Origin: a virus
Length of the DNA stretch: 54,107 bases
Virus record (IMG/VR): IMGVR_UViG_3300005617_000340
Location: 1-54,107 of that record
Reading direction: 5' to 3' (one strand)
This document shows, one piece after another, positions 1-54,107 of this stretch. Under the pieces are notes generated by a model that searched no databases, had not been told where the DNA came from, and was given only the letters and a program-made list of their open reading frames with translations. Positions within the stretch are counted from its first letter, which is position 1; the number at the start of each line of letters is the position of its first letter. The translations under genes were made by a program, and so were the position numbers.

Positions 1-1422
1 CACTGGCGAAGTTTCTGTTCTCTGGATAGCAGCAGAGGAAGACACATTCGCAAGTAGCGTTCTTGTAATGACCGCTGTAGAACTTACATTGCTCTGCTCT
101 GTTCTGGAGATGGCGCCAGAAGAAGTAACACTCGATGTAACAGTGCGAGAGATCGCCGCAGACGACGAGACGTCCGAGGTTCTGGTTCGAGTGATAGAAG
201 CGGATGAAGAAACTTCAGTCGCGCCAACACCAGAGACCGATACAGACGCAGAGGTAGTACAGTCGCTTACTTCTCTTCGACTGATCGCAGCAGAAGAAGT
301 GACGCTTGTAGCCTGAACTCGAGTGATATTGAAGGCATCAGTGAGCGTGATTGCTTCACTGAAAGACAGTAAGAGATTAAGAACTTTTAGAAGCTCGTCG
401 GTAAGAGTAAAAGAATCGCTGGCAGTAACTCTATATTCGAGTAAAACATCGATGGAATCATTCCAATTCTCTGAAATATCATCGCTAACAGCTATGTTAA
501 GACCGATAGTGTGCTTTTCTGCATCAGCAAGCAGATTTATTGAATCTGACAGGGCCATTCTCTGAGCGAGCAGTAACTGATGAGCATCAGCCCAATTCGA
601 TATAGAATCGGCAAACGTAATATTGTAGGATTTGAGTTTTGCAACAGAGTCCGCCCAAGCATTCAGGTTGTCACTGAATGTCTTAGGGATGCCAGCCTTG
701 ATTGAAACAGCATCCGCCCAATTGTTGATACTGTCATTCAAGGTAAGAGTTAAGACAGAAGTAGTATAGGTAATGACTAGCTTTGGATCGCTGGTAGTTC
801 CTGATGTTTCAGCGCATTCCCAAAATACTACAGCGCCTCCCCTATCTGGAAAGGTTTCATTCAGTCCTGGTGTCGGCGCGATATTATCAATGTCGGCCAC
901 AACACGCATTCCAAAATGGGTTACACCAGTCTTTGAAATATTGCCGCGCCCTGTCGAGTTAAGTGTGAAGCTGAAATAAATTCCTGTCAGCAAGGTATCT
1001 ACTTCACAATCAGAATCCGACTGCGCAGTAGAACCGATCGAATTGAAGTCCGAGGTTGTATAAGTAACGTTTGAACTGATCGAGTTTGTGACCAATCGAA
1101 CGAATTGCGGCTCGATTGGAGCAGAGAGATCGGTATGCGAGGCTTGCGGCTTAACAGAAAGAGTCGCTGCGCTGATGGTCGCACCTGAACCGAGAGCCGA
1201 CGTATCGAAATTCATCAAGGCGCGAATTACACTGTAGTGATTAACTCCAAGAGTGACGCCAACTGAATTCTCAGTTGTCATCGTAACAGGACCGCTGGCA
1301 TCAATGGTGTCGGCCGTGCTGTGGGCGGTACTATAGCTAGTATTATCGTTTACACCAATGTCGCCGTCGACACTGGTTGTACCTGGATTTCCAGAATCCG
1401 GAAAGACAGTTAATACAGCCAT
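1..1422 (-). CDS. Repeat-rich tail fibre/decoration protein (C-terminus outside window)
   Basis: Open frame of 474 codons running off the left edge. It begins MAVLTVFPDSG. The N-terminal ~230 residues are a Ser/Thr/Asn-rich beta-type region with a phrase like NHYSVIRALMNFDTSAL, resembling secreted DNRLRE-like beta domains. Then follow copies of a phrase like LNDSINNWAD and, near the window edge, a ~14-residue repeat around SSSAAISRT. The same LSDTLNNWAD phrase occurs in the protein at 2437-5118, so the two share a module. First of the leftward structural block as read from the window edge. The role as an adsorption or decoration fibre is inferred from composition and position. Confidence 0.75.
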   Translation of the reverse strand, partial: MAVLTVFPDSGNPGTTSVDGDIGVNDNTSYSTAHSTADTIDASGPVTMTTENSVGVTLGVNHYSVIRALMNFDTSALGSGATISAATLSVKPQASHTDLSAPIEPQFVRLVTNSISSNVTYTTSDFNSIGSTAQSDSDCEVDTLLTGIYFSFTLNSTGRGNISKTGVTHFGMRVVADIDNIAPTPGLNETFPDRGGAVVFWECAETSGTTSDPKLVITYTTSVLTLTLNDSINNWADAVSIKAGIPKTFSDNLNAWADSVAKLKSYNITFADSISNWADAHQLLLAQRMALSDSINLLADAEKHTIGLNIAVSDDISENWNDSIDVLLEYRVTASDSFTLTDELLKVLNLLLSFSEAITLTDAFNITRVQATSVTSSAAISRREVSDCTTSASVSVSGVGATEVSSSASITRTRTSDVSSSAAISRTVTSSVTSSGAISRTEQSNVSSTAVITRTLLANVSSSAAIQRTETSPV

Positions 1423-1430
1423 AGGAGTCT

Positions 1431-1757
1431 CTATGCACGTTGCGCCCAAGCGATCAATACTGAATCGCTGACAATTTGTTTCAACGCTGTATCAGGATCA
1501 ATCACGACATTTTCAACCTCAATTTCGCCGACTAAAATGTTGTTCGTTTGTATTGTCCGCGTAGTCCCATCCGGAACTTTGATTGGAGGATTCCGAAATA
1601 TAAAATCATCTAGAAGCTCTGAACCATTCTGACTGGCCTTTATCCGCAAGATCAGATCATTGCCGTTATGCGACATAGACAGAATTCTAATTGTTACTCC
1701 TTCGACGACGAAAGGATCCGGGATAGAACATGCCGCTAAGATCTGAGCGTTTGCCAT
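1431..1757 (-). CDS. Small hypothetical protein in tail-fibre operon
   Basis: 108 residues, begins MANAQILAAC. One gap base separates its start from the stop of the upstream gene at 1759, and it sits 8 bases before the downstream fibre gene, so it belongs to the leftward tail operon. Mixed alpha/beta composition, no signal or membrane segment, no recognised motif. Probably a structural or assembly accessory protein by position only. Confidence 0.7.
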   Translation of the reverse strand: MANAQILAACSIPDPFVVEGVTIRILSMSHNGNDLILRIKASQNGSELLDDFIFRNPPIKVPDGTTRTIQTNNILVGEIEVENVVIDPDTALKQIVSDSVLIAWAQRA

Positions 1758-1758
1758 A

Positions 1759-2427
1759 TCAAGCTCCTACAACTCGAACTGCTGCTGCCGCCCCATCATC
1801 GAAACTTGCCCATGTAATTGAGACAGGACCAGTCCCAAGATGATAGCCGGCCGCCGCTTCATTCTGAAATGTCATATCATTGAAAGTTTGCACCTGGTCA
1901 AATACCGGATCTCCCCCGTCATTTGTACTTGCACCGATTCCCACCGCAGCGTCGTTGGCGGTTAAGTTTGTAGGAAGCAGAGATATTGTCGTTCCGCTCG
2001 TAGGAGTGTTTCCTATTGCAACATCCCCGAGAGGACATGGAGTGGTCTGATGTGCGTGTTCGAGCAATAACACGTTGACAGTGGCAGTTATATTGGAAGA
2101 GAAGTTAATTGTGATGTCTCCCGATCCAGCCGGCGCTGTAATAACCCAGATTAAAACCATTCCATTACCTAGTGAGGCTTGTTCTGTAACCACTTCTGAA
2201 GGCGTACCGGTGAGCCCTAGTCCCAAATCTATTGACATAATAGAAACTCCATCTGGCGCATTGGCTCCAACAAGCACCAGAAGAACCGGATTGGTTCCCG
2301 AGACAGTAATATCCTGAACAGCTAGCTGCCCTCCAAAGGCAGATGTCCCATCTATGTCGTCAACATAGGCTACAGCCGTACTTACGGTCGATCTCACATG
2401 CCATTCTCCTATAACTGTGGCCGGCAT
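1759..2427 (-). CDS. Structural protein, beta-rich
   Basis: 222 residues, Gly/Thr/Val/Asn-rich with alternating beta-like stretches (for example VLLVLVGANAPDG) and few charges, the composition of phage head or tail decoration proteins. Starts MPATVIGEW, 9 bases after the stop of the 2437-5118 gene. No catalytic motif is seen. A tail-tip or decoration role is inferred from context. Confidence 0.7.
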   Translation of the reverse strand: MPATVIGEWHVRSTVSTAVAYVDDIDGTSAFGGQLAVQDITVSGTNPVLLVLVGANAPDGVSIMSIDLGLGLTGTPSEVVTEQASLGNGMVLIWVITAPAGSGDITINFSSNITATVNVLLLEHAHQTTPCPLGDVAIGNTPTSGTTISLLPTNLTANDAAVGIGASTNDGGDPVFDQVQTFNDMTFQNEAAAGYHLGTGPVSITWASFDDGAAAAVRVVGA

Positions 2428-2436
2428 AGATCTCCA

Positions 2437-5118
2437 TCAACGAGCGCTGAAATTGTCCAGGTGGAATCCGGTTGTCGAAGATGCGGCTCCAGCAAAGCGA
2501 ACTCCAGCCTTCCCCGCGGCCGAAATTGCTGAATCAGTTACTGAAATCTCTGTCACTCCATTGACCAAAACAGAAATTGACGTGCCGCTCATGATTAGTT
2601 TAACAGTCTTACTCGTACCGTTAGTAGGAAGTTGGTTAGTACTGCTGCCAATTGTAGTTGCTGTGCCTGCCACGATCTTACGCAATTCCCAAGAAGTTCC
2701 GTTGTTCAGCCTGATGATATACATCGTATTGGCTGTGGTATCCATTCGACCGCATATAGCAGCATTGACGGAAGTTATAGCCGCAGCAAAGAAGTCTGCT
2801 TGAACGTAATAATCAGCCGATGGAGGACTTGCAGAATAGTAGTAAGCTGCCGTTCCGTTGGGGAATATCCGATCGGTTGCCGCATCAATCGTTGCTGTCG
2901 AGGTATATGAAGCGTCTGGATGAGAAACGATCGTTCCGCCTACTTCCGGTGTGTGAGAAGCCAACGTCAGATCGCTTGCTTCTGTGAATGTGTCCGTAGC
3001 AAAGTCAGATCCAAAAGCCTTCACAAATCCATCAGCCCAATTGTTGAGTGTGTCAGAAAGAACCAATTCTCCAGGCGTGGATGAAGTTGAAAAAGTCTGG
3101 TCGGCACTGAGAGCGTAGTTGCCAGCGAGATCGCGACTCTTGATTCTGTAATGATATAAGGTTCCCTGTGACAGACCGGTCAATGTCACAGAATGATGAT
3201 TAGCGAGCGTCGGATCGAAAGTAGTGATCTGGCCATAAAAGTTAGTCGAACCCCATTCAATTTGTGTTGTTGCTGGCTCGTCCGTATCCCATGTAATAGT
3301 CGCATCCGTTTGATTGGGAGTGCCGCTACTGATGTTGCTGATTACCGGATCTGTAAAGTCTTGAAGGGCAGGACCAATCTCTCCAACAAACGATTCGATA
3401 TTGGTATCGTGACCCCAGGCAGTTGCCGCTGCGTTTGAATGCGCGCTCGTAAATGCTACTGAGACTCTTCCATCGGTATTCGTGCTTGTTTGATCTATGA
3501 TTCTCGTCTCACCACCAACCGTGAGTTCTCCACCTATCGTTGTTTCTCCAGAGATCCCCAGGAATGTAGTGCCAGAGCCGGTGAAGTTGCGACTGCTAGC
3601 ACTGTTAGATATTGTGCCGGTAACAGTTCTATGTCGCAGTAGATTCATATTCGAGGCGAATATGAAACTGGCCGGGTATCGATTCGCTGTAATAACCTTG
3701 GAGAGATTAGCTCGAGCAGAAAACCAATAATGAGATTCAGGCGCCGGCGAACCGCCTGGGACTCCAAAGCCTGTTATACGAGTACGAAGATGGCAGAGTC
3801 TTCGAACTTCTGTACCATCGACTTTAATCAATATAGCTTCGTTATAATATTTCTTCCAGACACCAGCAGAGGCCCAATCCGCTCGGATGATTGTCGAGAG
3901 CAACGCCGTACCCAGGGCCGGATCGATACGTCCATCGTAGTAGCTGATAAGACAATAATGATGGCCTCGATGATTCGAAAAACTGAGATGTCCTGTCAGA
4001 TTAAAATCCGGAAATCCGAATAAACAAGTTACCGATCCATCTGACAGCTTGTACTTGAAGATCCCATTATTTGCACAGCCTGATGGAGGCGTATCAGGAG
4101 AATTCGCTCCATCTATGAGCAGAATCTCACTTCCATCTACATCTCTTCCAGTCGATGCGTGCCCTCCGAATGGTGCAATAGCCCTGATGAAATTGAAGTT
4201 CTTATCGTACATGATCATTCGTGCCAGATAACTAGCAGTCAGACCAGACGCAGTAGTAGTGAAGTTCGAATTGACTGTACAATGGAGATCGTCTTCTATT
4301 GAGATCACATAACGGCGCTGTCCTGAAGCTGTAATGTAAGCGCCTTGTGTAACCTGACTCAGGAAAGAAGTACCTGTTCCTACAATGATAGAAGAGCCGT
4401 TGGAGATAGCGACGGTGCCGGTAAGATTCCTGGTGGTATTTAATCTGGCTAGAACATTATTATCAGGTGTGACTTCGGCCCACAGAACATTCTCACTTGT
4501 CAGGCTGAAATTTTTAATTCCCCCGACCTTGCCTGTCGAGAATTGATAAACACAATACCTTTCACCGTCACAGAAGATGGGAATGTGATCTCCATCTTCA
4601 GACAGATCGACGTCGCCCCCACCAAAAGTGATGGAACTGGCGCTCGGCAATCCACCAGTTCCATCAAAAGTAGCAACGGTTGAATGTGTGGTGTTAGAGA
4701 TCCTAAATGATTTCAACTGATTGCTGTTGTGGTAATACAACAGGTCAGGATCTTTGGTGCTCCAATAGGCTTCAGCAGAGCCAGCAATACTCGGATTGAC
4801 AATCAGAGTGCCGTCAGAAGTACTTACTATTTTGTACCCGCCGCCGCCACCCGCAGAGATTAGCAACAGCATTGTGCTGTTTACGTTGAAGGCGCTGTGC
4901 GGTGAATACTCCTGGGTGAAGCTTTCATTAGCGTCGTCCCAATCCGAGACTTTCCTGATGATCGTCCCGTAATCATCGACATAGGTTGAGCCCTTCGCCG
5001 GGACCGTGAATCCTGAATTGTAGTTTGTTGGAACATGCGGAAGTCCGTCATCCAGCAAACCAGCAATAATTACGGCCGGCGAGCCGAGTTTTAATCTTCC
5101 TATGAACGACGCAGACAG
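2437..5118 (-). CDS. Large tail-fibre-like protein with FN3 and lectin-like domains
   Basis: About 893 residues if read from the CTG at 5118-5116, which directly follows the TAA of the upstream gene and has AAAGGAGC 7-8 bases before it. The in-frame TTG at 5058 is the other candidate, but the extra residues (GRLKLGSPAVIIAG) look like real coding sequence. The N-terminal ~500 residues resemble a beta-propeller-type surface protein. A fibronectin type III-like segment lies around ISNISSGTPNQTDATITW and LYHYRIKSRD. After a LSDTLNNWAD linker, the C-terminal ~190 residues resemble a LamG/concanavalin-like jelly roll ending GFHLDNFSAR. Probably binds host surface glycans. Confidence 0.8.
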   Translation of the reverse strand: MSASFIGRLKLGSPAVIIAGLLDDGLPHVPTNYNSGFTVPAKGSTYVDDYGTIIRKVSDWDDANESFTQEYSPHSAFNVNSTMLLLISAGGGGGYKIVSTSDGTLIVNPSIAGSAEAYWSTKDPDLLYYHNSNQLKSFRISNTTHSTVATFDGTGGLPSASSITFGGGDVDLSEDGDHIPIFCDGERYCVYQFSTGKVGGIKNFSLTSENVLWAEVTPDNNVLARLNTTRNLTGTVAISNGSSIIVGTGTSFLSQVTQGAYITASGQRRYVISIEDDLHCTVNSNFTTTASGLTASYLARMIMYDKNFNFIRAIAPFGGHASTGRDVDGSEILLIDGANSPDTPPSGCANNGIFKYKLSDGSVTCLFGFPDFNLTGHLSFSNHRGHHYCLISYYDGRIDPALGTALLSTIIRADWASAGVWKKYYNEAILIKVDGTEVRRLCHLRTRITGFGVPGGSPAPESHYWFSARANLSKVITANRYPASFIFASNMNLLRHRTVTGTISNSASSRNFTGSGTTFLGISGETTIGGELTVGGETRIIDQTSTNTDGRVSVAFTSAHSNAAATAWGHDTNIESFVGEIGPALQDFTDPVISNISSGTPNQTDATITWDTDEPATTQIEWGSTNFYGQITTFDPTLANHHSVTLTGLSQGTLYHYRIKSRDLAGNYALSADQTFSTSSTPGELVLSDTLNNWADGFVKAFGSDFATDTFTEASDLTLASHTPEVGGTIVSHPDASYTSTATIDAATDRIFPNGTAAYYYSASPPSADYYVQADFFAAAITSVNAAICGRMDTTANTMYIIRLNNGTSWELRKIVAGTATTIGSSTNQLPTNGTSKTVKLIMSGTSISVLVNGVTEISVTDSAISAAGKAGVRFAGAASSTTGFHLDNFSAR

Positions 5119-6402
5119 TTACTTGCTCCTTTTCTTCGGCTTGTGTCCATTGCCATAGCCGTTCGTCTTGGCGCTCAGACGTTGAGAGCGAATCTCCTTC
5201 ACTCCGGCCTTATCTCCCAACTTAGGAATCGACGGAGGCACTTTCCAAGCCCTCGCATATATATTGTAGCCTTGAAGCTCAAAGTCGATCCTCTTGAATC
5301 CGCGTTCCGTGAGCATGCCTTCAAGCACTTTGGGAGTGAAACAGAACTTGTGGAAGTTTTCGCTATAAGTTTGCGCTCCATAGAGAACGTTTAGAACATC
5401 ATCATTCATGGCGCCGGCCTTGATCTGATCAGCCGCCCACTCGATGTTCGGAAGGACGAGGCGCAACTCTCCATCCGGCTTCATGATGCGAATCCATTCA
5501 TCCAAGACACGATTTACATCTGCCCGGGGGAAATGCTCGAGGACGTGAGAACTGAACACCACATCCATTTCTCCGGTTGCGAACGGCAAAGAGCCTAAGT
5601 CCGCGCGATAGTCGACGCCGGGTAATTCTCGGATGTCGACTCCAAGAACTTCGCCTTCGCCAGTCTCGTATTTGCTCTCACCACAACCGAGATCGACAAT
5701 CTTCTTGTCGCCCTTCTTGACACCGGCTCTGCGCATTGGCAGGCAATCCGGAGGCAGTTTCGTTGGCTGCATAGTGTCGCAAGACCAGTGATCTGCAATT
5801 ACCGAGGCATCCGCCCAAATGGATCCGTCGCCGTATACGTCTTTGACCTGCGCACAGAAACTCAGATCTTCTGTCCAGACTTCTCCCTTGGGTACTCCAT
5901 CCCAATATGCCTGGAAGTTGTCGATCGTTCTGAAGTATGGCTTCTCTAGTTTCTTGAAGACGTCAACTCGGATCAGAGTGCAACCCATTGCAATCCCATC
6001 GACTTCAAAGAGTTCGCCTAAGTGCCAATCCCAATATGGCCCCTTACCAAGACCGCGGAAAATCATCGGCATCGGGGGAGGCGATTTGTGACAATAAATT
6101 CCACCAACCACCATCATTTCAGGGTGGTGCTCCATCTGATAAATCAATTGTCGAAGAGTGTGACCCGGTGCCGCCACATCTTCATCGAGAAAGAACAGAT
6201 ACTTGGAATTCTGCGCGATTGCCTGCTCTGCAAACCAGTTCCGCGCTTTGTCGATCGGCTGCATCCAGGTAGATGCGGTTGTCATGTTGAAGCACATGGG
6301 TGGGTGAAGCTGCGAGTAAGCAAAGATCATTTGGGGGTGAACGGGTCTTCCGGACAGAGGAATCCCGAAAGTCAATCCGGTAAACATCGGATATCCAGCC
6401 AT
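5119..6402 (-). CDS. Fused glycosyltransferase-methyltransferase
   Basis: 427 residues. Residues ~1-225 look like a GT-A glycosyltransferase (nucleotide-sugar donor): KYLFFLDEDVAAPG supplies the acidic metal-binding motif, and a later ...VDGIAMGCTLIRVDVF and TEDLSFC match this fold. Residues ~235-400 are a class I SAM methyltransferase, with the SAM-binding VDLGCGESKYETGEGE followed by LGVDI and an acidic SSHVLEHFP loop. A basic tail (KPKKRSK) ends the protein. It lies between tail-fibre and further glycosyl/methyltransferase genes, suggesting that it builds or caps sugars on virion proteins or host glycans. The two-enzyme fusion is seen in one open frame. Confidence 0.85.
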   Translation of the reverse strand: MAGYPMFTGLTFGIPLSGRPVHPQMIFAYSQLHPPMCFNMTTASTWMQPIDKARNWFAEQAIAQNSKYLFFLDEDVAAPGHTLRQLIYQMEHHPEMMVVGGIYCHKSPPPMPMIFRGLGKGPYWDWHLGELFEVDGIAMGCTLIRVDVFKKLEKPYFRTIDNFQAYWDGVPKGEVWTEDLSFCAQVKDVYGDGSIWADASVIADHWSCDTMQPTKLPPDCLPMRRAGVKKGDKKIVDLGCGESKYETGEGEVLGVDIRELPGVDYRADLGSLPFATGEMDVVFSSHVLEHFPRADVNRVLDEWIRIMKPDGELRLVLPNIEWAADQIKAGAMNDDVLNVLYGAQTYSENFHKFCFTPKVLEGMLTERGFKRIDFELQGYNIYARAWKVPPSIPKLGDKAGVKEIRSQRLSAKTNGYGNGHKPKKRSK

Positions 6403-6423
6403 AAGTCTCCTTCGATTCGAAAG

Positions 6424-7005
6424 TTATTTACGAGGTATCAAGGTCGCTACCAGGTCTTGAGCGGCCTCTTTCCAGAACGAAACGGCGTGCTGCTGATATT
6501 CTTGATTGCGCGCGACGATCATGGGATGCAATCCATATCCCAAGGTGTACTCAAAATCGCAAGTGTATCCAGATCGGTCGACATAATTTTGCGCGTCTCT
6601 CCATTGCTTATTCAACGTTGGATACCATGCTTCAGAGATCGGAGCTTCTTGATTTCCAGTATCTCCATACGCTTTAGCCGAAGCCCAATATGGAGTCATG
6701 ATCAACGCTTTGGCTCCAGGCTTGAGTACGCGATAAAGCTCATTAGCAAAATGAACTCGGTCCTTTTGTGAGAAATACTGGAGTAAATAATTTGCTTGGA
6801 CCTCATCTACGGAATCATTAGCCCAAGGCCAAGGTTGCAACAGATCGACAACCTGAACACCTTCCCATTCATTGATGTCGACTCCCAAAAAACCTTCGGG
6901 TTTGTTTTGCCCTTTGCCGGTACCGAGATCGAGTCTTAGTAATGTGTCGTCGGATGGAGTTTTGGGAGAGGACCATTCTTTGAATTTCAATCTTGATTTG
7001 CTCAT
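6424..7005 (-). CDS. SAM-dependent methyltransferase
   Basis: 193 residues. The SAM-binding loop LRLDLGTGKGQNKPEGF is followed by LGVDINEW, then a DLLQPWPW / VQANYLLQYF acidic segment and RVLKPGAKALIMTP, the order expected for a class I methyltransferase. Slightly short for the family. Its neighbour on each side carries a glycosyltransferase module, so a sugar or tail-protein substrate is likely. The substrate itself is not visible. Confidence 0.85.
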   Translation of the reverse strand: MSKSRLKFKEWSSPKTPSDDTLLRLDLGTGKGQNKPEGFLGVDINEWEGVQVVDLLQPWPWANDSVDEVQANYLLQYFSQKDRVHFANELYRVLKPGAKALIMTPYWASAKAYGDTGNQEAPISEAWYPTLNKQWRDAQNYVDRSGYTCDFEYTLGYGLHPMIVARNQEYQQHAVSFWKEAAQDLVATLIPRK

Positions 7006-7017
7006 ATTCTGTCTTAT

Positions 7018-7761
7018 CTAGTAAACAAAATCCTCTTCGAGTGAATAGTGTCCTACTTTCACAGAACAGTCAACAGCACATCTATAACCATATTTACGAG
7101 CATCCGACCAGAAGTAGAGATCTTGCGTGCTCAATCCATCTCTAGTTTGTGTAACAAACCACGGGCGCCGTAGCTTCTTGTCTTTGAACATATTTAGCCG
7201 CCAGAGATTAAATCCCATACCAGTACCGCAGCATTCGACCAACCCGCCAGTCGGATCTGGTAGTTGCGGTCTGAAATTCAGTTTCGGATCTTTCGGATCT
7301 CCCCAGATCTGCGCAACGCCACCAGCTTGTCCATCCCCTTGACGTCCCTTGGTAAAGTACAACCCGCCAATACAGGCAAATTGAGGATTGGCTTCCATCC
7401 GTTCTATCAGTCGCAGAACACCATCGGCCGGAGGCATATTGTCATGCTCTAACGTAAGTATCCATTCCCAGGTGCTCAACTCCGGATGAAGCAGGATCTG
7501 CTCAATTGCGGTTGAATAAGCTTCACCAACCTCCAAACCAATTGCGAGCATTCGTACAACAGGATTGTTGGGAGGGAAGGAGAGATTCCAATGACTCAAT
7601 GCGACTTTAGCTGCGATTGTTTCAGACGTTGGTAGTAAAACGATGAGTCGCTGTCTCTTCCAGGATTTGCTTTTGTCTAGACGAGATCTTGTTTTGCCGA
7701 GATCGCCGTTGTTGAGACCGGCAGTTTCCAGATTTTGAATGAGAAGTTGGGGCTTTTTCAT
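7018..7761 (-). CDS. Glycosyltransferase (GT-A fold)
   Basis: 247 residues. After a short N-terminus there is a Rossmann-like strand (RLIVLLPTSETI), then WILTLEHDNMPPADGVL with the Asp-x-Asp-like metal site, and later CCGTGMGFNLWRL and TQDLYFWSDARKYGYR, which match the phage GT-A family also seen in the fused protein at 5119. Likely acts with the adjacent methyltransferases on surface glycans. The acceptor is unknown. Confidence 0.8.
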   Translation of the reverse strand: MKKPQLLIQNLETAGLNNGDLGKTRSRLDKSKSWKRQRLIVLLPTSETIAAKVALSHWNLSFPPNNPVVRMLAIGLEVGEAYSTAIEQILLHPELSTWEWILTLEHDNMPPADGVLRLIERMEANPQFACIGGLYFTKGRQGDGQAGGVAQIWGDPKDPKLNFRPQLPDPTGGLVECCGTGMGFNLWRLNMFKDKKLRRPWFVTQTRDGLSTQDLYFWSDARKYGYRCAVDCSVKVGHYSLEEDFVY

Positions 7762-7770
7762 GCAGAGATA

Positions 7771-8874
7771 TTAATAAGAACTCTGGGCCCAATTCCAGTA
7801 AATTCTTTGATTGCTCGCAAGATTCCTCATGTCGGATGTCCCGACATTCGTAGGAGGAACCGTGCTGGTAGACGCATACGATCCGTGAAACTGTTGAAAC
7901 ATTGAAGAAGAATTAGAGACGGACTGACCTAATCTCTTGAACCCTTGCCCGACAAATTCAGATACATAGACACGACTCTGAGTTGTCATCATCGTTCCTG
8001 TACTATAGTTCGTACCGGAGGAACTAGATGAACTGCTATACATATTAGCAAGCCAATAATCTCCAGCCGGAAGCGTCGTTGCAAAGGGAAATAATTCAAA
8101 CCGACTACCAGTAATGTATGCTGCTACTCCTGTAATTAAATTATCAGCCAGGGTCGATGCCGCAGTGCTAACCGCAGTTGATGTAGAACCCGACTGCGAT
8201 GTTGAACTGTATGTCACTCCACCAGCGGTATTCCACTGAGCAGGGAAGCTGGCTGTTAAGAAATTGGAAATGACAACGCCAGTTGTTGTACCACCAACCA
8301 CACTAGAAGTAACACGACGCTCCCAGGTAAAGAGCATCGAACAATCGGCGCTCCAAATTGATTCGAGTCTTGTAGTGTTCGCTCCAGTTCCTAATTGATA
8401 AAGCGCAAGTTTGTTACTAATCGTTTGTGTGAGAGTTACCGATCCTGTGCTTACAGATGAATAGACAGCCCCATTCTTAAAGATCGAAGAATTAACGGCC
8501 ATCAGAATTCCAATCTGACCGCTCGTTAGCGCAAAGGGAAGGAAGAACGGATCGAAATACCAAGTGCCAATACCTGCTGTCACCATGTTCGAAGCTACCA
8601 CAGGCAAGGGCTCAAAATAGCCCAGAGTATCGAGTCCGGCTGTAAGTCCACCGGCGCCCGTCGCACTTGATAATCCATTGTTGAAAGAAAAGAGGCTGGC
8701 TATCTCGGAGCCGGTAAGCGAAAGAGTCAGATTGTGTGCCGAATTCCAATCGGAAGGACGAACAATATTTGTTGCTAGAACCGAAGCCGATCCACCAGAA
8801 CTATTCCCAACCGTGACTGTACCAGTCCAGTCGGCAATGGTGTCGCTCTTAGCATGTTGAATAGTAAGCGGCAT
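7771..8874 (-). CDS. Virion surface/decoration protein
   Basis: 367 residues, Ser/Thr/Gly-rich, beginning MPLTIQHAKSDTIADWTGTV. The phrase VRPSDWNSAHNLTLSL is typical of phage tail-associated surface proteins I have seen. Serine runs (SSSSSSG) mark flexible loops. It lies between a methyltransferase and a glycosyltransferase and may be a target of these enzymes (inference). Its start overlaps the stop of the methyltransferase gene by one base. Confidence 0.7.
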   Translation of the reverse strand: MPLTIQHAKSDTIADWTGTVTVGNSSGGSASVLATNIVRPSDWNSAHNLTLSLTGSEIASLFSFNNGLSSATGAGGLTAGLDTLGYFEPLPVVASNMVTAGIGTWYFDPFFLPFALTSGQIGILMAVNSSIFKNGAVYSSVSTGSVTLTQTISNKLALYQLGTGANTTRLESIWSADCSMLFTWERRVTSSVVGGTTTGVVISNFLTASFPAQWNTAGGVTYSSTSQSGSTSTAVSTAASTLADNLITGVAAYITGSRFELFPFATTLPAGDYWLANMYSSSSSSSGTNYSTGTMMTTQSRVYVSEFVGQGFKRLGQSVSNSSSMFQQFHGSYASTSTVPPTNVGTSDMRNLASNQRIYWNWAQSSY

Positions 8875-9440
8875 TAAAGTTCTAGCTTCCTCAGCAACGC
8901 GCCAGATGGCTGAGACTTGAATGCAAAGGCCAAAAGATTCATTCCATCGCTCGCCGTCATGACTTTTACAAATCCTGCTTCGCTCAGAGTCTTAGCAAGA
9001 GAATTCTCAAGGAATCCTGTTTTGTGGCAGTAGTACAAGTTCCCTTGAGAGATCATCTTACCCCATCCATAGATAACATCGTGAAATGATATAGGGCCGC
9101 CTGGAGAGTTGTACCAAATCTCATTAATATCCCGGCCGCTCGCTAGCGCTTCAAAGACCGCGCTCATGTCTGGAACTGCTATATGTGCAAAGCCGCTCGG
9201 CTTCAACACGTGAAGAAATCCCTTCAAAACAACAGGAACCTCGTGCCTATGAAAATGCTCGAGGTTCTGAAAACAAATGACGCCATCATACTTTGAGGGT
9301 CGAAGAGTTCTTAGCTCTCTTGCGTCACATACAATATCAGGATTGACTCTAGGATCTATATCAAGCGAATCCTGATTCCACCCCTTATAAATCTCAGGAA
9401 CATCTTTAGACCCGCCGCTGCCTACGTTTAGTAATCTCAT
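8874..9440 (-). CDS. SAM-dependent methyltransferase
   Basis: 188 residues. Begins MRLLNVGSGGSKDVPEIYK with the glycine-rich SAM loop at the extreme N-terminus, then SLDIDPRVNPDIVCDAREL, QNLEHFHRHEV and GFLHVLKPSGFAHIAVPD, in class I methyltransferase order. Such short forms usually act on sugars or small molecules in cell-surface glycan clusters. Start overlaps the stop of the small gene at 9437-9607 (ATGA), so the two are translationally coupled. Confidence 0.85.
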   Translation of the reverse strand: MRLLNVGSGGSKDVPEIYKGWNQDSLDIDPRVNPDIVCDARELRTLRPSKYDGVICFQNLEHFHRHEVPVVLKGFLHVLKPSGFAHIAVPDMSAVFEALASGRDINEIWYNSPGGPISFHDVIYGWGKMISQGNLYYCHKTGFLENSLAKTLSEAGFVKVMTASDGMNLLAFAFKSQPSGALLRKLEL

Positions 9441-9607
9441 TGCGGAGATTCTAGTAAAGAGGCAAGGTGTGGCGCAATGGTCAATTTTTCACCAAGCTTA
9501 CTCATTGCATCAGCCAGGGTTCTCCCAGAAGCTGCGACATCATACAAGCACACATACCAAATACCATGTGCGCTCAATACAATGTCGAGCTTCTGAGAGA
9601 AGTACAT
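9437..9607 (-). CDS. Small hypothetical protein (56 aa)
   Basis: A 56-residue frame, MYFSQKLDIVLSAHGIWYVC..., read leftward. Its ATG overlaps the TGA of the structural gene ending at 9607 and its TGA overlaps the ATG of the methyltransferase at 9440. This double overlap strongly supports it as real although it is short. No recognised domain. Confidence 0.65.
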   Translation of the reverse strand: MYFSQKLDIVLSAHGIWYVCLYDVAASGRTLADAMSKLGEKLTIAPHLASLLESPQ

Positions 9608-10116
9608 CAGTTCGAAATCGTATAGCTAATGCTCAATGTGTTGCTGGTCGCCTTGCTGATTGTCGAGAACGTCACGTGACTCAACATCGTGCCGGCCGTC
9701 GCCGCAGACGTGTTGAACAAACCAGCTTCACCTAGAGTTCCGGTCGCCTGGTCTGTTGCGAACGTGACTTCCGCGCGCCAGCTTGGAGGATTGCTGGTCA
9801 GGTTTGTCGTCGTCATCGTACCGATGGTGAGACGACCCACTGTCGCAGTAATCTCTGAGCCGAGTGCTGTGTCCGATGTCGCCGGCGCTGTGGTCGACGT
9901 TCCAACAGCGATCGAATTGATCGTAGTAGACGGAGGCGAAGATGACTGGATACGTTCAAGAACCCACCGGCGCCCCGCGGTGACTACCGTGTTGTCGACC
10001 TTCCGATAATCGATCTGCTCACCGGTCTCGGCGTTGTACACCCCGATCTCGATGCAGCCACGCAAATGGATAACATCGGATAGTTCATTCTTCTTACTGA
10101 TCTTTCTCTTGGCCAT
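9607..10116 (-). CDS. Phage tail/head structural protein
   Basis: 169 residues from the second of two consecutive ATGs (better spacing from GGGAGC). Begins MAKRKISKKN. The middle (GEQIDYRKVDNTVVTAGRRW) followed by a Thr/Ser/Ala-rich beta region is a pattern common in phage tail-collar or decoration proteins. The stop overlaps the start of the next small gene. Confidence 0.7.
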   Translation of the reverse strand: MAKRKISKKNELSDVIHLRGCIEIGVYNAETGEQIDYRKVDNTVVTAGRRWVLERIQSSSPPSTTINSIAVGTSTTAPATSDTALGSEITATVGRLTIGTMTTTNLTSNPPSWRAEVTFATDQATGTLGEAGLFNTSAATAGTMLSHVTFSTISKATSNTLSISYTISN

Positions 10117-10249
10117 CATCGCTCCCTGGACCGCGCTCTGCGGCTTCTTGAATTAAACAAACATGATTCGAACTTGCTGGCTTCCCACACTGCCCACAAC
10201 TCAACTGCACCGCCACGTGATCTTCTTGAGTCATCTTGTCTCGAAACAT
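10094..10249 (-). CDS. Small protein with CxxC motif (51 aa)
   Basis: 51 residues, MFRDKMTQEDHVAVQLSCGQCGKP..., preceded by a good ribosome site (AGGAG five bases before ATG). It contains one CGQC pair and overlaps the next gene's start in a different frame. Too short to assign. Confidence 0.6.
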   Translation of the reverse strand: MFRDKMTQEDHVAVQLSCGQCGKPASSNHVCLIQEAAERGPGSDDGQEKDQ

Positions 10250-10313
10250 TTAATCTCCTATTGAGCTCCAGGACGGAGCAAAGAGAGTGAACGCAGGCGG
10301 CTCACTCGGCGAG

Positions 10314-10736
10314 CTAGACCTTCACAGCGGAGAGTTGAAACGCCACGGCTCCTGGATCCTCGTGCTCTGGCGGGCAATTGCCTATCTTTCCATTGACCCA
10401 GGCGAACAATCGCCCTTCTACTCGAGACCCGATATCCCTTCCATATCCAAAGACCGTTGCAAGAAGAGTCGTATGAGGATCTTCTATTGCTGCACTTCGG
10501 CGCCGATACCAGATAGGCGAACTGCCCAAGGGAATCGGAATTTCACAAACCGGATGACCAGCCCAATCGACAACCTGCAACTTGCAAGGATTCGGCCACG
10601 CTTCCATAATTGTGCTTCCGGCTGGTTTCTCTTCGATCATTCGTCCGTCTGCATAAATCAACCGCCAGAAGACCGGATCCGGATTGGGCCTATTCCCCAG
10701 GCGGGAATTCTGCACGTATGGCTGCCTTAATTGCAT
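10314..10736 (-). CDS. Hypothetical protein (140 aa)
   Basis: 140 residues, Pro/Trp-rich and globular (DPVFWRLIYADGRMIEEKPAG, IWYRRRSA). Its N-terminus overlaps the preceding gene by 47 bases, so a slightly later start is possible. No recognised domain. Part of the leftward structural operon. Confidence 0.6.
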   Translation of the reverse strand: MQLRQPYVQNSRLGNRPNPDPVFWRLIYADGRMIEEKPAGSTIMEAWPNPCKLQVVDWAGHPVCEIPIPLGSSPIWYRRRSAAIEDPHTTLLATVFGYGRDIGSRVEGRLFAWVNGKIGNCPPEHEDPGAVAFQLSAVKV

Positions 10737-10935
10737 CTAACTGTTCCTGACTCGTGATTTGCGGCCTCTTACCTCTCGTGAGTTCCCAATTAGCCGGAGA
10801 ACCGGATAGATTCCCTTCACCATCCACTATCGCACGGCCGAGATGCTCCAATCCTTCGACAGGCTCATATCCTGAAAACGGATCTCCCTGTTCAGCATCG
10901 GCGGCGGCTTCCGTTGATAAATCCTGATTTTCCAT
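10690..10935 (-). CDS. Small acidic hypothetical protein
   Basis: 81 residues from MENQDLSTEAAADAEQ. Acidic N-terminus, then an alpha-helical C-terminus (SQEQLDAIKAAIRAEF). GAGAG lies upstream of this ATG. An in-frame start at 10971 is weaker. No known domain. Confidence 0.55.
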   Translation of the reverse strand: MENQDLSTEAAADAEQGDPFSGYEPVEGLEHLGRAIVDGEGNLSGSPANWELTRGKRPQITSQEQLDAIKAAIRAEFPPGE

Positions 10936-10992
10936 AACGACTCTCAAGGAGATAGTAACAATCTTCTGCAAGTTACAAGAGAAACTTGGTTT

Positions 10993-11631
10993 CTAAGGCT
11001 TTGTGTTTCTTTGAATTTCCCTCGAGAGATCCCGAAGGACATCCGAATGTGCCTTGACTTGCCCGACAAGCTCGTTGATTGGTTTCACCACTTCTTTCAT
11101 TTCCTCGGCATGCTTGGCTGTCTGAGCTTCCATACCAGCCTTAGTAGCAGCCAGGACCGATTGAAGCATAGACTCATGACGAGTGCCCTGATCTTGTTGA
11201 GCCTGCAAGTACTTCTCTTGAGCAGCGGTGCTACGAGCTTCTAATTCACTAGCCCGATGTTCAGAAGCTTCGAGCCGTTCTCGATAGAGATCAACCATCT
11301 GTGTCCAAGATTTCTGGGATTGTTCCTGGATATTCGCCGTAAAGGTTTGGAAGGCCGGACCTGCTTTCTTAGCAAAGATGTATATCGCAAGCACCCCAAC
11401 CGCCAAGAACACGATCGGAGTCCCAACATCTTTAATCAACGTGGCGACCCCGCCAATCCCACCAACTTGTTCAGATTGCAAGGCCGCTGCGGGAGAGATC
11501 GTTGCAACTCCAGCATTCACAATCATGCTCATAGCTTGAAGCAGCAATGAAAAGACAAAGCTGAATGCAGCCGCGCCGATAAGTAGCTTACACCAATCTA
11601 ATGCAGAAACAAGACCTGGCTTTTTAGGCAT
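10993..11631 (-). CDS. Membrane-anchored coiled-coil protein
   Basis: 212 residues. Two hydrophobic helices (around LLIGAAAFSFVFSLLLQAM and TPIVFLAVGVLAIYIF) are followed by ~110 charged, heptad-like residues (RERLEASEHRASELEARS, EMKEVVKPINELVGQ). Overlaps the 11631-11852 gene by one base. Together with that gene and 11862-12401 it forms a cluster of membrane/coiled-coil proteins typical of lysis or tail-membrane modules. Exact role unknown. Confidence 0.7.
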   Translation of the reverse strand: MPKKPGLVSALDWCKLLIGAAAFSFVFSLLLQAMSMIVNAGVATISPAAALQSEQVGGIGGVATLIKDVGTPIVFLAVGVLAIYIFAKKAGPAFQTFTANIQEQSQKSWTQMVDLYRERLEASEHRASELEARSTAAQEKYLQAQQDQGTRHESMLQSVLAATKAGMEAQTAKHAEEMKEVVKPINELVGQVKAHSDVLRDLSREIQRNTKP

Positions 11632-11852
11632 TATGGATGCAAACCCCCTTGTGTCCCAGTGATTTGCAACAGGAACACGATTAAAAAGATCACTCCGATA
11701 ACAACAATGATTGCCAGGGCGTACCTCTTGAGCGGTTCTGGCAAAAAGTTATTCGCCAGATACCAAACAAGGCCAATCACAATAAAGAAGATCAGTATCC
11801 AGACGAGTAACTGGATCAGTCCCGGCATCGCAAACGCTAAAACTGGTAACAT
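11631..11852 (-). CDS. Small two-helix membrane protein, holin-like
   Basis: 73 residues with two transmembrane helices (IQLLVWILIFFIVIGLVWYL and ALAIIVVIGVIFLIVFLLQI) joined by a short PEPLKR loop. Size, topology and position match small phage holin-like proteins. No biochemical motif proves holin activity, so the call is an inference. Confidence 0.65.
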   Translation of the reverse strand: MLPVLAFAMPGLIQLLVWILIFFIVIGLVWYLANNFLPEPLKRYALAIIVVIGVIFLIVFLLQITGTQGGLHP

Positions 11853-11861
11853 AGTTCCCCC

Positions 11862-12401
11862 TTAAGGCTGTTTAAGATACGTGAAAATCACGATCAGTGT
11901 TGCTATCAACCCAATTCCAGCAATGAGATAACCCCAACCAGAATTGAGGCCGGCGCCTCGCCCTTGCTGTAAAGATATCGCCGCCGCAATCGGCGCCAGA
12001 GTCGCTTCGAGTTTCTCTACAGCGGCTTTAAGATCATCCTTAGTTGCATATAATCCTCGCTCGCTGTTGATTTGTTCGCGAAGCTCGTTCGCTTTTTCGT
12101 CTTTATAAATCTGAATCTGACGAGCAAGATCCAGAGCATCTCGATCAGCTTGCTCTTTAATCTTCAGAGCTTTTTCACGCTCTTGTGCTATTTCATAATA
12201 TCTGCGATCTCTTTCTCCGTGCGTTAAAGCTCGTTCAGCAGCGATATCAGCATATCTGCGATCTCTTTCCTGAAGGATCGCTACATTCATTTCTCTCATC
12301 AGACTGATAGCTAGTAAATCGTCTTCACGTAATCGCCTAAAATGCTCATGAAGAGTATCTACAGTCCATCCACTGACCTGCTTTTCAGTTTCTCCTGACA
12401 T
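11862..12401 (-). CDS. Coiled-coil protein with C-terminal membrane anchor
   Basis: 179 residues from MSGETEKQ, chosen because TGGAGAT precedes that ATG. A longer start at 12440 overlaps the upstream gene. Central coiled coil with repeated ERDRRYADI / ERDRRYYEI units, then a C-terminal transmembrane helix (GWGYLIAGIGLIATLIVIF). A common phage architecture next to holin genes. Could be a spanin-like or tail accessory protein. Confidence 0.65.
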   Translation of the reverse strand: MSGETEKQVSGWTVDTLHEHFRRLREDDLLAISLMREMNVAILQERDRRYADIAAERALTHGERDRRYYEIAQEREKALKIKEQADRDALDLARQIQIYKDEKANELREQINSERGLYATKDDLKAAVEKLEATLAPIAAAISLQQGRGAGLNSGWGYLIAGIGLIATLIVIFTYLKQP

Positions 12402-12439
12402 ATCTCCATCTAAATGGTAACAGGAGAAAACGAACGGCA

Positions 12440-13039
12440 TTATGAAATGGCGATGTCAGACTGAATTTCACTCCCCCATGTATCCCATCCTGGGGTCTTA
12501 GGCCAAAGCGGATGGACAGGACGAGCAAACATCTCAAGACGGCGGGCTTCGGGATACATAATCTCTATGCGTTTTCGAACTTCATCCGGCTTGCGGCTGT
12601 GTTCCATTCTCTTATGAAAAATCACAGAAGGCGTCAACGAAAGAGCCGGCTTCATCGAACCTTTCACACCAAGCAGAACGAGCTCTAAATTACTTCCGGT
12701 GTAATATCCAGGGCCGGCAATCGGTTTGCCCTTCTTATCCAGTTTAGTCCAAGAAAACGCCACAGTTGAATAGCGGAAACCGCACGCTCGGAGAAATTCC
12801 AAAGCGAAATCCAACCTCGGACAGGTAGCCCATAAAAATAGAGCGGAGTTTTCAGCAGAGATGCTATGGACCCAAGGCGCCAATGCAAGAATTTCGTCAT
12901 CCTTCATTGTTGGATAGCGCCGACTGGTGCCGCCACCGAAATAGCTGCGGCAGTTCGTCTTCCATTTTCCATTTGGTTGTGGTTTCCGATCTCCGTAGTA
13001 CCACGGAGGATCAGAAAGGATCACATCGTATTGGGGCAT
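12440..13039 (-). CDS. MT-A70-family adenine N6-methyltransferase
   Basis: 199 residues from MPQYDVILSDPPWYY. DPPW is the catalytic motif of this family. The LFLWATCPRLDFALEFL, SNLELVLLG and PLWPKTPGWDTWG segments follow in the usual MT-A70 order. It methylates adenine in DNA (or RNA), most likely phage DNA, to block host restriction. It lies in the structural operon, not beside a nuclease, so no complete restriction system is present here. Confidence 0.9.
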   Translation of the reverse strand: MPQYDVILSDPPWYYGDRKPQPNGKWKTNCRSYFGGGTSRRYPTMKDDEILALAPWVHSISAENSALFLWATCPRLDFALEFLRACGFRYSTVAFSWTKLDKKGKPIAGPGYYTGSNLELVLLGVKGSMKPALSLTPSVIFHKRMEHSRKPDEVRKRIEIMYPEARRLEMFARPVHPLWPKTPGWDTWGSEIQSDIAIS

Positions 13040-13063
13040 GCAGGAAGGATATGACAAAAAGAA

Positions 13064-13726
13064 TCAAGAGGCTAGTAAAATCATCTCGGGCTTGCCATCC
13101 CACGTAAAATTCCACAGCTTCATGATCTTTTGTAGAGCCTCTTGCCTTACTTGTTCGGTCTGGCGATGCAGAGACAAATAAAGAGGAATCTTCAAATTTC
13201 GAATGAATCCAGCCATAGCTGGAAGGATCAGAGCTTCCGCACCTTCAACGTCCATCTTAATCAAACCACAATCGGTTATCTTGTGCTCTGTAAAGAACTC
13301 TTCCAGCGTGACAGTTTTTACCTTGATGCCGTTCTCGGAGCACATTAGAGAAGATTCGGAATTCCCCCATTGACTCTTATTTCCAAAGACCGCGGTGCCG
13401 GCTGTGTTTGATATCGCCCTTGAATCCAAAGTCACGTTCCCAATCTTATTCTCCACAAGATTGTATTCCAATTCATTGAGCGCGATCGGATCGGGTTCGA
13501 CAGCATAAACCCATCGACATCTGCGCGCGGCGTATAAGGTGAAAGGGCCTACCCAGGCGCCGATATCGACAAAAGAATTGTTGGCAAGATAGAGATCGAG
13601 AGATCGAAAGAACCACGGCTCCCAAAGACCAAGCTCAACCTGGTCCCAGAAATCCCAAGTTCTGGTGAGTGGTGAACTGACTACCCTGAATGACTCGCCG
13701 CAGATTTCAACGAATCTCCAGTTCAT
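13064..13726 (-). CDS. FkbM-type SAM methyltransferase
   Basis: 220 residues from the ATG whose first base overlaps the upstream stop (TAATG). A longer frame starts at 13747. FVDIGAWVGPFTLYAA is the SAM loop, VYAVEPDPIALNELEYN the acidic second strand, and DCGLIKMDVEGAEALIL the FkbM signature. Family members O-methylate sugars or related surface groups. Fits the nearby glycosyl/methyltransferase set. Confidence 0.88.
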   Translation of the reverse strand: MNWRFVEICGESFRVVSSPLTRTWDFWDQVELGLWEPWFFRSLDLYLANNSFVDIGAWVGPFTLYAARRCRWVYAVEPDPIALNELEYNLVENKIGNVTLDSRAISNTAGTAVFGNKSQWGNSESSLMCSENGIKVKTVTLEEFFTEHKITDCGLIKMDVEGAEALILPAMAGFIRNLKIPLYLSLHRQTEQVRQEALQKIMKLWNFTWDGKPEMILLAS

Positions 13727-14265
13727 TAGGATTCCGTCCAACTCCAACGCAGAGTCGGGGTCGCTACGGAAGCTCCGGCGGTTGTATTTGTCGCATCGAC
13801 ACCGAGGGTCACTTCAACGAGATTGCCCTTTCTGCCTGTAGTGCTGAAGGGGCCGGCTGCATAAACCGAAGCCACATTGATAACCGGGACTGCAATGACG
13901 TTGGTGTTGTTGCCGCCAGCAGGAACAACCGGAGCGGTCACATTGTTGTCCCCGGTATCGGCCGGCGCAGCCGTCGCCTGAACATAAGAGCCTTCTGCGT
14001 GGTCAGTTCTATGCCATAGTTTGGTACCGGTAGTCGTCTCATTGGCGACCTTTCCGATCATAACGCTTGTCATAGACAAGGAACCGGTGGCTGTGATCTC
14101 GAGGATAAAGGACTTGACGTAGGAAAAGGCGGTGCCGGTGGCGGTCGGTGTCGGTATTGGCGTTACGCCTACCGCGTCGTCAATTCGAGAGAACTTGACA
14201 GCCGAAACCGGGGCGATGCTCGGCCCAGATCCGGTCGCCAGGTCTATTTGTACCGTCATCGCCAT
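13726..14265 (-). CDS. Phage structural protein
   Basis: 179 residues, first gene of the leftward block, preceded by GGAGG eight bases before its ATG. Beta-rich and Thr/Val/Ala-rich (TGSLSMTSVMIGKVANETT, NVIAVPVINVASVYAAG), ending TLRWSWTES. Composition is typical of head-tail or decoration proteins. No enzymatic motif. Confidence 0.68.
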   Translation of the reverse strand: MAMTVQIDLATGSGPSIAPVSAVKFSRIDDAVGVTPIPTPTATGTAFSYVKSFILEITATGSLSMTSVMIGKVANETTTGTKLWHRTDHAEGSYVQATAAPADTGDNNVTAPVVPAGGNNTNVIAVPVINVASVYAAGPFSTTGRKGNLVEVTLGVDATNTTAGASVATPTLRWSWTES

Positions 14266-14326
14266 AGCCTATACCTCCGCTAATTTCCTGATTTCAGAAT
14301 ATCAGGAGGCATCAATTTGCGGTTTT

Positions 14327-14348
14327 GTCTCGCCTATGAAACAAAAAG
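14327..14348 (+). promoter_or_regulatory. Putative operator (copy A of TATGA-ACAA motif)
   Basis: A TTGTCTCGCCTATGAAACAA core that closely matches the sequence at 23056-23077 and partly that at 16733-16752. Imperfect dyad (TTTTGT ... ACAAAA). It abuts the -35 box of the promoter at 14350, so a phage regulator could act here. Function inferred from repetition. Confidence 0.4.
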
Positions 14349-14349
14349 C

Positions 14350-14378
14350 TTGACAAGGTTTTTGTTCGGAGTTAAGAT
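14350..14378 (+). promoter_or_regulatory. Sigma70-type promoter for the tRNA block
   Basis: TTGACA at 14350-14355, 17-base spacer, TAAGAT at 14373-14378. Points rightward into the tRNA/small-gene cluster. Confidence 0.7.
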
Positions 14379-14569
14379 CGCCTCGATCGCAATCCGGCTA
14401 GGGATTTTAGAACGATGAGACAGTTATCCACAAAGCAAAAACCGGCAGAACGGACACCACATACATGGTGTTCAGGGACGTCACGTTCCCTGACCGTCAA
14501 TAAGCCCGGATCGATACAGGCAAACCCGGCCTCGGGTAGCTATATCGATTTTGTGGAATCCTAATAAAG

Positions 14570-14590
14570 CGGGAGCGAATCCCGCTCCCG
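14570..14590 (+). other. GC-rich hairpin
   Basis: CGGGAGCG and CGCTCCCG form an 8-bp stem with a 5-base loop in the leader before the first tRNA. No U-tract follows, so it is not a clear terminator. Possibly a leader or processing structure. Confidence 0.4.
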
Positions 14591-14711
14591 AAATCCAGAT
14601 CAGATCAGAAAGTAGGGGGCGAATTCAAACCGCTTTGGAGCATCGGCTCCTGAGTTTTTTGATAATTGAATACGCCCTTATATTTTCGCGTCCTACTTTT
14701 ACTGGACGCAT

Positions 14712-14796
14712 GCGGTAGCGCCGAAGTTGGAGAGTCGGGGGAGTCTGTAAAACTCTTGCTCTTGTAGCTGAACAGGTTCGAATCCTGTCTACCGCA
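14712..14796 (+). tRNA. tRNA-Tyr(GTA)
   Basis: Acceptor GCGGTAG pairs CTACCGC. Anticodon loop CTGTAAA, long class II variable arm as expected for bacterial Tyr tRNA, T loop TTCGAAT, A73. First tRNA of the cluster. Confidence 0.92.
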
Positions 14797-14856
14797 ATAT
14801 TCGTTCTTGGTTGATATAGTTGAATTGTCCCTATACCTCACGAAAGGAAAACAACT

Positions 14857-15081
14857 ATGCAATGCATTTTCAGAGTGACAGGTGTAACCGAAGCACCTAT
14901 TCGAGAAGGCGACTTGGAATTTGACGGCTATCGATTCGAACTGACCGGCGAAGACGGAGTTAGCTCTGCTGTCCTCTTCGCAAAGACGCAGGAATTCGAA
15001 AACCTCAGTATAGTAAAGGGAACATTTGAACTATCTGAGATACCTCTCGGCCCTCCGCAGCCGGCCGAAACAAATGGGTAA
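14857..15081 (+). CDS. Small hypothetical protein
   Basis: 74 residues, MQCIFRVTGVTEAPIREG..., with AAAGGA seven bases or so before ATG. Beta-rich acidic protein (FDGYRFELTGEDG). Sits between tRNA-Tyr and tRNA-Trp. No recognised family. Confidence 0.7.
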   Translation: MQCIFRVTGVTEAPIREGDLEFDGYRFELTGEDGVSSAVLFAKTQEFENLSIVKGTFELSEIPLGPPQPAETNG

Positions 15082-15105
15082 TCATTCCCCGCCTTCGGGC
15101 GGGAT

Positions 15106-15188
15106 GGGGGTGTGGCTCAATGGTACGGCACTGGTCTCCAAAACCAGCGGGCGAAAGCTCATTCCAGGTTCGAATCCTGGTACCCCCG
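15106..15188 (+). tRNA. tRNA-Trp(CCA) with class II (Ser-like) variable arm
   Basis: Acceptor GGGGGTG/TACCCCC, anticodon stem CTGGT/ACCAG, loop CTCCAAA giving anticodon CCA, G73. The variable region is 16 bases with a GGGC-GAAA-GCTC hairpin, whereas bacterial Trp tRNAs have a ~5-base variable loop. The D arm and variable arm resemble the neighbouring Ser tRNAs (see findings). Confidence 0.88.
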
Positions 15189-15207
15189 ATTTTTAACAGG
15201 AGGCAAT

Positions 15208-15384
15208 ATGGCCAAGAAAGACACTCCGGAGCTCAAGTCGAGCACGGCCATATTGCCGTGTTCTTGTGAACATTCCTTTCAGGATTCTCAATACGGGAAG
15301 CAGATGAGAGTCCACAATCTACAAACAAAAGAAGTCAACGGGAAATTTTCGTACGCGTGTACAGTTTGTGCCAAAATCAAATAG
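15208..15384 (+). CDS. Small conserved phage protein with CxC motif
   Basis: 58 residues, MAKKDTPELKS..., preceded by AGGAGG. Pattern LPCSCEHSFQDSQYGKQMR-VHN and a C-terminal CTVCAKIK, likely a zinc-binding knuckle. Similar small proteins occur in many phages (from memory). The TAG stop overlaps the first bases of tRNA-Ser(CGA). Confidence 0.78.
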   Translation: MAKKDTPELKSSTAILPCSCEHSFQDSQYGKQMRVHNLQTKEVNGKFSYACTVCAKIK

Positions 15385-15468
15385 AGACGATCCGGCTGGA
15401 TGAGGGGCACGTTTCGAAAACGTGTAGCGGTATCCATTCCGTTGCGAGTTCGAGTCTCGCCGTCTCTG
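15383..15468 (+). tRNA. tRNA-Ser(CGA)
   Basis: Acceptor AGAGACG/CGTCTCT. Anticodon stem CACGT/ACGTG with loop TTCGAAA. Long class II variable arm (21 bases), T loop TTCGAGT, G73. Confidence 0.9.
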
Positions 15469-15478
15469 CTCTCTCTTA

Positions 15479-15560
15479 GGACCGATGCTGTTGAAAAACA
15501 CAGGGCAGGTGTGAGGAACGAACGGCCCGCAAGGGTACGCACTGCCACCTCAGTCGGTCC
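15479..15560 (+). ncRNA. Structured spacer RNA a
   Basis: 82 bases closed by GGACCGA/TCGGTCC. Inside, GGCAG and CTGCC and AGGTG and CACCT can pair. No reading frame or tRNA features. Lies between two Ser tRNAs and is therefore probably released by their processing. Family not recognised. Confidence 0.45.
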
Positions 15561-15570
15561 GAAGAATCTT

Positions 15571-15652
15571 GGAGAGATCGCCTAATGGTATGGCACTGCG
15601 TTGGAAGCGCAGCGGGCTTCGTCCTGTGGGGGTTCGAGTCCCCCTCTCTCCG
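15571..15652 (+). tRNA. tRNA-Ser(GGA)
   Basis: Acceptor GGAGAGA/TCTCTCC, loop TTGGAAG with anticodon GGA, 16-base variable arm, T arm GGGGG-TTCGAGT-CCCCC, G73. Confidence 0.9.
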
Positions 15653-15656
15653 CCAT

Positions 15657-15779
15657 CACCTGCGTGGATCCCGGCAGGTAAAATCCGTTGAGGGGCCGGG
15701 ATTGGGAGCGCCTGCGAGCCAGTCCGGAGAAATCCGATCTCTAATGGGAACTCAACGTCCCTAGAACAGTGGGCAATAT
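15657..15779 (+). ncRNA. Structured spacer RNA b with pseudoknot
   Basis: Hairpin ATCCCGGC/GCCGGGAT (15668-15702) whose loop contains CGTTGAG, perfectly complementary to CTCAACG at 15751-15757 (pseudoknot). An alternative hairpin ACCTGC/GCAGGT would exclude the first. A CGGA-GAAA-TCCG tetraloop hairpin lies between. Looks like a folded regulatory or stable RNA between two Ser tRNAs. Class unknown. Confidence 0.5.
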
Positions 15780-15781
15780 TT

Positions 15782-15863
15782 GGAGATGTCGCCTAATGGT
15801 ATGGCACTGGTTTGCTAAACCAGCGGGGTAATTCCTGTGCGGGTTCGACCCCCGCCATCTCCG
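15782..15863 (+). tRNA. tRNA-Ser(GCT)
   Basis: Acceptor GGAGATG/CATCTCC, anticodon stem CTGGT/ACCAG with loop TTGCTAA, 16-base variable arm, G73. Reads AGC/AGU. Confidence 0.92.
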
Positions 15864-15868
15864 CTTCT

Positions 15869-15951
15869 GGTGAGTTCGGCATGGGCAGGCCAACCTGTTT
15901 TGAAAACAGACGAGGGTAATACCCCGGTGGGTTCGACTCCCACACTCACCG
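15869..15951 (+). tRNA. tRNA-Ser(TGA)
   Basis: Acceptor GGTGAGT/ACTCACC, loop TTTGAAA with anticodon TGA, class II variable arm (CGAGGGTAATACCCCG), G73. The first anticodon-stem pair is a C-A mismatch. Confidence 0.88.
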
Positions 15952-15957
15952 CTTTCT

Positions 15958-16031
15958 GGACCCGTAGCTCAATTGGACAGAGCGCCACGCTTCGAACGTG
16001 GAAGTTGTAGGTTCGAGTCCTATCGGGTTCA
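15958..16031 (+). tRNA. tRNA-Arg(TCG)
   Basis: Acceptor GGACCCG/CGGGTTC, anticodon stem CCACG/CGTGG with loop CTTCGAA, T loop TTCGAGT, A73. Confidence 0.93.
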
Positions 16032-16039
16032 TCACTTAT

Positions 16040-16113
16040 GCCGGGTTGGCGGAATTGGCATACGCGCTAGTCTTAGGAACTAGTCTTTAAGGGTTCGAGT
16101 CCCTTACCCGGTA
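16040..16113 (+). tRNA. tRNA-Leu(TAG), short variable loop
   Basis: Acceptor GCCGGGT/ACCCGGT, Leu-like D arm, anticodon stem CTAGT/ACTAG with loop CTTAGGA. Variable loop only TCTTT (5 bases) although bacterial Leu tRNAs are normally class II. A73. Confidence 0.88.
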
Positions 16114-16121
16114 CTTCTCTC

Positions 16122-16195
16122 GCGGGTGTGGCGGAATTGGCATACGCGCAACGTTGAGAACGTTGTTTTTGGAGGTTCGAGTCCTCTCATCCGCA
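16122..16195 (+). tRNA. tRNA-Leu(GAG), short variable loop
   Basis: Acceptor GCGGGTG/CATCCGC, anticodon stem CAACG/CGTTG with loop TTGAGAA. Variable loop TTTTT, T arm GGAGG-TTCGAGT-CCTCT, A73. Confidence 0.88.
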
Positions 16196-16222
16196 TCGTG
16201 AATAATCCAGTTCAAGGAGAAA

Positions 16223-16504
16223 ATGAAGAAAATAATTCTGGCTGTAGTTGTTTTGTTAGCTGTTGTGATCCTACCTGCATTGTCTCAACAATGTGACGGT
16301 TGTATGCAGATTGTATGCGAGCCGGCGATTTCGACGGCTTCCGGTTGGGGCTTTACTTCCGGTTCGGCCTCAGCAGACGCAATAGCAAATGCACGAGCAG
16401 GATGCTACGCTCACGGACAATCAGCCGGAGCATCAACTGTATCCACCCAATATTGGGGTGTGTACTTTACTGGATACGCCAACGTTCAGTGTAACTGCAA
16501 CTAA
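16223..16504 (+). CDS. Secreted cysteine-containing small protein
   Basis: 93 residues with an N-terminal signal peptide (MKKIILAVVVLLAVVILPALSQQ) followed by a small Ser/Ala/Gly-rich domain with CDGCMQIVCE near the start and VQCNCN at the end. AAGGAG precedes the ATG. Clearly related to the protein at 42455-42733, which shares the VQIVCE ... TAS ... C ... G ... W-Y ... V-C-C pattern. Likely exported to the periplasm or surface. Role unknown; a lysis, superinfection or toxin-like role cannot be told apart. Confidence 0.78.
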   Translation: MKKIILAVVVLLAVVILPALSQQCDGCMQIVCEPAISTASGWGFTSGSASADAIANARAGCYAHGQSAGASTVSTQYWGVYFTGYANVQCNCN

Positions 16505-16512
16505 CTGACATT

Positions 16513-16567
16513 GGGGTTGACTGGCGATGACGCAGGGATAAGCTCCTGAGTACTAAGCAGCAACCCC
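16513..16567 (+). ncRNA. Structured spacer RNA c
   Basis: 55 bases closed by GGGGTTG/CAACCCC with an inner AGG-GATAAG-CTCCT hairpin. The 5' part (GGGGTTGACTGGCGATG) resembles the 5' part of spacer RNA d at 21269. Between a gene and tRNA-Leu(CAA). Confidence 0.4.
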
Positions 16568-16577
16568 TCTTACATAC

Positions 16578-16651
16578 GCCGGTGTGATGCAATTGGCAGA
16601 CATGGTAGTTTCAAAAACTATCTCTTAAGGGTTCGAGTCCCTTCATCGGCA
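16578..16651 (+). tRNA. tRNA-Leu(CAA), short variable loop
   Basis: Acceptor GCCGGTG/CATCGGC, anticodon stem GTAGT/ACTAT with loop TTCAAAA. Variable loop CTCTT, A73. Confidence 0.87.
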
Positions 16652-16654
16652 TTC

Positions 16655-16727
16655 GCGGGTGTGGTGTAGCGGCTAACACGCAACCTTGCCAAGGTTGAGA
16701 CCGAGGGTTCGAATCCCTCCACTCGCT
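16655..16727 (+). tRNA. tRNA-Gly(GCC)
   Basis: Acceptor GCGGGTG/CACTCGC, anticodon stem CAACC/GGTTG with loop TTGCCAA, T loop TTCGAAT, U73. Confidence 0.93.
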
Positions 16728-16732
16728 TGATT

Positions 16733-16752
16733 TCCTGTACTAGCTATGATAC
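16733..16752 (+). promoter_or_regulatory. Putative operator (copy C of TATGA-ACAA motif)
   Basis: CTGTACTAGCTATGATACAA precedes the HNH gene at 16767. It shares TATGATACAA with the copy at 23056. Weaker dyad than the other copies. Confidence 0.3.
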
Positions 16753-16766
16753 AAGGAATTCGAAGA

Positions 16767-17063
16767 ATGAAGCTCAGTCGGCTTTACAGCAGAGATCCTT
16801 ACTGCTATTGGTGTGGAGTCTTGACAATTTTGTATAAGCGAAAGAATGAATGTCCACCACACAACGCCGCGACCAAAGATCATTTGATAATGAAGCGAAA
16901 CAGATGGCGAGAAGACAACAATCTTTGGGTGTTGGCGTGTTACCGATGCAATCACTATCGAGGTTTGATCCAGAGCAACAGTCTGAAGCCAGAGGACAGT
17001 CCTCAACGAGCGAGAAGACGCACACAGCTATTAAATGATTGGATTAATGGGATGAAGCAATGA
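16767..17063 (+). CDS. HNH endonuclease
   Basis: 98 residues from MKLSRLYSRD, chosen because AAGGA stands 8 bases before this ATG. An upstream in-frame ATG at 16746 lies inside the regulatory motif. CYWCG and CYRCN supply the two zinc-binding Cys pairs and ATKDHLI the catalytic His. Short free-standing HNH proteins in phages act as homing or packaging nucleases. The stop overlaps the next start (ATGA). Confidence 0.87.
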   Translation: MKLSRLYSRDPYCYWCGVLTILYKRKNECPPHNAATKDHLIMKRNRWREDNNLWVLACYRCNHYRGLIQSNSLKPEDSPQRARRRTQLLNDWINGMKQ

Positions 17064-17737
17064 AGATTCACGGAGGGAAGAAAGATTATTGGGATACGGC
17101 GTTAGGTTACGGCGTAGATCCTACTCTTCATTACAACCGCAAAGAAAAAGAACTGGATTACGGAAATCTTAAGGCCGCGCTTCCTACGGAACTAACCCGG
17201 TTTCTCGATCACAATGCTGGTTGGGGTTCCTGGCACCGCAATATAGTAGATCGATTCGTAATAGGATTCTGTGGTCGAATCTTTCCTTGCATCTACGTTG
17301 AAAGAGCACTATTCGCTCGTGGACCATTAGAGATTCATTATCTCTACGATGCTGAAAACGCCATACAAGTTTTGGATCTCAAAGATCTAGATCATTCTTC
17401 ATGGTTCCGGAGACACTGGCGAGGAATGGATCCCCTTAAAGCAAAAGAATTCTATTCCTTTACCAACAGCGTCCATGACGAGATCTTCGCTGAAATCAAC
17501 GCTCCAATCTTCACTCTCAAGACTAAGAATGGTCGAGATCACATAATCTCAACCAATCCTAATCTTAAAGAATTGCAGTTCTATAAGATTGTGGATAGCT
17601 TCACAGCATTTCAAGAGATTGCGATGTATCTTAGCAATCAGTTGGTCCGTAGAGATAAGCCTGATGAAATTGCTGATAAGTACAAGATAAGTCAGCACGG
17701 ATTCGATCCAACTTACAGCTTTAGGAAACGACCATGA
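17060..17737 (+). CDS. Conserved phage hypothetical protein (225 aa)
   Basis: 225 residues, MKIHGGKKDYWDTALGYGVD... It has no signal or membrane segment and is rich in aromatic residues (FRRHWRGMDPLKAKEFYSF). I recall similar proteins in other large phages but no function. Coupled by overlap to the HNH gene before it and the gene after it. Confidence 0.8.
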   Translation: MKIHGGKKDYWDTALGYGVDPTLHYNRKEKELDYGNLKAALPTELTRFLDHNAGWGSWHRNIVDRFVIGFCGRIFPCIYVERALFARGPLEIHYLYDAENAIQVLDLKDLDHSSWFRRHWRGMDPLKAKEFYSFTNSVHDEIFAEINAPIFTLKTKNGRDHIISTNPNLKELQFYKIVDSFTAFQEIAMYLSNQLVRRDKPDEIADKYKISQHGFDPTYSFRKRP

Positions 17738-17973
17738 ATTATCTTATGCCGGATGATCTCGCTACTTTCACGCCCATCGACTGGCTTAAACAGGAAACTG
17801 TTTACTGTATCACCTGTAATGGAACTGCTGATGTTTTCCAGCCGCTCTATGAGCAATGCGGTGTGACCTTCACAAGAGAATGGAAAGCCGGCGAAGAATG
17901 GCTTGTCTTATGCCCAGGCAACAATCCGAACAAAGTAAAAAAAGTATCGAACAACAAAGTTGAGCATGTTTAG
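17734..17973 (+). CDS. Hypothetical protein (79 aa)
   Basis: 79 residues, MNYLMPDDLATFTPIDWLK... Contains CITC and two more Cys that could bind zinc. Its TAG stop shares its last base with the first base of tRNA-Cys. Confidence 0.7.
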   Translation: MNYLMPDDLATFTPIDWLKQETVYCITCNGTADVFQPLYEQCGVTFTREWKAGEEWLVLCPGNNPNKVKKVSNNKVEHV

Positions 17974-18045
17974 GTGGGGTGGCCGAGAGGCAATAGGCGT
18001 CGGTCTGCAAAACCGATTACGCGGGTTCGATTCCCGCCCCTACCT
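17973..18045 (+). tRNA. tRNA-Cys(GCA)
   Basis: Acceptor GGTGGGG/CCCTACC, anticodon stem TCGGT/ACCGA with loop CTGCAAA, T loop TTCGATT, U73. Confidence 0.92.
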
Positions 18046-18050
18046 CTTGA

Positions 18051-18126
18051 GCAGGCATAGCCCAATTGGTAGGAGGCACCAGCTTTAAACCCTGGACAGT
18101 GACGGGTTCGAATCCCTCTGCCTGCA
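18051..18126 (+). tRNA. tRNA, probably Leu(TAA); anticodon register uncertain
   Basis: Acceptor GCAGGCA/TGCCTGC is perfect. The anticodon stem is read as CCAGC/CCTGG with a C-C mismatch next to loop TTTAAAC, giving TAA (Leu, UUA), which completes the Leu set. In the other register the loop CTTTAAA would give TTA, an ochre suppressor, but then most stem pairs fail. The T stem is weak (three G-C pairs). A73. Confidence 0.65.
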
Positions 18127-18128
18127 TT

Positions 18129-18344
18129 ATGAATGACAATGACGATGATTGCCCGAATTGTGGGAAGTCTCAGATCGAGACTCGAACAGAAACACAGACT
18201 GTGCAGTATAAATGCACGATTCTAAACATAGACATTCCGGTAAGGAAATGTTTGGACTGCAACTTCGAATACACAGATCACGAAGCAGAAGATCTGATAG
18301 ACACAGCCATCAGAGAATGGCGGTTCTATCATGAAAATAAGTAA
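18129..18344 (+). CDS. YgiT-like zinc-finger protein
   Basis: 71 residues, MNDNDDDCPNCGK..., with CPNCG and CLDC pairs ~30 residues apart, then FEYTDHEAEDLIDTA, the pattern of small YgiT-type antitoxin zinc fingers. No toxin partner is adjacent. The ATG lies three bases after a tRNA with no clear ribosome site, so initiation is weak or occurs after tRNA processing. Stop overlaps the next start. Confidence 0.7.
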   Translation: MNDNDDDCPNCGKSQIETRTETQTVQYKCTILNIDIPVRKCLDCNFEYTDHEAEDLIDTAIREWRFYHENK

Positions 18345-18607
18345 TGGCAGTTTACGTCGATCACGGTCGAATAGCTTTTCGTGGAATGCTGATGTGTCAC
18401 ATGGTCGCTGACACATTAGAAGAACTTCACGAGATGGCAGACAAGATAGGACTGAAGAGAACGTGGTTTCAGCCCTACAGCAGCCCTCACTACGATATTA
18501 GTCAGAGCAAACGAAGTCTTGCTGTAGCTGAGGGAGCAATAGAAATTGATATGAGGCAACTCGCCCGGTTACTTCGAAAGTGGCGAGAACAAAAGATGGG
18601 GTCGTAG
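18344..18607 (+). CDS. DUF4031 family protein
   Basis: 87 residues, MAVYVDHGRIAFRGMLMCHM..., matching DUF4031: an N-terminal VYVD, ADTLEELHEMADKIGLK, WFQ..PHYDIS and KRSLAVAEGAIEID. Function unknown; widespread in phages and actinobacteria. Its TAG stop is bases 8-10 of tRNA-Glu(TTC). Confidence 0.88.
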   Translation: MAVYVDHGRIAFRGMLMCHMVADTLEELHEMADKIGLKRTWFQPYSSPHYDISQSKRSLAVAEGAIEIDMRQLARLLRKWREQKMGS

Positions 18608-18671
18608 ACGAATTGGTTAAGTCACTTGACTTTCACTCAAGAGATTGCGGGTTCGAACCCCGTCGACCCTA
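18598..18671 (+). tRNA. tRNA-Glu(TTC)
   Basis: Acceptor GGGGTCG/CGACCCT, anticodon stem CTTGA/TCAAG with loop CTTTCAC. Overlaps the last 10 bases of the DUF4031 gene, whose stop codon it contains. A73. Confidence 0.92.
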
Positions 18672-18676
18672 ATAAA

Positions 18677-18910
18677 ATGGCGAAGAAACTTTACAGTCTG
18701 GATGTCCGCGGTAAGCAACACGAATGGGGATTTCACATCTACGCCGATCCAAAGCACGTCGAAGACTGGCGCGCGGACGGATTGGAAGTATATGAGATCT
18801 GTAATGTCGTTCCTGTGTGGATTGTTGATATGGGATTACTTCGAGTCTGGTGTTTCTTTCAGGACATATTCCATTTCAAGAATCCATTTGAATCGAAAGA
18901 TGAAGATTGA
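18677..18910 (+). CDS. Hypothetical protein (77 aa)
   Basis: 77 residues, MAKKLYSLDVRGKQHEWGFHI..., beta-rich N-terminus with DPKHVEDWRADGLEVYEI, then a hydrophobic VVPVWIVDMGLLRVWCFF segment that may be a single membrane helix. Stop two bases before tRNA-His. Confidence 0.75.
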   Translation: MAKKLYSLDVRGKQHEWGFHIYADPKHVEDWRADGLEVYEICNVVPVWIVDMGLLRVWCFFQDIFHFKNPFESKDED

Positions 18911-18911
18911 T

Positions 18912-18984
18912 GGCGGCCGAGGCCGATAGGTGAGGCGCAAGGCTGTGGACCTTGTTGTAGAGAGTTCGAGTCTCTCCGGTCGCC
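18912..18984 (+). tRNA. tRNA-His(GTG)
   Basis: Acceptor GCGGCCG/CGGTCGC with an encoded extra G-1 opposite C73, the His identity pair. Anticodon stem CAAGG/CCTTG with loop CTGTGGA. Confidence 0.92.
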
Positions 18985-18986
18985 CT

Positions 18987-19250
18987 ATGAGACTAGATGA
19001 AATTTTCCGGGATGGTGTAGCTGGCAACACGCGTGGCTCTGGCCCACGAGCCGAGAGTTCGATCCTCTCTCCCGGGGCTTTACCCGCATCAAGGTATGGG
19101 TGTAATAAATGTAAGAACACATTCAGTCTGCCCATACCAAAATCGGTTCGGTGCAAACGGTGTGGAAGTAATTACCTGACCTGGATCAACAGCGAAGAAG
19201 TTCTTGAATACATCAGAACAAATGATCCAGACTTCAAGGACAGACAATGA
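18987..19250 (+). CDS. Putative zinc-ribbon protein overlapping tRNA-Gln
   Basis: The C-terminal ~55 residues (YGCNKCKNTFSLPIPKS, CKRCGSNYLTW) form a convincing zinc ribbon with two CxxC pairs. The only in-frame ATG after the previous tRNA is at 18987, which makes the N-terminus run through tRNA-Gln on the same strand, without a ribosome site. An undetected non-AUG start near 19080 is equally possible. Confidence 0.5.
   Translation: MRLDEIFRDGVAGNTRGSGPRAESSILSPGALPASRYGCNKCKNTFSLPIPKSVRCKRCGSNYLTWINSEEVLEYIRTNDPDFKDRQ
19006..19077 (+). tRNA. tRNA-Gln(CTG)
   Basis: Acceptor TCCGGGA/TCCCGGG, anticodon stem CGTGG/CCACG with loop CTCTGGC, T arm GAGAG-TTCGATC-CTCTC, G73. Confidence 0.9.
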
Positions 19251-19459
19251 GCGACGAAGAGATAGATCGATTAAAGAAAGCCGTTACAGAAGGAAACGTT
19301 CATTGCGTCGGATGTGGTCGAGTACGCAAGATAGCGTTTGTAGGAGCGCATCCAGATGAACCAGCAGAAGTAGCTTGGCTGGAAGGCCCACTGAACGGTG
19401 ATTACGTTTCACTCTACAATTGCGAGCTATCTGATTTTGTCAGAACATCAGCTATTTAA
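19247..19459 (+). CDS. Hypothetical protein (70 aa)
   Basis: 70 residues, MSDEEIDRLKKAVTEGNVHC..., with CVGCGRVRK that could be half of a zinc site and a third Cys later. Start overlaps the preceding stop (ATGA). No known family. Confidence 0.7.
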   Translation: MSDEEIDRLKKAVTEGNVHCVGCGRVRKIAFVGAHPDEPAEVAWLEGPLNGDYVSLYNCELSDFVRTSAI

Positions 19460-19463
19460 TTAT

Positions 19464-19536
19464 GCCGGCTTGGTGTAACTGGTAACACGCCCGCCCGATT
19501 AGCGGGATAGTCGGGGTTCAAATCCTCGAGCCGGTA
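19464..19536 (+). tRNA. tRNA-Ile(GAT) with C33
   Basis: Acceptor GCCGGCT/AGCCGGT, anticodon stem CCCGC/GCGGG with loop CCGATTA: anticodon GAT but position 33 is C instead of the near-universal U. T loop TTCAAAT, A73. Confidence 0.8.
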
Positions 19537-19540
19537 CTTT

Positions 19541-19614
19541 GGCGTTGTAGGCAAACTGGCTAAGCCGCCTGCTTCTCAAGCAGGAGATCGCGGGTTCGAA
19601 TCCCGTCAACGCCA
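19541..19614 (+). tRNA. tRNA-Glu(CTC)
   Basis: Acceptor GGCGTTG/CAACGCC, anticodon stem CCTGC/GCAGG with loop TTCTCAA, T loop TTCGAAT, A73. Confidence 0.92.
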
Positions 19615-19616
19615 TT

Positions 19617-19691
19617 GGGGTATTGGGGGAGTCTGGAGTCCCCGCTTCCCTGTCACGGAAGAGATCACGGGTTCAAATCCCGTATGCCCCG
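19617..19691 (+). tRNA. tRNA-Asp(GTC)
   Basis: Acceptor GGGGTAT/ATGCCCC, anticodon stem CTTCC/GGAAG with loop CTGTCAC, T loop TTCAAAT, G73. Confidence 0.92.
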
Positions 19692-19696
19692 CTTTT

Positions 19697-19770
19697 GGCC
19701 CCGTAGCTCAGTTGGACAGAGCAGACGGCTTCTATCCGTACGGTCGGGGGTTCGAATCCTCCCGGGGTCA
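19697..19770 (+). tRNA. tRNA-Arg(TCT)
   Basis: Acceptor GGCCCCG/CGGGGTC, anticodon loop CTTCTAT, T loop TTCGAAT, A73. The outer anticodon-stem pair is G-A. Confidence 0.9.
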
Positions 19771-19773
19771 TAC

Positions 19774-19845
19774 GCGTCCAAAGCTTTGCAGGCGAAGCAC
19801 AGGTCTCTTAAACCTGGGAGCAGAGTTCGATCCTCTGTGGACGCA
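19774..19845 (+). tRNA. tRNA-Lys(CTT)
   Basis: Acceptor GCGTCCA/TGGACGC, anticodon stem CAGGT/ACCTG with loop CTCTTAA, T loop TTCGATC, A73. Confidence 0.92.
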
Positions 19846-19863
19846 TTGAAGATCGGAGATAAA

Positions 19864-20223
19864 ATGGCAACAGCAGATATTTCTGTGCGCTCTTTTCAAA
19901 CAGTGATTGTAGATAATCAGCGGTTCATGACGGCTGGACAATTCGGCACGATCACTTCGACAATACCAAATTTATCTCAGGCGCCGGCACCGAGAGTACC
20001 ATCCAGACCGCCCGGTGTCTATCCTGGCAGCGCTCTTTCTCAGAAAGAATGGGATAAGATTCTTGCCGACGAGAGAGAAGCCGCATTGAAAGAATTGATC
20101 GCTGAAGCCGAGAAGCAAATAGCCGATGCTAAAGCAGAGTTGGCAGCTAAACAAGAAGCAGACGAACCAATGATCGTCGGTGGACGTAAAGTTAGATTCC
20201 TGGCAGAAGAAAATGACATGTGA
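19864..20223 (+). CDS. Hypothetical coiled-coil protein (119 aa)
   Basis: 119 residues from MATADISVRSFQTVIVDNQ with GGAGAT upstream. An N-terminal beta part, a Pro-rich linker (APAPRVPSRPPG), then a helical coiled coil (DEREAALKELIAEAEKQIAD, KAELAAKQEAD). No known family. The next small gene starts inside its last codons. Confidence 0.72.
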   Translation: MATADISVRSFQTVIVDNQRFMTAGQFGTITSTIPNLSQAPAPRVPSRPPGVYPGSALSQKEWDKILADEREAALKELIAEAEKQIADAKAELAAKQEADEPMIVGGRKVRFLAEENDM

Positions 20224-20332
20224 GTGTGGTAGATTGCTTCCTGAGAGCGGGCACGTATGGCATTGTCCATGCGGTGCTCTCTGGCTTCGGCCGGATTGTT
20301 CTGAATCTTGTGAAGGATGGAGGAAGCTCTAA
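20213..20332 (+). CDS. Small Cys-rich protein (39 aa)
   Basis: MTCECGRLLPESGHVWHCPCG..., 39 residues with CEC, CPC and two further Cys, a probable zinc knuckle. Overlaps the gene before (ATGA-like) and its TAA overlaps the next ATG (TAATG), which supports it as a coupled gene. Confidence 0.55.
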   Translation: MTCECGRLLPESGHVWHCPCGALWLRPDCSESCEGWRKL

Positions 20333-20733
20333 TGCCTAGATATGGCTACTGCATCGGCCCCGATACCTACAAGTTCGACACGCAGTTCGGATCTGTCATT
20401 TGGAGTAATGGAGATGTACAGATCATCATCAACAAAGACAAAGCCAGACTGGACATCACTAAGACATTATATTGGAACAACGCAGGCTTAAACAGCAAAC
20501 AGTCTCTACATACTTGCATTACGATTATCGATCTTGTTCCGCCAAAGCCCGGTATCTTTGACGTGTATCCACAGGATCGAATCAAGCTATTTCATGATCC
20601 AGAAAAGACACAATTGACATTCAAAGACGAGACAGAGCAAAGTGTGACCCTCCATTACACGTGGAAACCCAATCGCGGAGCAATCGACATTGGGAGAATT
20701 CCGCATCCTGGGGAAATTCGAATAGGAGCTTAA
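20332..20733 (+). CDS. Hypothetical protein (133 aa)
   Basis: 133 residues from MPRYGYCIGPDTYKFDTQFG. The ATG overlaps the upstream TAA. Predominantly beta, two Cys, no membrane segment. No recognised domain. Followed by the DUF5662 gene 11 bases later. Confidence 0.7.
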   Translation: MPRYGYCIGPDTYKFDTQFGSVIWSNGDVQIIINKDKARLDITKTLYWNNAGLNSKQSLHTCITIIDLVPPKPGIFDVYPQDRIKLFHDPEKTQLTFKDETEQSVTLHYTWKPNRGAIDIGRIPHPGEIRIGA

Positions 20734-20744
20734 CGTACAGATAC

Positions 20745-21263
20745 ATGTCAGATGAGATAGCCCTGCGACCCGAAGCTCGCAGGAAAACAGATGAAAGAGT
20801 CAAAACCCTCAGACACATCGAAGCCGTCAGGAATTACATCAATCTCTGTATCAGAGAGTTGCTTTACAGAGCAGAACGGCACGATCAAACAAAGCTGGAG
20901 TCTCCCGAAGTCGAAATGTTCGACGTCTGGACTGACAAGCTGCGCAACTCAACCTACAATTCGCCCGAGTACCTGGAGTTCAGACAAAAGCTAAAGCCGG
21001 TTCTTGATCATCACTACGCACATAATCGGCATCACCCTGAACACTTCAAGCACGGAATTCAGGATATGACGCTGATTGATCTCGTAGAAATGATCATGGA
21101 CTGGAAAGCTTCCAGCATGAGACACAACGACGGCAACATTCTAAAGAGCATCGCAATCAATCAAGAACGATTTGAATACTCTGACGAATTGCGCCGCATC
21201 TTTGAGAACACCGCAAAGTGGTTCGACTCTCAGGATGTGTTTCACAAGGCCAACGAAAGTTAA
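20745..21263 (+). CDS. DUF5662 family protein
   Basis: 172 residues from MSDEIALRPEARRKTD. Signature elements: ERHDQTKLESPEVEMFDVWT, LKPVLDHHYAHNRHHPEHF, IDLVEMIMDWKASSMRHNDG and KSIAINQERFEYSDEL. The many His and Asp residues suggest a metal-dependent HD-like fold. The family is common in phages and bacteria but uncharacterised. Confidence 0.9.
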   Translation: MSDEIALRPEARRKTDERVKTLRHIEAVRNYINLCIRELLYRAERHDQTKLESPEVEMFDVWTDKLRNSTYNSPEYLEFRQKLKPVLDHHYAHNRHHPEHFKHGIQDMTLIDLVEMIMDWKASSMRHNDGNILKSIAINQERFEYSDELRRIFENTAKWFDSQDVFHKANES

Positions 21264-21268
21264 GTTAT

Positions 21269-21335
21269 GGGCGGGGTGGCTGGCGTTGTAGTTCCAACTG
21301 CGGCGCTCATACTAGTTAGTCGCCCTCGACCCTCC
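21269..21335 (+). ncRNA. Structured spacer RNA d
   Basis: About 67 bases with GTTG/CAAC and GGCG/CGCC inner hairpins and an outer GGGT/ACCC pairing. The 5' part GGGGTGGCTGGCGTTG resembles spacer RNA c (16513). Six bases before tRNA-Met. Confidence 0.35.
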
Positions 21336-21340
21336 AATAC

Positions 21341-21413
21341 GGTCCTGTAGCTCAGTGGTAGCAGCGAACGGCTCATAACCGTGGGGTCGCACGTTCGATC
21401 CGTGCCAGGACCA
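21341..21413 (+). tRNA. tRNA-Met(CAT) 1
   Basis: Acceptor GGTCCTG/CAGGACC, anticodon loop CTCATAA, T arm GCACG-TTCGATC-CGTGC, A73. It lacks the GGG/CCC anticodon stem of initiators, so elongator Met or lysidine-modified Ile. Confidence 0.9.
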
Positions 21414-21416
21414 AAT

Positions 21417-21488
21417 GGGATCGAAGCTTTGACGGTGAAGCATCGCCCTTTTAAGGCGAGGAAGAGGGTTCAAGTCCCTACGGTCCCA
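21417..21488 (+). tRNA. tRNA-Lys(TTT)
   Basis: Acceptor GGGATCG/CGGTCCC, anticodon stem TCGCC/GGCGA with loop CTTTTAA, T loop TTCAAGT, A73. Confidence 0.92.
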
Positions 21489-21496
21489 ATATTTTT

Positions 21497-21676
21497 ATGA
21501 AAAGACTCACCAAGTATCACATCCCTTGTTTACTGGCAGAGATCGACCGGTGGAAAATGAGGCGAGCCATTCAAATGGTGCCTTGGAAATACTTCTACGA
21601 AATCGCCAGAAACCAAGTTTCTCGCCCACGTAGCTCAGTTGGTGGAAGCACCGCCTTGGTAAGGCGGCGGTCGTGA
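21497..21676 (+). CDS. Possible small basic protein running into tRNA-Thr
   Basis: 59 codons, MKRLTKYHIPCLLAEIDRWK..., the last ~16 of them inside the tRNA-Thr gene. No ribosome site. The first 43 residues look protein-like and no other gene fills the gap. Weakly supported. Confidence 0.35.
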   Translation: MKRLTKYHIPCLLAEIDRWKMRRAIQMVPWKYFYEIARNQVSRPRSSVGGSTALVRRRS

Positions 21677-21697
21677 GTTCGAATCTCACCGTGGGCC
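21624..21697 (+). tRNA. tRNA-Thr(GGT)
   Basis: Acceptor GCCCACG/CGTGGGC, anticodon stem CCGCC/GGCGG with loop TTGGTAA, T loop TTCGAAT. Confidence 0.93.
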
Positions 21698-21701
21698 TTT
21701 C

Positions 21702-21774
21702 GGCAACGTAGCTCAGTTGGCAGAGCACACGTCTCATAAGCGTGCCGTCGCGAGTTCGAATCTCGCCGTTGCCA
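21702..21774 (+). tRNA. tRNA-Met(CAT) 2
   Basis: Acceptor GGCAACG/CGTTGCC, anticodon stem CACGT/GCGTG with loop CTCATAA, A73. Body differs from the first Met tRNA, so one may be a lysidine-type Ile tRNA for AUA. Confidence 0.9.
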
Positions 21775-21786
21775 TTCGAGGATGCT

Positions 21787-22032
21787 ATGAAAGAAGTTGA
21801 AAACAAACACGCAAAAGAGATATTCGAAAAACGCAAACAGATCGATCTTCTACACCAGGAAATAAACGACATTGCAAAATCTGTCCTGCCAGATTTTCAT
21901 TTCTTGGACTACAAAGTATCGACGTTCTGGTCTTGCGAAAAGAGTCCTATAGGCGTTTGTGTGTTTCATTTGAATCAGTGGGGACATACAACCGAATGCC
22001 GCTTTTGCGGAGATCCAGAGGAACGAAAATGA
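21787..22032 (+). CDS. Hypothetical protein with CxxC (81 aa)
   Basis: 81 residues from MKEVENKHAKEIFEKRKQID. Helical N-terminus, then FWSCEKSPIGVCVFHL and HTTECRFCGD, a four-Cys set that may bind zinc. The ATG follows tRNA-Met by 12 bases. Overlaps the next gene (ATGA). Confidence 0.68.
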   Translation: MKEVENKHAKEIFEKRKQIDLLHQEINDIAKSVLPDFHFLDYKVSTFWSCEKSPIGVCVFHLNQWGHTTECRFCGDPEERK

Positions 22033-22244
22033 AAAACGGAGCTAGCTTTCGAATCGTAGATCTGAATTCCAACAAGAAATGGGACGTCGAAGTAATTCAA
22101 GGTCGGCGCCAGCACCGCACAGAATACGGCGAGTCGATCGACAACCACTGTGACGGCGCAATCAGCGAGAGCGAATCACAAATCAGTGAAGAGACGCACT
22201 CGAACATTCGGTACGTAAGGAATCCATCTGATATTTCCCGGTAG
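22029..22244 (+). CDS. Hypothetical protein (71 aa), stop inside tRNA-Asn
   Basis: 71 residues from MKNGASFRIVDLNSNKKWDV. Polar, beta-like start then an acidic Ser/Glu-rich tail. The TAG stop (22242-22244) is bases 8-10 of tRNA-Asn. Confidence 0.65.
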   Translation: MKNGASFRIVDLNSNKKWDVEVIQGRRQHRTEYGESIDNHCDGAISESESQISEETHSNIRYVRNPSDISR

Positions 22245-22307
22245 CTCAGTTGGTAGAGCGCGCGGCTGTTAACCGCGATGTCGCAGGTTCGACCCCTGCC
22301 CGGGGAG
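22235..22307 (+). tRNA. tRNA-Asn(GTT) 1
   Basis: Acceptor TTCCCGG/CCGGGGA, anticodon stem CGCGG/CCGCG with loop CTGTTAA, T arm GCAGG-TTCGACC-CCTGC, G73. Contains the stop codon of the preceding gene. Confidence 0.92.
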
Positions 22308-22310
22308 CAT

Positions 22311-22383
22311 TGTAGGGTCGTTTAATTGGCAAGACGCTTGATTGTTAATCAAGTTATTGGGGGTTCGAGTCCCTCCCCTACAG
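22311..22383 (+). tRNA. tRNA-Asn(GTT) 2
   Basis: Acceptor TGTAGGG/CCCTACA, anticodon stem CTTGA/TCAAG with loop TTGTTAA, T loop TTCGAGT, G73. A second, clearly non-identical Asn tRNA. Confidence 0.92.
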
Positions 22384-22392
22384 CCATCTAGT

Positions 22393-22470
22393 GACACCGG
22401 AGTAATGGGTTGCCAACCCCATCGGTTTGATCAACCGTAGTTTCAATATGAGGCTTAAAACACCGGGGTC
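22393..22470 (+). ncRNA. Structured spacer RNA e
   Basis: Outer stem GACACCGG/CCGGGGTC (one mismatch) enclosing two hairpins: GGGTTG/CAACCC-like at 22407 and CGGTT-TGATC-AACCG at 22432. Multibranched 78-base RNA between tRNA-Asn and tRNA-Pro. Confidence 0.45.
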
Positions 22471-22479
22471 CAGTTCTAT

Positions 22480-22554
22480 CTGGAAGTACGATAGCCAGGT
22501 CAATCGGCATGTTTCGGGAACATGAAATCGTGGGTTCGAATCCCACCTTCCAGA
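22480..22554 (+). tRNA. tRNA-Pro(CGG)
   Basis: Acceptor CTGGAAG/CTTCCAG, anticodon stem CATGT/ACATG with loop TTCGGGA, T arm GTGGG-TTCGAAT-CCCAC, A73. Confidence 0.92.
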
Positions 22555-22564
22555 CTTTCTGTAT

Positions 22565-22637
22565 CGGAGTGTAGCCTAGAGGCTCAGGCACTCGGTTTGG
22601 GGCCGAGATCACGCAGGTTCGAATCCTGCCACTCCGA
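22565..22637 (+). tRNA. tRNA-Pro(TGG)
   Basis: Acceptor CGGAGTG/CACTCCG, anticodon stem CTCGG/CCGAG with loop TTTGGGG, A73. Confidence 0.92.
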
Positions 22638-22639
22638 CT

Positions 22640-22891
22640 ATGCCTAAAGAAGAAACAATCAATCTAGATCTCTACCAGTCCACAGCAATCAGACCAGGAG
22701 TCTATCGACACTACAAAGGCAATCACTATCGAGTGATTGGCGAAGTAGTCTTGGACGGACCTAGAACACCAATGGTTCTGTATATTCCTCTCTATGGAAA
22801 AGGTGAACCAACAGTGCGTGATAAAGCAGAGTTCTTGTCGTTGATTGGTGAAGCAGATCAAGTGAGACGTTTTGAATTTGTACACGATTGA
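22640..22891 (+). CDS. DUF1653 family protein
   Basis: 83 residues, MPKEETINLDLYQ..., with RPGVYRHYKGNHYRVIGEVV, VLYIPLYG and a closing RRFEFVHD as in DUF1653, a small beta protein of unknown role found in many bacteria and phages. Starts two bases after tRNA-Pro and stops right at the start of tRNA-Ala. Confidence 0.88.
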   Translation: MPKEETINLDLYQSTAIRPGVYRHYKGNHYRVIGEVVLDGPRTPMVLYIPLYGKGEPTVRDKAEFLSLIGEADQVRRFEFVHD

Positions 22892-22965
22892 GGGTCCGTA
22901 GCTCTAACTGGCAGAGCGCTGGTTTTGCACTCCAGAGGATGTGAGTTCGAATCTCACCGGATCCA
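22892..22965 (+). tRNA. tRNA-Ala(TGC)
   Basis: Acceptor GGGTCCG/CGGATCC, anticodon loop TTTGCAC (closing pair T-T), T arm GTGAG-TTCGAAT-CTCAC, A73. Confidence 0.9.
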
Positions 22966-22968
22966 TTT

Positions 22969-23041
22969 GGGGCCTTAATGTTAATTGGCAGCATGTCAGT
23001 GTCGCATACTGAATGTATGGGTTCAAATCCCATAGGTTCCA
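22969..23041 (+). tRNA. tRNA-Ala(CGC)
   Basis: Acceptor GGGGCCT/AGGTTCC, anticodon stem TCAGT/ACTGA with loop GTCGCAT, T loop TTCAAAT, A73. Divergent D arm. Confidence 0.82.
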
Positions 23042-23055
23042 TTCTTCTCTTGCTT

Positions 23056-23077
23056 TGTTGTATCGCCTATGATACAA
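23056..23077 (+). promoter_or_regulatory. Putative operator, perfect dyad (copy B)
   Basis: GTTGTATC and GATACAAC flank gcctat, an 8-bp perfect inverted repeat just before the gene at 23085. Shares TCGCCTATGA with the copy at 14327. Confidence 0.45.
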
Positions 23078-23084
23078 CCGCCCT

Positions 23085-23411
23085 ATGAACGATTTGATTT
23101 ACAAGGGCATTGTCTTTGGTGTGAAAGGCAAGAACAGAGCCGTAGCGCCCAACGATCTCGTAGAATTAGTCGTTGGGAATGTCCTAGCTGAAATCCCAGG
23201 AATACAAGTCAGACAAGTAAAGATTCATCCAGATGGAAGTCTGGAAGCTTGGGGAGAATTAGCTCGGAAGCACCCGAGAGGCAAACCATTTGTTGAATCT
23301 GCTCTTGAGGAAATACGACTGATTCTTGATGGCGCCGGCTTCATCGTATCGGCAATAGACGCCGACATAGATGATGTCGAGTTAGATAGAGGCCCAACAG
23401 CGTTGGATTAG
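23085..23411 (+). CDS. Hypothetical protein (108 aa)
   Basis: 108 residues, MNDLIYKGIVFGVKGKNRAV..., alternating beta and helix (LARKHPRGKPFVESALEEIRLIL, AIDADIDDVELD). No known motif. Preceded by the dyad at 23056 and followed four bases later by tRNA-Arg(CCT). Confidence 0.72.
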   Translation: MNDLIYKGIVFGVKGKNRAVAPNDLVELVVGNVLAEIPGIQVRQVKIHPDGSLEAWGELARKHPRGKPFVESALEEIRLILDGAGFIVSAIDADIDDVELDRGPTALD

Positions 23412-23414
23412 ATC

Positions 23415-23488
23415 GGGGGTGTAACTCAAATGGACAGAGTACAGGTTTCCTAAACCTGCTGTTGCGGGTTCGAGTCCCGCCATCCCCT
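23415..23488 (+). tRNA. tRNA-Arg(CCT)
   Basis: Acceptor GGGGGTG/CATCCCC, anticodon stem CAGGT/ACCTG with loop TTCCTAA, T loop TTCGAGT, U73. Confidence 0.92.
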
Positions 23489-23506
23489 TAACATTGAAGC
23501 CCGGGT

Positions 23507-23606
23507 GCTGGTCTAATCCTTTGAAAGTAGGATTCGGGAGGAACGATTAGCAGGGGCCGGCTAGCTGCTAGTCGCTGGCTAAGAAGGAACCCCTTAGCGG
23601 ACCAGC
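23507..23606 (+). ncRNA. Structured spacer RNA f
   Basis: 100 bases closed by GCTGGTC/GACCAGC with at least two inner hairpins: AATCCT/AGGATT (23515-23535) and GCTAAG/CTTAGC (around 23578-23597). Located between tRNA-Arg and a small gene. Unknown class. Confidence 0.5.
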
Positions 23607-23615
23607 TTGAACATT

Positions 23616-23753
23616 ATGGAAAAGCAAATCTGTGAAGTCTGTAACGAAGAGATCGGACCAAAAGAATTCCTATGCGGCTGTGAAAGATGCGCCCGCCTGT
23701 TTGGTCCGTGCTGCAATACAGAATCAGACAACTACTGTGTTGATTGCGCGTGA
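23616..23753 (+). CDS. Small zinc-finger-like protein (45 aa)
   Basis: MEKQICEVCNEEIGPKEFLC..., 45 residues with nine Cys in CxxC-like pairs (CEVC, CGCERC, CC, CVDC), a compact binuclear zinc finger. Starts 10 bases after structured RNA f. Confidence 0.62.
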   Translation: MEKQICEVCNEEIGPKEFLCGCERCARLFGPCCNTESDNYCVDCA

Positions 23754-23760
23754 GGACAGA

Positions 23761-23958
23761 ATGAAAGAATTCACAATAAGATTGAAAATCAACGATTTGA
23801 TTATTCCGATATCAGTCAAGGGAGAGTGCATTTCAATAGAAGAAGGCAATCTCTTGGTCATCGCGAATAACGAACTTATATGGGCGGCTGCTCCTGGTCA
23901 TTGGGCGACGTTTGCAGAAGAGTCGACTGCCCATCCAGCAGCCGAGATAGAAAGTTAA
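23761..23958 (+). CDS. Small hypothetical protein (65 aa)
   Basis: 65 residues from MKEFTIRLKINDLIIPISVK with GAGG upstream. Beta-rich (GECISIEEGNLLVIANNEL). The stop overlaps, tail to tail, the stop of the leftward gene at 23955. Confidence 0.65.
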   Translation: MKEFTIRLKINDLIIPISVKGECISIEEGNLLVIANNELIWAAAPGHWATFAEESTAHPAAEIES

Positions 23959-24113
23959 TCGGGAAGAACGGCCCCGGTGACAGGATCCCGGTTGAGATAG
24001 AAAGTTGCCTTGCCTTCCAGATCAATGAAAGCAATCCAACTCATATCTTCCGGTTCAATCCAGCCAGCCCAATGATCGTTCTGCGAATAGCGGCCGACTT
24101 TGATGTTCTGCAT
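23955..24113 (-). CDS. Small leftward protein (52 aa)
   Basis: MQNIKVGRYSQNDHWAGWIE..., 52 residues ending DPVTGAVLPD on the minus strand within an otherwise rightward block. The phrases WIEPEDMSWIAFID and TFYLNRD resemble small phage proteins I recall, which makes it credible despite a weak ribosome site. Confidence 0.6.
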   Translation of the reverse strand: MQNIKVGRYSQNDHWAGWIEPEDMSWIAFIDLEGKATFYLNRDPVTGAVLPD

Positions 24114-24127
24114 GGAGGTAGCCTATC

Positions 24128-24322
24128 ATGATCGCTCAAAAGGCAAAAGCAGGTTATCTCATTCTCTGTATCATAGGTGGCTGCTTGATGATTGGCATGA
24201 CTTTAATAGCCGCCTTTTTCAGGATCGAGAGTGTCCTTATCAAGATTATTCTTTCCGCAATTATAGTGATTGGTTGTGCTTGTTTCGCAATAGGATTTTA
24301 CAAACAAAATATGGTTGGGTAG
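24128..24322 (+). CDS. Two-helix membrane protein, stop inside tRNA-Phe
   Basis: 64 residues with two transmembrane helices (GYLILCIIGGCLMIGMTLIA and IILSAIIVIGCACFAIGF). Its TAG stop (24320-24322) is bases 8-10 of tRNA-Phe. Function unknown. Confidence 0.7.
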   Translation: MIAQKAKAGYLILCIIGGCLMIGMTLIAAFFRIESVLIKIILSAIIVIGCACFAIGFYKQNMVG

Positions 24323-24389
24323 CTCATTTTGGAAGAGCGCTGGTCTGAAAAACCAGAGGTGGCGAGTTCGAATCTCGCTCCAACCACCA
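24313..24389 (+). tRNA. tRNA-Phe(GAA), CCA encoded
   Basis: Acceptor GGTTGGG/TCCAACC, anticodon stem CTGGT/ACCAG with loop CTGAAAA, A73 followed by an encoded CCA. Overlaps the end of the preceding gene. Confidence 0.93.
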
Positions 24390-24408
24390 TTTCTAAACGG
24401 AGGCAACA

Positions 24409-25069
24409 ATGGAAACAGCAGTCATTGAAGTGCGAGCGGCAGAGGGCGGTGACGACGCCAAGCTGCTTGTAACCGACCAAATCAGAGCCTATATGTATGC
24501 CGCGCAGCGGAGGCATCTTTAGGGTTGAGCTCATAGACGAACGGCCAGGATTTGCAGCATTGACGCTCGAAGGCCCTAAAGCCTATGAGATATTCAAACA
24601 AGAAGCAGGCGGGCACCGATGGCAAAGAATTCCTCCAACTGAAAAACGTGGCAGAGTCCAGACGTCAACCGTCACAGTAGCGATCTTTGAAATCAAAGAT
24701 AGTAAGAATCCTGATTTAACGGACATCGAGATCCGAACGACCCGCGGTACTGGTCCAGGAGGGCAGCATAAGAACACAACAGAAAGTTGTGTGATTGCAA
24801 CCCACCGTCCAACCGGACTACAAGCCAGAGCAGATATGCGCTCTCAACATCAAAGCAAAGCGATGGCACTGAAGATCCTGACTGCCAAACTCTTAGACAG
24901 AGACAAGCAGATAACACAGGAGACGCAAGCAGCCGATCGACGAAAGCAGGTTGGAAGCGGAATGCGTGGTGATAAAATCAGGACATACAGCAGCCGGCAC
25001 AATCATGTGGTGGATCATCGCACAGGAAAGCGCTGGAAACTAAACGCCTGGATACGCGGAGAATGGTAA
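24409..25069 (+). CDS. Short RF1-like peptide chain release factor, made by +1 frameshift at CUU UAG
   Basis: Strong ribosome site (ACGGAGG) then METAVIEVRAAEGGDDAKLL, matching the EIRAGxGGDEA region of RF1/RF2. Frame 0 stops at UAG 24520-24522 right after CUU 24517-24519. The +1 frame continues RVELIDERPGFAALTL... to 25069, giving a 219-residue protein. It has GGHRWQRIPPTEKRGRVQTS (P-x-T as in RF1, not SPF as in RF2) and GPGGQHKNTTES (GGQ peptidyl-release motif), then a basic C-terminus. The N-terminal RF domain 1 is absent. The junction carries GGAGG, three bases, CUU, stop, as in bacterial prfB. Expected to release peptides at UAG/UAA and to sense its own activity at the UAG. Domain-1-less relatives (RF-H/ICT1 type) act in ribosome rescue, which is an alternative role. 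Confidence 0.9.
24508..24522 (+). promoter_or_regulatory. Programmed +1 frameshift site
   Basis: CGGAGG (internal Shine-Dalgarno) followed by CAU, then CUU and UAG. Spacing from the Shine-Dalgarno to the slippery CUU equals that in E. coli prfB, where the stop is UGA. Skipping the U of UAG puts ribosomes in the downstream frame. Confidence 0.85.
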
Positions 25070-25072
25070 TAT

Positions 25073-25144
25073 TGCGGGGTAGCTTAATGGTAGAGCGCCT
25101 GTCTTTGGAACAGGTCTATGAGAGTTCGACCCTCTCCCCCGTAG
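25073..25144 (+). tRNA. tRNA-Gln(TTG)
   Basis: Acceptor TGCGGGG/CCCCGTA, anticodon stem CCTGT/ACAGG with loop CTTTGGA, T arm GAGAG-TTCGACC-CTCTC, G73. Confidence 0.92.
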
Positions 25145-25148
25145 CTTT

Positions 25149-25222
25149 GGTCCTGTAGGTTAGATGGATAAACCGCAGCCCTGCGAAGGCTGAGAGCGCA
25201 GGTTCGAGTCCTGCCAGGATCA
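25149..25222 (+). tRNA. tRNA-Arg(GCG)
   Basis: Acceptor GGTCCTG/CAGGATC, anticodon stem CAGCC/GGCTG with loop CTGCGAA, A73. G34 Arg tRNA for CGC/CGU instead of the usual bacterial ACG. Confidence 0.9.
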
Positions 25223-25228
25223 TTTGAT

Positions 25229-25301
25229 GCCGGTGTAGCTCAGTTGGCAGAGCGCCAGTTTTGTAAATTGGATGTCGGGGGTTCGAAGCCCTCCACCGGC
25301 C
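25229..25301 (+). tRNA. tRNA-Thr(TGT)
   Basis: Acceptor GCCGGTG/CACCGGC, anticodon stem CCAGT/ATTGG with loop TTTGTAA, T loop TTCGAAG. Confidence 0.92.
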
Positions 25302-25322
25302 TATTTCTGAAGGGAGAATAAT

Positions 25323-25526
25323 ATGATCCTCGAAGGCGTCCTTTTAGCTAACGTCCTACACAGCATAATGTGGTATGACTACACTGAAAAGGGGTTCCAA
25401 TTTACGAAAGGAGGATCGAACATGCAAAAGCCCGAAGAGACCAATGAAGTTGTCTCTAACGAACTCGAACTCGAGATCGAAGAGATTGAAGAGATGATCG
25501 CTCCCGGCGCAATGTTGTCTGACTGA
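25323..25526 (+). CDS. Small acidic protein with two in-frame starts
   Basis: 67 residues from 25323 (AAGGGAG upstream). A second in-frame ATG at 25422 has a perfect AAAGGAGG site and would give 34 residues, MQKPEETNEVVSNELELEIE... The C-terminus (EEIEEMIAPGAMLSD) is strongly acidic and leader-peptide-like, but no modifying enzyme is nearby, so a RiPP call is not supported. Confidence 0.6.
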   Translation: MILEGVLLANVLHSIMWYDYTEKGFQFTKGGSNMQKPEETNEVVSNELELEIEEIEEMIAPGAMLSD

Positions 25527-25531
25527 AAGCC

Positions 25532-25596
25532 GTGCTGTAGATCGCCAGCGTGGTCCCTAATGATCCTAGTACGGCGCGGTTGTCGATCTACAGCAC
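25532..25596 (+). ncRNA. Structured spacer RNA g, 13-bp perfect stem
   Basis: GTGCTGTAGATCG pairs perfectly with CGATCTACAGCAC around a 39-base apical region (CCAGCGTGG ... CGGCGCGG). It has only a short TTTA after it, so a terminator is unlikely. Lies between a small gene and tRNA-Gly. Confidence 0.5.
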
Positions 25597-25602
25597 TTTA
25601 AT

Positions 25603-25674
25603 GCGGGTGAAGCTCAACGGTCGAGCACTAGCCTTCCAAGCTAGGTCTTGCGGGTTCGAATCCCGTCACCCGCT
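25603..25674 (+). tRNA. tRNA-Gly(TCC)
   Basis: Acceptor GCGGGTG/CACCCGC, anticodon stem CTAGC/GCTAG with loop CTTCCAA, T arm GCGGG-TTCGAAT-CCCGT, U73. Confidence 0.92.
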
Positions 25675-25683
25675 TACTTCTTT

Positions 25684-26082
25684 ATGACACCAAACGAACA
25701 ACTGCAAGCAATCTACGATTCCCTACCGACCATAGAGTGCCAACGAAAATGCCGCGCGGCATGTGGTCCCATATCAATGTCCAACATTGAATGGACTCGA
25801 CTTCGAGAAGCGACGTTCTTCCGCACCCTGGAAGGCGAGCGATTAAACAACACCGAGATCCTTTTAGTCTCGAACAGCGAAGGACGAGTCGATGGCGACA
25901 TTGCCTGTCCTCTCCTGACCATAGACGGCCGCTGTTCAGTCTATAAGCATCGACCCCTGATCTGTCGTCTATTCGGAGTCGTAAAGAAATTACAGTGTCC
26001 ATTCGGATGCGAGCCTTCAAGATGGCTCTCTGACGAAGAAGCATTCAAAATGCTCGAACAGATAAGGACATTGGAATTATGA
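25684..26082 (+). CDS. YkgJ-type (CxxCxxCC) metal-binding protein
   Basis: 132 residues from MTPNEQLQAIYDSLPTIECQ. N-terminal ECQRKCRAACG and the ACPLLTIDGRCSVYKHRPLI-CRLFG block with a closing CPFGC fit the YkgJ/UPF0153 zinc- or iron-chelating family. Family role is metal binding, mechanism unclear. Overlaps the next gene (ATGA). Confidence 0.85.
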   Translation: MTPNEQLQAIYDSLPTIECQRKCRAACGPISMSNIEWTRLREATFFRTLEGERLNNTEILLVSNSEGRVDGDIACPLLTIDGRCSVYKHRPLICRLFGVVKKLQCPFGCEPSRWLSDEEAFKMLEQIRTLEL

Positions 26083-26330
26083 AAGTAACAAGCAGCGAAA
26101 AAATATGCACGGAATGGCGAGTCGACTTGCGAGTCAATGGATTTTATAAAGAAATCCTCGATGGCAAAGCACTATTCAAGTGGTGCTGCGGACGCCGGAT
26201 GCGGAGAATTTCGGGATACCAACAAGTTAGGGGAAAGACTTATCATTTAGGATACGGCACTCCATTAGTTGTTGGTTGGTATTGCGAAGTTTGTGAAAGA
26301 AGAGAAGAGAATTCAGCAGAAATGCTATAA
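26079..26330 (+). CDS. Hypothetical protein with Cys pairs (83 aa)
   Basis: 83 residues, MKVTSSEKICTEWRVDLRVN..., with WCCGRRM and CEVCERR, a likely zinc ribbon. The stop abuts tRNA-Val. Confidence 0.68.
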   Translation: MKVTSSEKICTEWRVDLRVNGFYKEILDGKALFKWCCGRRMRRISGYQQVRGKTYHLGYGTPLVVGWYCEVCERREENSAEML

Positions 26331-26407
26331 GCCCGGTTAGCTCAACCAGGTAGAGCGCTGGTCCTACAAACCAGATGTTATAGGTTCAACTCCTATACCG
26401 GGTACCA
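26331..26407 (+). tRNA. tRNA-Val(TAC) with C33, CCA encoded
   Basis: Acceptor GCCCGGT/ACCGGGT, anticodon stem CTGGT/ACCAG with loop CCTACAA (C at position 33), T arm ATAGG-TTCAACT-CCTAT, A73 then encoded CCA. The only Val tRNA in the window. Confidence 0.85.
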
Positions 26408-26411
26408 TTTT

Positions 26412-26648
26412 ATGAATGAAACGCCGCTGAGTGACGAGCAGTTAAATCTCGTCTGTAAGATAGGACAAGGCGACAACTGTTGTAGCTATATCGCCTGCCT
26501 GCCACCGTTCGAATTCGTGTGCGCCAAACAAATGCCAGACATCTTCTTAGCCATAGAGCGACGGAGAGCGGAAGGAACAATGTCAGCTAAGGGCGACAAT
26601 TGCTCTGGACCCCCAAACTACATCGCGAGGATCGAAAATGCAGTGTGA
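26412..26648 (+). CDS. Hypothetical protein (78 aa)
   Basis: 78 residues, MNETPLSDEQLNLVCKIGQG..., five Cys, no membrane segment. Overlaps the next gene by 11 bases. No family recognised. Confidence 0.65.
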   Translation: MNETPLSDEQLNLVCKIGQGDNCCSYIACLPPFEFVCAKQMPDIFLAIERRRAEGTMSAKGDNCSGPPNYIARIENAV

Positions 26649-26928
26649 TCAATGTGAAGGAATCGCTGTCTGGGATGGTTGTTCAATGAGCACATTAATG
26701 GGTGCTATGTACAATCTCAAAACCGGACACAAACATGATGACAACTGTCTAACTAGAATCTATGTTTGCAACCAGAATTCGGAGCATCAGATAAAGGTCA
26801 GCATACGCCGACGATGCGAAACACCCGGTTGCGAATGGCGTGGAAAAGAAACTTGCTTTTGCCATCCCGGTACAAAACTTGATGATGGCCTGACTAAGGA
26901 AAGTCATGAAGGACACTCAAACGATTAA
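26638..26928 (+). CDS. Cys-rich hypothetical protein (96 aa)
   Basis: 96 residues, MQCDQCEGIAVWDGCSMS..., with CDQC, CETPGCEWRG and CFCH, probably two zinc sites. Overlaps both neighbours. Confidence 0.65.
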   Translation: MQCDQCEGIAVWDGCSMSTLMGAMYNLKTGHKHDDNCLTRIYVCNQNSEHQIKVSIRRRCETPGCEWRGKETCFCHPGTKLDDGLTKESHEGHSND

Positions 26929-27478
26929 GGCAGTACTCAACAAAGAGCAATTGAAGACAACAGAGTCGGTCGGGCGCCGACGAGTGGAATACGCGATCAA
27001 CCACGGTCTTAGAAAGACACGAGGCGGTCTCGATCCTCATGAACGCGGCGCCGCCGAACGACACATTCTCGGAGCGGCATCAGAATACGCAGTAGCGTGG
27101 AAGACCAATCTCTTCTGGCATGAACACATCGGCGACATCGATGCGCGTGATGTAGGCGATCTGATCGAAGTGAGATATGTAAATGATTGGGAACGACGTT
27201 TGATCTTGCATGAGGACAGCGCAGACGACGCACCATTTGTTCTCGTAGTCGCCGAACCGCCAGTCTTTACATTGCGTGGTTGGATAATGGCCTCGGATGG
27301 CAAGCGCAAAGACTGGTGGCAAGATCCAACGAGGAACGGACGTCACGCCTTCTTCGTACCAACGAACCAGTTGAGACCTATGGTAGAGATATTCTGGGTC
27401 ATTGAAGATTTCCGTACCGCTCGTCTCAACGCAACTGTGCCGCCGCGCGCCGCAGCCGGCACCGAATGGTTTAGCTGA
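26906..27478 (+). CDS. Conserved phage hypothetical protein (190 aa)
   Basis: 190 residues, MKDTQTIKAVLNKEQLKTTE... The order ERHILGAASEYAVAW, DVGDLIEVRYV, RRLILHEDSADDAPFVLVV, RGWIM and KDWWQDP...AFFVP matches a protein common in phages that I recall as having a nuclease-like alpha/beta fold. Catalysis not proven. Confidence 0.72.
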   Translation: MKDTQTIKAVLNKEQLKTTESVGRRRVEYAINHGLRKTRGGLDPHERGAAERHILGAASEYAVAWKTNLFWHEHIGDIDARDVGDLIEVRYVNDWERRLILHEDSADDAPFVLVVAEPPVFTLRGWIMASDGKRKDWWQDPTRNGRHAFFVPTNQLRPMVEIFWVIEDFRTARLNATVPPRAAAGTEWFS

Positions 27479-27648
27479 TGGGAACACTGAGCGAGCCTGT
27501 AAAGATCGAAGGCAAATGTCCGAAGTGCGGTGATGATTCTCAACATACGTATCAAATCTGGACTTCGTATGACGAAGCCTTCGAAGATGAAAAGCACAAG
27601 TGCGGAGCCTGCAACTTTATCTGGTGGATTGACGGCATAGATTCATGA
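27478..27648 (+). CDS. Small zinc-ribbon protein (56 aa)
   Basis: MGTLSEPVKIEGKCPKCGDD..., 56 residues with CPKCG and CGAC pairs. Start overlaps the previous TGA and its own TGA overlaps the HNH start, a coupled trio. Confidence 0.7.
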   Translation: MGTLSEPVKIEGKCPKCGDDSQHTYQIWTSYDEAFEDEKHKCGACNFIWWIDGIDS

Positions 27649-27978
27649 CCGAAGTTCGAAAAGGCAAGAGGCGAAAGATTCTCGAACGAGACGGACACCG
27701 ATGCTGGTATTGCGGCCGACCTTTGAAGAGAATTCTAGGCCATCATCCGCACAGATTAGATAAACTCACATTGGATCATCAGGAAGCGAAATGTAGGGGC
27801 GGTTCAAGCTCTATGACCAATCTCGTCGCCTCCTGTTTTGAATGCAACCAGGCCAAAGGACTTAGATGTCGAAGCCTACCGCGCAAAGCTGGAGATGGAC
27901 CTGCCAACCGGCGAGCGTGTTATATTCTGGGGTGAAAAGATGCGCGATGATCTGATCGCCGCACTCTGGTATGAATAG
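27645..27978 (+). CDS. HNH endonuclease with an apparent +1 frameshift
   Basis: Frame 0 gives MTEVRKGKRRKILERDGHR..., with CWYCG, LTLDHQEAKCRGGSSSMTNL and CFECNQAKG (complete HNH core), then an unlikely basic tail to a stop at 27935. Shifting +1 at CTT 27861-27863 continues DVEAYRAKLEMDLPTGERV-IFWGEKMRDDLIAALWYE, which looks like the natural end. AAAGGA stands directly before CTT. Either a mutation, a sequencing error or recoding. The catalytic core is complete in either case. Confidence 0.72.
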
Positions 27979-27986
27979 GAGAGGTC

Positions 27987-28019
27987 ATGCGAAAGTCACG
28001 ACTGAACGCTCCATGTTAG
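27987..28019 (+). CDS. Possible 10-residue leader peptide
   Basis: ATG with GGAGAGG three bases upstream encodes MRKSRLNAPC and stops at TAG 28017-28019, inside the left arm of the hairpin at 28009-28034. Translating ribosomes would open that hairpin. Confidence 0.4.
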   Translation: MRKSRLNAPC

Positions 28020-28034
28020 GAAACTAACATGGAG
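28009..28034 (+). promoter_or_regulatory. GAAA-tetraloop hairpin sequestering a ribosome site
   Basis: CTCCATGTTAG and CTAACATGGAG form a perfect 11-bp stem with a GAAA loop. The right arm contains GGAG of the Shine-Dalgarno for the gene at 28041, so translation is blocked when folded. A protein-binding or leader-coupled translational operator is likely. Confidence 0.7.
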
Positions 28035-28040
28035 GTTCTT

Positions 28041-28343
28041 ATGAGTCGATCGTACAGGAAGCGTCCTTTCTTTGGTGCGTGCAAAGACCAAAGACAGAGC
28101 GAAAAACGAGACAAACAGCTTGCTAATCGCGCGCTGCGACGAGCATTCAGAAACGCAATACATAGAGATCCGGAACTGAGTGTTCCACCATTGATCCGAG
28201 AAGTCAGCAACGTCGACAACTTCGTATCTGATGGTGGCAAAGGCTGGAAAGGATACAGAAAGTATCCAGTTTGGGATGAATTCAATCAGGAGTTCATGAA
28301 GTGGTATGGGCCTGAAGCCTACGCCAAAATGATGAGAAAGTAG
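28041..28343 (+). CDS. Basic hypothetical protein (100 aa)
   Basis: 100 residues from MSRSYRKRPFFGACKDQRQS, placed five bases after the sequestered GGAGG. Very basic N-terminus, then aromatic-rich (GKGWKGYRKYPVWDEF, FMKWYGPEAYAKMMRK). Possibly a nucleic-acid-binding protein that represses its own mRNA (inference from the hairpin). Stop abuts tRNA-Thr. Confidence 0.75.
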   Translation: MSRSYRKRPFFGACKDQRQSEKRDKQLANRALRRAFRNAIHRDPELSVPPLIREVSNVDNFVSDGGKGWKGYRKYPVWDEFNQEFMKWYGPEAYAKMMRK

Positions 28344-28416
28344 GCCGGTGTAGCTCAATTGGCAGAGCGCCTGTTTCGTAAATAGGAGGTTGTGGGTTCG
28401 AGTCCCACCATCGGCC
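28344..28416 (+). tRNA. tRNA-Thr(CGT)
   Basis: Acceptor GCCGGTG/CATCGGC, anticodon stem CCTGT/ATAGG with loop TTCGTAA, T arm GTGGG-TTCGAGT-CCCAC. Confidence 0.92.
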
Positions 28417-28427
28417 CCAGGATTGTT

Positions 28428-28982
28428 ATGAACGTACTAAGCCGACAAGTTCTGTTGCTCAATGCCTCATACGAAGCACTCGGCACAATCAAGACTCGCA
28501 GGGCTATTACTCTCATCTGGAAGGGTGCCGCAGAATTGGTTGTTCGCGATGAGGAAAAAATTGTTCATTCAGCGCATTCCGAATTCCCGGCGCCGAGTGT
28601 CATTCGCCTGACGTGTTATGTGGCAGACATAGCCGGCAAACAGCGACGTTCCAGCACGAAGAAGAACAGAATTCTCATGCGAGACAAGTATCGCTGCCAG
28701 TATTGCGGAGTAAAGGGTGGAAATTTCGACTTGACCGTCGACCACCTGCTTCCGAGATCCCGGGGCGGTACTACTTCTCCCGAGAATCTAGTAGCAGCCT
28801 GCTTTGCATGTAATCAGAGAAAGGGAGACCGAACTCCGGAAGAGGCCAGGATGCCGTTGTTGAAGAATCCTGCGGCCTTAACTTACGGGATGGATCGACA
28901 GATATTGGGACACGAATCTGAGGTTCGTCGCGAGTGGAGAAAGTATCTCTTCCTCGAGGATGCACAAGAGGGCGCGGCATAG
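28428..28982 (+). CDS. HNH endonuclease, bacterial type
   Basis: 184 residues from MNVLSRQVLLLNASYEALGT. An N-terminal RRAITLIWKGAAELV domain, then CQYCGVKGGNFDLTVDHLLP-RSRGG and CFACNQRKGDRTPEEA, the complete HNH core typical of the stand-alone bacterial/phage family. The TAG stop abuts structured RNA h. Confidence 0.9.
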   Translation: MNVLSRQVLLLNASYEALGTIKTRRAITLIWKGAAELVVRDEEKIVHSAHSEFPAPSVIRLTCYVADIAGKQRRSSTKKNRILMRDKYRCQYCGVKGGNFDLTVDHLLPRSRGGTTSPENLVAACFACNQRKGDRTPEEARMPLLKNPAALTYGMDRQILGHESEVRREWRKYLFLEDAQEGAA

Positions 28983-29095
28983 ATGCAAAGGCGCGACAGC
29001 ACTGCTAGCACCGACTGAACTTAGTAGCAGACGACCCTACATAGGGCAACGTTATAAGTGGAAGTATCAGTTCAGCCCGGTAAGCGCCTTTGCAT
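28983..29095 (+). ncRNA. Pseudoknotted structured RNA h
   Basis: Outer 12-bp perfect stem ATGCAAAGGCGC/GCGCCTTTGCAT. Inside, CTGAACT/AGTTCAG forms a second helix, CCCTA/TAGGG a hairpin, and CTGCTA can pair TAGCAG across the second helix (pseudoknot). TTTTG follows the outer stem. A compact, stable RNA of unknown class just upstream of the Ubl/Ro cluster promoter. Confidence 0.6.
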
Positions 29096-29122
29096 TTTGT
29101 TCGACTGGTAATACGATTTCTG

Positions 29123-29151
29123 TTGACAGGCATAAAAAGATCGGTTACTAT
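29123..29151 (+). promoter_or_regulatory. Sigma70-type promoter of the Ubl/tRNA-mimic/Ro cluster
   Basis: TTGACA (29123-29128), 17-base spacer, TACTAT (29146-29151), ~30 bases before the ATG at 29181. The best promoter match in the right half of the tRNA region. Confidence 0.75.
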
Positions 29152-29180
29152 CCTGTTTCACTAGGAAGGAGCACAAAACG

Positions 29181-29408
29181 ATGAGCGCAGTATTAAACTA
29201 CGAGAGAGTTCACATTCGGTTCGAAGGTCGTTCTTTGGATCGCTCGGCGCAGGAGTTGGGAATTGTTGGATCTATGTCTGACGAACAGATTCGTCAGAGG
29301 ATTGCAAACGATCTCGACGTCAGCCTTGCAGCGTTGTCCAACTACGCAGTAGACCGCAACTCTGAGTCTGCTTCGTTGACGATCCGACCGGAAGCTGTAT
29401 ACGGCTAA
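29181..29408 (+). CDS. Putative ubiquitin-like small protein
   Basis: 75 residues, MSAVLNYERVHIRFEGRSLD... with AAGGAG upstream. Size, an initial beta hairpin, a helix around SMSDEQIRQRIANDLDV, a closing strand SASLTIRPEAVYG and a C-terminal glycine fit a ubiquitin-like fold, though sequence identity to ubiquitin is not evident. Lies in the same cluster as an E1/ThiF-like adenylyltransferase (34538). Most Ubls end in GG; this ends YG. Fold and conjugation are inferred. Confidence 0.55.
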   Translation: MSAVLNYERVHIRFEGRSLDRSAQELGIVGSMSDEQIRQRIANDLDVSLAALSNYAVDRNSESASLTIRPEAVYG

Positions 29409-29415
29409 GATGTCA

Positions 29416-29466
29416 GAGGGCGATTCCTCAGTTAGTGAGGGTAGAGTGAGTCTTAAACCCGCCCTC
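29416..29466 (+). ncRNA. Truncated tRNA-like RNA
   Basis: GAGGGCG/CGCCCTC acceptor-like stem, a D-arm-like hairpin CCTC-AGTTAGT-GAGG, then AGTCTTAAACC resembling an anticodon loop, but no T arm. Directly after the Ubl stop. Could be a reduced tRNA mimic or a weak terminator (ATTTTTG follows). Confidence 0.4.
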
Positions 29467-29489
29467 ATAGATTTTTGAAAGTTGAATTC

Positions 29490-29570
29490 ACCGCGCTACG
29501 GCTTGAGAGGCATACACACAACAATCTTGAAAATTGTGCAAGTGAATCCTGCTTCTCTGAAACGCGCGGT
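29490..29570 (+). ncRNA. tRNA-mimic RNA unit 1
   Basis: Terminal stem ACCGCGC/GCGCGGT, internal loop TACGGC opposite GAAA, second helix GAGAGGCA/TGCTTCTC, then ACAC-containing linker. The cap is a single anticodon-arm-like hairpin ACAAT-CTTGAAA-ATTGT (loop as in a UGA-anticodon Ser tRNA). Smallest of the five units. Confidence 0.72.
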
Positions 29571-29582
29571 TATACAGTTCTC

Positions 29583-29656
29583 GCGGCGGAGTGAAACGGA
29601 AATCATCATTCATGGCTCATAACCATGAGATAGTGGGTTCGACTCCCATCGCCGCA
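29583..29656 (+). tRNA. tRNA-Met(CAT) 3
   Basis: Acceptor GCGGCGG/TCGCCGC, D arm TGA/TCA, anticodon loop CTCATAA, T arm GTGGG-TTCGACT-CCCAT, A73. A complete, normally ordered tRNA standing between tRNA-mimic units 1 and 2. Confidence 0.85.
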
Positions 29657-29679
29657 TCCAATATTAGTTCTTTGAATTC

Positions 29680-29819
29680 GCCGCGCAATGGCAGGATAGG
29701 CTTACATACTAGCTCAACGGTAGAGCGCACCACTATGAATGGTGAGGTTGATGGTTCAAATCCATCGTCGGGGTAAAACTCGAAACTCAGCTTTTCCGAA
29801 ACGCGCGGCAAAATAATTG
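29680..29819 (+). ncRNA. tRNA-mimic RNA unit 2
   Basis: Terminal stem GCCGCGC/GCGCGGC, internal loop AATGGC opposite GAAA, second helix GGATAGGCT/AGCTTTTCC, then TACATAC. The cap is in normal tRNA order: D arm GCTCAACGGTAGAGC, anticodon arm CACCA-CTATGAA-TGGTG (ATG), T arm GATGG-TTCAAAT-CCATC. The acceptor strand does not pair with upstream sequence but folds TCGGG back on CTCGA, so no aminoacylatable end exists. Confidence 0.8.
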
Positions 29820-29871
29820 AATGTGATTGGCTGAGTGATTCTTTGTGGATCACAAAGTCTTTCCCGCACTA

Positions 29872-30002
29872 CGGCATAAGTGGCGTACATACAGCCAAAC
29901 AGAAAGTCACAGGTTCAAATCCTGTATCCCCTGCTTGAGGGGGATTAGCTCAGTGGTAGAGCGTCTGTGTATAATGTTGCAGCCTCTTAGAAACGTGCGG
30001 GA
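29872..30002 (+). ncRNA. tRNA-mimic RNA unit 3, permuted
   Basis: Terminal stem TCCCGCAC/GTGCGGGA (compensatory changes against the other units), TACGGC/GAAA loop, second helix TAAGTGGC/GCCTCTTA, GTACATAC. The cap is circularly permuted: anticodon-stem 3' strand ACAGA, T arm ACAGG-TTCAAAT-CCTGT, acceptor 3' strand ATCCCCT, short loop, acceptor 5' strand GGGGGAT, D arm GCTCAGTGGTAGAGC, then anticodon-stem 5' strand TCTGT, which pairs with ACAGA. The module is open at the anticodon and closed at the acceptor end. Confidence 0.85.
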
Positions 30003-30090
30003 CACCTATTGAAATGGAAACCAGCTTGGTTGTGACGTGTTGAGATTATCTATGAATCAAGACGAGTTGGTTTCCTCATACTTTGATTTT

Positions 30091-30221
30091 TCCGCGCTAT
30101 GGCTGGTCGAGCGTACATACGGAGAAAGACGAGACTCATAATCTTGTTAACCTGGTTCGAATCCAGGGACCGCCACCACTTATGGCGGTCCAAACAAAAA
30201 CGCACTTCCGAAACGCGCGGA
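30091..30221 (+). ncRNA. tRNA-mimic RNA unit 4, permuted, no D arm
   Basis: Terminal stem TCCGCGC/GCGCGGA, TATGGC/GAAA loop, second helix with GCGT/ACGC, GTACATAC. Cap: anticodon arm ACGAGA-CTCATAA-TCTTGT (CAU), T arm CCTGG-TTCGAAT-CCAGG, acceptor 3' strand GACCGCC-A-CCA, CTTA, then acceptor 5' strand GGCGGTC. The encoded CCA is inside a loop. No D arm is visible. Confidence 0.82.
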
Positions 30222-30261
30222 TATGCTTTTAGTATTGAGACAAGAAAAGTCCGGAGGCCCG

Positions 30262-30408
30262 ATGGTGGCGAGAGTCGGCGGTCTTGAAAGTTTGATTCCT
30301 GCAATTCAAGAGGAATTGAATATAACGCACGGACTCTATGAAGCCCTAATAAGGCTGGATCGTACACGAGGCTCTGGATACGAGGGAGCTTATCGAGATG
30401 CTCTCTGA
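30262..30408 (+). CDS. Small hypothetical protein inside the RNA array (48 aa)
   Basis: 48 residues from MVARVGGLESLIPAIQEELN with GGAGG five bases before the ATG. Helical, ends YRDAL. Lies between mimic units 4 and 5 in the same direction. An earlier in-frame start at 30223 lacks a ribosome site. Confidence 0.5.
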   Translation: MVARVGGLESLIPAIQEELNITHGLYEALIRLDRTRGSGYEGAYRDAL

Positions 30409-30470
30409 GGCTTGAAAAGTTGCAAGCTGCGATCCAACAGAAGTTGGATGAAGCTCTTTGATTAAAGTTT

Positions 30471-30590
30471 TCCGCGCTACGGCCGGATTTGTGTACATAC
30501 AATATTCAGTGAGATTCTGAACCCCCTCCACCACTTATGGGGGGGAACCGTAAAGGTTACTGTAAAGACCACAAGTTCAAAACGCGCGGA
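30471..30590 (+). ncRNA. tRNA-mimic RNA unit 5, permuted and degenerate
   Basis: Terminal stem TCCGCGC/GCGCGGA, TACGGC loop, second helix GGATTTGTG/CACAAGTTC, GTACATAC. Cap: a T-arm-like hairpin TTCAG-TGAGATT-CTGAA, acceptor 3' strand ending CCCCCTCCA, CCACTTA loop identical to unit 4, acceptor 5' strand TGGGGGGG, and a small D-like hairpin AACC-GTAAA-GGTT. Anticodon arm not evident. Confidence 0.75.
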
Positions 30591-30639
30591 CCCAATGTTC
30601 CCTTTGCTCCTACACAGTCCATACTTGTACCTCTACTTC

Positions 30640-30670
30640 GGGTCCGCACACGCGGACCCTTTTCTTTTTG
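30640..30670 (+). terminator. Rho-independent terminator after the RNA array
   Basis: GGGTCCGC-ACAC-GCGGACCC perfect 8-bp stem followed by TTTTCTTTTT. Ends the array transcript before the HNH gene, which has its own GGAGG next to the U-tract. Confidence 0.85.
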
Positions 30671-30679
30671 GAGGCCCCC

Positions 30680-31279
30680 ATGTCAGCCAAGAAAGCGTCC
30701 GACAAAAGATTCTATCTCCCTTACTACAAGGACAATCCTGACCGTCCAGTCTATGTCGAAGACATAGGTAATCTTCTGAAGATTTCTGGTGTGATCTTCC
30801 AGGGTATGGGAGCGCACCTGATTTGCCTGACTCCCTCGGGATCGATCTTCAATATAGACGACGCTAATGTTGTCCAGCCTTCTTTCGAAGAGTGGGGCGA
30901 CATCATCCGTCGCTCTGACGATCCGGAAATCTTCATCGGAGACGTCGGCGGTTTGAATAAGATCCTACATAGAAAAGTTCGTTGGGAAATCAGTGGCGTA
31001 ACCCAACAGAAGGTGTGGGCAAGAGACAATTTCAAGTGTATGTACTGCGGCCGGCAGATGGGGGAAGTTCAACTGACCATCGATCATTTCATCCCCTTGG
31101 AGCTAGGCGGCGCCAACGACACAAGCAATTATCTCTCAGCCTGCAAACGTTGTAACAAAGACAAAGGAATGAGAGAACCTCTCGAGTTCTGCACCGATAA
31201 AGGATACGACTATTCGGCATTGGTCAGACACTTGAGAAACTACACCATGTTGAAGGAGACTAATGATACAACTCGGTAG
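30680..31279 (+). CDS. HNH endonuclease with an extra N-terminal domain
   Basis: 199 residues from MSAKKASDKRFYLPYYKDNP, with GGAGG five bases upstream. Residues ~20-105 form an unassigned domain (VYVEDIGNLLKISGVIFQG, IFIGDVGGLNKIL). The C-terminal half is HNH: CMYCGRQMGEVQLTIDHFIP-LELGG and CKRCNKDKGM. Placed between the tRNA-mimic array and the Ro60-like gene; it might cut nucleic acid for that system, or be a mobile nuclease that has settled there. Confidence 0.85.
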   Translation: MSAKKASDKRFYLPYYKDNPDRPVYVEDIGNLLKISGVIFQGMGAHLICLTPSGSIFNIDDANVVQPSFEEWGDIIRRSDDPEIFIGDVGGLNKILHRKVRWEISGVTQQKVWARDNFKCMYCGRQMGEVQLTIDHFIPLELGGANDTSNYLSACKRCNKDKGMREPLEFCTDKGYDYSALVRHLRNYTMLKETNDTTR

Positions 31280-31526
31280 TAAAGTCAAAGATACGCTGAC
31301 CGGATTCACCGGCATCGCCACCGCACGAGCGGAGTTTCTTTATGGCTGCACAAGGATCTGCATTGAACCCCAGGACTTAAAAGACGGGGTACCGATCGAA
31401 GCGAAGTACTTCGATGAACAACGAGTTGAAGTAATTGAAGAACGAAAACCGGAAGTGAGCAAAGCAAGCTCCGCAACTACCGGAGGGCCATACGGCAATC
31501 CGCAGCGCGCCCCGGACCCTGCTTAA
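31263..31526 (+). CDS. Conserved phage hypothetical protein (87 aa)
   Basis: 87 residues, MIQLGSKVKDTLTGFTGIAT..., followed by YGCTRICIEPQDLKDG and YFDEQRVEVIEE, a small beta-barrel type seen in many phages and annotated hypothetical. Pro/Gly-rich tail. Overlaps the HNH gene by 17 bases. Confidence 0.75.
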   Translation: MIQLGSKVKDTLTGFTGIATARAEFLYGCTRICIEPQDLKDGVPIEAKYFDEQRVEVIEERKPEVSKASSATTGGPYGNPQRAPDPA

Positions 31527-33119
<1,593 letters not shown>

Positions 33120-33124
33120 CAATT

Positions 33125-33187
33125 AGGGACGGAGTTGCAGCGATTTGTGAATCGATCGCGCTGAGCATGTACAGCAACTCCGTCCCT
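33125..33187 (+). ncRNA. 14-bp perfect stem RNA after the Ro60-like gene
   Basis: AGGGACGGAGTTGC pairs GCAACTCCGTCCCT around a 35-base apical region containing GCGAT/ATCGC. Five bases after the stop codon. No U-tract follows. Could be a Y-RNA-like ligand, a 3' stabiliser or an RNase III target. Confidence 0.5.
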
Positions 33188-33197
33188 TGGTATTTAT

Positions 33198-33413
33198 ATG
33201 AACATCATAGACGCTCTAAGATGGTCCAAAGAAAATGGCCGCAGTATTAGCCGCGAAGACGGAGTTGGTTGGATTCGATACGGAGATGATTTCGTATTCA
33301 AACTGACTGGTATTGATTTGCTGGCTACTGATTGGATACCAACCGCCGCCTTAGTAGAGGAACTTACAGAAGGAAAATACGAGCACGTAGAAACTTACGA
33401 TGTCGATTCATGA
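33198..33413 (+). CDS. Hypothetical protein (71 aa)
   Basis: 71 residues, MNIIDALRWSKENGRSISRE..., with WIRYGDDFVFKLTG and DWIPTAALVEEL. Small alpha/beta protein, coupled by overlap to the next gene. Unknown. Confidence 0.7.
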   Translation: MNIIDALRWSKENGRSISREDGVGWIRYGDDFVFKLTGIDLLATDWIPTAALVEELTEGKYEHVETYDVDS

Positions 33414-34239
33414 TCTGATAGATAATCTCGCAAAGGCCGAAGAAGATTTCCGCCAAACAACTTTTATGGCTCCGTGTCTGAAGGGAGGCAAGGTAGTTGT
33501 TCGCATTCACGGCCTTATAAGAAGCTTCAGACCAGCACCGGGAGATTTCGAGGGGTGGGGAATATTCAAAGCGAAGAAAGTGCAGGCGAGATTCATAGAA
33601 GAAGCCAGCTATCGAATGATCCAGACCTATGTAGGAAATCTCCAGCAATTGAAATGTCGTTTAATACACAAGCTCAAGGATAGGACGTGGCTCGCCTATC
33701 CACATAATGAATCAGATATGGAACAGAGGTTCTGGTCTCCAGCAGGACCGTTCAAGGTTCATCTTGTGGAGGAAGGCGCGCGGTTGGCCGGCATTCAGGC
33801 CGCGTTCGATGGAGCTCACTTCTGGTATGCAGGACCGGACGAAACAACGGATCCAAGTCTAAGCTCAAAGATGCGCCAGGCATTCGACGCCGGACAGGAA
33901 CCGCGGATACCGGGATTGACTCCAGAAATGAAGACCTGCTACATCCTAGCGGCTGTCGAGGCTAAAGAGTTCGCCAAGATGCGAGACGAAGATCGTCTGA
34001 AAGATGCTCTTTCGCTGGCTGGCGGCACTCTCAATGATTGGGCTGATCGAGGCAATGACTGGATGGTGACGTGGCAAACAAAGGACGGAGAAGTTCATCG
34101 ATCGGTTGTATCCAAAGATCTGACCGTCACCAGTGCTGGTATTTGCCTGAGCGGGCAAGATCGAAAATTCGATCTGCATTCTCTAGTCAAAGTCGTAGAA
34201 GATCGAAATAAAGGATGGGACTACGGATGGGACGATTAG
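33400..34239 (+). CDS. Hypothetical protein in the Ro60/E1 cluster (279 aa)
   Basis: 279 residues. The N-terminal ~170 residues form one domain: GGKVVVRIHGLIRSFRPAPG, FEGWGIFKAKKVQARFIEEA, FWSPAGPFKVHLVEEGARLA, DGAHFWYAG. I recall similar proteins beside ThiF-like enzymes and vWA proteins in other bacteria but cannot name a family. The C-terminal ~70 residues are beta-rich and may be a separate domain. One Cys (APCLKGG) near the N-terminus. Confidence 0.72.
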   Translation: MSIHDLIDNLAKAEEDFRQTTFMAPCLKGGKVVVRIHGLIRSFRPAPGDFEGWGIFKAKKVQARFIEEASYRMIQTYVGNLQQLKCRLIHKLKDRTWLAYPHNESDMEQRFWSPAGPFKVHLVEEGARLAGIQAAFDGAHFWYAGPDETTDPSLSSKMRQAFDAGQEPRIPGLTPEMKTCYILAAVEAKEFAKMRDEDRLKDALSLAGGTLNDWADRGNDWMVTWQTKDGEVHRSVVSKDLTVTSAGICLSGQDRKFDLHSLVKVVEDRNKGWDYGWDD

Positions 34240-34538
34240 ATTTACTCGAGGTTATGGAAACGGCGACTCTGGCGTATCCTGATGAATTCCTAAGTGAGTA
34301 TTACAACGAAGAGGGATTACCCAACCATGTTGCCGGTCTTCCACTTGGAGCAGGCGGCGATACTCTTGCGGAGTTTATCGTCAATGAGCTTTACGAGAAA
34401 TGGAATGAAACCGACGACGAGACTCCCGACCACGAACGAGTAGAACTTTGCGCTGAAGCCATTCGAACCGCCCAGGACGAACTGGATAAGGTCGCAGAAG
34501 CTTTGGAAGATTTTGCAAAGAGACTAAGGAGCAAATAA
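34227..34538 (+). CDS. Acidic helical hypothetical protein (103 aa)
   Basis: 103 residues from MGRLDLLEVMETATLAYPDE. Acidic, helical (HERVELCAEAIRTAQDELDK), LAEFIVNELYEKWNET in the middle. Overlaps the genes on both sides (its TAA overlaps the next ATG), so it is part of the same operon. Confidence 0.7.
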   Translation: MGRLDLLEVMETATLAYPDEFLSEYYNEEGLPNHVAGLPLGAGGDTLAEFIVNELYEKWNETDDETPDHERVELCAEAIRTAQDELDKVAEALEDFAKRLRSK

Positions 34539-35179
34539 TGGCAGACTCAACTCTTCACGAAGAATTATATAGATCAAAGGAGGCCATGAAGCGCTTACAG
34601 ACTTTCAAGGTGCTGGTATGCGGCGCCGGCGCCCTCGGTTCTAATATTCTTGAGTCTCTAGCTCGTCAGGGATTCACGAAGCTGTGCGTTGTAGACTTCG
34701 ATAGAGTCGAAGATCGTAATCTATCAACGCAGCCGTACGGCCGACAAAACATAGGACAGAAGAAAACATCAGCCATCGTGAACAAGATCTACAGGGATCT
34801 CGAAATCGACATCCTATGGCAAGCAGTTCACATGGATGCTGGTAACGCCGGGAAATTCATCAAGGGATGGGATTTGATTGTGGACGCGTTCGACAACGCA
34901 CCAAGCCGCAACATCGTGGCTATCAGAGCGAAGCAAGAGAACATTCCTTGTCTCCATGTAGGGATCGCCGAAGATGGAAATTACTCAGAAGGAGTCTGGA
35001 ATCAGGTCTACTCGATACCAGGTGAGATCGAGGATTCAGAGATCTGCAACTACCCTCTCGCCAGAAACCTAGTTTCCATCACTGTTGGTCTAGCATGCGA
35101 ATTGATCGTACAATTCGCAACAACTGGAGTTCAGAACACATTCACCTTTACATTCAAGGACTTAACGATTAACAGGTAA
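34538..35179 (+). CDS. ThiF/E1-like adenylyltransferase
   Basis: 213 residues. FKVLVCGAGALGSNILESLA is the nucleotide-binding glycine loop; CVVDFDRVEDRNLSTQPYG supplies the D-x-D and conserved Arg/Asn; QKKTSAIV gives the conserved Lys; LIVDAFDNAPSRN is the second acidic motif. A late SEICNYP Cys could be the thioester or metal Cys. There is no separate C-terminal domain, as in minimal bacterial E1s that adenylate the C-terminal Gly of ubiquitin-like or ThiS-like proteins. Candidate partner: the protein at 29181. Confidence 0.88.
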   Translation: MADSTLHEELYRSKEAMKRLQTFKVLVCGAGALGSNILESLARQGFTKLCVVDFDRVEDRNLSTQPYGRQNIGQKKTSAIVNKIYRDLEIDILWQAVHMDAGNAGKFIKGWDLIVDAFDNAPSRNIVAIRAKQENIPCLHVGIAEDGNYSEGVWNQVYSIPGEIEDSEICNYPLARNLVSITVGLACELIVQFATTGVQNTFTFTFKDLTINR

Positions 35180-35182
35180 CTT

Positions 35183-35791
35183 ATGGATGAAGAGAAACAA
35201 AAGGATCTGGAAGCAAAGGGATGGAAGGTTGGCGATGTCGATGAACTTCTCGGTATCGCCAAGCTGAATCCCGGTATACGTGTGGGTTCAATAGTGAAAT
35301 GCACGCGCTGTGGTGGCGTCTTGTATGCCAACTTCAATGATGTAGAGCCTGAACAGATCTTGCCGGCTCTTACGGCGACGGCTGCAACCTGGAGAGATCA
35401 CGGCCAGAGTTCTCATACATGCAATCCGCGACCGCCTGAGGATCAGCCTGCTGATGAGATTAGCTATCAACATTGGGTGGATGATCCGGCTTGTCACGAC
35501 GCCCTGTGCTCTTACAAGGCCGAGAGTGGCGTTCCAGAGGCGTCAAATGAGTATCAAAAGCTGCTAGCTGACTTCTATGATCTCAAGAACGCAATCACTG
35601 AAATAGTCACCGAGACAGGCGACGATCTCTGTTGGATGGACATCTATAATAAACTGGCCGGTCTAGTTGGGATCGAATTCAAGCCAGACATGCTCCCACG
35701 CGAGCAAATGCTCGCTAACTGTGAACGCTTCGTGGATAGTTTACTTTCAAAGACCACTTACGTTCCAATTTACGGAAAAGACGCCAAATAA
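35183..35791 (+). CDS. Hypothetical protein (202 aa)
   Basis: 202 residues. The first ~25 residues (LEAKGWKVGDVDELLGIAK) match the N-terminal helix motif of small HTH antitoxin-like proteins. Then a CTRCGG and a second Cys/His region, and a helical C-terminus (LWMDIYNKLAGL-like). No domain named. Starts 3 bases after the E1-like gene. Confidence 0.65.
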   Translation: MDEEKQKDLEAKGWKVGDVDELLGIAKLNPGIRVGSIVKCTRCGGVLYANFNDVEPEQILPALTATAATWRDHGQSSHTCNPRPPEDQPADEISYQHWVDDPACHDALCSYKAESGVPEASNEYQKLLADFYDLKNAITEIVTETGDDLCWMDIYNKLAGLVGIEFKPDMLPREQMLANCERFVDSLLSKTTYVPIYGKDAK

Positions 35792-35808
35792 AGCTCTGAG
35801 TTTCGTGT

Positions 35809-35831
35809 TATAAGCTATAATTACATTGTCG
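35809..35831 (+). promoter_or_regulatory. -10 promoter element close to start codon
   Basis: A consensus TATAAT at 35815-35820 lies about 11 bases before ATG 35832, so the transcript would begin at or within a few bases of the start codon. The -35 region is weak. Confidence 0.45.
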
Positions 35832-36521
35832 ATGTCCAAGTACGAAATAAAATGTGAATGCGGAGCCACAGTCCGATCTCGGACTGGACCCCATTACACA
35901 AGTGTAGGACACTTGCAGGCTTCCAGGATTAAAGCTCTCCTGGGAGAACCTTGCATAACCTATACCGAAATTGGACATCGTTTGGGACTCAGCTACGAAC
36001 GCGTGCGACAATACGCACGAAAATTCAATATGAATGTCGAGAACCGGCGAGATATCTGCTATCTGGAGCAGTTCAAACACAAGAATAAAGCTCTGGATGC
36101 GCTAGCCGAAAAATGTTCAAAGCACGGGCTCGAGCTTGAATTGGTTAGGACGCCATGCGGCACAGTTTCTAAGAGTCAGGTTATGATCGAAGGCCGGACA
36201 TGTGGCATACAAAAAATGACCTGGCATAAGACAGCCGCAGGTAAATCTTACCTGAGCATCAAGCGACCAAAGTTTGACGGGGATTTTATAATCTGGTATC
36301 TACTGACTGACGATCTTTGGCTCATCGTTCCGAAAGACCTTTGGCCACAAGGGCAAACGATGTTTGCGATAGATCCTGCGCAGCCAGGAGCCGACACGGT
36401 GCGTCATGATTGGGCTAGTTATCTCGATGCATGGCATTTGCTTGAAAACAGGCGTGGGGTAGATGGACATCAGAATTTGTCGCCTAACGCCGGACAGTCG
36501 TTTTCTGTAGCTGCAAATTAG
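35832..36521 (+). CDS. HTH protein with unknown C-terminal domain
   Basis: 229 residues from MSKYEIKCECGATVRSRTGP. A zinc-like CxC start, then a sigma-like helix-turn-helix (YTEIGHRLGLSYERVRQYAR), then ~130 residues of mixed fold (GRTCGIQKMTWHKTAAGKSY, WYLLTDDLWLIVPKDLWP) that resemble nuclease- or HNH-accessory domains. Probably a DNA-binding regulator or site-specific nuclease. Confidence 0.75.
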   Translation: MSKYEIKCECGATVRSRTGPHYTSVGHLQASRIKALLGEPCITYTEIGHRLGLSYERVRQYARKFNMNVENRRDICYLEQFKHKNKALDALAEKCSKHGLELELVRTPCGTVSKSQVMIEGRTCGIQKMTWHKTAAGKSYLSIKRPKFDGDFIIWYLLTDDLWLIVPKDLWPQGQTMFAIDPAQPGADTVRHDWASYLDAWHLLENRRGVDGHQNLSPNAGQSFSVAAN

Positions 36522-36561
36522 AAGTCTGTCCCACACTATTTTTGATTTGGGAGGGACGATA

Positions 36562-37122
36562 ATGGTGAGCGAGATCCTACAACGCCCAACGTGGTCATGG
36601 CTTGGGCACTTTTTCGTGCGTCCTTTTGTGAAAGAAGGAGGTCCGATGTACAGACAAAATGGCAATCCTCACGACCGCGACTCCCTTCCAGATCGCCAGG
36701 ATCCTCGTGGCTATCCAGAAGGATTTGCGTTTGCCTATCAAAATCGTCGGATCTCTGTTCGAGACCTGGACTTGACCACGCTTCTAAAAGGGATCAGAGA
36801 TGCCGTTATCATTGTGGGATTGGTTTTCAGTTGGTTGATTCCAACATTCCGGCCGCCACAGCCAATGCCAAATGTGGACGATCTAAAAGCAGCTTTTAGT
36901 CAAGCGCTCACAGAAGCGTTCGAGTCAAAAGACGTTGCCGACACCGAAAAGCCAGATAAAGCCACGCCTATGAAAGGCACGGCAAAAGGAAAGCCGCGTT
37001 CCGTCCCTAATGTCCCGAAGAAAGATAAAAGTAGCTTCCTGACTGACGACGGATTGAAGGCTACGGAACCTTATATGGCCTATCCTTCTATCCGTGGAGT
37101 CAGCCTGAGCGATAAGCGATAG
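36562..37122 (+). CDS. Single-pass membrane protein with two in-frame starts
   Basis: 186 residues from 36562 (GGGAGGG upstream) or 158 from ATG 36646, which has a perfect AAGGAGGT site. One transmembrane helix (AVIIVGLVFSWLIPTF) after a polar N-terminus. A Lys/Pro-rich linker and polar C-terminus follow. Function unknown. Confidence 0.7.
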   Translation: MVSEILQRPTWSWLGHFFVRPFVKEGGPMYRQNGNPHDRDSLPDRQDPRGYPEGFAFAYQNRRISVRDLDLTTLLKGIRDAVIIVGLVFSWLIPTFRPPQPMPNVDDLKAAFSQALTEAFESKDVADTEKPDKATPMKGTAKGKPRSVPNVPKKDKSSFLTDDGLKATEPYMAYPSIRGVSLSDKR

Positions 37123-37131
37123 GAGACTCTA

Positions 37132-37524
37132 ATGGCTGGATGCGACGGTCCTAATGGCTCGAAGTGGCAAGGCGACAGTTGTACGGCCACATCAGCACAG
37201 ACATCCTGTGATGAGATGGCCGGCACAACTTGTTACTATGCGATTCTCCAATTCATGCAGTTTATGGATCGCTACGCCACACAGGAACAACCCTTTGAAT
37301 TCATGGGCGGCGTTTTTGTCGAAGGCGATAGCGGCCCATTCAGAGTCACTTGCCCTGGCTCTTTGATCGACATCGGCATTGTAGAAGGAACAATAATCGA
37401 CACTTTGAATGGTCGTAAGATCACTCCGAAGTCGATTATGAAGTGGACTCCTGAACGACCATGCCGAGTAGCCGACTTCACTTGTCGATCAGACGGAACA
37501 AAGCATTTGAAGCTTGCCGCCTAA
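37132..37524 (+). CDS. Cys-containing hypothetical protein (130 aa)
   Basis: 130 residues, MAGCDGPNGSKWQGDSCTA..., seven Cys and a beta-rich middle (FEFMGGVFVEGDSGPFRVTC, DTLNGRKITPKSIM). No signal peptide. Its stop overlaps, tail to tail, the stop of dnaN. Confidence 0.68.
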   Translation: MAGCDGPNGSKWQGDSCTATSAQTSCDEMAGTTCYYAILQFMQFMDRYATQEQPFEFMGGVFVEGDSGPFRVTCPGSLIDIGIVEGTIIDTLNGRKITPKSIMKWTPERPCRVADFTCRSDGTKHLKLAA

Positions 37525-38654
37525 ATCAACCGCATCGGCATTAACACATATTCATTGTTCGAGGCCGAAGAGACGAGCGCTGGAGATTCTGCGCCCTTGA
37601 ACTGCATCTTCACTTCATCGTTGGTCTCTTTGTCTAAAAAATCCAGCAAATAGATCGCATTGAATCCGATCTCAAGTGGATCCTTCATCCCTGTTGCTTC
37701 TTTGATTGCGCTCCCGGTCAACACTTCTTTCGCCTGCCCTACGTCCGCAGACTGCGCCGTAATCGTCAACAACTCAGAAGACTCGAGATTGAATTTGACT
37801 CCGTGATTTTGAACATCAGACATCAGACTCGCGCGCCGAATGGCAGCAATCAGGGGATCCTTGAGTATCGTGATTGAGCGATCACAATTCTTAGGAATGA
37901 CCTGAGTGTAATTGGGGAAGTTACCAGCCAGCTTTCTTGCTGTCATCAAGCGGACTCCAACCTGGAAGAACAAGAGATTTTCATCGATCGAGATTCTAAC
38001 GTCAGTGGCTCCCTTCTCGCCAACCAGCTTGAGTAATTCTTGAAGGGCTTTGCGGGGAATGATAGTATCGGAGGCCGTTCTGTTCTCGGAATTCTCTAGC
38101 GGCGCCCAGGAGCGACTCAAGCGATGCCCGTCTGTAGAAATCATCTCTACTGAGTCTTGCTTTATGAGAAAGAGAGATCCGTTGATAGCGTACCGAGATT
38201 CTTCCTGCGAAATTGCATAGAAGGTCTGACGGATAAGAGCCTGCATTGCGGCCGCAGGGATTGTCTGCGCTACAATCGGATTCTCCGGTTTGATCTGAAT
38301 CGACGGGTAGTACTCACGAGCCTGCCCTACCAGCTTATAGTTGGAATTCTGACAGTTGACTTCAGTCTTGAGATCGTCTCTGACATTGAAACTCACTGTA
38401 TCATTCGGGAAATTGTGAATGATGTCGTAGAGTTTTTTGGCCGGCAGCACGACTGCACCAGGTCGCGCGACTTCGGCATTACAACTGGTCTGAAGTGAAA
38501 CATCTAAATCTGTCGCTGTGATTGTAAGAGGTTGGAAGGGTGCTGCTTCTATCAGCACATTAGACAGCATCGGGATTGTTGTTTTTCGTTCTACTACGTT
38601 TTGCAGAAGAGACAGTTCGCGGTCGAGTTGAGCTTTCGCTACGCTGAATTGCAT
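37521..38654 (-). CDS. dnaN: DNA polymerase III beta subunit (sliding clamp)
   Basis: 377 residues, close to the usual ~370. Begins MQFSVAKAQLDRELSLLQNV (first clamp domain), with TTIPMLSNVLIEA, a DGHRLSRS segment, and a C-terminal YVLMPMRLI matching the conserved end of bacterial clamps. Forms a dimeric ring that tethers DNA polymerase. AGGAG precedes the ATG. No phage polymerase is in the window. Confidence 0.95.
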   Translation of the reverse strand: MQFSVAKAQLDRELSLLQNVVERKTTIPMLSNVLIEAAPFQPLTITATDLDVSLQTSCNAEVARPGAVVLPAKKLYDIIHNFPNDTVSFNVRDDLKTEVNCQNSNYKLVGQAREYYPSIQIKPENPIVAQTIPAAAMQALIRQTFYAISQEESRYAINGSLFLIKQDSVEMISTDGHRLSRSWAPLENSENRTASDTIIPRKALQELLKLVGEKGATDVRISIDENLLFFQVGVRLMTARKLAGNFPNYTQVIPKNCDRSITILKDPLIAAIRRASLMSDVQNHGVKFNLESSELLTITAQSADVGQAKEVLTGSAIKEATGMKDPLEIGFNAIYLLDFLDKETNDEVKMQFKGAESPALVSSASNNEYVLMPMRLI

Positions 38655-38805
38655 TGGGGGTTTCTCCTGTTACGCGGCCAACAACTTCTCCACGAATATC
38701 TAAAATATTCGGGTAGGCTTTGACTCTTAAGTTGTAGAGAGTGGTATCCCTGATTATGACACCGTATGTCTGCCAATATTCAGGGTCGTTAATTTGAGTT
38801 CGCAT
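38560..38805 (-). CDS. Possible small protein overlapping the start of dnaN
   Basis: 81 residues, MRTQINDPEYWQTYGVIIRD..., plausible for the first ~50 residues (TTLYNLRVKAYPNILDIRGE) and poor for the last 30, which overlap dnaN in another frame. Fills an otherwise empty 150 bases. No strong ribosome site. Confidence 0.35.
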   Translation of the reverse strand: MRTQINDPEYWQTYGVIIRDTTLYNLRVKAYPNILDIRGEVVGRVTGETPNAIQRSESSTRPRTVSSAKRSRTKNNNPDAV

Positions 38806-38889
38806 TTGAGAAGAGAACGGCTGGACCAGGAATGGAACCGGTCCAGCCGCAGACGAGATCGGAAAAGGTCGAATGTTAACCGATCTCGA

Positions 38890-39381
38890 TTAGGGATTCT
38901 GCTCTGTCAAACCAGCGAACGAAAGGCTGAGGCCCTGTACGGAAGAAGGCGTGCCGGTGGTGACAGTGAAGTTTGCTGCCGCAGTCGCCATGATCGTGCC
39001 ATCATCGAGGGTGACAGTCACCGTGATCGACGCAACGCCCGGGGCGCCGAAGTGGACACTTCCGGAGAAATCATCGGTACCGGGAATGAGCGAAAGCACG
39101 TTCTCATCGCTGGAAGCAACAGCATAGTTAAGATGTGGAGCAGGGGTGATTACATTACCCTCGCTGTCGAGGACGCCGCTTGCCTGGGAAATGCTGTAAG
39201 CAACATCCGGCTGGTCATCTGGCACAACAAACATGATTTTTACTTCTCCTTCCAGATGGAGTTTCTGGTGATGGTGATGGTGGTGAGAATGATTGCAAGC
39301 GGCAAGCAATCCAGACAACAAAGTGATTGTCCGCTCGCCTAGCTCAACGACATGCGTCACTTGAATGTTCATGTCATGCAT
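38890..39381 (-). CDS. Beta-sandwich (Ig/Big-like) protein with His-rich linker
   Basis: 163 residues. The first ~30 (MNIQVTHVVELGERTITLLS) resemble small phage helical proteins; then a HSHHHHHHQK run, then an Ig-like domain (DENVLSLIPGTDDFSGSVHF, ASITVTVTLDDGTIMATAAA). An in-frame ATG with GGAAGGAG upstream after the His run could start the Ig-like domain alone. Likely a virion decoration protein. Confidence 0.65.
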   Translation of the reverse strand: MHDMNIQVTHVVELGERTITLLSGLLAACNHSHHHHHHQKLHLEGEVKIMFVVPDDQPDVAYSISQASGVLDSEGNVITPAPHLNYAVASSDENVLSLIPGTDDFSGSVHFGAPGVASITVTVTLDDGTIMATAAANFTVTTGTPSSVQGLSLSFAGLTEQNP

Positions 39382-39635
39382 TATGCAACCGAAGTCGTGA
39401 GGCCGCTGCCGGGTTCTACTCCGGACGTCTTATTATCAAGTTCGAGTTCACGTAGCGCCCTTTGATAATCAACTTCGAGCCACTTAACCAATCTCGAAAA
39501 CGTCAACAAGTCTGGCATCCTGCCGGACTCCACTCTTGCTAACGTTGCATGCGCTATGCCAATCTCCGGAGCTGCGTCTCGTAAAGTTCTTTTCCCCCGC
39601 TTACGGGATATCCTTCTAGCGAATCTATTAGCCAT
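39381..39635 (-). CDS. XRE/Cro-type helix-turn-helix regulator
   Basis: 84 residues from MANRFARRISRKRGKRTLRD. The HTH is RTLRDAAPEIGIAHATLARV followed by ESGRMPDLLTFSRLVKWLEV, typical of small XRE repressors. Divergent from the gene at 39733, so it probably controls its own and that promoter. Confidence 0.85.
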   Translation of the reverse strand: MANRFARRISRKRGKRTLRDAAPEIGIAHATLARVESGRMPDLLTFSRLVKWLEVDYQRALRELELDNKTSGVEPGSGLTTSVA

Positions 39636-39655
39636 GAGTGTTTCTCTAGTGTGAC

Positions 39656-39685
39656 AGTTTATGGCCCGATGCCATTGCTTGTCAA
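39656..39685 (-). promoter_or_regulatory. Sigma70-type promoter for the XRE regulator
   Basis: Reading leftward, TTGACA at 39685-39680, 18-base spacer, TAAACT at 39661-39656. About 20 bases before the start at 39635. Confidence 0.55.
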
Positions 39686-39732
39686 CCACAAACTATTGTA
39701 TTTTCGTCCGAGTGGGTGTACAAGATTAAGAC

Positions 39733-40155
39733 ATGAGCGCACTGGCTAAATTCTTTAGAAGAGAAGAAGACAAAGAAGATTCCTATCCACCCCTGGTAGT
39801 AATACCACCACCAAGATCCATTCCTGCCAAAGAGGTTGTAATCACGAAAGGTGGTCTCAAGACCGCCTACGCATACATCCTAATGGTTTGGGAAGGACTA
39901 CTTGTTGTATGGGAGATCGTCGGAGTCGCTACATTCTTCTTCTTACTCAAGAAAGATTTGCCAGTCATCAAAAATAACTCCCTGGTTCAAATGGCTTTGT
40001 TCGCCGGCGCCGTCACCGCCCTAGCCGCGTCCTGGGGAGCTTTCGGCTACTCGCTCTACACGAAAATATTCCTGAGCATTCAATTCATAAGAGTGCTCAT
40101 ATTTTTGGGGAGTCCTGTAGACAAGGATTATGAATCAAGAACCAGACCGTCCTAG
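39733..40155 (+). CDS. Membrane protein (140 aa)
   Basis: 140 residues with at least two transmembrane helices (AYILMVWEGLLVVWEIVGVA-TFFF and LVQMALFAGAVTALAASWGA) and a hydrophobic C-terminal stretch. Acidic, Pro-rich cytoplasmic N-terminus. Overlaps the next gene. Confidence 0.72.
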   Translation: MSALAKFFRREEDKEDSYPPLVVIPPPRSIPAKEVVITKGGLKTAYAYILMVWEGLLVVWEIVGVATFFFLLKKDLPVIKNNSLVQMALFAGAVTALAASWGAFGYSLYTKIFLSIQFIRVLIFLGSPVDKDYESRTRPS

Positions 40156-40441
40156 CAAGTTCCAAGTCGGAGACATCGTTTATCGCGTCTATTCACCAGC
40201 CAGATGCGGCGTTGTCACCAAAATAGAATGGGTGCGCCAAGAGCCTCGTCGCGATTGGGGCTACATGGTCACTGTGCAGCTAAACAATAAAAGAAAAGAA
40301 ATAGAGATCGAACACGAGACCGGGTTCCAATTATTCTCAGATCTGATTGCAGATCACATTAAGAAACTCGAGCGCCACCAGAACACATTGAAGAAACTGC
40401 AAGACTTGCGGGATTCTTTGAATATTCAATGGCACGACTGA
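40130..40441 (+). CDS. Small SH3-like hypothetical protein (103 aa)
   Basis: 103 residues. KFQVGDIVYRVYSPARCGVV and VTVQLNNKRKEIEIE look like a small barrel of the SH3/KOW type, followed by a helical tail (IADHIKKLERHQNTLKKLQD). Overlaps both neighbours. Confidence 0.68.
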   Translation: MNQEPDRPSKFQVGDIVYRVYSPARCGVVTKIEWVRQEPRRDWGYMVTVQLNNKRKEIEIEHETGFQLFSDLIADHIKKLERHQNTLKKLQDLRDSLNIQWHD

Positions 40442-40983
40442 ATAAATACCTGAATCGGATCGAAGCGACCGAGACGATAGTTGTAACCAACGAGGCGCAA
40501 AAACGGCGCTTAAGTTGCTACATCTACTTTATGTGTATGATCGCCGGCCGAGGGAAATATCAACGCCGGGGAAACGTCATGCATATGGTGGAGCCGTCGC
40601 CGGTCAGCGGTATGCGGTGTCTTGGATACCCAAGCCGCGGTAAGATATGGCGCGCGATCGCCTGGGTAAAGAGAGTCGCGCCAATAGAAACAAGAGCTTA
40701 CGAAGTTGCTGTTCGCATTCACAAGGAAGCTCTGAATCGATTGGGAATGACGACCAGCTTAGAATCCTGGTCCGATTTATTCTTTGAAAATAGGGGGTGG
40801 TTGCGAAATCGAGCACAGACTGACCCCTTTCAGATCAAATACGATCCGGCTGACTTAGGATCGAGAAAAGAGGAAGAGGCCCGGGCACGACAGGATTTAC
40901 AGGAAATATGGGTTGAAATGGAGAGGCTTCGCAATCTAATATTCGACAAGATGCAAGTACCAGAAGCATTAAGGTTTCTGTGA
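40429..40983 (+). CDS. Hypothetical protein (184 aa)
   Basis: 184 residues, MARLNKYLNRIEATETIVVT..., basic first half with two Cys, helical C-terminus (RKEEEARARQDLQEIWVEME). No named domain. Confidence 0.65.
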   Translation: MARLNKYLNRIEATETIVVTNEAQKRRLSCYIYFMCMIAGRGKYQRRGNVMHMVEPSPVSGMRCLGYPSRGKIWRAIAWVKRVAPIETRAYEVAVRIHKEALNRLGMTTSLESWSDLFFENRGWLRNRAQTDPFQIKYDPADLGSRKEEEARARQDLQEIWVEMERLRNLIFDKMQVPEALRFL

Positions 40984-41012
40984 TCTGGTATTATAGAGGC
41001 AAGGAGATCGAT

Positions 41013-41207
41013 ATGGGAGAAATTGATCACAGCAAGAAAACAGGCAGTTGTGATACGAGCGCAGCCAGAGCTTATCAGCAGCGCCATGATCGCAGCGAGA
41101 GTAAACCCATACATCGGGATCCGGCTTCTACAAACCCATCTGGCGAAGAAGCTATGAAGGTGAAGGCCAAGAAGTCTTCGAAGGATCCAATACCGAAACT
41201 TTACTAG
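41013..41207 (+). CDS. Small polar protein, tandem paralogue A
   Basis: 64 residues from MGEIDHSKKTGSCDTSAARA, with AAGGAG upstream. Shares TSA...Y-QR-DR..S...H-DP with the next gene, so the two arose by duplication. Disordered, basic C-terminus. Confidence 0.65.
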   Translation: MGEIDHSKKTGSCDTSAARAYQQRHDRSESKPIHRDPASTNPSGEEAMKVKAKKSSKDPIPKLY

Positions 41208-41215
41208 GAGAACCC

Positions 41216-41446
41216 ATGAAGAACGTAAAGCCATTGAACACCTCAGCTACGAAAAACTATAAGCAGCGGGTCGATCGCGGAACGAGTCAAGCTCATTCGC
41301 ACGATCCCAGTATTGGAAAGGGCGCAAAGCCAAAAGAGACGGCCGCTCCTAAGACTCCGCCTTCTCCTGGTGGTGCGCCAGCACCGAAGACCCCGGCAAC
41401 TCCGACTCCGAAGGATGGCGGACGCGTAGGCGGATACGGATCGTAG
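41216..41446 (+). CDS. Small polar protein, tandem paralogue B
   Basis: 76 residues from MKNVKPLNTSATKNYKQRVD. N-terminal motif shared with the preceding gene; C-terminus is Pro/Ala-rich low complexity (TPPSPGGAPAPKTPATPTPK). AGGAG upstream. Confidence 0.65.
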   Translation: MKNVKPLNTSATKNYKQRVDRGTSQAHSHDPSIGKGAKPKETAAPKTPPSPGGAPAPKTPATPTPKDGGRVGGYGS

Positions 41447-41447
41447 T

Positions 41448-42077
41448 ATGTCCAGAACAATCAGTCCGGCCAGTCCGGAAGATCCAGATAGTCTACTTCC
41501 CCCGGGCGTACGACAGCGCATGAATGTAACTCTGCTCGAAGGGCAGGGCTACGCCATGTTGCAGGCGCGTATGGCTGGCCGCACAACCTCGCAGATCGCT
41601 ATTGAGTTCGGAATAGAACCAAGCTTAGTAGAAGACATGATCACGAGGGCGTTAAGGGAAGGACTCTCCACCAAACGCTATCAAGAGCTTCAAGTCGGTA
41701 TGCTCACGAAGCTCATGGATTTGGACGAAGAGTTGAACACTCTCAATCGTCGGCTCAGATCCAAGAGTAAACTTCGACATACTGAATTCCCGAAGGGCGC
41801 CGGCTCGCCCCAGGTCTTGTGGGAAGAAGTCAGCAACGTTGCTGAGAAGCGAAAGCTGATTTCAGAACGACGTCAGAATGTATTGGCTGTAAAGGCCATT
41901 CTTGCCTGCGACCCAGGAGAGATCCCGTCAGAAGAGAGAACAACTCAGATGTCGGAAATCATGGGTGCTGTACGGGAAGTTTCCCGAGAGCTTCGAGATG
42001 AAGCTCGAGAAGTCGGCCGACTCGAGGAAAGAGCAAAAGGACCAGTGATTAATATTGGTCCGGAGGAAAAGAAATGA
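41448..42077 (+). CDS. HTH protein, possibly small terminase-like
   Basis: 209 residues. A helix-turn-helix (GRTTSQIAIEFGIEPSLVED) is followed by long helices (LMDLDEELNTLNRRLRSKSK, EIMGAVREVSRELRDEAREV), an HTH plus coiled-coil layout seen in small terminases and other phage DNA-binding proteins. No large terminase is in the window, so the function is open. Confidence 0.62.
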   Translation: MSRTISPASPEDPDSLLPPGVRQRMNVTLLEGQGYAMLQARMAGRTTSQIAIEFGIEPSLVEDMITRALREGLSTKRYQELQVGMLTKLMDLDEELNTLNRRLRSKSKLRHTEFPKGAGSPQVLWEEVSNVAEKRKLISERRQNVLAVKAILACDPGEIPSEERTTQMSEIMGAVREVSRELRDEAREVGRLEERAKGPVINIGPEEKK

Positions 42078-42331
42078 ACTGCAACTGTTCTCGCTGTGGT
42101 GTTGAAGGCCAGTTAGTCCAGGACGAGACGACTCAAGTACCGAATCAGAACATCCTGGATTTGGCACATGCTCCCTGGAATCGCTACGCGCGCCCAGGAG
42201 AAGCGTATCTGTGCGTGACGTGTCTGATGTCGGATCCCGCGTTCAAGGCTCAGCAGGCGGCAGGAGGGCTCGGCAATGAGCCCGGCAGCGGCGCCATCGG
42301 AGATCCCGGCTACCACATTCAGAACTTGTGA
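42074..42331 (+). CDS. Zinc-finger-like hypothetical protein (85 aa)
   Basis: 85 residues, MNCNCSRCGVEGQLVQDET..., CNCSRCG and CVTC pairs ~45 residues apart, then a Gly-rich tail. Overlaps the start of the next gene (TGATG). Confidence 0.68.
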   Translation: MNCNCSRCGVEGQLVQDETTQVPNQNILDLAHAPWNRYARPGEAYLCVTCLMSDPAFKAQQAAGGLGNEPGSGAIGDPGYHIQNL

Positions 42332-42543
42332 TGTTCTATTTCTGGAAATTCGTCCACAACGCCGTAGTTCATCCGCTACTGGCATTCCCCTATGAACCTC
42401 AATGGGTCCAGCAGTTTCATGACTGGACTGCCTCCAAAATGGCAGAAGGAGAATATGAAGAAGAGAATAGCTCTGATCGTGTGTCTACTTTCTATGCTCA
42501 CTATAGCGAGCGCTCAGAACGACCAGGTACAGATAGTCTGTGA
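42331..42543 (+). CDS. Small phage protein with N-terminal hydrophobic segment
   Basis: 70 residues from MFYFWKFVHNAVVHPLLAFP. The phrases KFVHNAVVHPLLAF and FHDWTASKM recur in many phage proteins (from memory). Its C-terminal third overlaps the next gene in a different frame. Confidence 0.65.
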   Translation: MFYFWKFVHNAVVHPLLAFPYEPQWVQQFHDWTASKMAEGEYEEENSSDRVSTFYAHYSERSERPGTDSL

Positions 42544-42733
42544 GGAATCCAGCGCTACCGCCTCGTATTCATCGCTTTTTGAAGGCACCGCCTTCTTGAA
42601 CGCCTGGAACAACGCCAACAATCAATGCGCCAGCCAAGGAAAGATCGCCACCGATGCGACTCACACAATGAACTGTGGTTGGATTTACTGCACAGCCACA
42701 ACGACCGTCAGATGTCACTGTCCCGGTCAGTAG
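42455..42733 (+). CDS. Secreted cysteine-containing small protein, paralogue of 16223
   Basis: 92 residues from MKKRIALIVCLLSMLTIASA with AAGGAG upstream. Signal peptide to about residue 21, mature part VQIVCEESSATASYS ... CASQGK ... MNCGWIYCTATTTVRCHCPG. Same Cys and aromatic pattern as the protein at 16223-16504. Confidence 0.78.
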   Translation: MKKRIALIVCLLSMLTIASAQNDQVQIVCEESSATASYSSLFEGTAFLNAWNNANNQCASQGKIATDATHTMNCGWIYCTATTTVRCHCPGQ

Positions 42734-42740
42734 GTACACA

Positions 42741-42902
42741 ATGATTTGTCCGAATTGCAAAGAAGACGTCGAGCAGAGAAGATTTGGAGATTTTCTGGCG
42801 TGGGTTCACATCAACGGCCAGACTCGAATCTGTGCCGGAGCTACTCCGATCGAACGACCTCTTGATGAGTATGTAGCGTCGGAGACGTTTTCGACAGAGT
42901 GA
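42741..42902 (+). CDS. Small Cys-pair protein (53 aa)
   Basis: 53 residues from MICPNCKEDVEQRRFGDFLA, one CPNC pair and a later Cys. Its 3' end overlaps the leftward gene at 42841 by 62 bases, tail to tail. Confidence 0.6.
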   Translation: MICPNCKEDVEQRRFGDFLAWVHINGQTRICAGATPIERPLDEYVASETFSTE

Positions 42903-43320
42903 TCTTAAAGAACTCCTGCTTGTGAAATCCGTGGTGACAGACCATGTGACCGCAGATCCCGCAGTACGGTATGTCTTCTATCGGCTCGTAAGGCGCGGCC
43001 GGATCGAACGAATGAACACCAGCAACATAGAATAAGTCGAAACTCAATTTGTGTCGGCCGGCCGCGCGTTCTTCCAGCTTCAAAAGCACCACCCGAAGAT
43101 CCCGAATATTTTCCTGATTCGACGGATGTTCGATCTGGTTATCCAGGTATTGAAGTCTTAGGATCAAAGCTCTCAGGACGTGTTGAATCAGAGTCCCTGG
43201 ATAATGCCCGACATTGCCGGGATATCCCGGGCCTTCTCTTTTCACGAAGGTCAGAACTTGCTCGAGAACACCATCGATCGAATCGAGTTGATATTTATGA
43301 CCCGGATCCAATTCTTTCAT
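42841..43320 (-). CDS. Conserved phage hypothetical protein (159 aa)
   Basis: 159 residues. MKELDPGHKYQLDSIDG, LTFVKREGPGYPGNVGHYPG, LIQHVLRALILRLQYLDNQI and VLLKLEERAAGRHK match a family present in many phages (from memory). A CGICGHMVCHHGF zinc-like insert is unusual and sits in the C-terminal third. Confidence 0.78.
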   Translation of the reverse strand: MKELDPGHKYQLDSIDGVLEQVLTFVKREGPGYPGNVGHYPGTLIQHVLRALILRLQYLDNQIEHPSNQENIRDLRVVLLKLEERAAGRHKLSFDLFYVAGVHSFDPAAPYEPIEDIPYCGICGHMVCHHGFHKQEFFKITLSKTSPTLHTHQEVVRSE

Positions 43321-43561
43321 TTTGCAATACCAATATACAGTCTGGACAGATAACTATTCGTTTGGAGCTTGTCGGCGGAACTCTTCGCCGAACCGCTTGA
43401 ACAACATCAGTACCGGCAGGCCATGATTGAGTGATGCAGACGTACCACATACCCGGCACGATGCCAAACCCTCCGGTATCAGCTACGTCAACTTCTTCGT
43501 GACGTCCGCACTTTTGGCATGTGAGATCCTCGGTGTAGCCGGCTGGAGTGCGCTCACTCAT
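43295..43561 (-). CDS. Zinc-ribbon-like protein (88 aa)
   Basis: 88 residues, MSERTPAGYTEDLTCQKCGR..., CQKCG and CPDC pairs ~55 residues apart with Trp/Tyr-rich middle. Overlaps the next gene by 26 bases. Confidence 0.68.
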   Translation of the reverse strand: MSERTPAGYTEDLTCQKCGRHEEVDVADTGGFGIVPGMWYVCITQSWPAGTDVVQAVRRRVPPTSSKRIVICPDCILVLQNERIGSGS

Positions 43562-43932
43562 ACGAACGCCTCTACAGCATGCCAGGTAATGTACGTCCCG
43601 TCATAACTTCGGCTCATGCGTATGGATGGATCGCCAACTGAATACCATTTAGATTTGAGTTTCTGCATGCCTCGTAAGAACTCAGATCGATTGCGGCGAA
43701 GCAGAATAGCGTAGCCAGTGACGAGATCGATTTGTTCTGACTCGATAGCTGAGTCTTTAACCGCAATCGGCTTCGGCATGCAGTACTGATGTAGTTCTAC
43801 ATCGTATTCGTAAAGGGCGGTCTCTCCTGAGACATAAACAGGAACGAACTGAATTTCATAGAATGGATCTCTGCATACAGTTTCATTGCTGATGGCGGCT
43901 GCGAGTTTCTTGAGCACATCTTCTATAGCCAT
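43558..43932 (-). CDS. Hypothetical protein (124 aa)
   Basis: 124 residues, MAIEDVLKKLAAAISNETVC..., beta-rich middle (ETALYEYDVELHQY). No motif. Stop overlaps the next start (ATGA). Confidence 0.65.
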   Translation of the reverse strand: MAIEDVLKKLAAAISNETVCRDPFYEIQFVPVYVSGETALYEYDVELHQYCMPKPIAVKDSAIESEQIDLVTGYAILLRRNRSEFLRGMQKLKSKWYSVGDPSIRMSRSYDGTYITWHAVEAFV

Positions 43933-43939
43933 ATATCTC

Positions 43940-44473
43940 CTATAACGGGGCTGTTGCCAGGAGTCGCCTTTCTACTTCTTCGAATAATTTCGGAGAAGTT
44001 CTCTTTCTAATTCTACAACACGCGAGTTGAATGCTGTCATCGTCTTTGTCGACCAGCTTAGACATAGTAAAACAGATAGGACAGATGACTTTCTTGACTG
44101 GAGCATCGATCTCGAAGTTTTGAGATGTGGCTCTGGATCCGCCCAATTGCCCGCCGATGTAAATCTTCTTATAGCCTTTTACGTGCGGTCCTGATGGAAC
44201 ACCCATTCCGGCCGCGGATAATTGGTGTCGATTGTAAAGGGTCTTGAATATCGGCACGAGACAGAGCGAGAACTGTCTTCCCTGACAGAGACTTTGAGAA
44301 TCTCCGCATTTTCCGATGCCGTGGATGTGTCCCTGATGCACAAGTGCTATTGGATGTCCGCATACATCACAAGTAGGACCGGTACTTAGGAACATGTAGT
44401 TCCAGGCCCAGGCGCAAATGGGGCATGATCCTGTGAATATACGAGAAACGTTTCCGGTCGGAATTATCGGCAT
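43940..44473 (-). CDS. Cys-rich zinc-binding protein (177 aa)
   Basis: 177 residues from MPIIPTGNVSRIFTGSCPIC. CPIC, CDVCGH and CPICF plus CC pairs suggest two or three zinc fingers. A longer frame begins at 44545 but runs through the inverted repeat at 44501. Unknown role. Confidence 0.66.
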   Translation of the reverse strand: MPIIPTGNVSRIFTGSCPICAWAWNYMFLSTGPTCDVCGHPIALVHQGHIHGIGKCGDSQSLCQGRQFSLCLVPIFKTLYNRHQLSAAGMGVPSGPHVKGYKKIYIGGQLGGSRATSQNFEIDAPVKKVICPICFTMSKLVDKDDDSIQLACCRIRKRTSPKLFEEVERRLLATAPL

Positions 44474-44500
44474 AATGACCTTCAAACTCCCGATAAATCG

Positions 44501-44529
44501 ACTTAAAGTACAAATAAGTGACTTTAAGT
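44501..44529 (-). promoter_or_regulatory. 9-bp inverted repeat, putative operator
   Basis: ACTTAAAGT and ACTTTAAGT flank 11 bases, upstream of the leftward gene starting at 44473. A TATAAC -10-like box lies further upstream. Looks like a repressor site in the leader. Confidence 0.45.
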
Positions 44530-44594
44530 TGAAATTTCGGGGCAAAAACCCATTGAGAGCCGGTGAAAAGTGTTATAACCCATGAATTAGTACA

Positions 44595-44864
44595 TCAATT
44601 GGGGATTTCAGGAGTGTACTTTGCATTTTCATATCCCCAAACTATCGGATCGAAGGACGTCATTAATGCATCCAGTTCATATTGCGACACAATCACGCCT
44701 CTTTGTTTGATTGCGGCGCCGGTCATGTAGAGCAAACCGCCGAGTACTTCGTCTATTGTGTAGCCTTGCTCTTGTAATTTATTCATGAGATCGGCAACGA
44801 GATCTCCGATCGCATAAATTCTATCCATGCTGATTGCGATGTTTTCTGATTTAGCTTCTGCCAT
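44595..44864 (-). CDS. Hypothetical helical protein (89 aa)
   Basis: 89 residues from MAEAKSENIAISMDRIYAIG. Helices DLVADLMNKLQEQGYTIDEV and LLYMTGAAIKQRG. Overlaps the previous gene's end. Confidence 0.65.
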   Translation of the reverse strand: MAEAKSENIAISMDRIYAIGDLVADLMNKLQEQGYTIDEVLGGLLYMTGAAIKQRGVIVSQYELDALMTSFDPIVWGYENAKYTPEIPN

Positions 44865-45096
44865 TGTTTTCCAGCATCCTTCGCGTGAGCGTGTCGACGA
44901 CATTCTTAAGAGCCGCAACGCCATACGCATCTTCTGTTGGGAAGTCTATGAGATTGGGATCGTCTCCGTAAAACTCAATGTCTTTCAGGAGAGCTTTAGC
45001 TTTTCTATCTTCTTCACAGAATTCACAGTGAGTGAACATTTTGCCGTGAGGACAAAACGACAGAACACGGCCGGTTCCGGTAATGATCAGGGTCAT
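44851..45096 (-). CDS. Small Cys/His protein (81 aa)
   Basis: 81 residues from MTLIITGTGRVLSFCPHGKM with TGGAGA upstream. CPHG ... HCEFCEED is zinc-finger-like. Helical C-terminus. Overlaps neighbours on both sides. Confidence 0.66.
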   Translation of the reverse strand: MTLIITGTGRVLSFCPHGKMFTHCEFCEEDRKAKALLKDIEFYGDDPNLIDFPTEDAYGVAALKNVVDTLTRRMLENNGRS

Positions 45097-45308
45097 ACAT
45101 TCTCCAGGGGATCGAAGAAGGAGTGATGAAAGCTCTGAGGCCACTTATAGCCATCGAGCAGGACTTCGATGATCCATTCATCTCGGATTCGAATCACGAC
45201 GCCGGTACGAGACTTCTTTCTGCTGACGTTCTTTTCGTCAGCGTGCGCGTTGAACTGAACTAATTGCCCTTCTTTGAATCTATCCCGGGCTTGGACTATT
45301 CTGGCCAT
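45093..45308 (-). CDS. Small beta protein (71 aa)
   Basis: 71 residues, MARIVQARDRFKEGQLVQFN..., a basic small-barrel type (TGVVIRIRDEWIIEVLLDGY). Could bind nucleic acid. Overlaps the genes on either side. Confidence 0.66.
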   Translation of the reverse strand: MARIVQARDRFKEGQLVQFNAHADEKNVSRKKSRTGVVIRIRDEWIIEVLLDGYKWPQSFHHSFFDPLENV

Positions 45309-45553
45309 TGGATGGTCTCCGGATCGTAGTCTTCCATTCTGAACTTTATTGATCCTTCTTGTGAAGTCATATAGAACCGCACCGGTTTGGGGATTCGGCT
45401 TATATCGATTGACTCTTTGATCACTGTTGCCTCTATATTGACCGGACCCATTACAATTCCGTTGTAGTCAATAACAACAGGCGGTTTCTTCTTGAACTTC
45501 AGAAAGAAGCTAGCTAAGAGACTGCCGAGGAATGATCTTCTGTTTAGCGTCAT
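45296..45553 (-). CDS. Twin-arginine-type N-terminus, small protein (85 aa)
   Basis: 85 residues. NRRSFLGSLLASFFLKF is a Tat-like twin-arginine signal with a short hydrophobic stretch, followed by a beta-rich mature part (VVIDYNGIVMGPVNIEATVI). Probably exported or membrane-anchored. Related at its N-terminus to the neighbour at 45550. Confidence 0.7.
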   Translation of the reverse strand: MTLNRRSFLGSLLASFFLKFKKKPPVVIDYNGIVMGPVNIEATVIKESIDISRIPKPVRFYMTSQEGSIKFRMEDYDPETIQWPE

Positions 45554-45681
45554 AGTGTCTCCAGGACTTCAGCGGCGTAGATTTGAAACCAGCGAAGGAC
45601 GATACTATCGGGCTGGCTTGGTTGAATATGAATCAAGACAAAGCCAGCAAAGACACTTCCGAGAAAATCCCGTCTATTCAT
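45550..45681 (-). CDS. Twin-arginine-type small protein (43 aa)
   Basis: MNRRDFLGSVFAGFVLIHIQ..., 43 residues. Twin-Arg motif RRDFLGS and hydrophobic stretch as in the next gene, but almost no mature domain. ATGA overlaps at both ends place it in the same operon. Confidence 0.62.
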   Translation of the reverse strand: MNRRDFLGSVFAGFVLIHIQPSQPDSIVLRWFQIYAAEVLETL

Positions 45682-45908
45682 CTGAGACTCCCATTAAGGT
45701 GATTTCGACAATTGCCTTTATGTGTGAGTGGTACCTCGCCAGTCGATGTAGATGAATCGTAGATGTACTGACAACCATCGTATTCAATCTCTTGGATCTG
45801 AGGGCGAGTATAAGCGCGAGGGGCCGGCAGACTATACAGACCCAGGAGTGTGCAGATGGTTAGAACAGAGCCTATAACAAAACCCTTGTTGAAGATTTTA
45901 TTATTCAT
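45678..45908 (-). CDS. Membrane-anchored or secreted small protein (76 aa)
   Basis: 76 residues, MNNKIFNKGFVIGSVLTICT..., one N-terminal hydrophobic helix (FVIGSVLTICTLLGLYSL) then a polar domain with two Cys (YDGCQYIYDSS, HKGNCRNH). Fits a lipoprotein-like or spanin-like partner but lacks a clear lipobox. Confidence 0.66.
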   Translation of the reverse strand: MNNKIFNKGFVIGSVLTICTLLGLYSLPAPRAYTRPQIQEIEYDGCQYIYDSSTSTGEVPLTHKGNCRNHLNGSLR

Positions 45909-46043
45909 CTATTTCGCCTCCAGAATAGTTCTAATTTCAATTAGGATGGCCGATATTCTAAGCAATAATCCCACTAGAATTCCGGTCATCACACAAATAG
46001 CGAAGAATATTAGGAGAAGCCGATCTTGCATCTTCTCACTCAT
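45909..46043 (-). CDS. Single-helix membrane protein (44 aa)
   Basis: [20 protein letters not shown]..., 44 residues with one transmembrane helix. Its start overlaps the end of recA, and a 17-base start region (GGAGGCGAAATAGATGA) is repeated at its own end for the next gene. Confidence 0.62.
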
Positions 46044-47088
46044 CTATTTCGCCTCCCCTCACTTTCAGTCTCTTTTCAGCCATGACTGCTTCTCTGATTC
46101 TGGTCTCGATCTCCGAAGCGAGTTTTTTATCTCCGACTAAGCGCGCGACGGCCGCAGGTCTGCCCTGGCCGATCTTCTCTCCGGCATAAGAGAACCAGGC
46201 TCCGGACTTCTCGACGATCTTATTGTCGACGGCAAGATCGAGCAGGTCGCCTTCCCGCGAGATTCCCATCCCGTAAATAATATCGAACTCGGCCTCTCTA
46301 AACGGAGGCCCTACTTTATTCTTCACAACCTTCACTTTAGTCCGACCGCCCACGATCTGACTATCTTCGCCGGTGCCGGCCTTGAGTTGACTGATTCTTC
46401 GAATATCTAATCGGACACTCGCATAGAACTTGAGAGCTCGTCCACCGCTCGTTGTCTCTTTGGGACCGAAGCCACCGAAGCTCATGATCTTGTCTCGAAT
46501 TTGATTTATAAAGATCAGACAGGTATTGGTCTTACTCACAATAGCTGTCATCTTCCGGAGCGCCTGAGACATCAATCTTGCCTGAAGCCCCGGTAAAGAA
46601 TCTCCCATCTCTCCGTCTAGCTCTGCTTTCGGCACGAGCGCAGCCACACTATCGATCACTACCACATCCATACCACCTGACTGAATGAGGGCCTCACATA
46701 TTTCTAACGCCTCTTCACCTGAATCCGGTTGACTGATAAAGAGATCATCGATGTTCACGCCAAGTCTTGTCGCGTATCCGGCATCCATCGCGTGCTCACT
46801 ATCTATGTACGCCGCCACGCCTCCGGCTTTCTGAGCTTCAGCCACGATATGTAGAGCGAGAGTCGTCTTGCCTCCGGACTCCATCCCTGAGATCTCCACG
46901 ATTCTTCCCCGCGGTACTCCCCCAACCCCGATAGCCAGATCCAGGCTCAAACAACTCGTCGTAATGGCCTCGACTCTCTCAACCCTCTCATCACCCAATC
47001 TCCTGATCGTCCCTGATCCGTATTTCTTCTCTAACTGCTTCACCGCTTCTGCAATTGCTTTCGATCTCGGGCTGTCATCTCTGGACAT
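46036..47088 (-). CDS. recA: RecA recombinase
   Basis: 350 residues, full bacterial length. Walker A is GMESGGKTT instead of the usual [37 protein letters not shown] (Walker B), [11 protein letters not shown] and the L2-like [14 protein letters not shown] segment are all present. Catalyses ATP-dependent strand exchange for repair and recombination-dependent replication. Start overlaps the preceding gene by 14 bases. An unusual gene for a phage, where UvsX or annealing proteins are commoner. Confidence 0.95.
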
Positions 47089-47761
47089 AAATCTCCTTTT
47101 TGATTTCCTTTTTAACGCCTTCCCACATACTCAACTCTTCCTGGAGTTTCTTAATCTTTGCTCGGATCTCTCGTCTCTTAATCCCGATCGCCTTTGCTTT
47201 TTCTCTTTCCGGTGACTCCGGTATCTCCGGACCCACCACCTGCATCCAGTAATCCGGCGCCTCCCAATCTCCCCACCCAAAGCCATCGAATCTCATATCT
47301 TTCGGCTCGGTCCAATACCAGTCATCAGTCTCTGGTCTGTTTAGGCTTATTCCAATCACAACCACTCCAAGCGGCGGCTTTTCATCTTCCGTCTTGATCC
47401 AGGTCATGGTCTTTGTTTGAGATTGGCAATCACACTCTCTACCGCAAAATACCTCACAGTCAGATCGATGCGAGGTCGCTGTCTTTCCTTCTCGTCTTTC
47501 TGACATAGGCTCTCCTATTCCCATCTTAGACTTCACATAACTCTCCCAAAGAAACTGCCCTTCAGGACTCAAGGCCGATTCTTCTCGGATCCTTCGCATA
47601 GTCCGCTCGATCTCCGGCCCAATGTCCGTCGCCGGCTGCGGCTCCGCAAACTCCACCACAACCCCATCGAATCTCCTAATCCTCTCAGGCATAAATCTCC
47701 TAACGATCTCCGTCAATTCTCTAATCTCTTCCGGTGTCGCACTCTCTACTGAATGTTGCAT
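47075..47761 (-). CDS. DUF551-domain protein
   Basis: 228 residues from [20 protein letters not shown] (a frame six codons longer is open). A Cys-rich centre ([11 protein letters not shown]), then [19 protein letters not shown] ... [16 protein letters not shown], the DUF551 pattern common in phages, and a basic helical C-terminus. DUF551 has no known function. Confidence 0.75.
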
Positions 47762-47964
47762 AAAACCTTCTCTACACAAGGATCACATACTAATGCCTCA
47801 AAATTCTCATTACATGCCTCATTCCGACACATCAAGTAATCCCCACATCCCACACATCCATGTAAATGCCACGCATCTACTACACTCCCATCCTCTCCCC
47901 GCAACCTCACATTACCTTTCCAGCCTTCCGGCATCCCCAACCCATCACTGTCATTTACTGTCAT
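47746..47964 (-). CDS. Zinc-finger-like protein (72 aa)
   Basis: 72 residues, MTVNDSDGLGMPEGWKGNVR..., with CVGCGDYLMCRNEAC and [10 protein letters not shown]. Overlaps the genes on both sides. Confidence 0.68.
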   Translation of the reverse strand: MTVNDSDGLGMPEGWKGNVRLRGEDGSVVDAWHLHGCVGCGDYLMCRNEACNENFEALVCDPCVEKVLCNIQ

Positions 47965-48142
47965 TCCATTCTCCTTCCCATATCTTTCCCATCTCCGGCA
48001 ATTCCCCCTCCCAATCCACCATCCCTACCTCTCGCCTCTGATGTAACATTCCCTCTCCCTCAACCGTCACCTCCAATACCAACTTCTTATACCCAGTCAT
48101 TGGACTCTCAAATACTCTCACTGCCCACAACGCTATCTTCAT
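47951..48142 (-). CDS. Small hypothetical protein (63 aa)
   Basis: 63 residues, MKIALWAVRVFESPMTGYKK..., beta-rich and G-rich in codon choice. Overlaps both neighbours (ATGA-type). Confidence 0.62.
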   Translation of the reverse strand: MKIALWAVRVFESPMTGYKKLVLEVTVEGEGMLHQRREVGMVDWEGELPEMGKIWEGEWNDSK

Positions 48143-48930
48143 ATCTCTTCATACCCCCGTCTCTGCTTCTCCTGTGTCAATGCCCTCTCCATACTCCATC
48201 CCCGATGTAGCCTCCCCGTCAACAACCCCCGATCCCACCCATACTCCTTCGCCCACTCCACAATCCGCTTCCTCTCCCCCTTGTACTCCCTCATCCCATC
48301 ACACTTCCTCATAGGCTTCAAAATCGCCTCCCTCTCATCCATTCCCCTCTCTACCCTCTTCCTCACTTGCCCCGGCTTCTTCCCCTTCTTCCTCGCCCAC
48401 CTGCTCATACTCTCCGTCTTCTCTCCTATCGTTACCAAATGTAACCCTCTCCGCGTCCTGTTGTTATACAGTTCCTCCCTCGTCCCCCATTTCACGTTCC
48501 CCGGCTCATACCCCTTCCCTAAATCGATCCTACATAAAACTCCACCCTCCGGTCGCTTTCCCATATCCCTCAAAAAGTTCTTAAATAAATTCCATCTCAC
48601 ACTTACCTCAATCCCCCTCCCTCCATAATCCCCATACCTCGGATTCTTCTCGTTCCTACACCTCTGCTTCATACTCGACCACGCCCGGTGCTCACCCCGA
48701 TACCTCTCCACAATCCTCCTGTCTACCCACTCCACATTCCCAGGCCCAAATTCCCCCTCCCGATCATCCCTCATTAACATGTGCCACTCACTCGGCCTCT
48801 TCCCCATATCCTCCAGGAAATTCTCAAACTTCTCCCATCTCTCACATACCTCACCCCTCCATCTCATCGCCTCCCATAACTTGTACTCCTTCGTGCTCGA
48901 CTTCGCCTCCACCTTCTTTCCCTTTCCCAT
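48139..48930 (-). CDS. Duplicated AP2/NUMOD-like DNA-binding protein
   Basis: 263 residues. The central HRAWSSMKQRCRNEKNPRYG-DYGGRGIEVSVRW ... DMGKRPEGGVLCRIDLGKGY-EPGNVKW is the AP2/HNH-associated DNA-binding domain of phage homing proteins. The N-terminus has a decayed second copy (EYKLWEAMRWRG, DMGKRPSEW, GPGNVEW). The C-terminus has two NUMOD1-like repeats (SMSRWARKKGKKPGQVRKRV and VEWAKEYGWDRGLLTGRL). No catalytic HNH triad is visible. Purine-rich coding strand unlike most neighbours. Confidence 0.78.
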   Translation of the reverse strand: MGKGKKVEAKSSTKEYKLWEAMRWRGEVCERWEKFENFLEDMGKRPSEWHMLMRDDREGEFGPGNVEWVDRRIVERYRGEHRAWSSMKQRCRNEKNPRYGDYGGRGIEVSVRWNLFKNFLRDMGKRPEGGVLCRIDLGKGYEPGNVKWGTREELYNNRTRRGLHLVTIGEKTESMSRWARKKGKKPGQVRKRVERGMDEREAILKPMRKCDGMREYKGERKRIVEWAKEYGWDRGLLTGRLHRGWSMERALTQEKQRRGYEEI

Positions 48931-49784
48931 AGAAACCTAGTTTCCTCCCCATAAATCTCTGTCTTATCCCTGATACAATACTCCCTCCCTTCCTCCTTTT
49001 CAATAACTATTTCCCATATCCTCAAACCCACATGGAACTTCTAAAAATTTCGCGAACATTGGTGGAGGGGTAGTGTATCCTGGCATCTCTGCCCCTTGAC
49101 TGCATGCGGTTGACCCTCTGCCTTGACCCTCTGACCCTCTGCCATGCCCATGTCTGACCCTCGCAACCGGGCAACCGGGCAGTCATTGTAATGCAATTAC
49201 ACCTAACAAACTTACAGAATTACACGTAAGGCGAACATCGAAAATACACGAAAATAATGCAAGTATCATTCCATAAAAAACGCGTTTAAATGACTTGTAA
49301 GGCATTTTCCCTAGTGTTACCCTTTGTTTGTTTTCAACACTTTAGACTTTGCCCTTGTCTGTATACCCTCTGCCTGTAAGTGTTGTATTTATTAGCATGG
49401 GCAGAGGGTCAAAAATCGCTTGTGATACCCTCATATTTTGCGAAATTTGCAGGGTCAGGGCAACCGGGCATGATCTCTGCCCCTGACCCTCTGCCCTGAC
49501 CCTGACCGGGCATGCGCGAGGCATACATGATGACCGGGCAAGCGGTCTGCCTTGACCCTCGCAACCGGGCAACCGGGCAGGCAGACATGCAGGGTATACA
49601 TGATAGATACAAGGCAGACCGGGCAGACCCTCACAAAGGGGCATCAAAAAAAGATGTTGCAATGGTCAACCGCTTGTGATACTATCCCACCTAGTTTGAT
49701 GGTAGTTTGAACGCAACCGCTTTGTTTGGCCACCTTGCAAGGTGCGTGCTAGGCAAAGCGGAAAACGCGAAAGGGGATTTTTCC
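48931..49784. other. Gene-poor region at the left edge of the word-repeat island
   Basis: 854 bases without a convincing gene. From about 49080 it is built from a small set of words (ACCGGGCA, GACCCTCTGCC, GGGTC). No rRNA, tRNA or clear promoter was found. AT-rich stretch 49190-49330. Confidence 0.6.
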
Positions 49785-50474
49785 ATGCCTCGCGCAAAGA
49801 AACGAAAAACGTTTGACTTGCAAGCGGTCAAGGCAACCCTGACCGCTTACTACATGGTAGATTGCAGGTTGAGTGTATACCGTGACCGCATGCAGGCAGA
49901 GGGTAAAGGCAGACCGGGCAAGGTGGCTTTTATCAAAGGCATACAGGCAAAGGGTAAGCATGCCAAACGTGTTACGCGTGACTTGATTCGAACCATGAAA
50001 CGTATCAATCGGGCATCCATTCTGACTAGTGAACACTGGAAGGGTTTCAGAGATTTGGCTTTTGAGTTTGACCCTTTCAGGTTGCCTGCTAGACGTGACC
50101 ACTTGATGAAACGTACAAGGGGCAAGGTATACGGGCATGCAGGCAGATACAATGGCCGCATGCCCCTTGCCAAAGGGGCAGAGGGTCACGCATACACGCT
50201 AGAGAATGGCGCGCCATTACCCTCTGCCTTAGATTTGCAGGTTGCCCGGTCTTATAGTGAACACAAGGCAGAGGGTCAACACTTGAATGCAACCCTGACC
50301 GCTATAGCAGAGGGTAAGGCAGAGTATCACCTTGCAACCCTGCATGATCTCGCAAGCATGGTTGCCCGGTCACTTAGATTGACCCTCGCGCAACCGCAAC
50401 CGGGCAACCTTAGACTTGCCCCTACAGGCAGGCAGTCAGTTATAGGCATGCCTCGCATAATCAAACGAACGTAA
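49785..50474 (+). CDS. Hypothetical protein in the word-repeat island (229 aa)
   Basis: 229 residues from MPRAKKRKTFDLQAVKATLT. Strongly basic, His- and Arg-rich, no membrane segment. The start is chosen after the inverted sequence at 49730; an in-frame start at 49707 exists. Codons repeat the island's words (QPGN, KAEG, VARS). A terminator follows at once. Unknown, possibly nucleic-acid-binding. Confidence 0.62.
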   Translation: MPRAKKRKTFDLQAVKATLTAYYMVDCRLSVYRDRMQAEGKGRPGKVAFIKGIQAKGKHAKRVTRDLIRTMKRINRASILTSEHWKGFRDLAFEFDPFRLPARRDHLMKRTRGKVYGHAGRYNGRMPLAKGAEGHAYTLENGAPLPSALDLQVARSYSEHKAEGQHLNATLTAIAEGKAEYHLATLHDLASMVARSLRLTLAQPQPGNLRLAPTGRQSVIGMPRIIKRT

Positions 50475-50477
50475 AGA

Positions 50478-50519
50478 AAAGCCACCTTGACCGGGCAACC
50501 GTTTAAGGTGGCTTTTCTT
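50478..50519 (+). terminator. Rho-independent terminator
   Basis: AAAGCCACCTT and AAGGTGGCTTT form an 11-bp stem around a loop containing ACCGGGCA, followed by TTCTT. Ends the 49785 gene. Confidence 0.8.
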
Positions 50520-50653
50520 GTGAGGGTCTGAATTGAGAATGGCATGGCGCAATACTGGCAAAGGGTCAACCGGGCAAGGTGACTTGCTGACCGCTTGCCA
50601 GTGTCGCGCAACACTTAGAAATGCGAAATTTCGAATGTATAAGGTGACTTAAC

Positions 50654-51379
50654 ATGGCAAACTCAAAGGCAGACAAGAAAGATGGTCAGAACGTGACCGC
50701 AACCGCTAACAATGCAACCGCCAAGGCAGAGGGTCTGACCCTTGCAGGTATAGGGGCATCCGCTTTGACGCAAGCCATGCCCCTGATAGCAGGGGCATAC
50801 GGTACGGTTTTCGAACAAGTCAAAACCAAACTGGCCGATAAGTTTGATGCTGACTTGTTCTGGTCAGGGGCATACACGAAAAACGCAAAGGGTCAGGATA
50901 CCCTTGATGCAATCGCCAAACGTCAAGCGGTTGCAACCCTGACCGGAATAAACCCGAATACGGGCAGACCGCTTTTCAAGACAGACAAACTGGCCGCGAG
51001 GGTTTTCGGTTGGTTTTCTCCCATAATTCGGGCAGGCATCCGCAGCATGGCCGAATTCGAGCAAGCCATCGAACGTTTCGGGTCTGCGGAATTAGTCTTT
51101 CGCTACGCCATCGATTTGGGGCCAGTCATTAACTTTGGGCGCAAAGTAGCGGATGCGTTCAAACTCAACCGCAAAGCCACCGTCAAGGTGGCGATTGCAA
51201 ACTTTGACGTTGCCAAGCATGGCGAATTCGCAACCCTGCATTCAAAGGTTGCGGTTGCACAGACCGCAGACCCTACGGTTGACATGTCGAATTTCTATGA
51301 ATGGTCAACCGTGACACTGGCCGCGAGGGTTGAGTCTAACAAACTCGCAACCGTCAAGAAATTGACTGCGGTTGCGTGA
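50654..51379 (+). CDS. Alanine-rich hypothetical protein (241 aa)
   Basis: 241 residues from MANSKADKKDGQNVTATANN. Ala-rich with a mid-region AARVFGWFSPIIRAGIRSMA and ELVFRYAIDLGPVINFGRKV. Same repetitive word usage as the 49785 gene and its own terminator. No family recognised. Confidence 0.65.
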   Translation: MANSKADKKDGQNVTATANNATAKAEGLTLAGIGASALTQAMPLIAGAYGTVFEQVKTKLADKFDADLFWSGAYTKNAKGQDTLDAIAKRQAVATLTGINPNTGRPLFKTDKLAARVFGWFSPIIRAGIRSMAEFEQAIERFGSAELVFRYAIDLGPVINFGRKVADAFKLNRKATVKVAIANFDVAKHGEFATLHSKVAVAQTADPTVDMSNFYEWSTVTLAARVESNKLATVKKLTAVA

Positions 51380-51422
51380 TACCCTGACCGGGCAACCGGG
51401 CAGACCCTTTCAAGGGGCAGAG

Positions 51423-51456
51423 AAAGCCACCTAGTTCATTCTAGGTGGCTTTTTTT
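51423..51456 (+). terminator. Rho-independent terminator
   Basis: AAAGCCACCTAG-TTCATT-CTAGGTGGCTTT with a seven-U tract. Shares its stem core (AAAGCCACCT) with the terminator at 50478. Confidence 0.85.
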
Positions 51457-52091
51457 GTGTCTGCCTTGTTTGCCCCTGCATGCCAGTCAATTATTGACTA
51501 CAGGCAATTGCAGGGGCAGTACACAAGGCATGGGCAGTATTGACCGGGCAGACCGGGCAAGGTGACTTGCTTACTCTGCAAGGTTGTAATTCTGGTATCG
51601 GGTTTTAATAGGTGACTTGCAAAACCCTTAACGCGTGACCCTCTGCTAATGGGTCTGACTGGACAGGCAACCGCTTTGCCTGACTACGGCATGAGAGATC
51701 ATGACCCTTAGAATTGCCAGTCAGTTAATGGCTTGAAACGTTGGGCCATTGCCTTGATTCGACAAACGAACGGGCAGAATGCAACCGGGCAACCGGGCAA
51801 GTATGGTCATTAGAGCAAGTCTCAAAAGTGACCCTCTATTGTCAGGTTGAACGGGTCAACCTTGATTCTAGCGTCAAGGTTGAACGTCAAAGCGGTAACG
51901 GAAAAGTAGCCTTGCGGCCATAACTCTGTCGCTGTTTTGCGTGACGTGCGAATTTTCGCTTTCCTCGCAAGACATGATTGCCAGACGTGTGCAGGTTGGC
52001 GCCCAGGTACTCAACCATCCCGGTTGCGGTACACTGACCGTCAATTGCTTAGTCACCGATCGGGTAACAGATCAGAGATCGGCCGGCAGTA

Positions 52092-52108
52092 GGTCGGGTA
52101 GTGATACC
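52092..52108 (+). repeat. 17-base direct repeat, copy 1
   Basis: GGTCGGGTAGTGATACC, repeated identically at 52267-52283 (175 bases apart) in the non-coding region. Confidence 0.75.
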
Positions 52109-52266
52109 CGATAATCCAGAGGCGATGACTTTTCCTACCTACGACTGGCCGGTCAACCTTTAGTGACCGGAATGCAAACCGCGTAAGCGGGGCAAACGGT
52201 GTTTCCAGTCGACCGTACGAATCTGGCCAGGTGACTGCGCCCAGGTTCAAGTGGCCTTTTGATATG

Positions 52267-52283
52267 GGTCGGGTAGTGATACC
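52267..52283 (+). repeat. 17-base direct repeat, copy 2
   Basis: Second copy of GGTCGGGTAGTGATACC. Both copies are followed by a C/T-GA-AA tail. Confidence 0.75.
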
Positions 52284-52641
52284 TGACAAGTCATGCCCTG
52301 ATAACTCACAACCCATACTTAATCAATTCCAGGTACGGCACAGACGCCAGAACTGTGAATTGCTTAAGTTCAAGTTGTGAGCTCGCGTCGCGAGATCGGG
52401 TGAGCAAGACACCAGAAAGGGAGGGTCACTTATAAAAGCTCAAGTCATGCGCCTGTGACCGCGTGACTCAAAAGAAGCCGCTTTGGTACGCCTCAGAGGT
52501 TCTCAATCCTGTCGGGTTATGCCAGAGACGCACATAGTCACAAATCTGCCAGTCAACGGCAGCGTGCCCATTCTTTTTGGGGAGTTGATCTCGAGATCCC
52601 GCGCTCGGTGGATCTCGCGAACGCACTAACAAACCCGAGTT

Positions 52642-52772
52642 CGGTACTCCATGCCAGTGAGGCGACAAAGCACTCACAGTCTCTGTAGTTCTCGACCCGC
52701 TATCCTCGTATTCGCGAGTGGCAGGCGGGAGAGAGAGACCAGGACAAGCTGCTCAGTGAGCATGGAGTACCG
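52642..52772 (+). ncRNA. Long structured RNA in gene-poor region
   Basis: Outer 12-bp perfect stem CGGTACTCCATG/CATGGAGTACCG. Inside are GTCTCT/AGAGAC, CCCGC/GCGGG and an apical CTCG/CGAG, so most of 131 bases folds as a nested rod. Strand not certain. Similar in design (long perfect closing stem) to the RNAs at 25532, 28983 and 33125. Confidence 0.55.
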
Positions 52773-53218
52773 ATTTAATTTGTATTTCACCATGGAAGAA
52801 ACCACATTTTTATTGGTCTTTTCGCTACTTTTCGTGTCAGACCAATCTCAACAATCCAACCTCGCAAACCCATTTATCAACACTTACGGACTTGTACCGC
52901 GTCAGGATCGCGTGTCAGGCATAGTTAACTAAAACTAAACCTGCTGAAAACACACCACTTACTTCGATACTCACCACATGCCCATACCTCACTCCACCAT
53001 TCAGTTTGTTAACTTGAGTTAACCGTTTTGAGCTAACCGGGTTGAACTTTGCGTCGCCCGCGCGAGAAATCTCAAACGACGAACAACGTTTGAGGTTTTG
53101 TTACCCTTGATCCTGCAATGACCTGGTATTAATCAGGAAAGTGTACCAGTGAAATGGAACAATGTGCAATCACGGTCTGTAACTTTTTGAAACAATCTTA
53201 TAGAGTCAGGAGGGGATA
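52773..53218. other. AT-rich intergenic region with an inverted repeat
   Basis: No convincing gene. Contains repeated GTTAAC/GAGTTAACC-like words (53005-53045) and CTCAAACG/CGTTTGAG at 53071-53094, a possible operator before the rightward genes at 53219. Confidence 0.5.
53071..53094 (+). promoter_or_regulatory. 8-bp inverted repeat, putative operator
   Basis: CTCAAACG and CGTTTGAG around an 8-base spacer, ~125 bases before the ATG at 53219. Confidence 0.35.
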
Positions 53219-53392
53219 ATGGCAGATATGATAGAGGGTATAACAGACACGACTGAGGCGATACTGAGGGATTGGAGAGAGGATCGAAAGAGCGAGTATA
53301 TGTATCCTTCGGTAACGGGTAGATGGGAGGGATGCAGGTATCCGGAGCCTTGTCAGTGTAATGGGTGTAAGTGGGATGAGGATCCGAGGTAG
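53219..53392 (+). CDS. Small hypothetical protein (57 aa)
   Basis: 57 residues, MADMIEGITDTTEAILRDWR..., preceded by AGGAGG. C-terminal CQCNGC is a possible zinc half-site. G-rich codons as in the 48139 block. Confidence 0.65.
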   Translation: MADMIEGITDTTEAILRDWREDRKSEYMYPSVTGRWEGCRYPEPCQCNGCKWDEDPR

Positions 53393-53403
53393 GGGAGGGG
53401 ATT

Positions 53404-53598
53404 ATGGTATGTCCTGGGTGTGGAAGCGAGGACATGTTTGCGGTGGCGGGATGTTTACAGGAGATGGAGTGTTACGAGTGTGAGGTAGTGAGTAAGAATC
53501 CTGATGCAGACTGTCACTGTGAGAAGTGTTGTTGGTGTGGGCGACGGGAAGATGATGGGGGATTAAACAGCTTAGGTTCTGTGCAGGAGAGATACTGA
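53404..53598 (+). CDS. Zinc-binding small protein (64 aa)
   Basis: 64 residues, MVCPGCGSEDMFAVAGCLQE..., CPGCG, CYEC, CHCEKCCWCG, a rubredoxin- or treble-clef-like Cys arrangement. Likely binds one or two zinc ions. Confidence 0.72.
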   Translation: MVCPGCGSEDMFAVAGCLQEMECYECEVVSKNPDADCHCEKCCWCGRREDDGGLNSLGSVQERY

Positions 53599-53677
53599 GC
53601 ACTGCCAATTGGTTAACAGGTGCTTTGTTATTTCATAAAGCCTGCACGGAACCTGGGGTAAACAGGGAGGGGGAAAG

Positions 53678-53923
53678 ATGGCAACGATTGGGGATATTAA
53701 TCAGAGGGCATTCTTGGCGGCGGCCAGGGAGATGAGGTATCAGGTAGATGGTGCAGCGGGGAAGCACAGTGAGCGGCACAATGAGTTGAGTTACCGGTGT
53801 CGGATCCCTGAGCACATGTGGGATGACTTTCAGGAGTTGTATGTGGGTAAGGGAGGGGATGCAAGTTTTCTGGAGTATCGAGATGGGAATGGGAGAACTC
53901 AAGTTGATGCAATTTGGGTGTGA
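53678..53923 (+). CDS. Hypothetical protein (81 aa)
   Basis: 81 residues, MATIGDINQRAFLAAAREMR..., with GGGGGAAAG upstream. Alpha then beta (FLEYRDGNGRTQVDAIWV). Unknown. Confidence 0.68.
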   Translation: MATIGDINQRAFLAAAREMRYQVDGAAGKHSERHNELSYRCRIPEHMWDDFQELYVGKGGDASFLEYRDGNGRTQVDAIWV

Positions 53924-53992
53924 GTCCTATTAGCCTTATCGACCTGGGTGCAAGGATCCGGTCATGCGTAGGGCACAGGACTCAGAAGCGGG

Positions 53993-54028
53993 ATGGCAGC
54001 TTGGTAGGGAGATCAACCAAGCTGCCAT
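53993..54028 (+). terminator. Long hairpin, probable terminator
   Basis: ATGGCAGCTTGGT pairs perfectly with ACCAAGCTGCCAT (13 bp, 10-base loop), followed by TCTTGTGTT. U-tract is poor, so an RNase site or transcript stabiliser is also possible. Confidence 0.5.
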
Positions 54029-54066
54029 TCTTGTGTTCGGATGACGTGTGTAATAAGGAGAAGATT

Positions 54067-54107
54067 ATGAAACGAGTGACAAAAGATGGAGCGGCGATTG
54101 GGTGTGG
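54067..54107 (+). CDS. Start of a gene cut by the window edge
   Basis: ATG with AAGGAG upstream; MKRVTKDGAAIGC is visible before the window ends. Confidence 0.55.
   Translation, partial: MKRVTKDGAAIGC

What the first reader, a model, noticed from the sequence alone, without database searches (positions are those of the whole stretch)
30091..30590. Units 4 and 5 share an internal ACCA-CTTA acceptor loop
Both caps have acceptor 3' strand, then CCACTTATGG, then acceptor 5' strand, although the acceptor sequences differ (GACCGCC versus CCCCCTC with compensating partners). A CCA end buried in a conserved loop suggests descent from permuted tRNA genes, or a loop recognised by a factor. Unit 4 lacks a D arm and unit 5 lacks an anticodon arm, which suggests progressive reduction.
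Basis: seen in the sequence. Interest (0 to 1): 0.7.

Follow-up and report, generated by a model that had tools for sequence, protein, structure and literature searches.

The report
Phage tRNA-mimic RNAs beside Ro60 gene
The two odd capped tRNA look-alikes belong to a row of five small RNAs, each hung on a stem that very likely binds the Ro60-type ring protein encoded next door, and similar rows sit beside the same gene in many other phages and in cyanobacteria, so they look like docking or decoy RNAs rather than decaying tRNA genes.

Summary
In detail: units 4 and 5 carry an acceptor helix closed by the identical loop ACCACTTAT, with different, compensated stems. The interpretation needs replacing. 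The five units are Y RNA-type RNAs. Each has the same basal stem: H1 CCGCGC/GCGCGG, a conserved internal loop, an 8-9 bp helix H2 that covaries between units, then UACAUAC. The array ends 1 kb before a gene whose product has the Ro60 fold (DALI-scale Z 20 to Xenopus Ro60; vWA_Ro60 Pfam hit above cut-off). The arm that is 'missing' from each unit is where this stem is grafted: D arm in unit 4, anticodon arm in units 3 and 5, acceptor end in unit 2. That is not progressive reduction. Searching with the stem motif alone recovered other phages; three of four contigs with real units also encode this Ro60. At least 68 bacterial loci, mostly cyanobacterial, carry such arrays. Across 63 capped units the cap loop is not conserved, but N+CCA is over-represented. 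Some cyanobacterial units mimic a 23S rRNA segment. Y RNAs are known; the varied attachment points, phage tRNAs with internal stems, rRNA mimics and a linked ubiquitin-like/E1/JAB cassette appear new. Function (tether, gate or decoy) is inferred.

The parts
29491..29569 (+). Unit 1: Ro-type stem (H1 CCGCGC/GCGCGG, H2 GAGAGGCA/UGCUUCUC) carrying only an anticodon-like hairpin ACAAU-CUUGAAA-AUUGU
29681..29808 (+). Unit 2: Ro-type stem replacing the outer acceptor of a normal-order tRNA body (D, anticodon, T arms); Rfam tRNA 48.8 bits, model 6-65
29864..30000 (+). Unit 3: Ro-type stem replacing the anticodon loop; T arm, capped acceptor (loop GCTTG), D arm = YrlA order; Rfam YrlA 32.2 bits (E 1.3e-4, below gathering 69)
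30092..30220 (+). Unit 4: Ro-type stem replacing the D arm; anticodon arm (CAU), T arm, acceptor GACCGCC/GGCGGTC capped by ACCACTTAT
30175..30183 (+). Cap loop ACCACTTAT of unit 4
30472..30589 (+). Unit 5: Ro-type stem (H2 9 of 9 pairs) replacing the anticodon arm; degenerate T arm, acceptor CCCCTCC/GGGGGGG capped by ACCACTTAT, D-like hairpin
30530..30538 (+). Cap loop ACCACTTAT of unit 5
29583..29656 (+). Ordinary tRNA-Met (CAU) lying between units 1 and 2
29123..29151 (+). Promoter-like TTGACA-17-TACTAT upstream of the array (consensus match only, not above shuffles)
29181..29408 (+). 75-aa protein, predicted beta-beta-alpha-beta-beta (ubiquitin-like) with conserved C-terminal RP.AV.G; conserved beside Ro60 and fused to it in L024
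30640..30669 (+). Terminator-like hairpin and T tract closing the array
31608..33119 (+). Ro60-type protein (503 aa), helical ring part plus vWA domain
33400..34239 (+). 279-aa protein conserved in the cassette
34538..35179 (+). E1-like ThiF protein of the cassette

Best explanation
The five units encode Y RNA-type small RNAs. The shared basal stem (H1, internal loop, H2, UACAUAC) is the binding site for the Ro60-type ring protein encoded 1 kb downstream; the rest of each RNA is an effector module that imitates a part of tRNA. Because the RNA's own ends lie at the stem, a tRNA body attached through its D arm, anticodon arm or variable loop must have its acceptor closed by a cap, which is why a CCA-like end is buried in units 4 and 5. 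The most likely mode of work is that the stem docks the RNA on Ro60, and the tRNA-like module gates the ring and brings in enzymes that recognise tRNA, directing Ro60 to damaged or misfolded tRNA and rRNA during infection. Shown here: the family, the covarying stem, the linkage to Ro60, the attachment sites, the Ro60 fold. Inferred: binding and the tether/gate function (about 0.45 for that function; decoy function about 0.3).
For: H2 covariation: window, fixed register 38/45 pairs, best of 120 permutations; 33 units in other phages, cognate -8.4 versus non-cognate -4.0 kcal/mol, 0/20000 permutations; 236 bacterial units in 68 loci, -9.35 versus -6.46, 0/5000. Linkage: a DNA search using only the phage stem motif found units in four contigs, three of which encode this Ro60 close downstream on the same strand; the three coding-region chance hits do not. 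The strict structural finder gave 161 hits in 147 kb upstream of bacterial Ro60 genes versus 8 in 138 kb downstream, and none downstream in 25 phage loci. Ro60 identity: the AF2 model matches Ro60 structures over about 427 residues, Z 20.4 to 1yvp, Z 19.4 to D. radiodurans Rsr 2nvo; PF25045 33.0 bits over cut-off 27.7. Unit 3 matches Rfam YrlA, E 1.3e-4.
Against: No transcript or binding data. The window's 3' internal-loop sequence is GAAAC, whereas nearly all relatives have ACUU. TROVE model PF05731 does not hit the protein and YrlA does not reach its gathering score. Several Ro60-bearing phage contigs show no unit by my strict finder, although some, such as L034 and L042, show divergent ones by eye. 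The tether/gate role rests on work in other bacteria.
Confidence: 0.85

Rival explanations
1. Ro60-stabilised decoys: the modules present tRNA arms (and, in cyanobacteria, a 23S rRNA segment) to soak up host anticodon nucleases or ribosome-targeting toxins. Same RNAs, different purpose.
For: Modules cover all parts of tRNA plus a 23S rRNA segment, and the phage also carries 39 tRNAs. A competitive-inhibitor role was proposed for Salmonella YrlA (PMC7790460).
Against: No nuclease is known to cut these RNAs; in Salmonella, YrlA fragments were not detected when tRNAs were cut (PMC7790460). Some units carry no tRNA-like module at all.
Confidence: 0.3
2. Permuted tRNA genes processed to functional tRNAs, as in some algae and archaea.
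For: Permuted order, intact 7-bp acceptors, and N+CCA in some caps above chance.
Against: No window insert yields a tRNA when circularised; each lacks an arm; the outer stem is what is conserved; some units carry no tRNA part or an rRNA part.
Confidence: 0.04
3. Decaying tRNA genes caught in recombination: pseudogenes or deletion products.
For: Units differ in completeness and lie next to a 39-tRNA cluster.
Against: The stem covaries and recurs in tens of genomes, with the same topologies; all five fold better than shuffles.
Confidence: 0.02

Closest known systems
YrlA-type bacterial Y RNAs (Rfam RF02553)
   Same: Basal Ro60-type stem formed by the RNA's ends; tRNA-like module with T arm, closed acceptor and D arm in place of the anticodon arm (unit 3, roughly unit 5); encoded next to a Ro60 gene.
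   Different: Rfam score below gathering (32.2 versus 69). Other units attach the stem at the D arm or the acceptor end; relatives also use the variable loop or place the stem inside a tRNA with natural ends. Five units here, up to nine in some bacterial loci; some bacterial units mimic 23S rRNA.
Ro60/Rsr (TROVE) proteins, including Thermus phage phiLo Ro60 (PDB 9l5y)
   Same: Whole-chain fold: helical ring part plus vWA domain; metal-site-like residues DKSGS, GGTS, TDGGEN kept.
   Different: About 15% identity; not detected by PF05731; sits in a cassette with a ubiquitin-like protein, a ThiF E1-like protein and, in other members, JAB.
Circularly permuted tRNA genes of algae and archaea
   Same: Acceptor 3' part precedes the 5' part; acceptor ends joined by a short linker.
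   Different: An arm is replaced by a conserved protein-binding-type stem; circularised inserts do not give complete tRNAs.

Membership tests
Rfam YrlA (RF02553) | Covariance-model score at or above gathering (69 bits) | tested here: not met
   Unit 3 scores 32.2 bits (E 1.3e-4); the other units have no match. Hence described as Y RNA-type, not filed as YrlA.
Y RNA class (broad) | Basal stem formed by the RNA's ends, with conserved internal loop and covarying helices | tested here: met
Y RNA class (broad) | Encoded beside a Ro60 gene | tested here: met
   Ro60-type gene 31608-33119, 1 kb after unit 5; the same in relatives
Y RNA class (broad) | Binds Ro60 through the basal stem | not testable with these tools
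   Needs a binding assay
YrlA | tRNA-like module in the order T arm, closed acceptor, D arm | tested here: inconclusive
   Met by unit 3, approximately by unit 5; not by units 1, 2 and 4
Ro60 (TROVE) | Ro60 fold over the whole chain | tested here: met
   Z 20.4, rmsd 4.1 A, 427 residues to 1yvp; ten Ro60 rows rank first; model pLDDT 77.7
Ro60 (TROVE) | Pfam vWA_Ro60 PF25045 above curated cut-off | tested here: met
   33.0 bits versus 27.7
Ro60 (TROVE) | Pfam TROVE PF05731 match | tested here: not met
   No match in the record; called Ro60-type by fold, diverged beyond that model
Permuted tRNA gene | Un-permuted (circularised) sequence is a complete tRNA | tested here: not met
   ARAGORN finds none in the five window inserts
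Permuted tRNA gene | Transcript processed to a mature aminoacylated tRNA | not testable with these tools
   Needs RNA work

The most novel reading that the evidence does not exclude
These arrays are a Ro60-held library of mimics of the translation RNAs (tRNA seen from every arm, and a 23S rRNA segment), shared by phages and cyanobacteria and coupled to a ubiquitin-like/E1/JAB modification cassette. It would act as a sensor or decoy system against enzymes that attack tRNA and rRNA.
Probability: 0.3. Interest if true: 0.92.

Novelty: new variant of a known kind. Interest (0 to 1): 0.78.

Why it matters
What the tRNA-like part of Y RNAs is for remains unsettled in the papers I could read. Here nature offers dozens of versions in which the same docking stem is hung on different arms of tRNA, or on a copy of a 23S rRNA segment, next to one Ro60 gene. 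That makes the question testable: which arm must stay free, which enzyme is recruited, and whether the modules serve as tethers or decoys. It also ties Ro60 to a ubiquitin-like cassette, and it explains a class of apparently broken or permuted tRNA genes in phages and cyanobacteria that annotation programs miss.

Tried and rejected
Self-cleaving ribozyme or permuted-intron ends: considered because the ends are conserved; no Rfam match. Pattern scan of viral contigs with the window's own motif: 15 hits, none with a partner strand. Single-protein search of viral contigs with the window Ro60: no relatives; the alignment-based searches worked. Complementarity between a unit 3 stem strand and the unit 4 cap (I10): about what chance gives for 1.8 kb (my estimate). 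Infernal search for LSU rRNA in a 23S-like unit: nothing; pairwise alignment to a cyanobacterial 23S was needed (the first attempt used the wrong strand). The 23S likeness of the phage unit L001:8718 is marginal (31 versus shuffle maximum 30). Rfam YrlA at gathering score misses all bacterial arrays scanned. No Pfam or NCBIfam hit for the 75-aa protein, and its fold matches are not significant (best E 0.09; the top hits are mostly beta-grasp folds). PADLOC: only generic E1 and HNH hits. A free-register H2 energy test on the window alone was weak (about 1700 of 20000 permutations); the fixed-register test was decisive. The automatic cap and arm classifier mislabels some units (a T arm read as a cap), so its class counts are rough.

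Full report
What is in the sequence. The finding covers the last two of five units at 29491-29569, 29681-29808, 29864-30000, 30092-30220 and 30472-30589. Every unit starts with CCGCGC(UAC)GGC...UACAUAC (with small changes) and ends with GAAACGCGCGG. A scan of the whole window for this architecture finds only these units on the + strand (unit 4 falls just under the threshold) and one chance hit on the other strand. Each folds better than dinucleotide shuffles, z -2.9 to -3.8. Two helices frame every unit: H1, CCGCGC with GCGCGG (or CCGCAC with GUGCGG), and H2, nine positions whose sequence differs in each unit. In one fixed register H2 forms 8, 8, 7, 6 and 9 of 9 pairs in units 1 to 5; the true assignment is the best of all 120 possible. 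H2 is therefore a real, covarying helix.

What hangs on the stem. Unit 1 has only a 5-bp, 7-loop hairpin like an anticodon arm. Unit 2 has D, anticodon and T arms in normal order, with the stem in place of the outer acceptor (Rfam tRNA model positions 6-65). Unit 3 has T arm, acceptor closed by GCTTG, and D arm, with the stem continuing the anticodon helix UCUGU/ACAGA. Unit 4 has anticodon arm (CAU), T arm and capped acceptor, with the stem where the D arm would be. Unit 5 has a T-like arm, capped acceptor and a D-like hairpin, with the stem in the anticodon position. The arm called 'lacking' is thus the attachment site.

What the stem is. Unit 3 matches Rfam YrlA, the bacterial Y RNA, at 32.2 bits, E 1.3e-4, below the family's gathering score of 69. 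The gene starting 1 kb after unit 5 (31608-33119) encodes a protein with the Pfam vWA_Ro60 domain above its cut-off. Its AlphaFold2 model (pLDDT 77.7) matches Ro60 structures along the whole chain: Z 20.4, 427 residues, 4.1 A to Xenopus Ro60 1yvp; Z 19.4 to Deinococcus Rsr 2nvo; Z 16.9 to the Ro60 of Thermus phage phiLo. The TROVE Pfam model itself does not hit.

Independent test of the link. The only relative of the protein in the phage collection is in a 595-kb uncultured phage (L001, 42% identity in the alignment). Upstream of it lie more than a dozen units with the motif GTCC CCWAC-(H2)-UACAAAC and (H2)-ACUUGGAC. A search of IMG/VR with that RNA motif alone gave seven contigs. Four contain real units (L018, L020, L022, L023), and three of these encode the same Ro60 close downstream on the same strand; the fourth is a 58-kb record without a match. 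The three chance hits in coding sequence have no Ro60.

Wider family. A profile search found 30 distinct phage loci and over 100 bacterial matches (80 kept), mostly cyanobacteria, also Acidobacteria, Chloroflexi, Myxococcota and others. In bacteria the 5' half-motif occurs 262 times on the Ro60 strand and once on the reverse strand; 236 have an H1 partner, in 68 loci, and their H2 partners are cognate (-9.35 versus -6.46 kcal/mol, 0 of 5000 permutations). A strict structural finder gives 161 units in 147 kb upstream versus 8 in 138 kb downstream. Several of these records are chromosomes (for example Nostoc carneum NIES-2107), so this is not only a phage feature.

Topologies. Across 38 units parsed one by one (33 from other phages, 5 from the window) the stem is attached at the acceptor end, in the D loop of a tRNA with natural ends, at the anticodon, or at the variable loop, or carries no tRNA part. 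The natural-end type, with the stem as an internal hairpin, is 22 of 53 phage units and 1 of 200 bacterial units (Fisher p 4e-16; units within an array are not independent, so read p as descriptive).

The cap. In 63 capped units found by script a full acceptor follows the T arm directly. The loops are varied. N+CCA follows the acceptor exactly in six (L038, L041, L062, L110, L132, window unit 4), 0.75 expected, 0 of 2000 shuffles. Unit 5 also has it but was not counted because its T loop is degenerate. ACCACTTAT occurs only in window units 4 and 5. So the cap is a joined tRNA 3'-5' end, sometimes with its CCA; the identity between units 4 and 5 is best read as local copying or common origin.

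rRNA mimicry. Ten units in cyanobacteria contain about 22-33 nt aligned to 23S rRNA around AACUAUAACGGUCCUAAGGUAGCGAAAUUC (scores 35-51, shuffles at most 33). This is unexpected if the modules were only broken tRNAs.

Cassette. A 75-aa protein (window 29181-29408), predicted beta-beta-alpha-beta-beta with an invariant C-terminal glycine, is found in 59 of 80 bacterial and at least 8 of 29 phage Ro60 loci. In L024 a homologous stretch is fused to the N terminus of Ro60 (by inspection of the alignment). A ThiF E1-like protein, a 279-297 aa protein and often JAB complete the cassette. The ubiquitin-like reading of the fold is not statistically secured.

How it probably works. In Salmonella and Deinococcus, Y RNA docks on the Ro60/Rsr ring by its basal stem while the tRNA-like end contacts other proteins such as PNPase (reviewed in PMC8394870); a competitive-inhibitor role against an anticodon nuclease has been proposed (PMC7790460), and a few jumbo phages are known to carry TROVE proteins (PMC7824862). 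By analogy the array supplies Ro60 with several interchangeable modules. Whether they recruit, gate or decoy is not shown here.

What is known and what is not. From my own knowledge, Chen and co-workers (RNA 2014) reported tRNA-like Y RNAs near Ro60 in many bacteria and phages; that paper and the later reviews are not in the library, so part of what I call new may be described there. In the papers searched I found no report of multi-unit arrays with different attachment points, internal-stem phage tRNAs, 23S-like modules, or the ubiquitin-like linkage.

Noticed in passing
L060, L066, L072, L073, L076, L080, L089, L091, L093, L109 (for example L072:788): Ro-type units in cyanobacteria whose insert carries a 22-33 nt near-copy of 23S rRNA (AACUAUAACGGUCCUAAGGUAGCGAA) instead of a tRNA module.
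   Followed up: partly
L063:5721, L067:5776, L068:5746, L073:5776, L074:5214, L086:5819, L093:3068, L126:5789 and others: A third recurring module in cyanobacterial arrays...GGTGCGTAC..GTACGCTGCAAGCCTGA....TAGCAGGCA, often the unit nearest Ro60; what it mimics is unknown.
   Followed up: no
window 29181-29408 and 34538-35179; L024:7770-9743; L001:16703-17179 and 17975-18628: Conserved ubiquitin-like/E1/JAB cassette around Ro60; a homologue of the 75-aa protein is fused to the N terminus of Ro60 in L024.
   Followed up: partly
window 14711-28419 and L110, L113, L123: 38 ARAGORN tRNAs precede the array in the window (39 with the tRNA-Met inside it); acidobacterial and related contigs L110, L113 and L123 have 21-39 tRNAs plus Ro60 arrays and an HNH protein about 60% identical to window 28392-28982.
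   Followed up: no
window 28983-29095: Perfect 12-bp inverted repeat ATGCAAAGGCGC/GCGCCTTTGCAT enclosing 89 nt right after an HNH gene; possibly another structured RNA.
   Followed up: no
PMC6424891 and PMC11423583: Cyanobacterial TROVE genes are reported strongly induced by erythromycin or in coculture (there with RtcB); whether they are this family was not checked.
   Followed up: no
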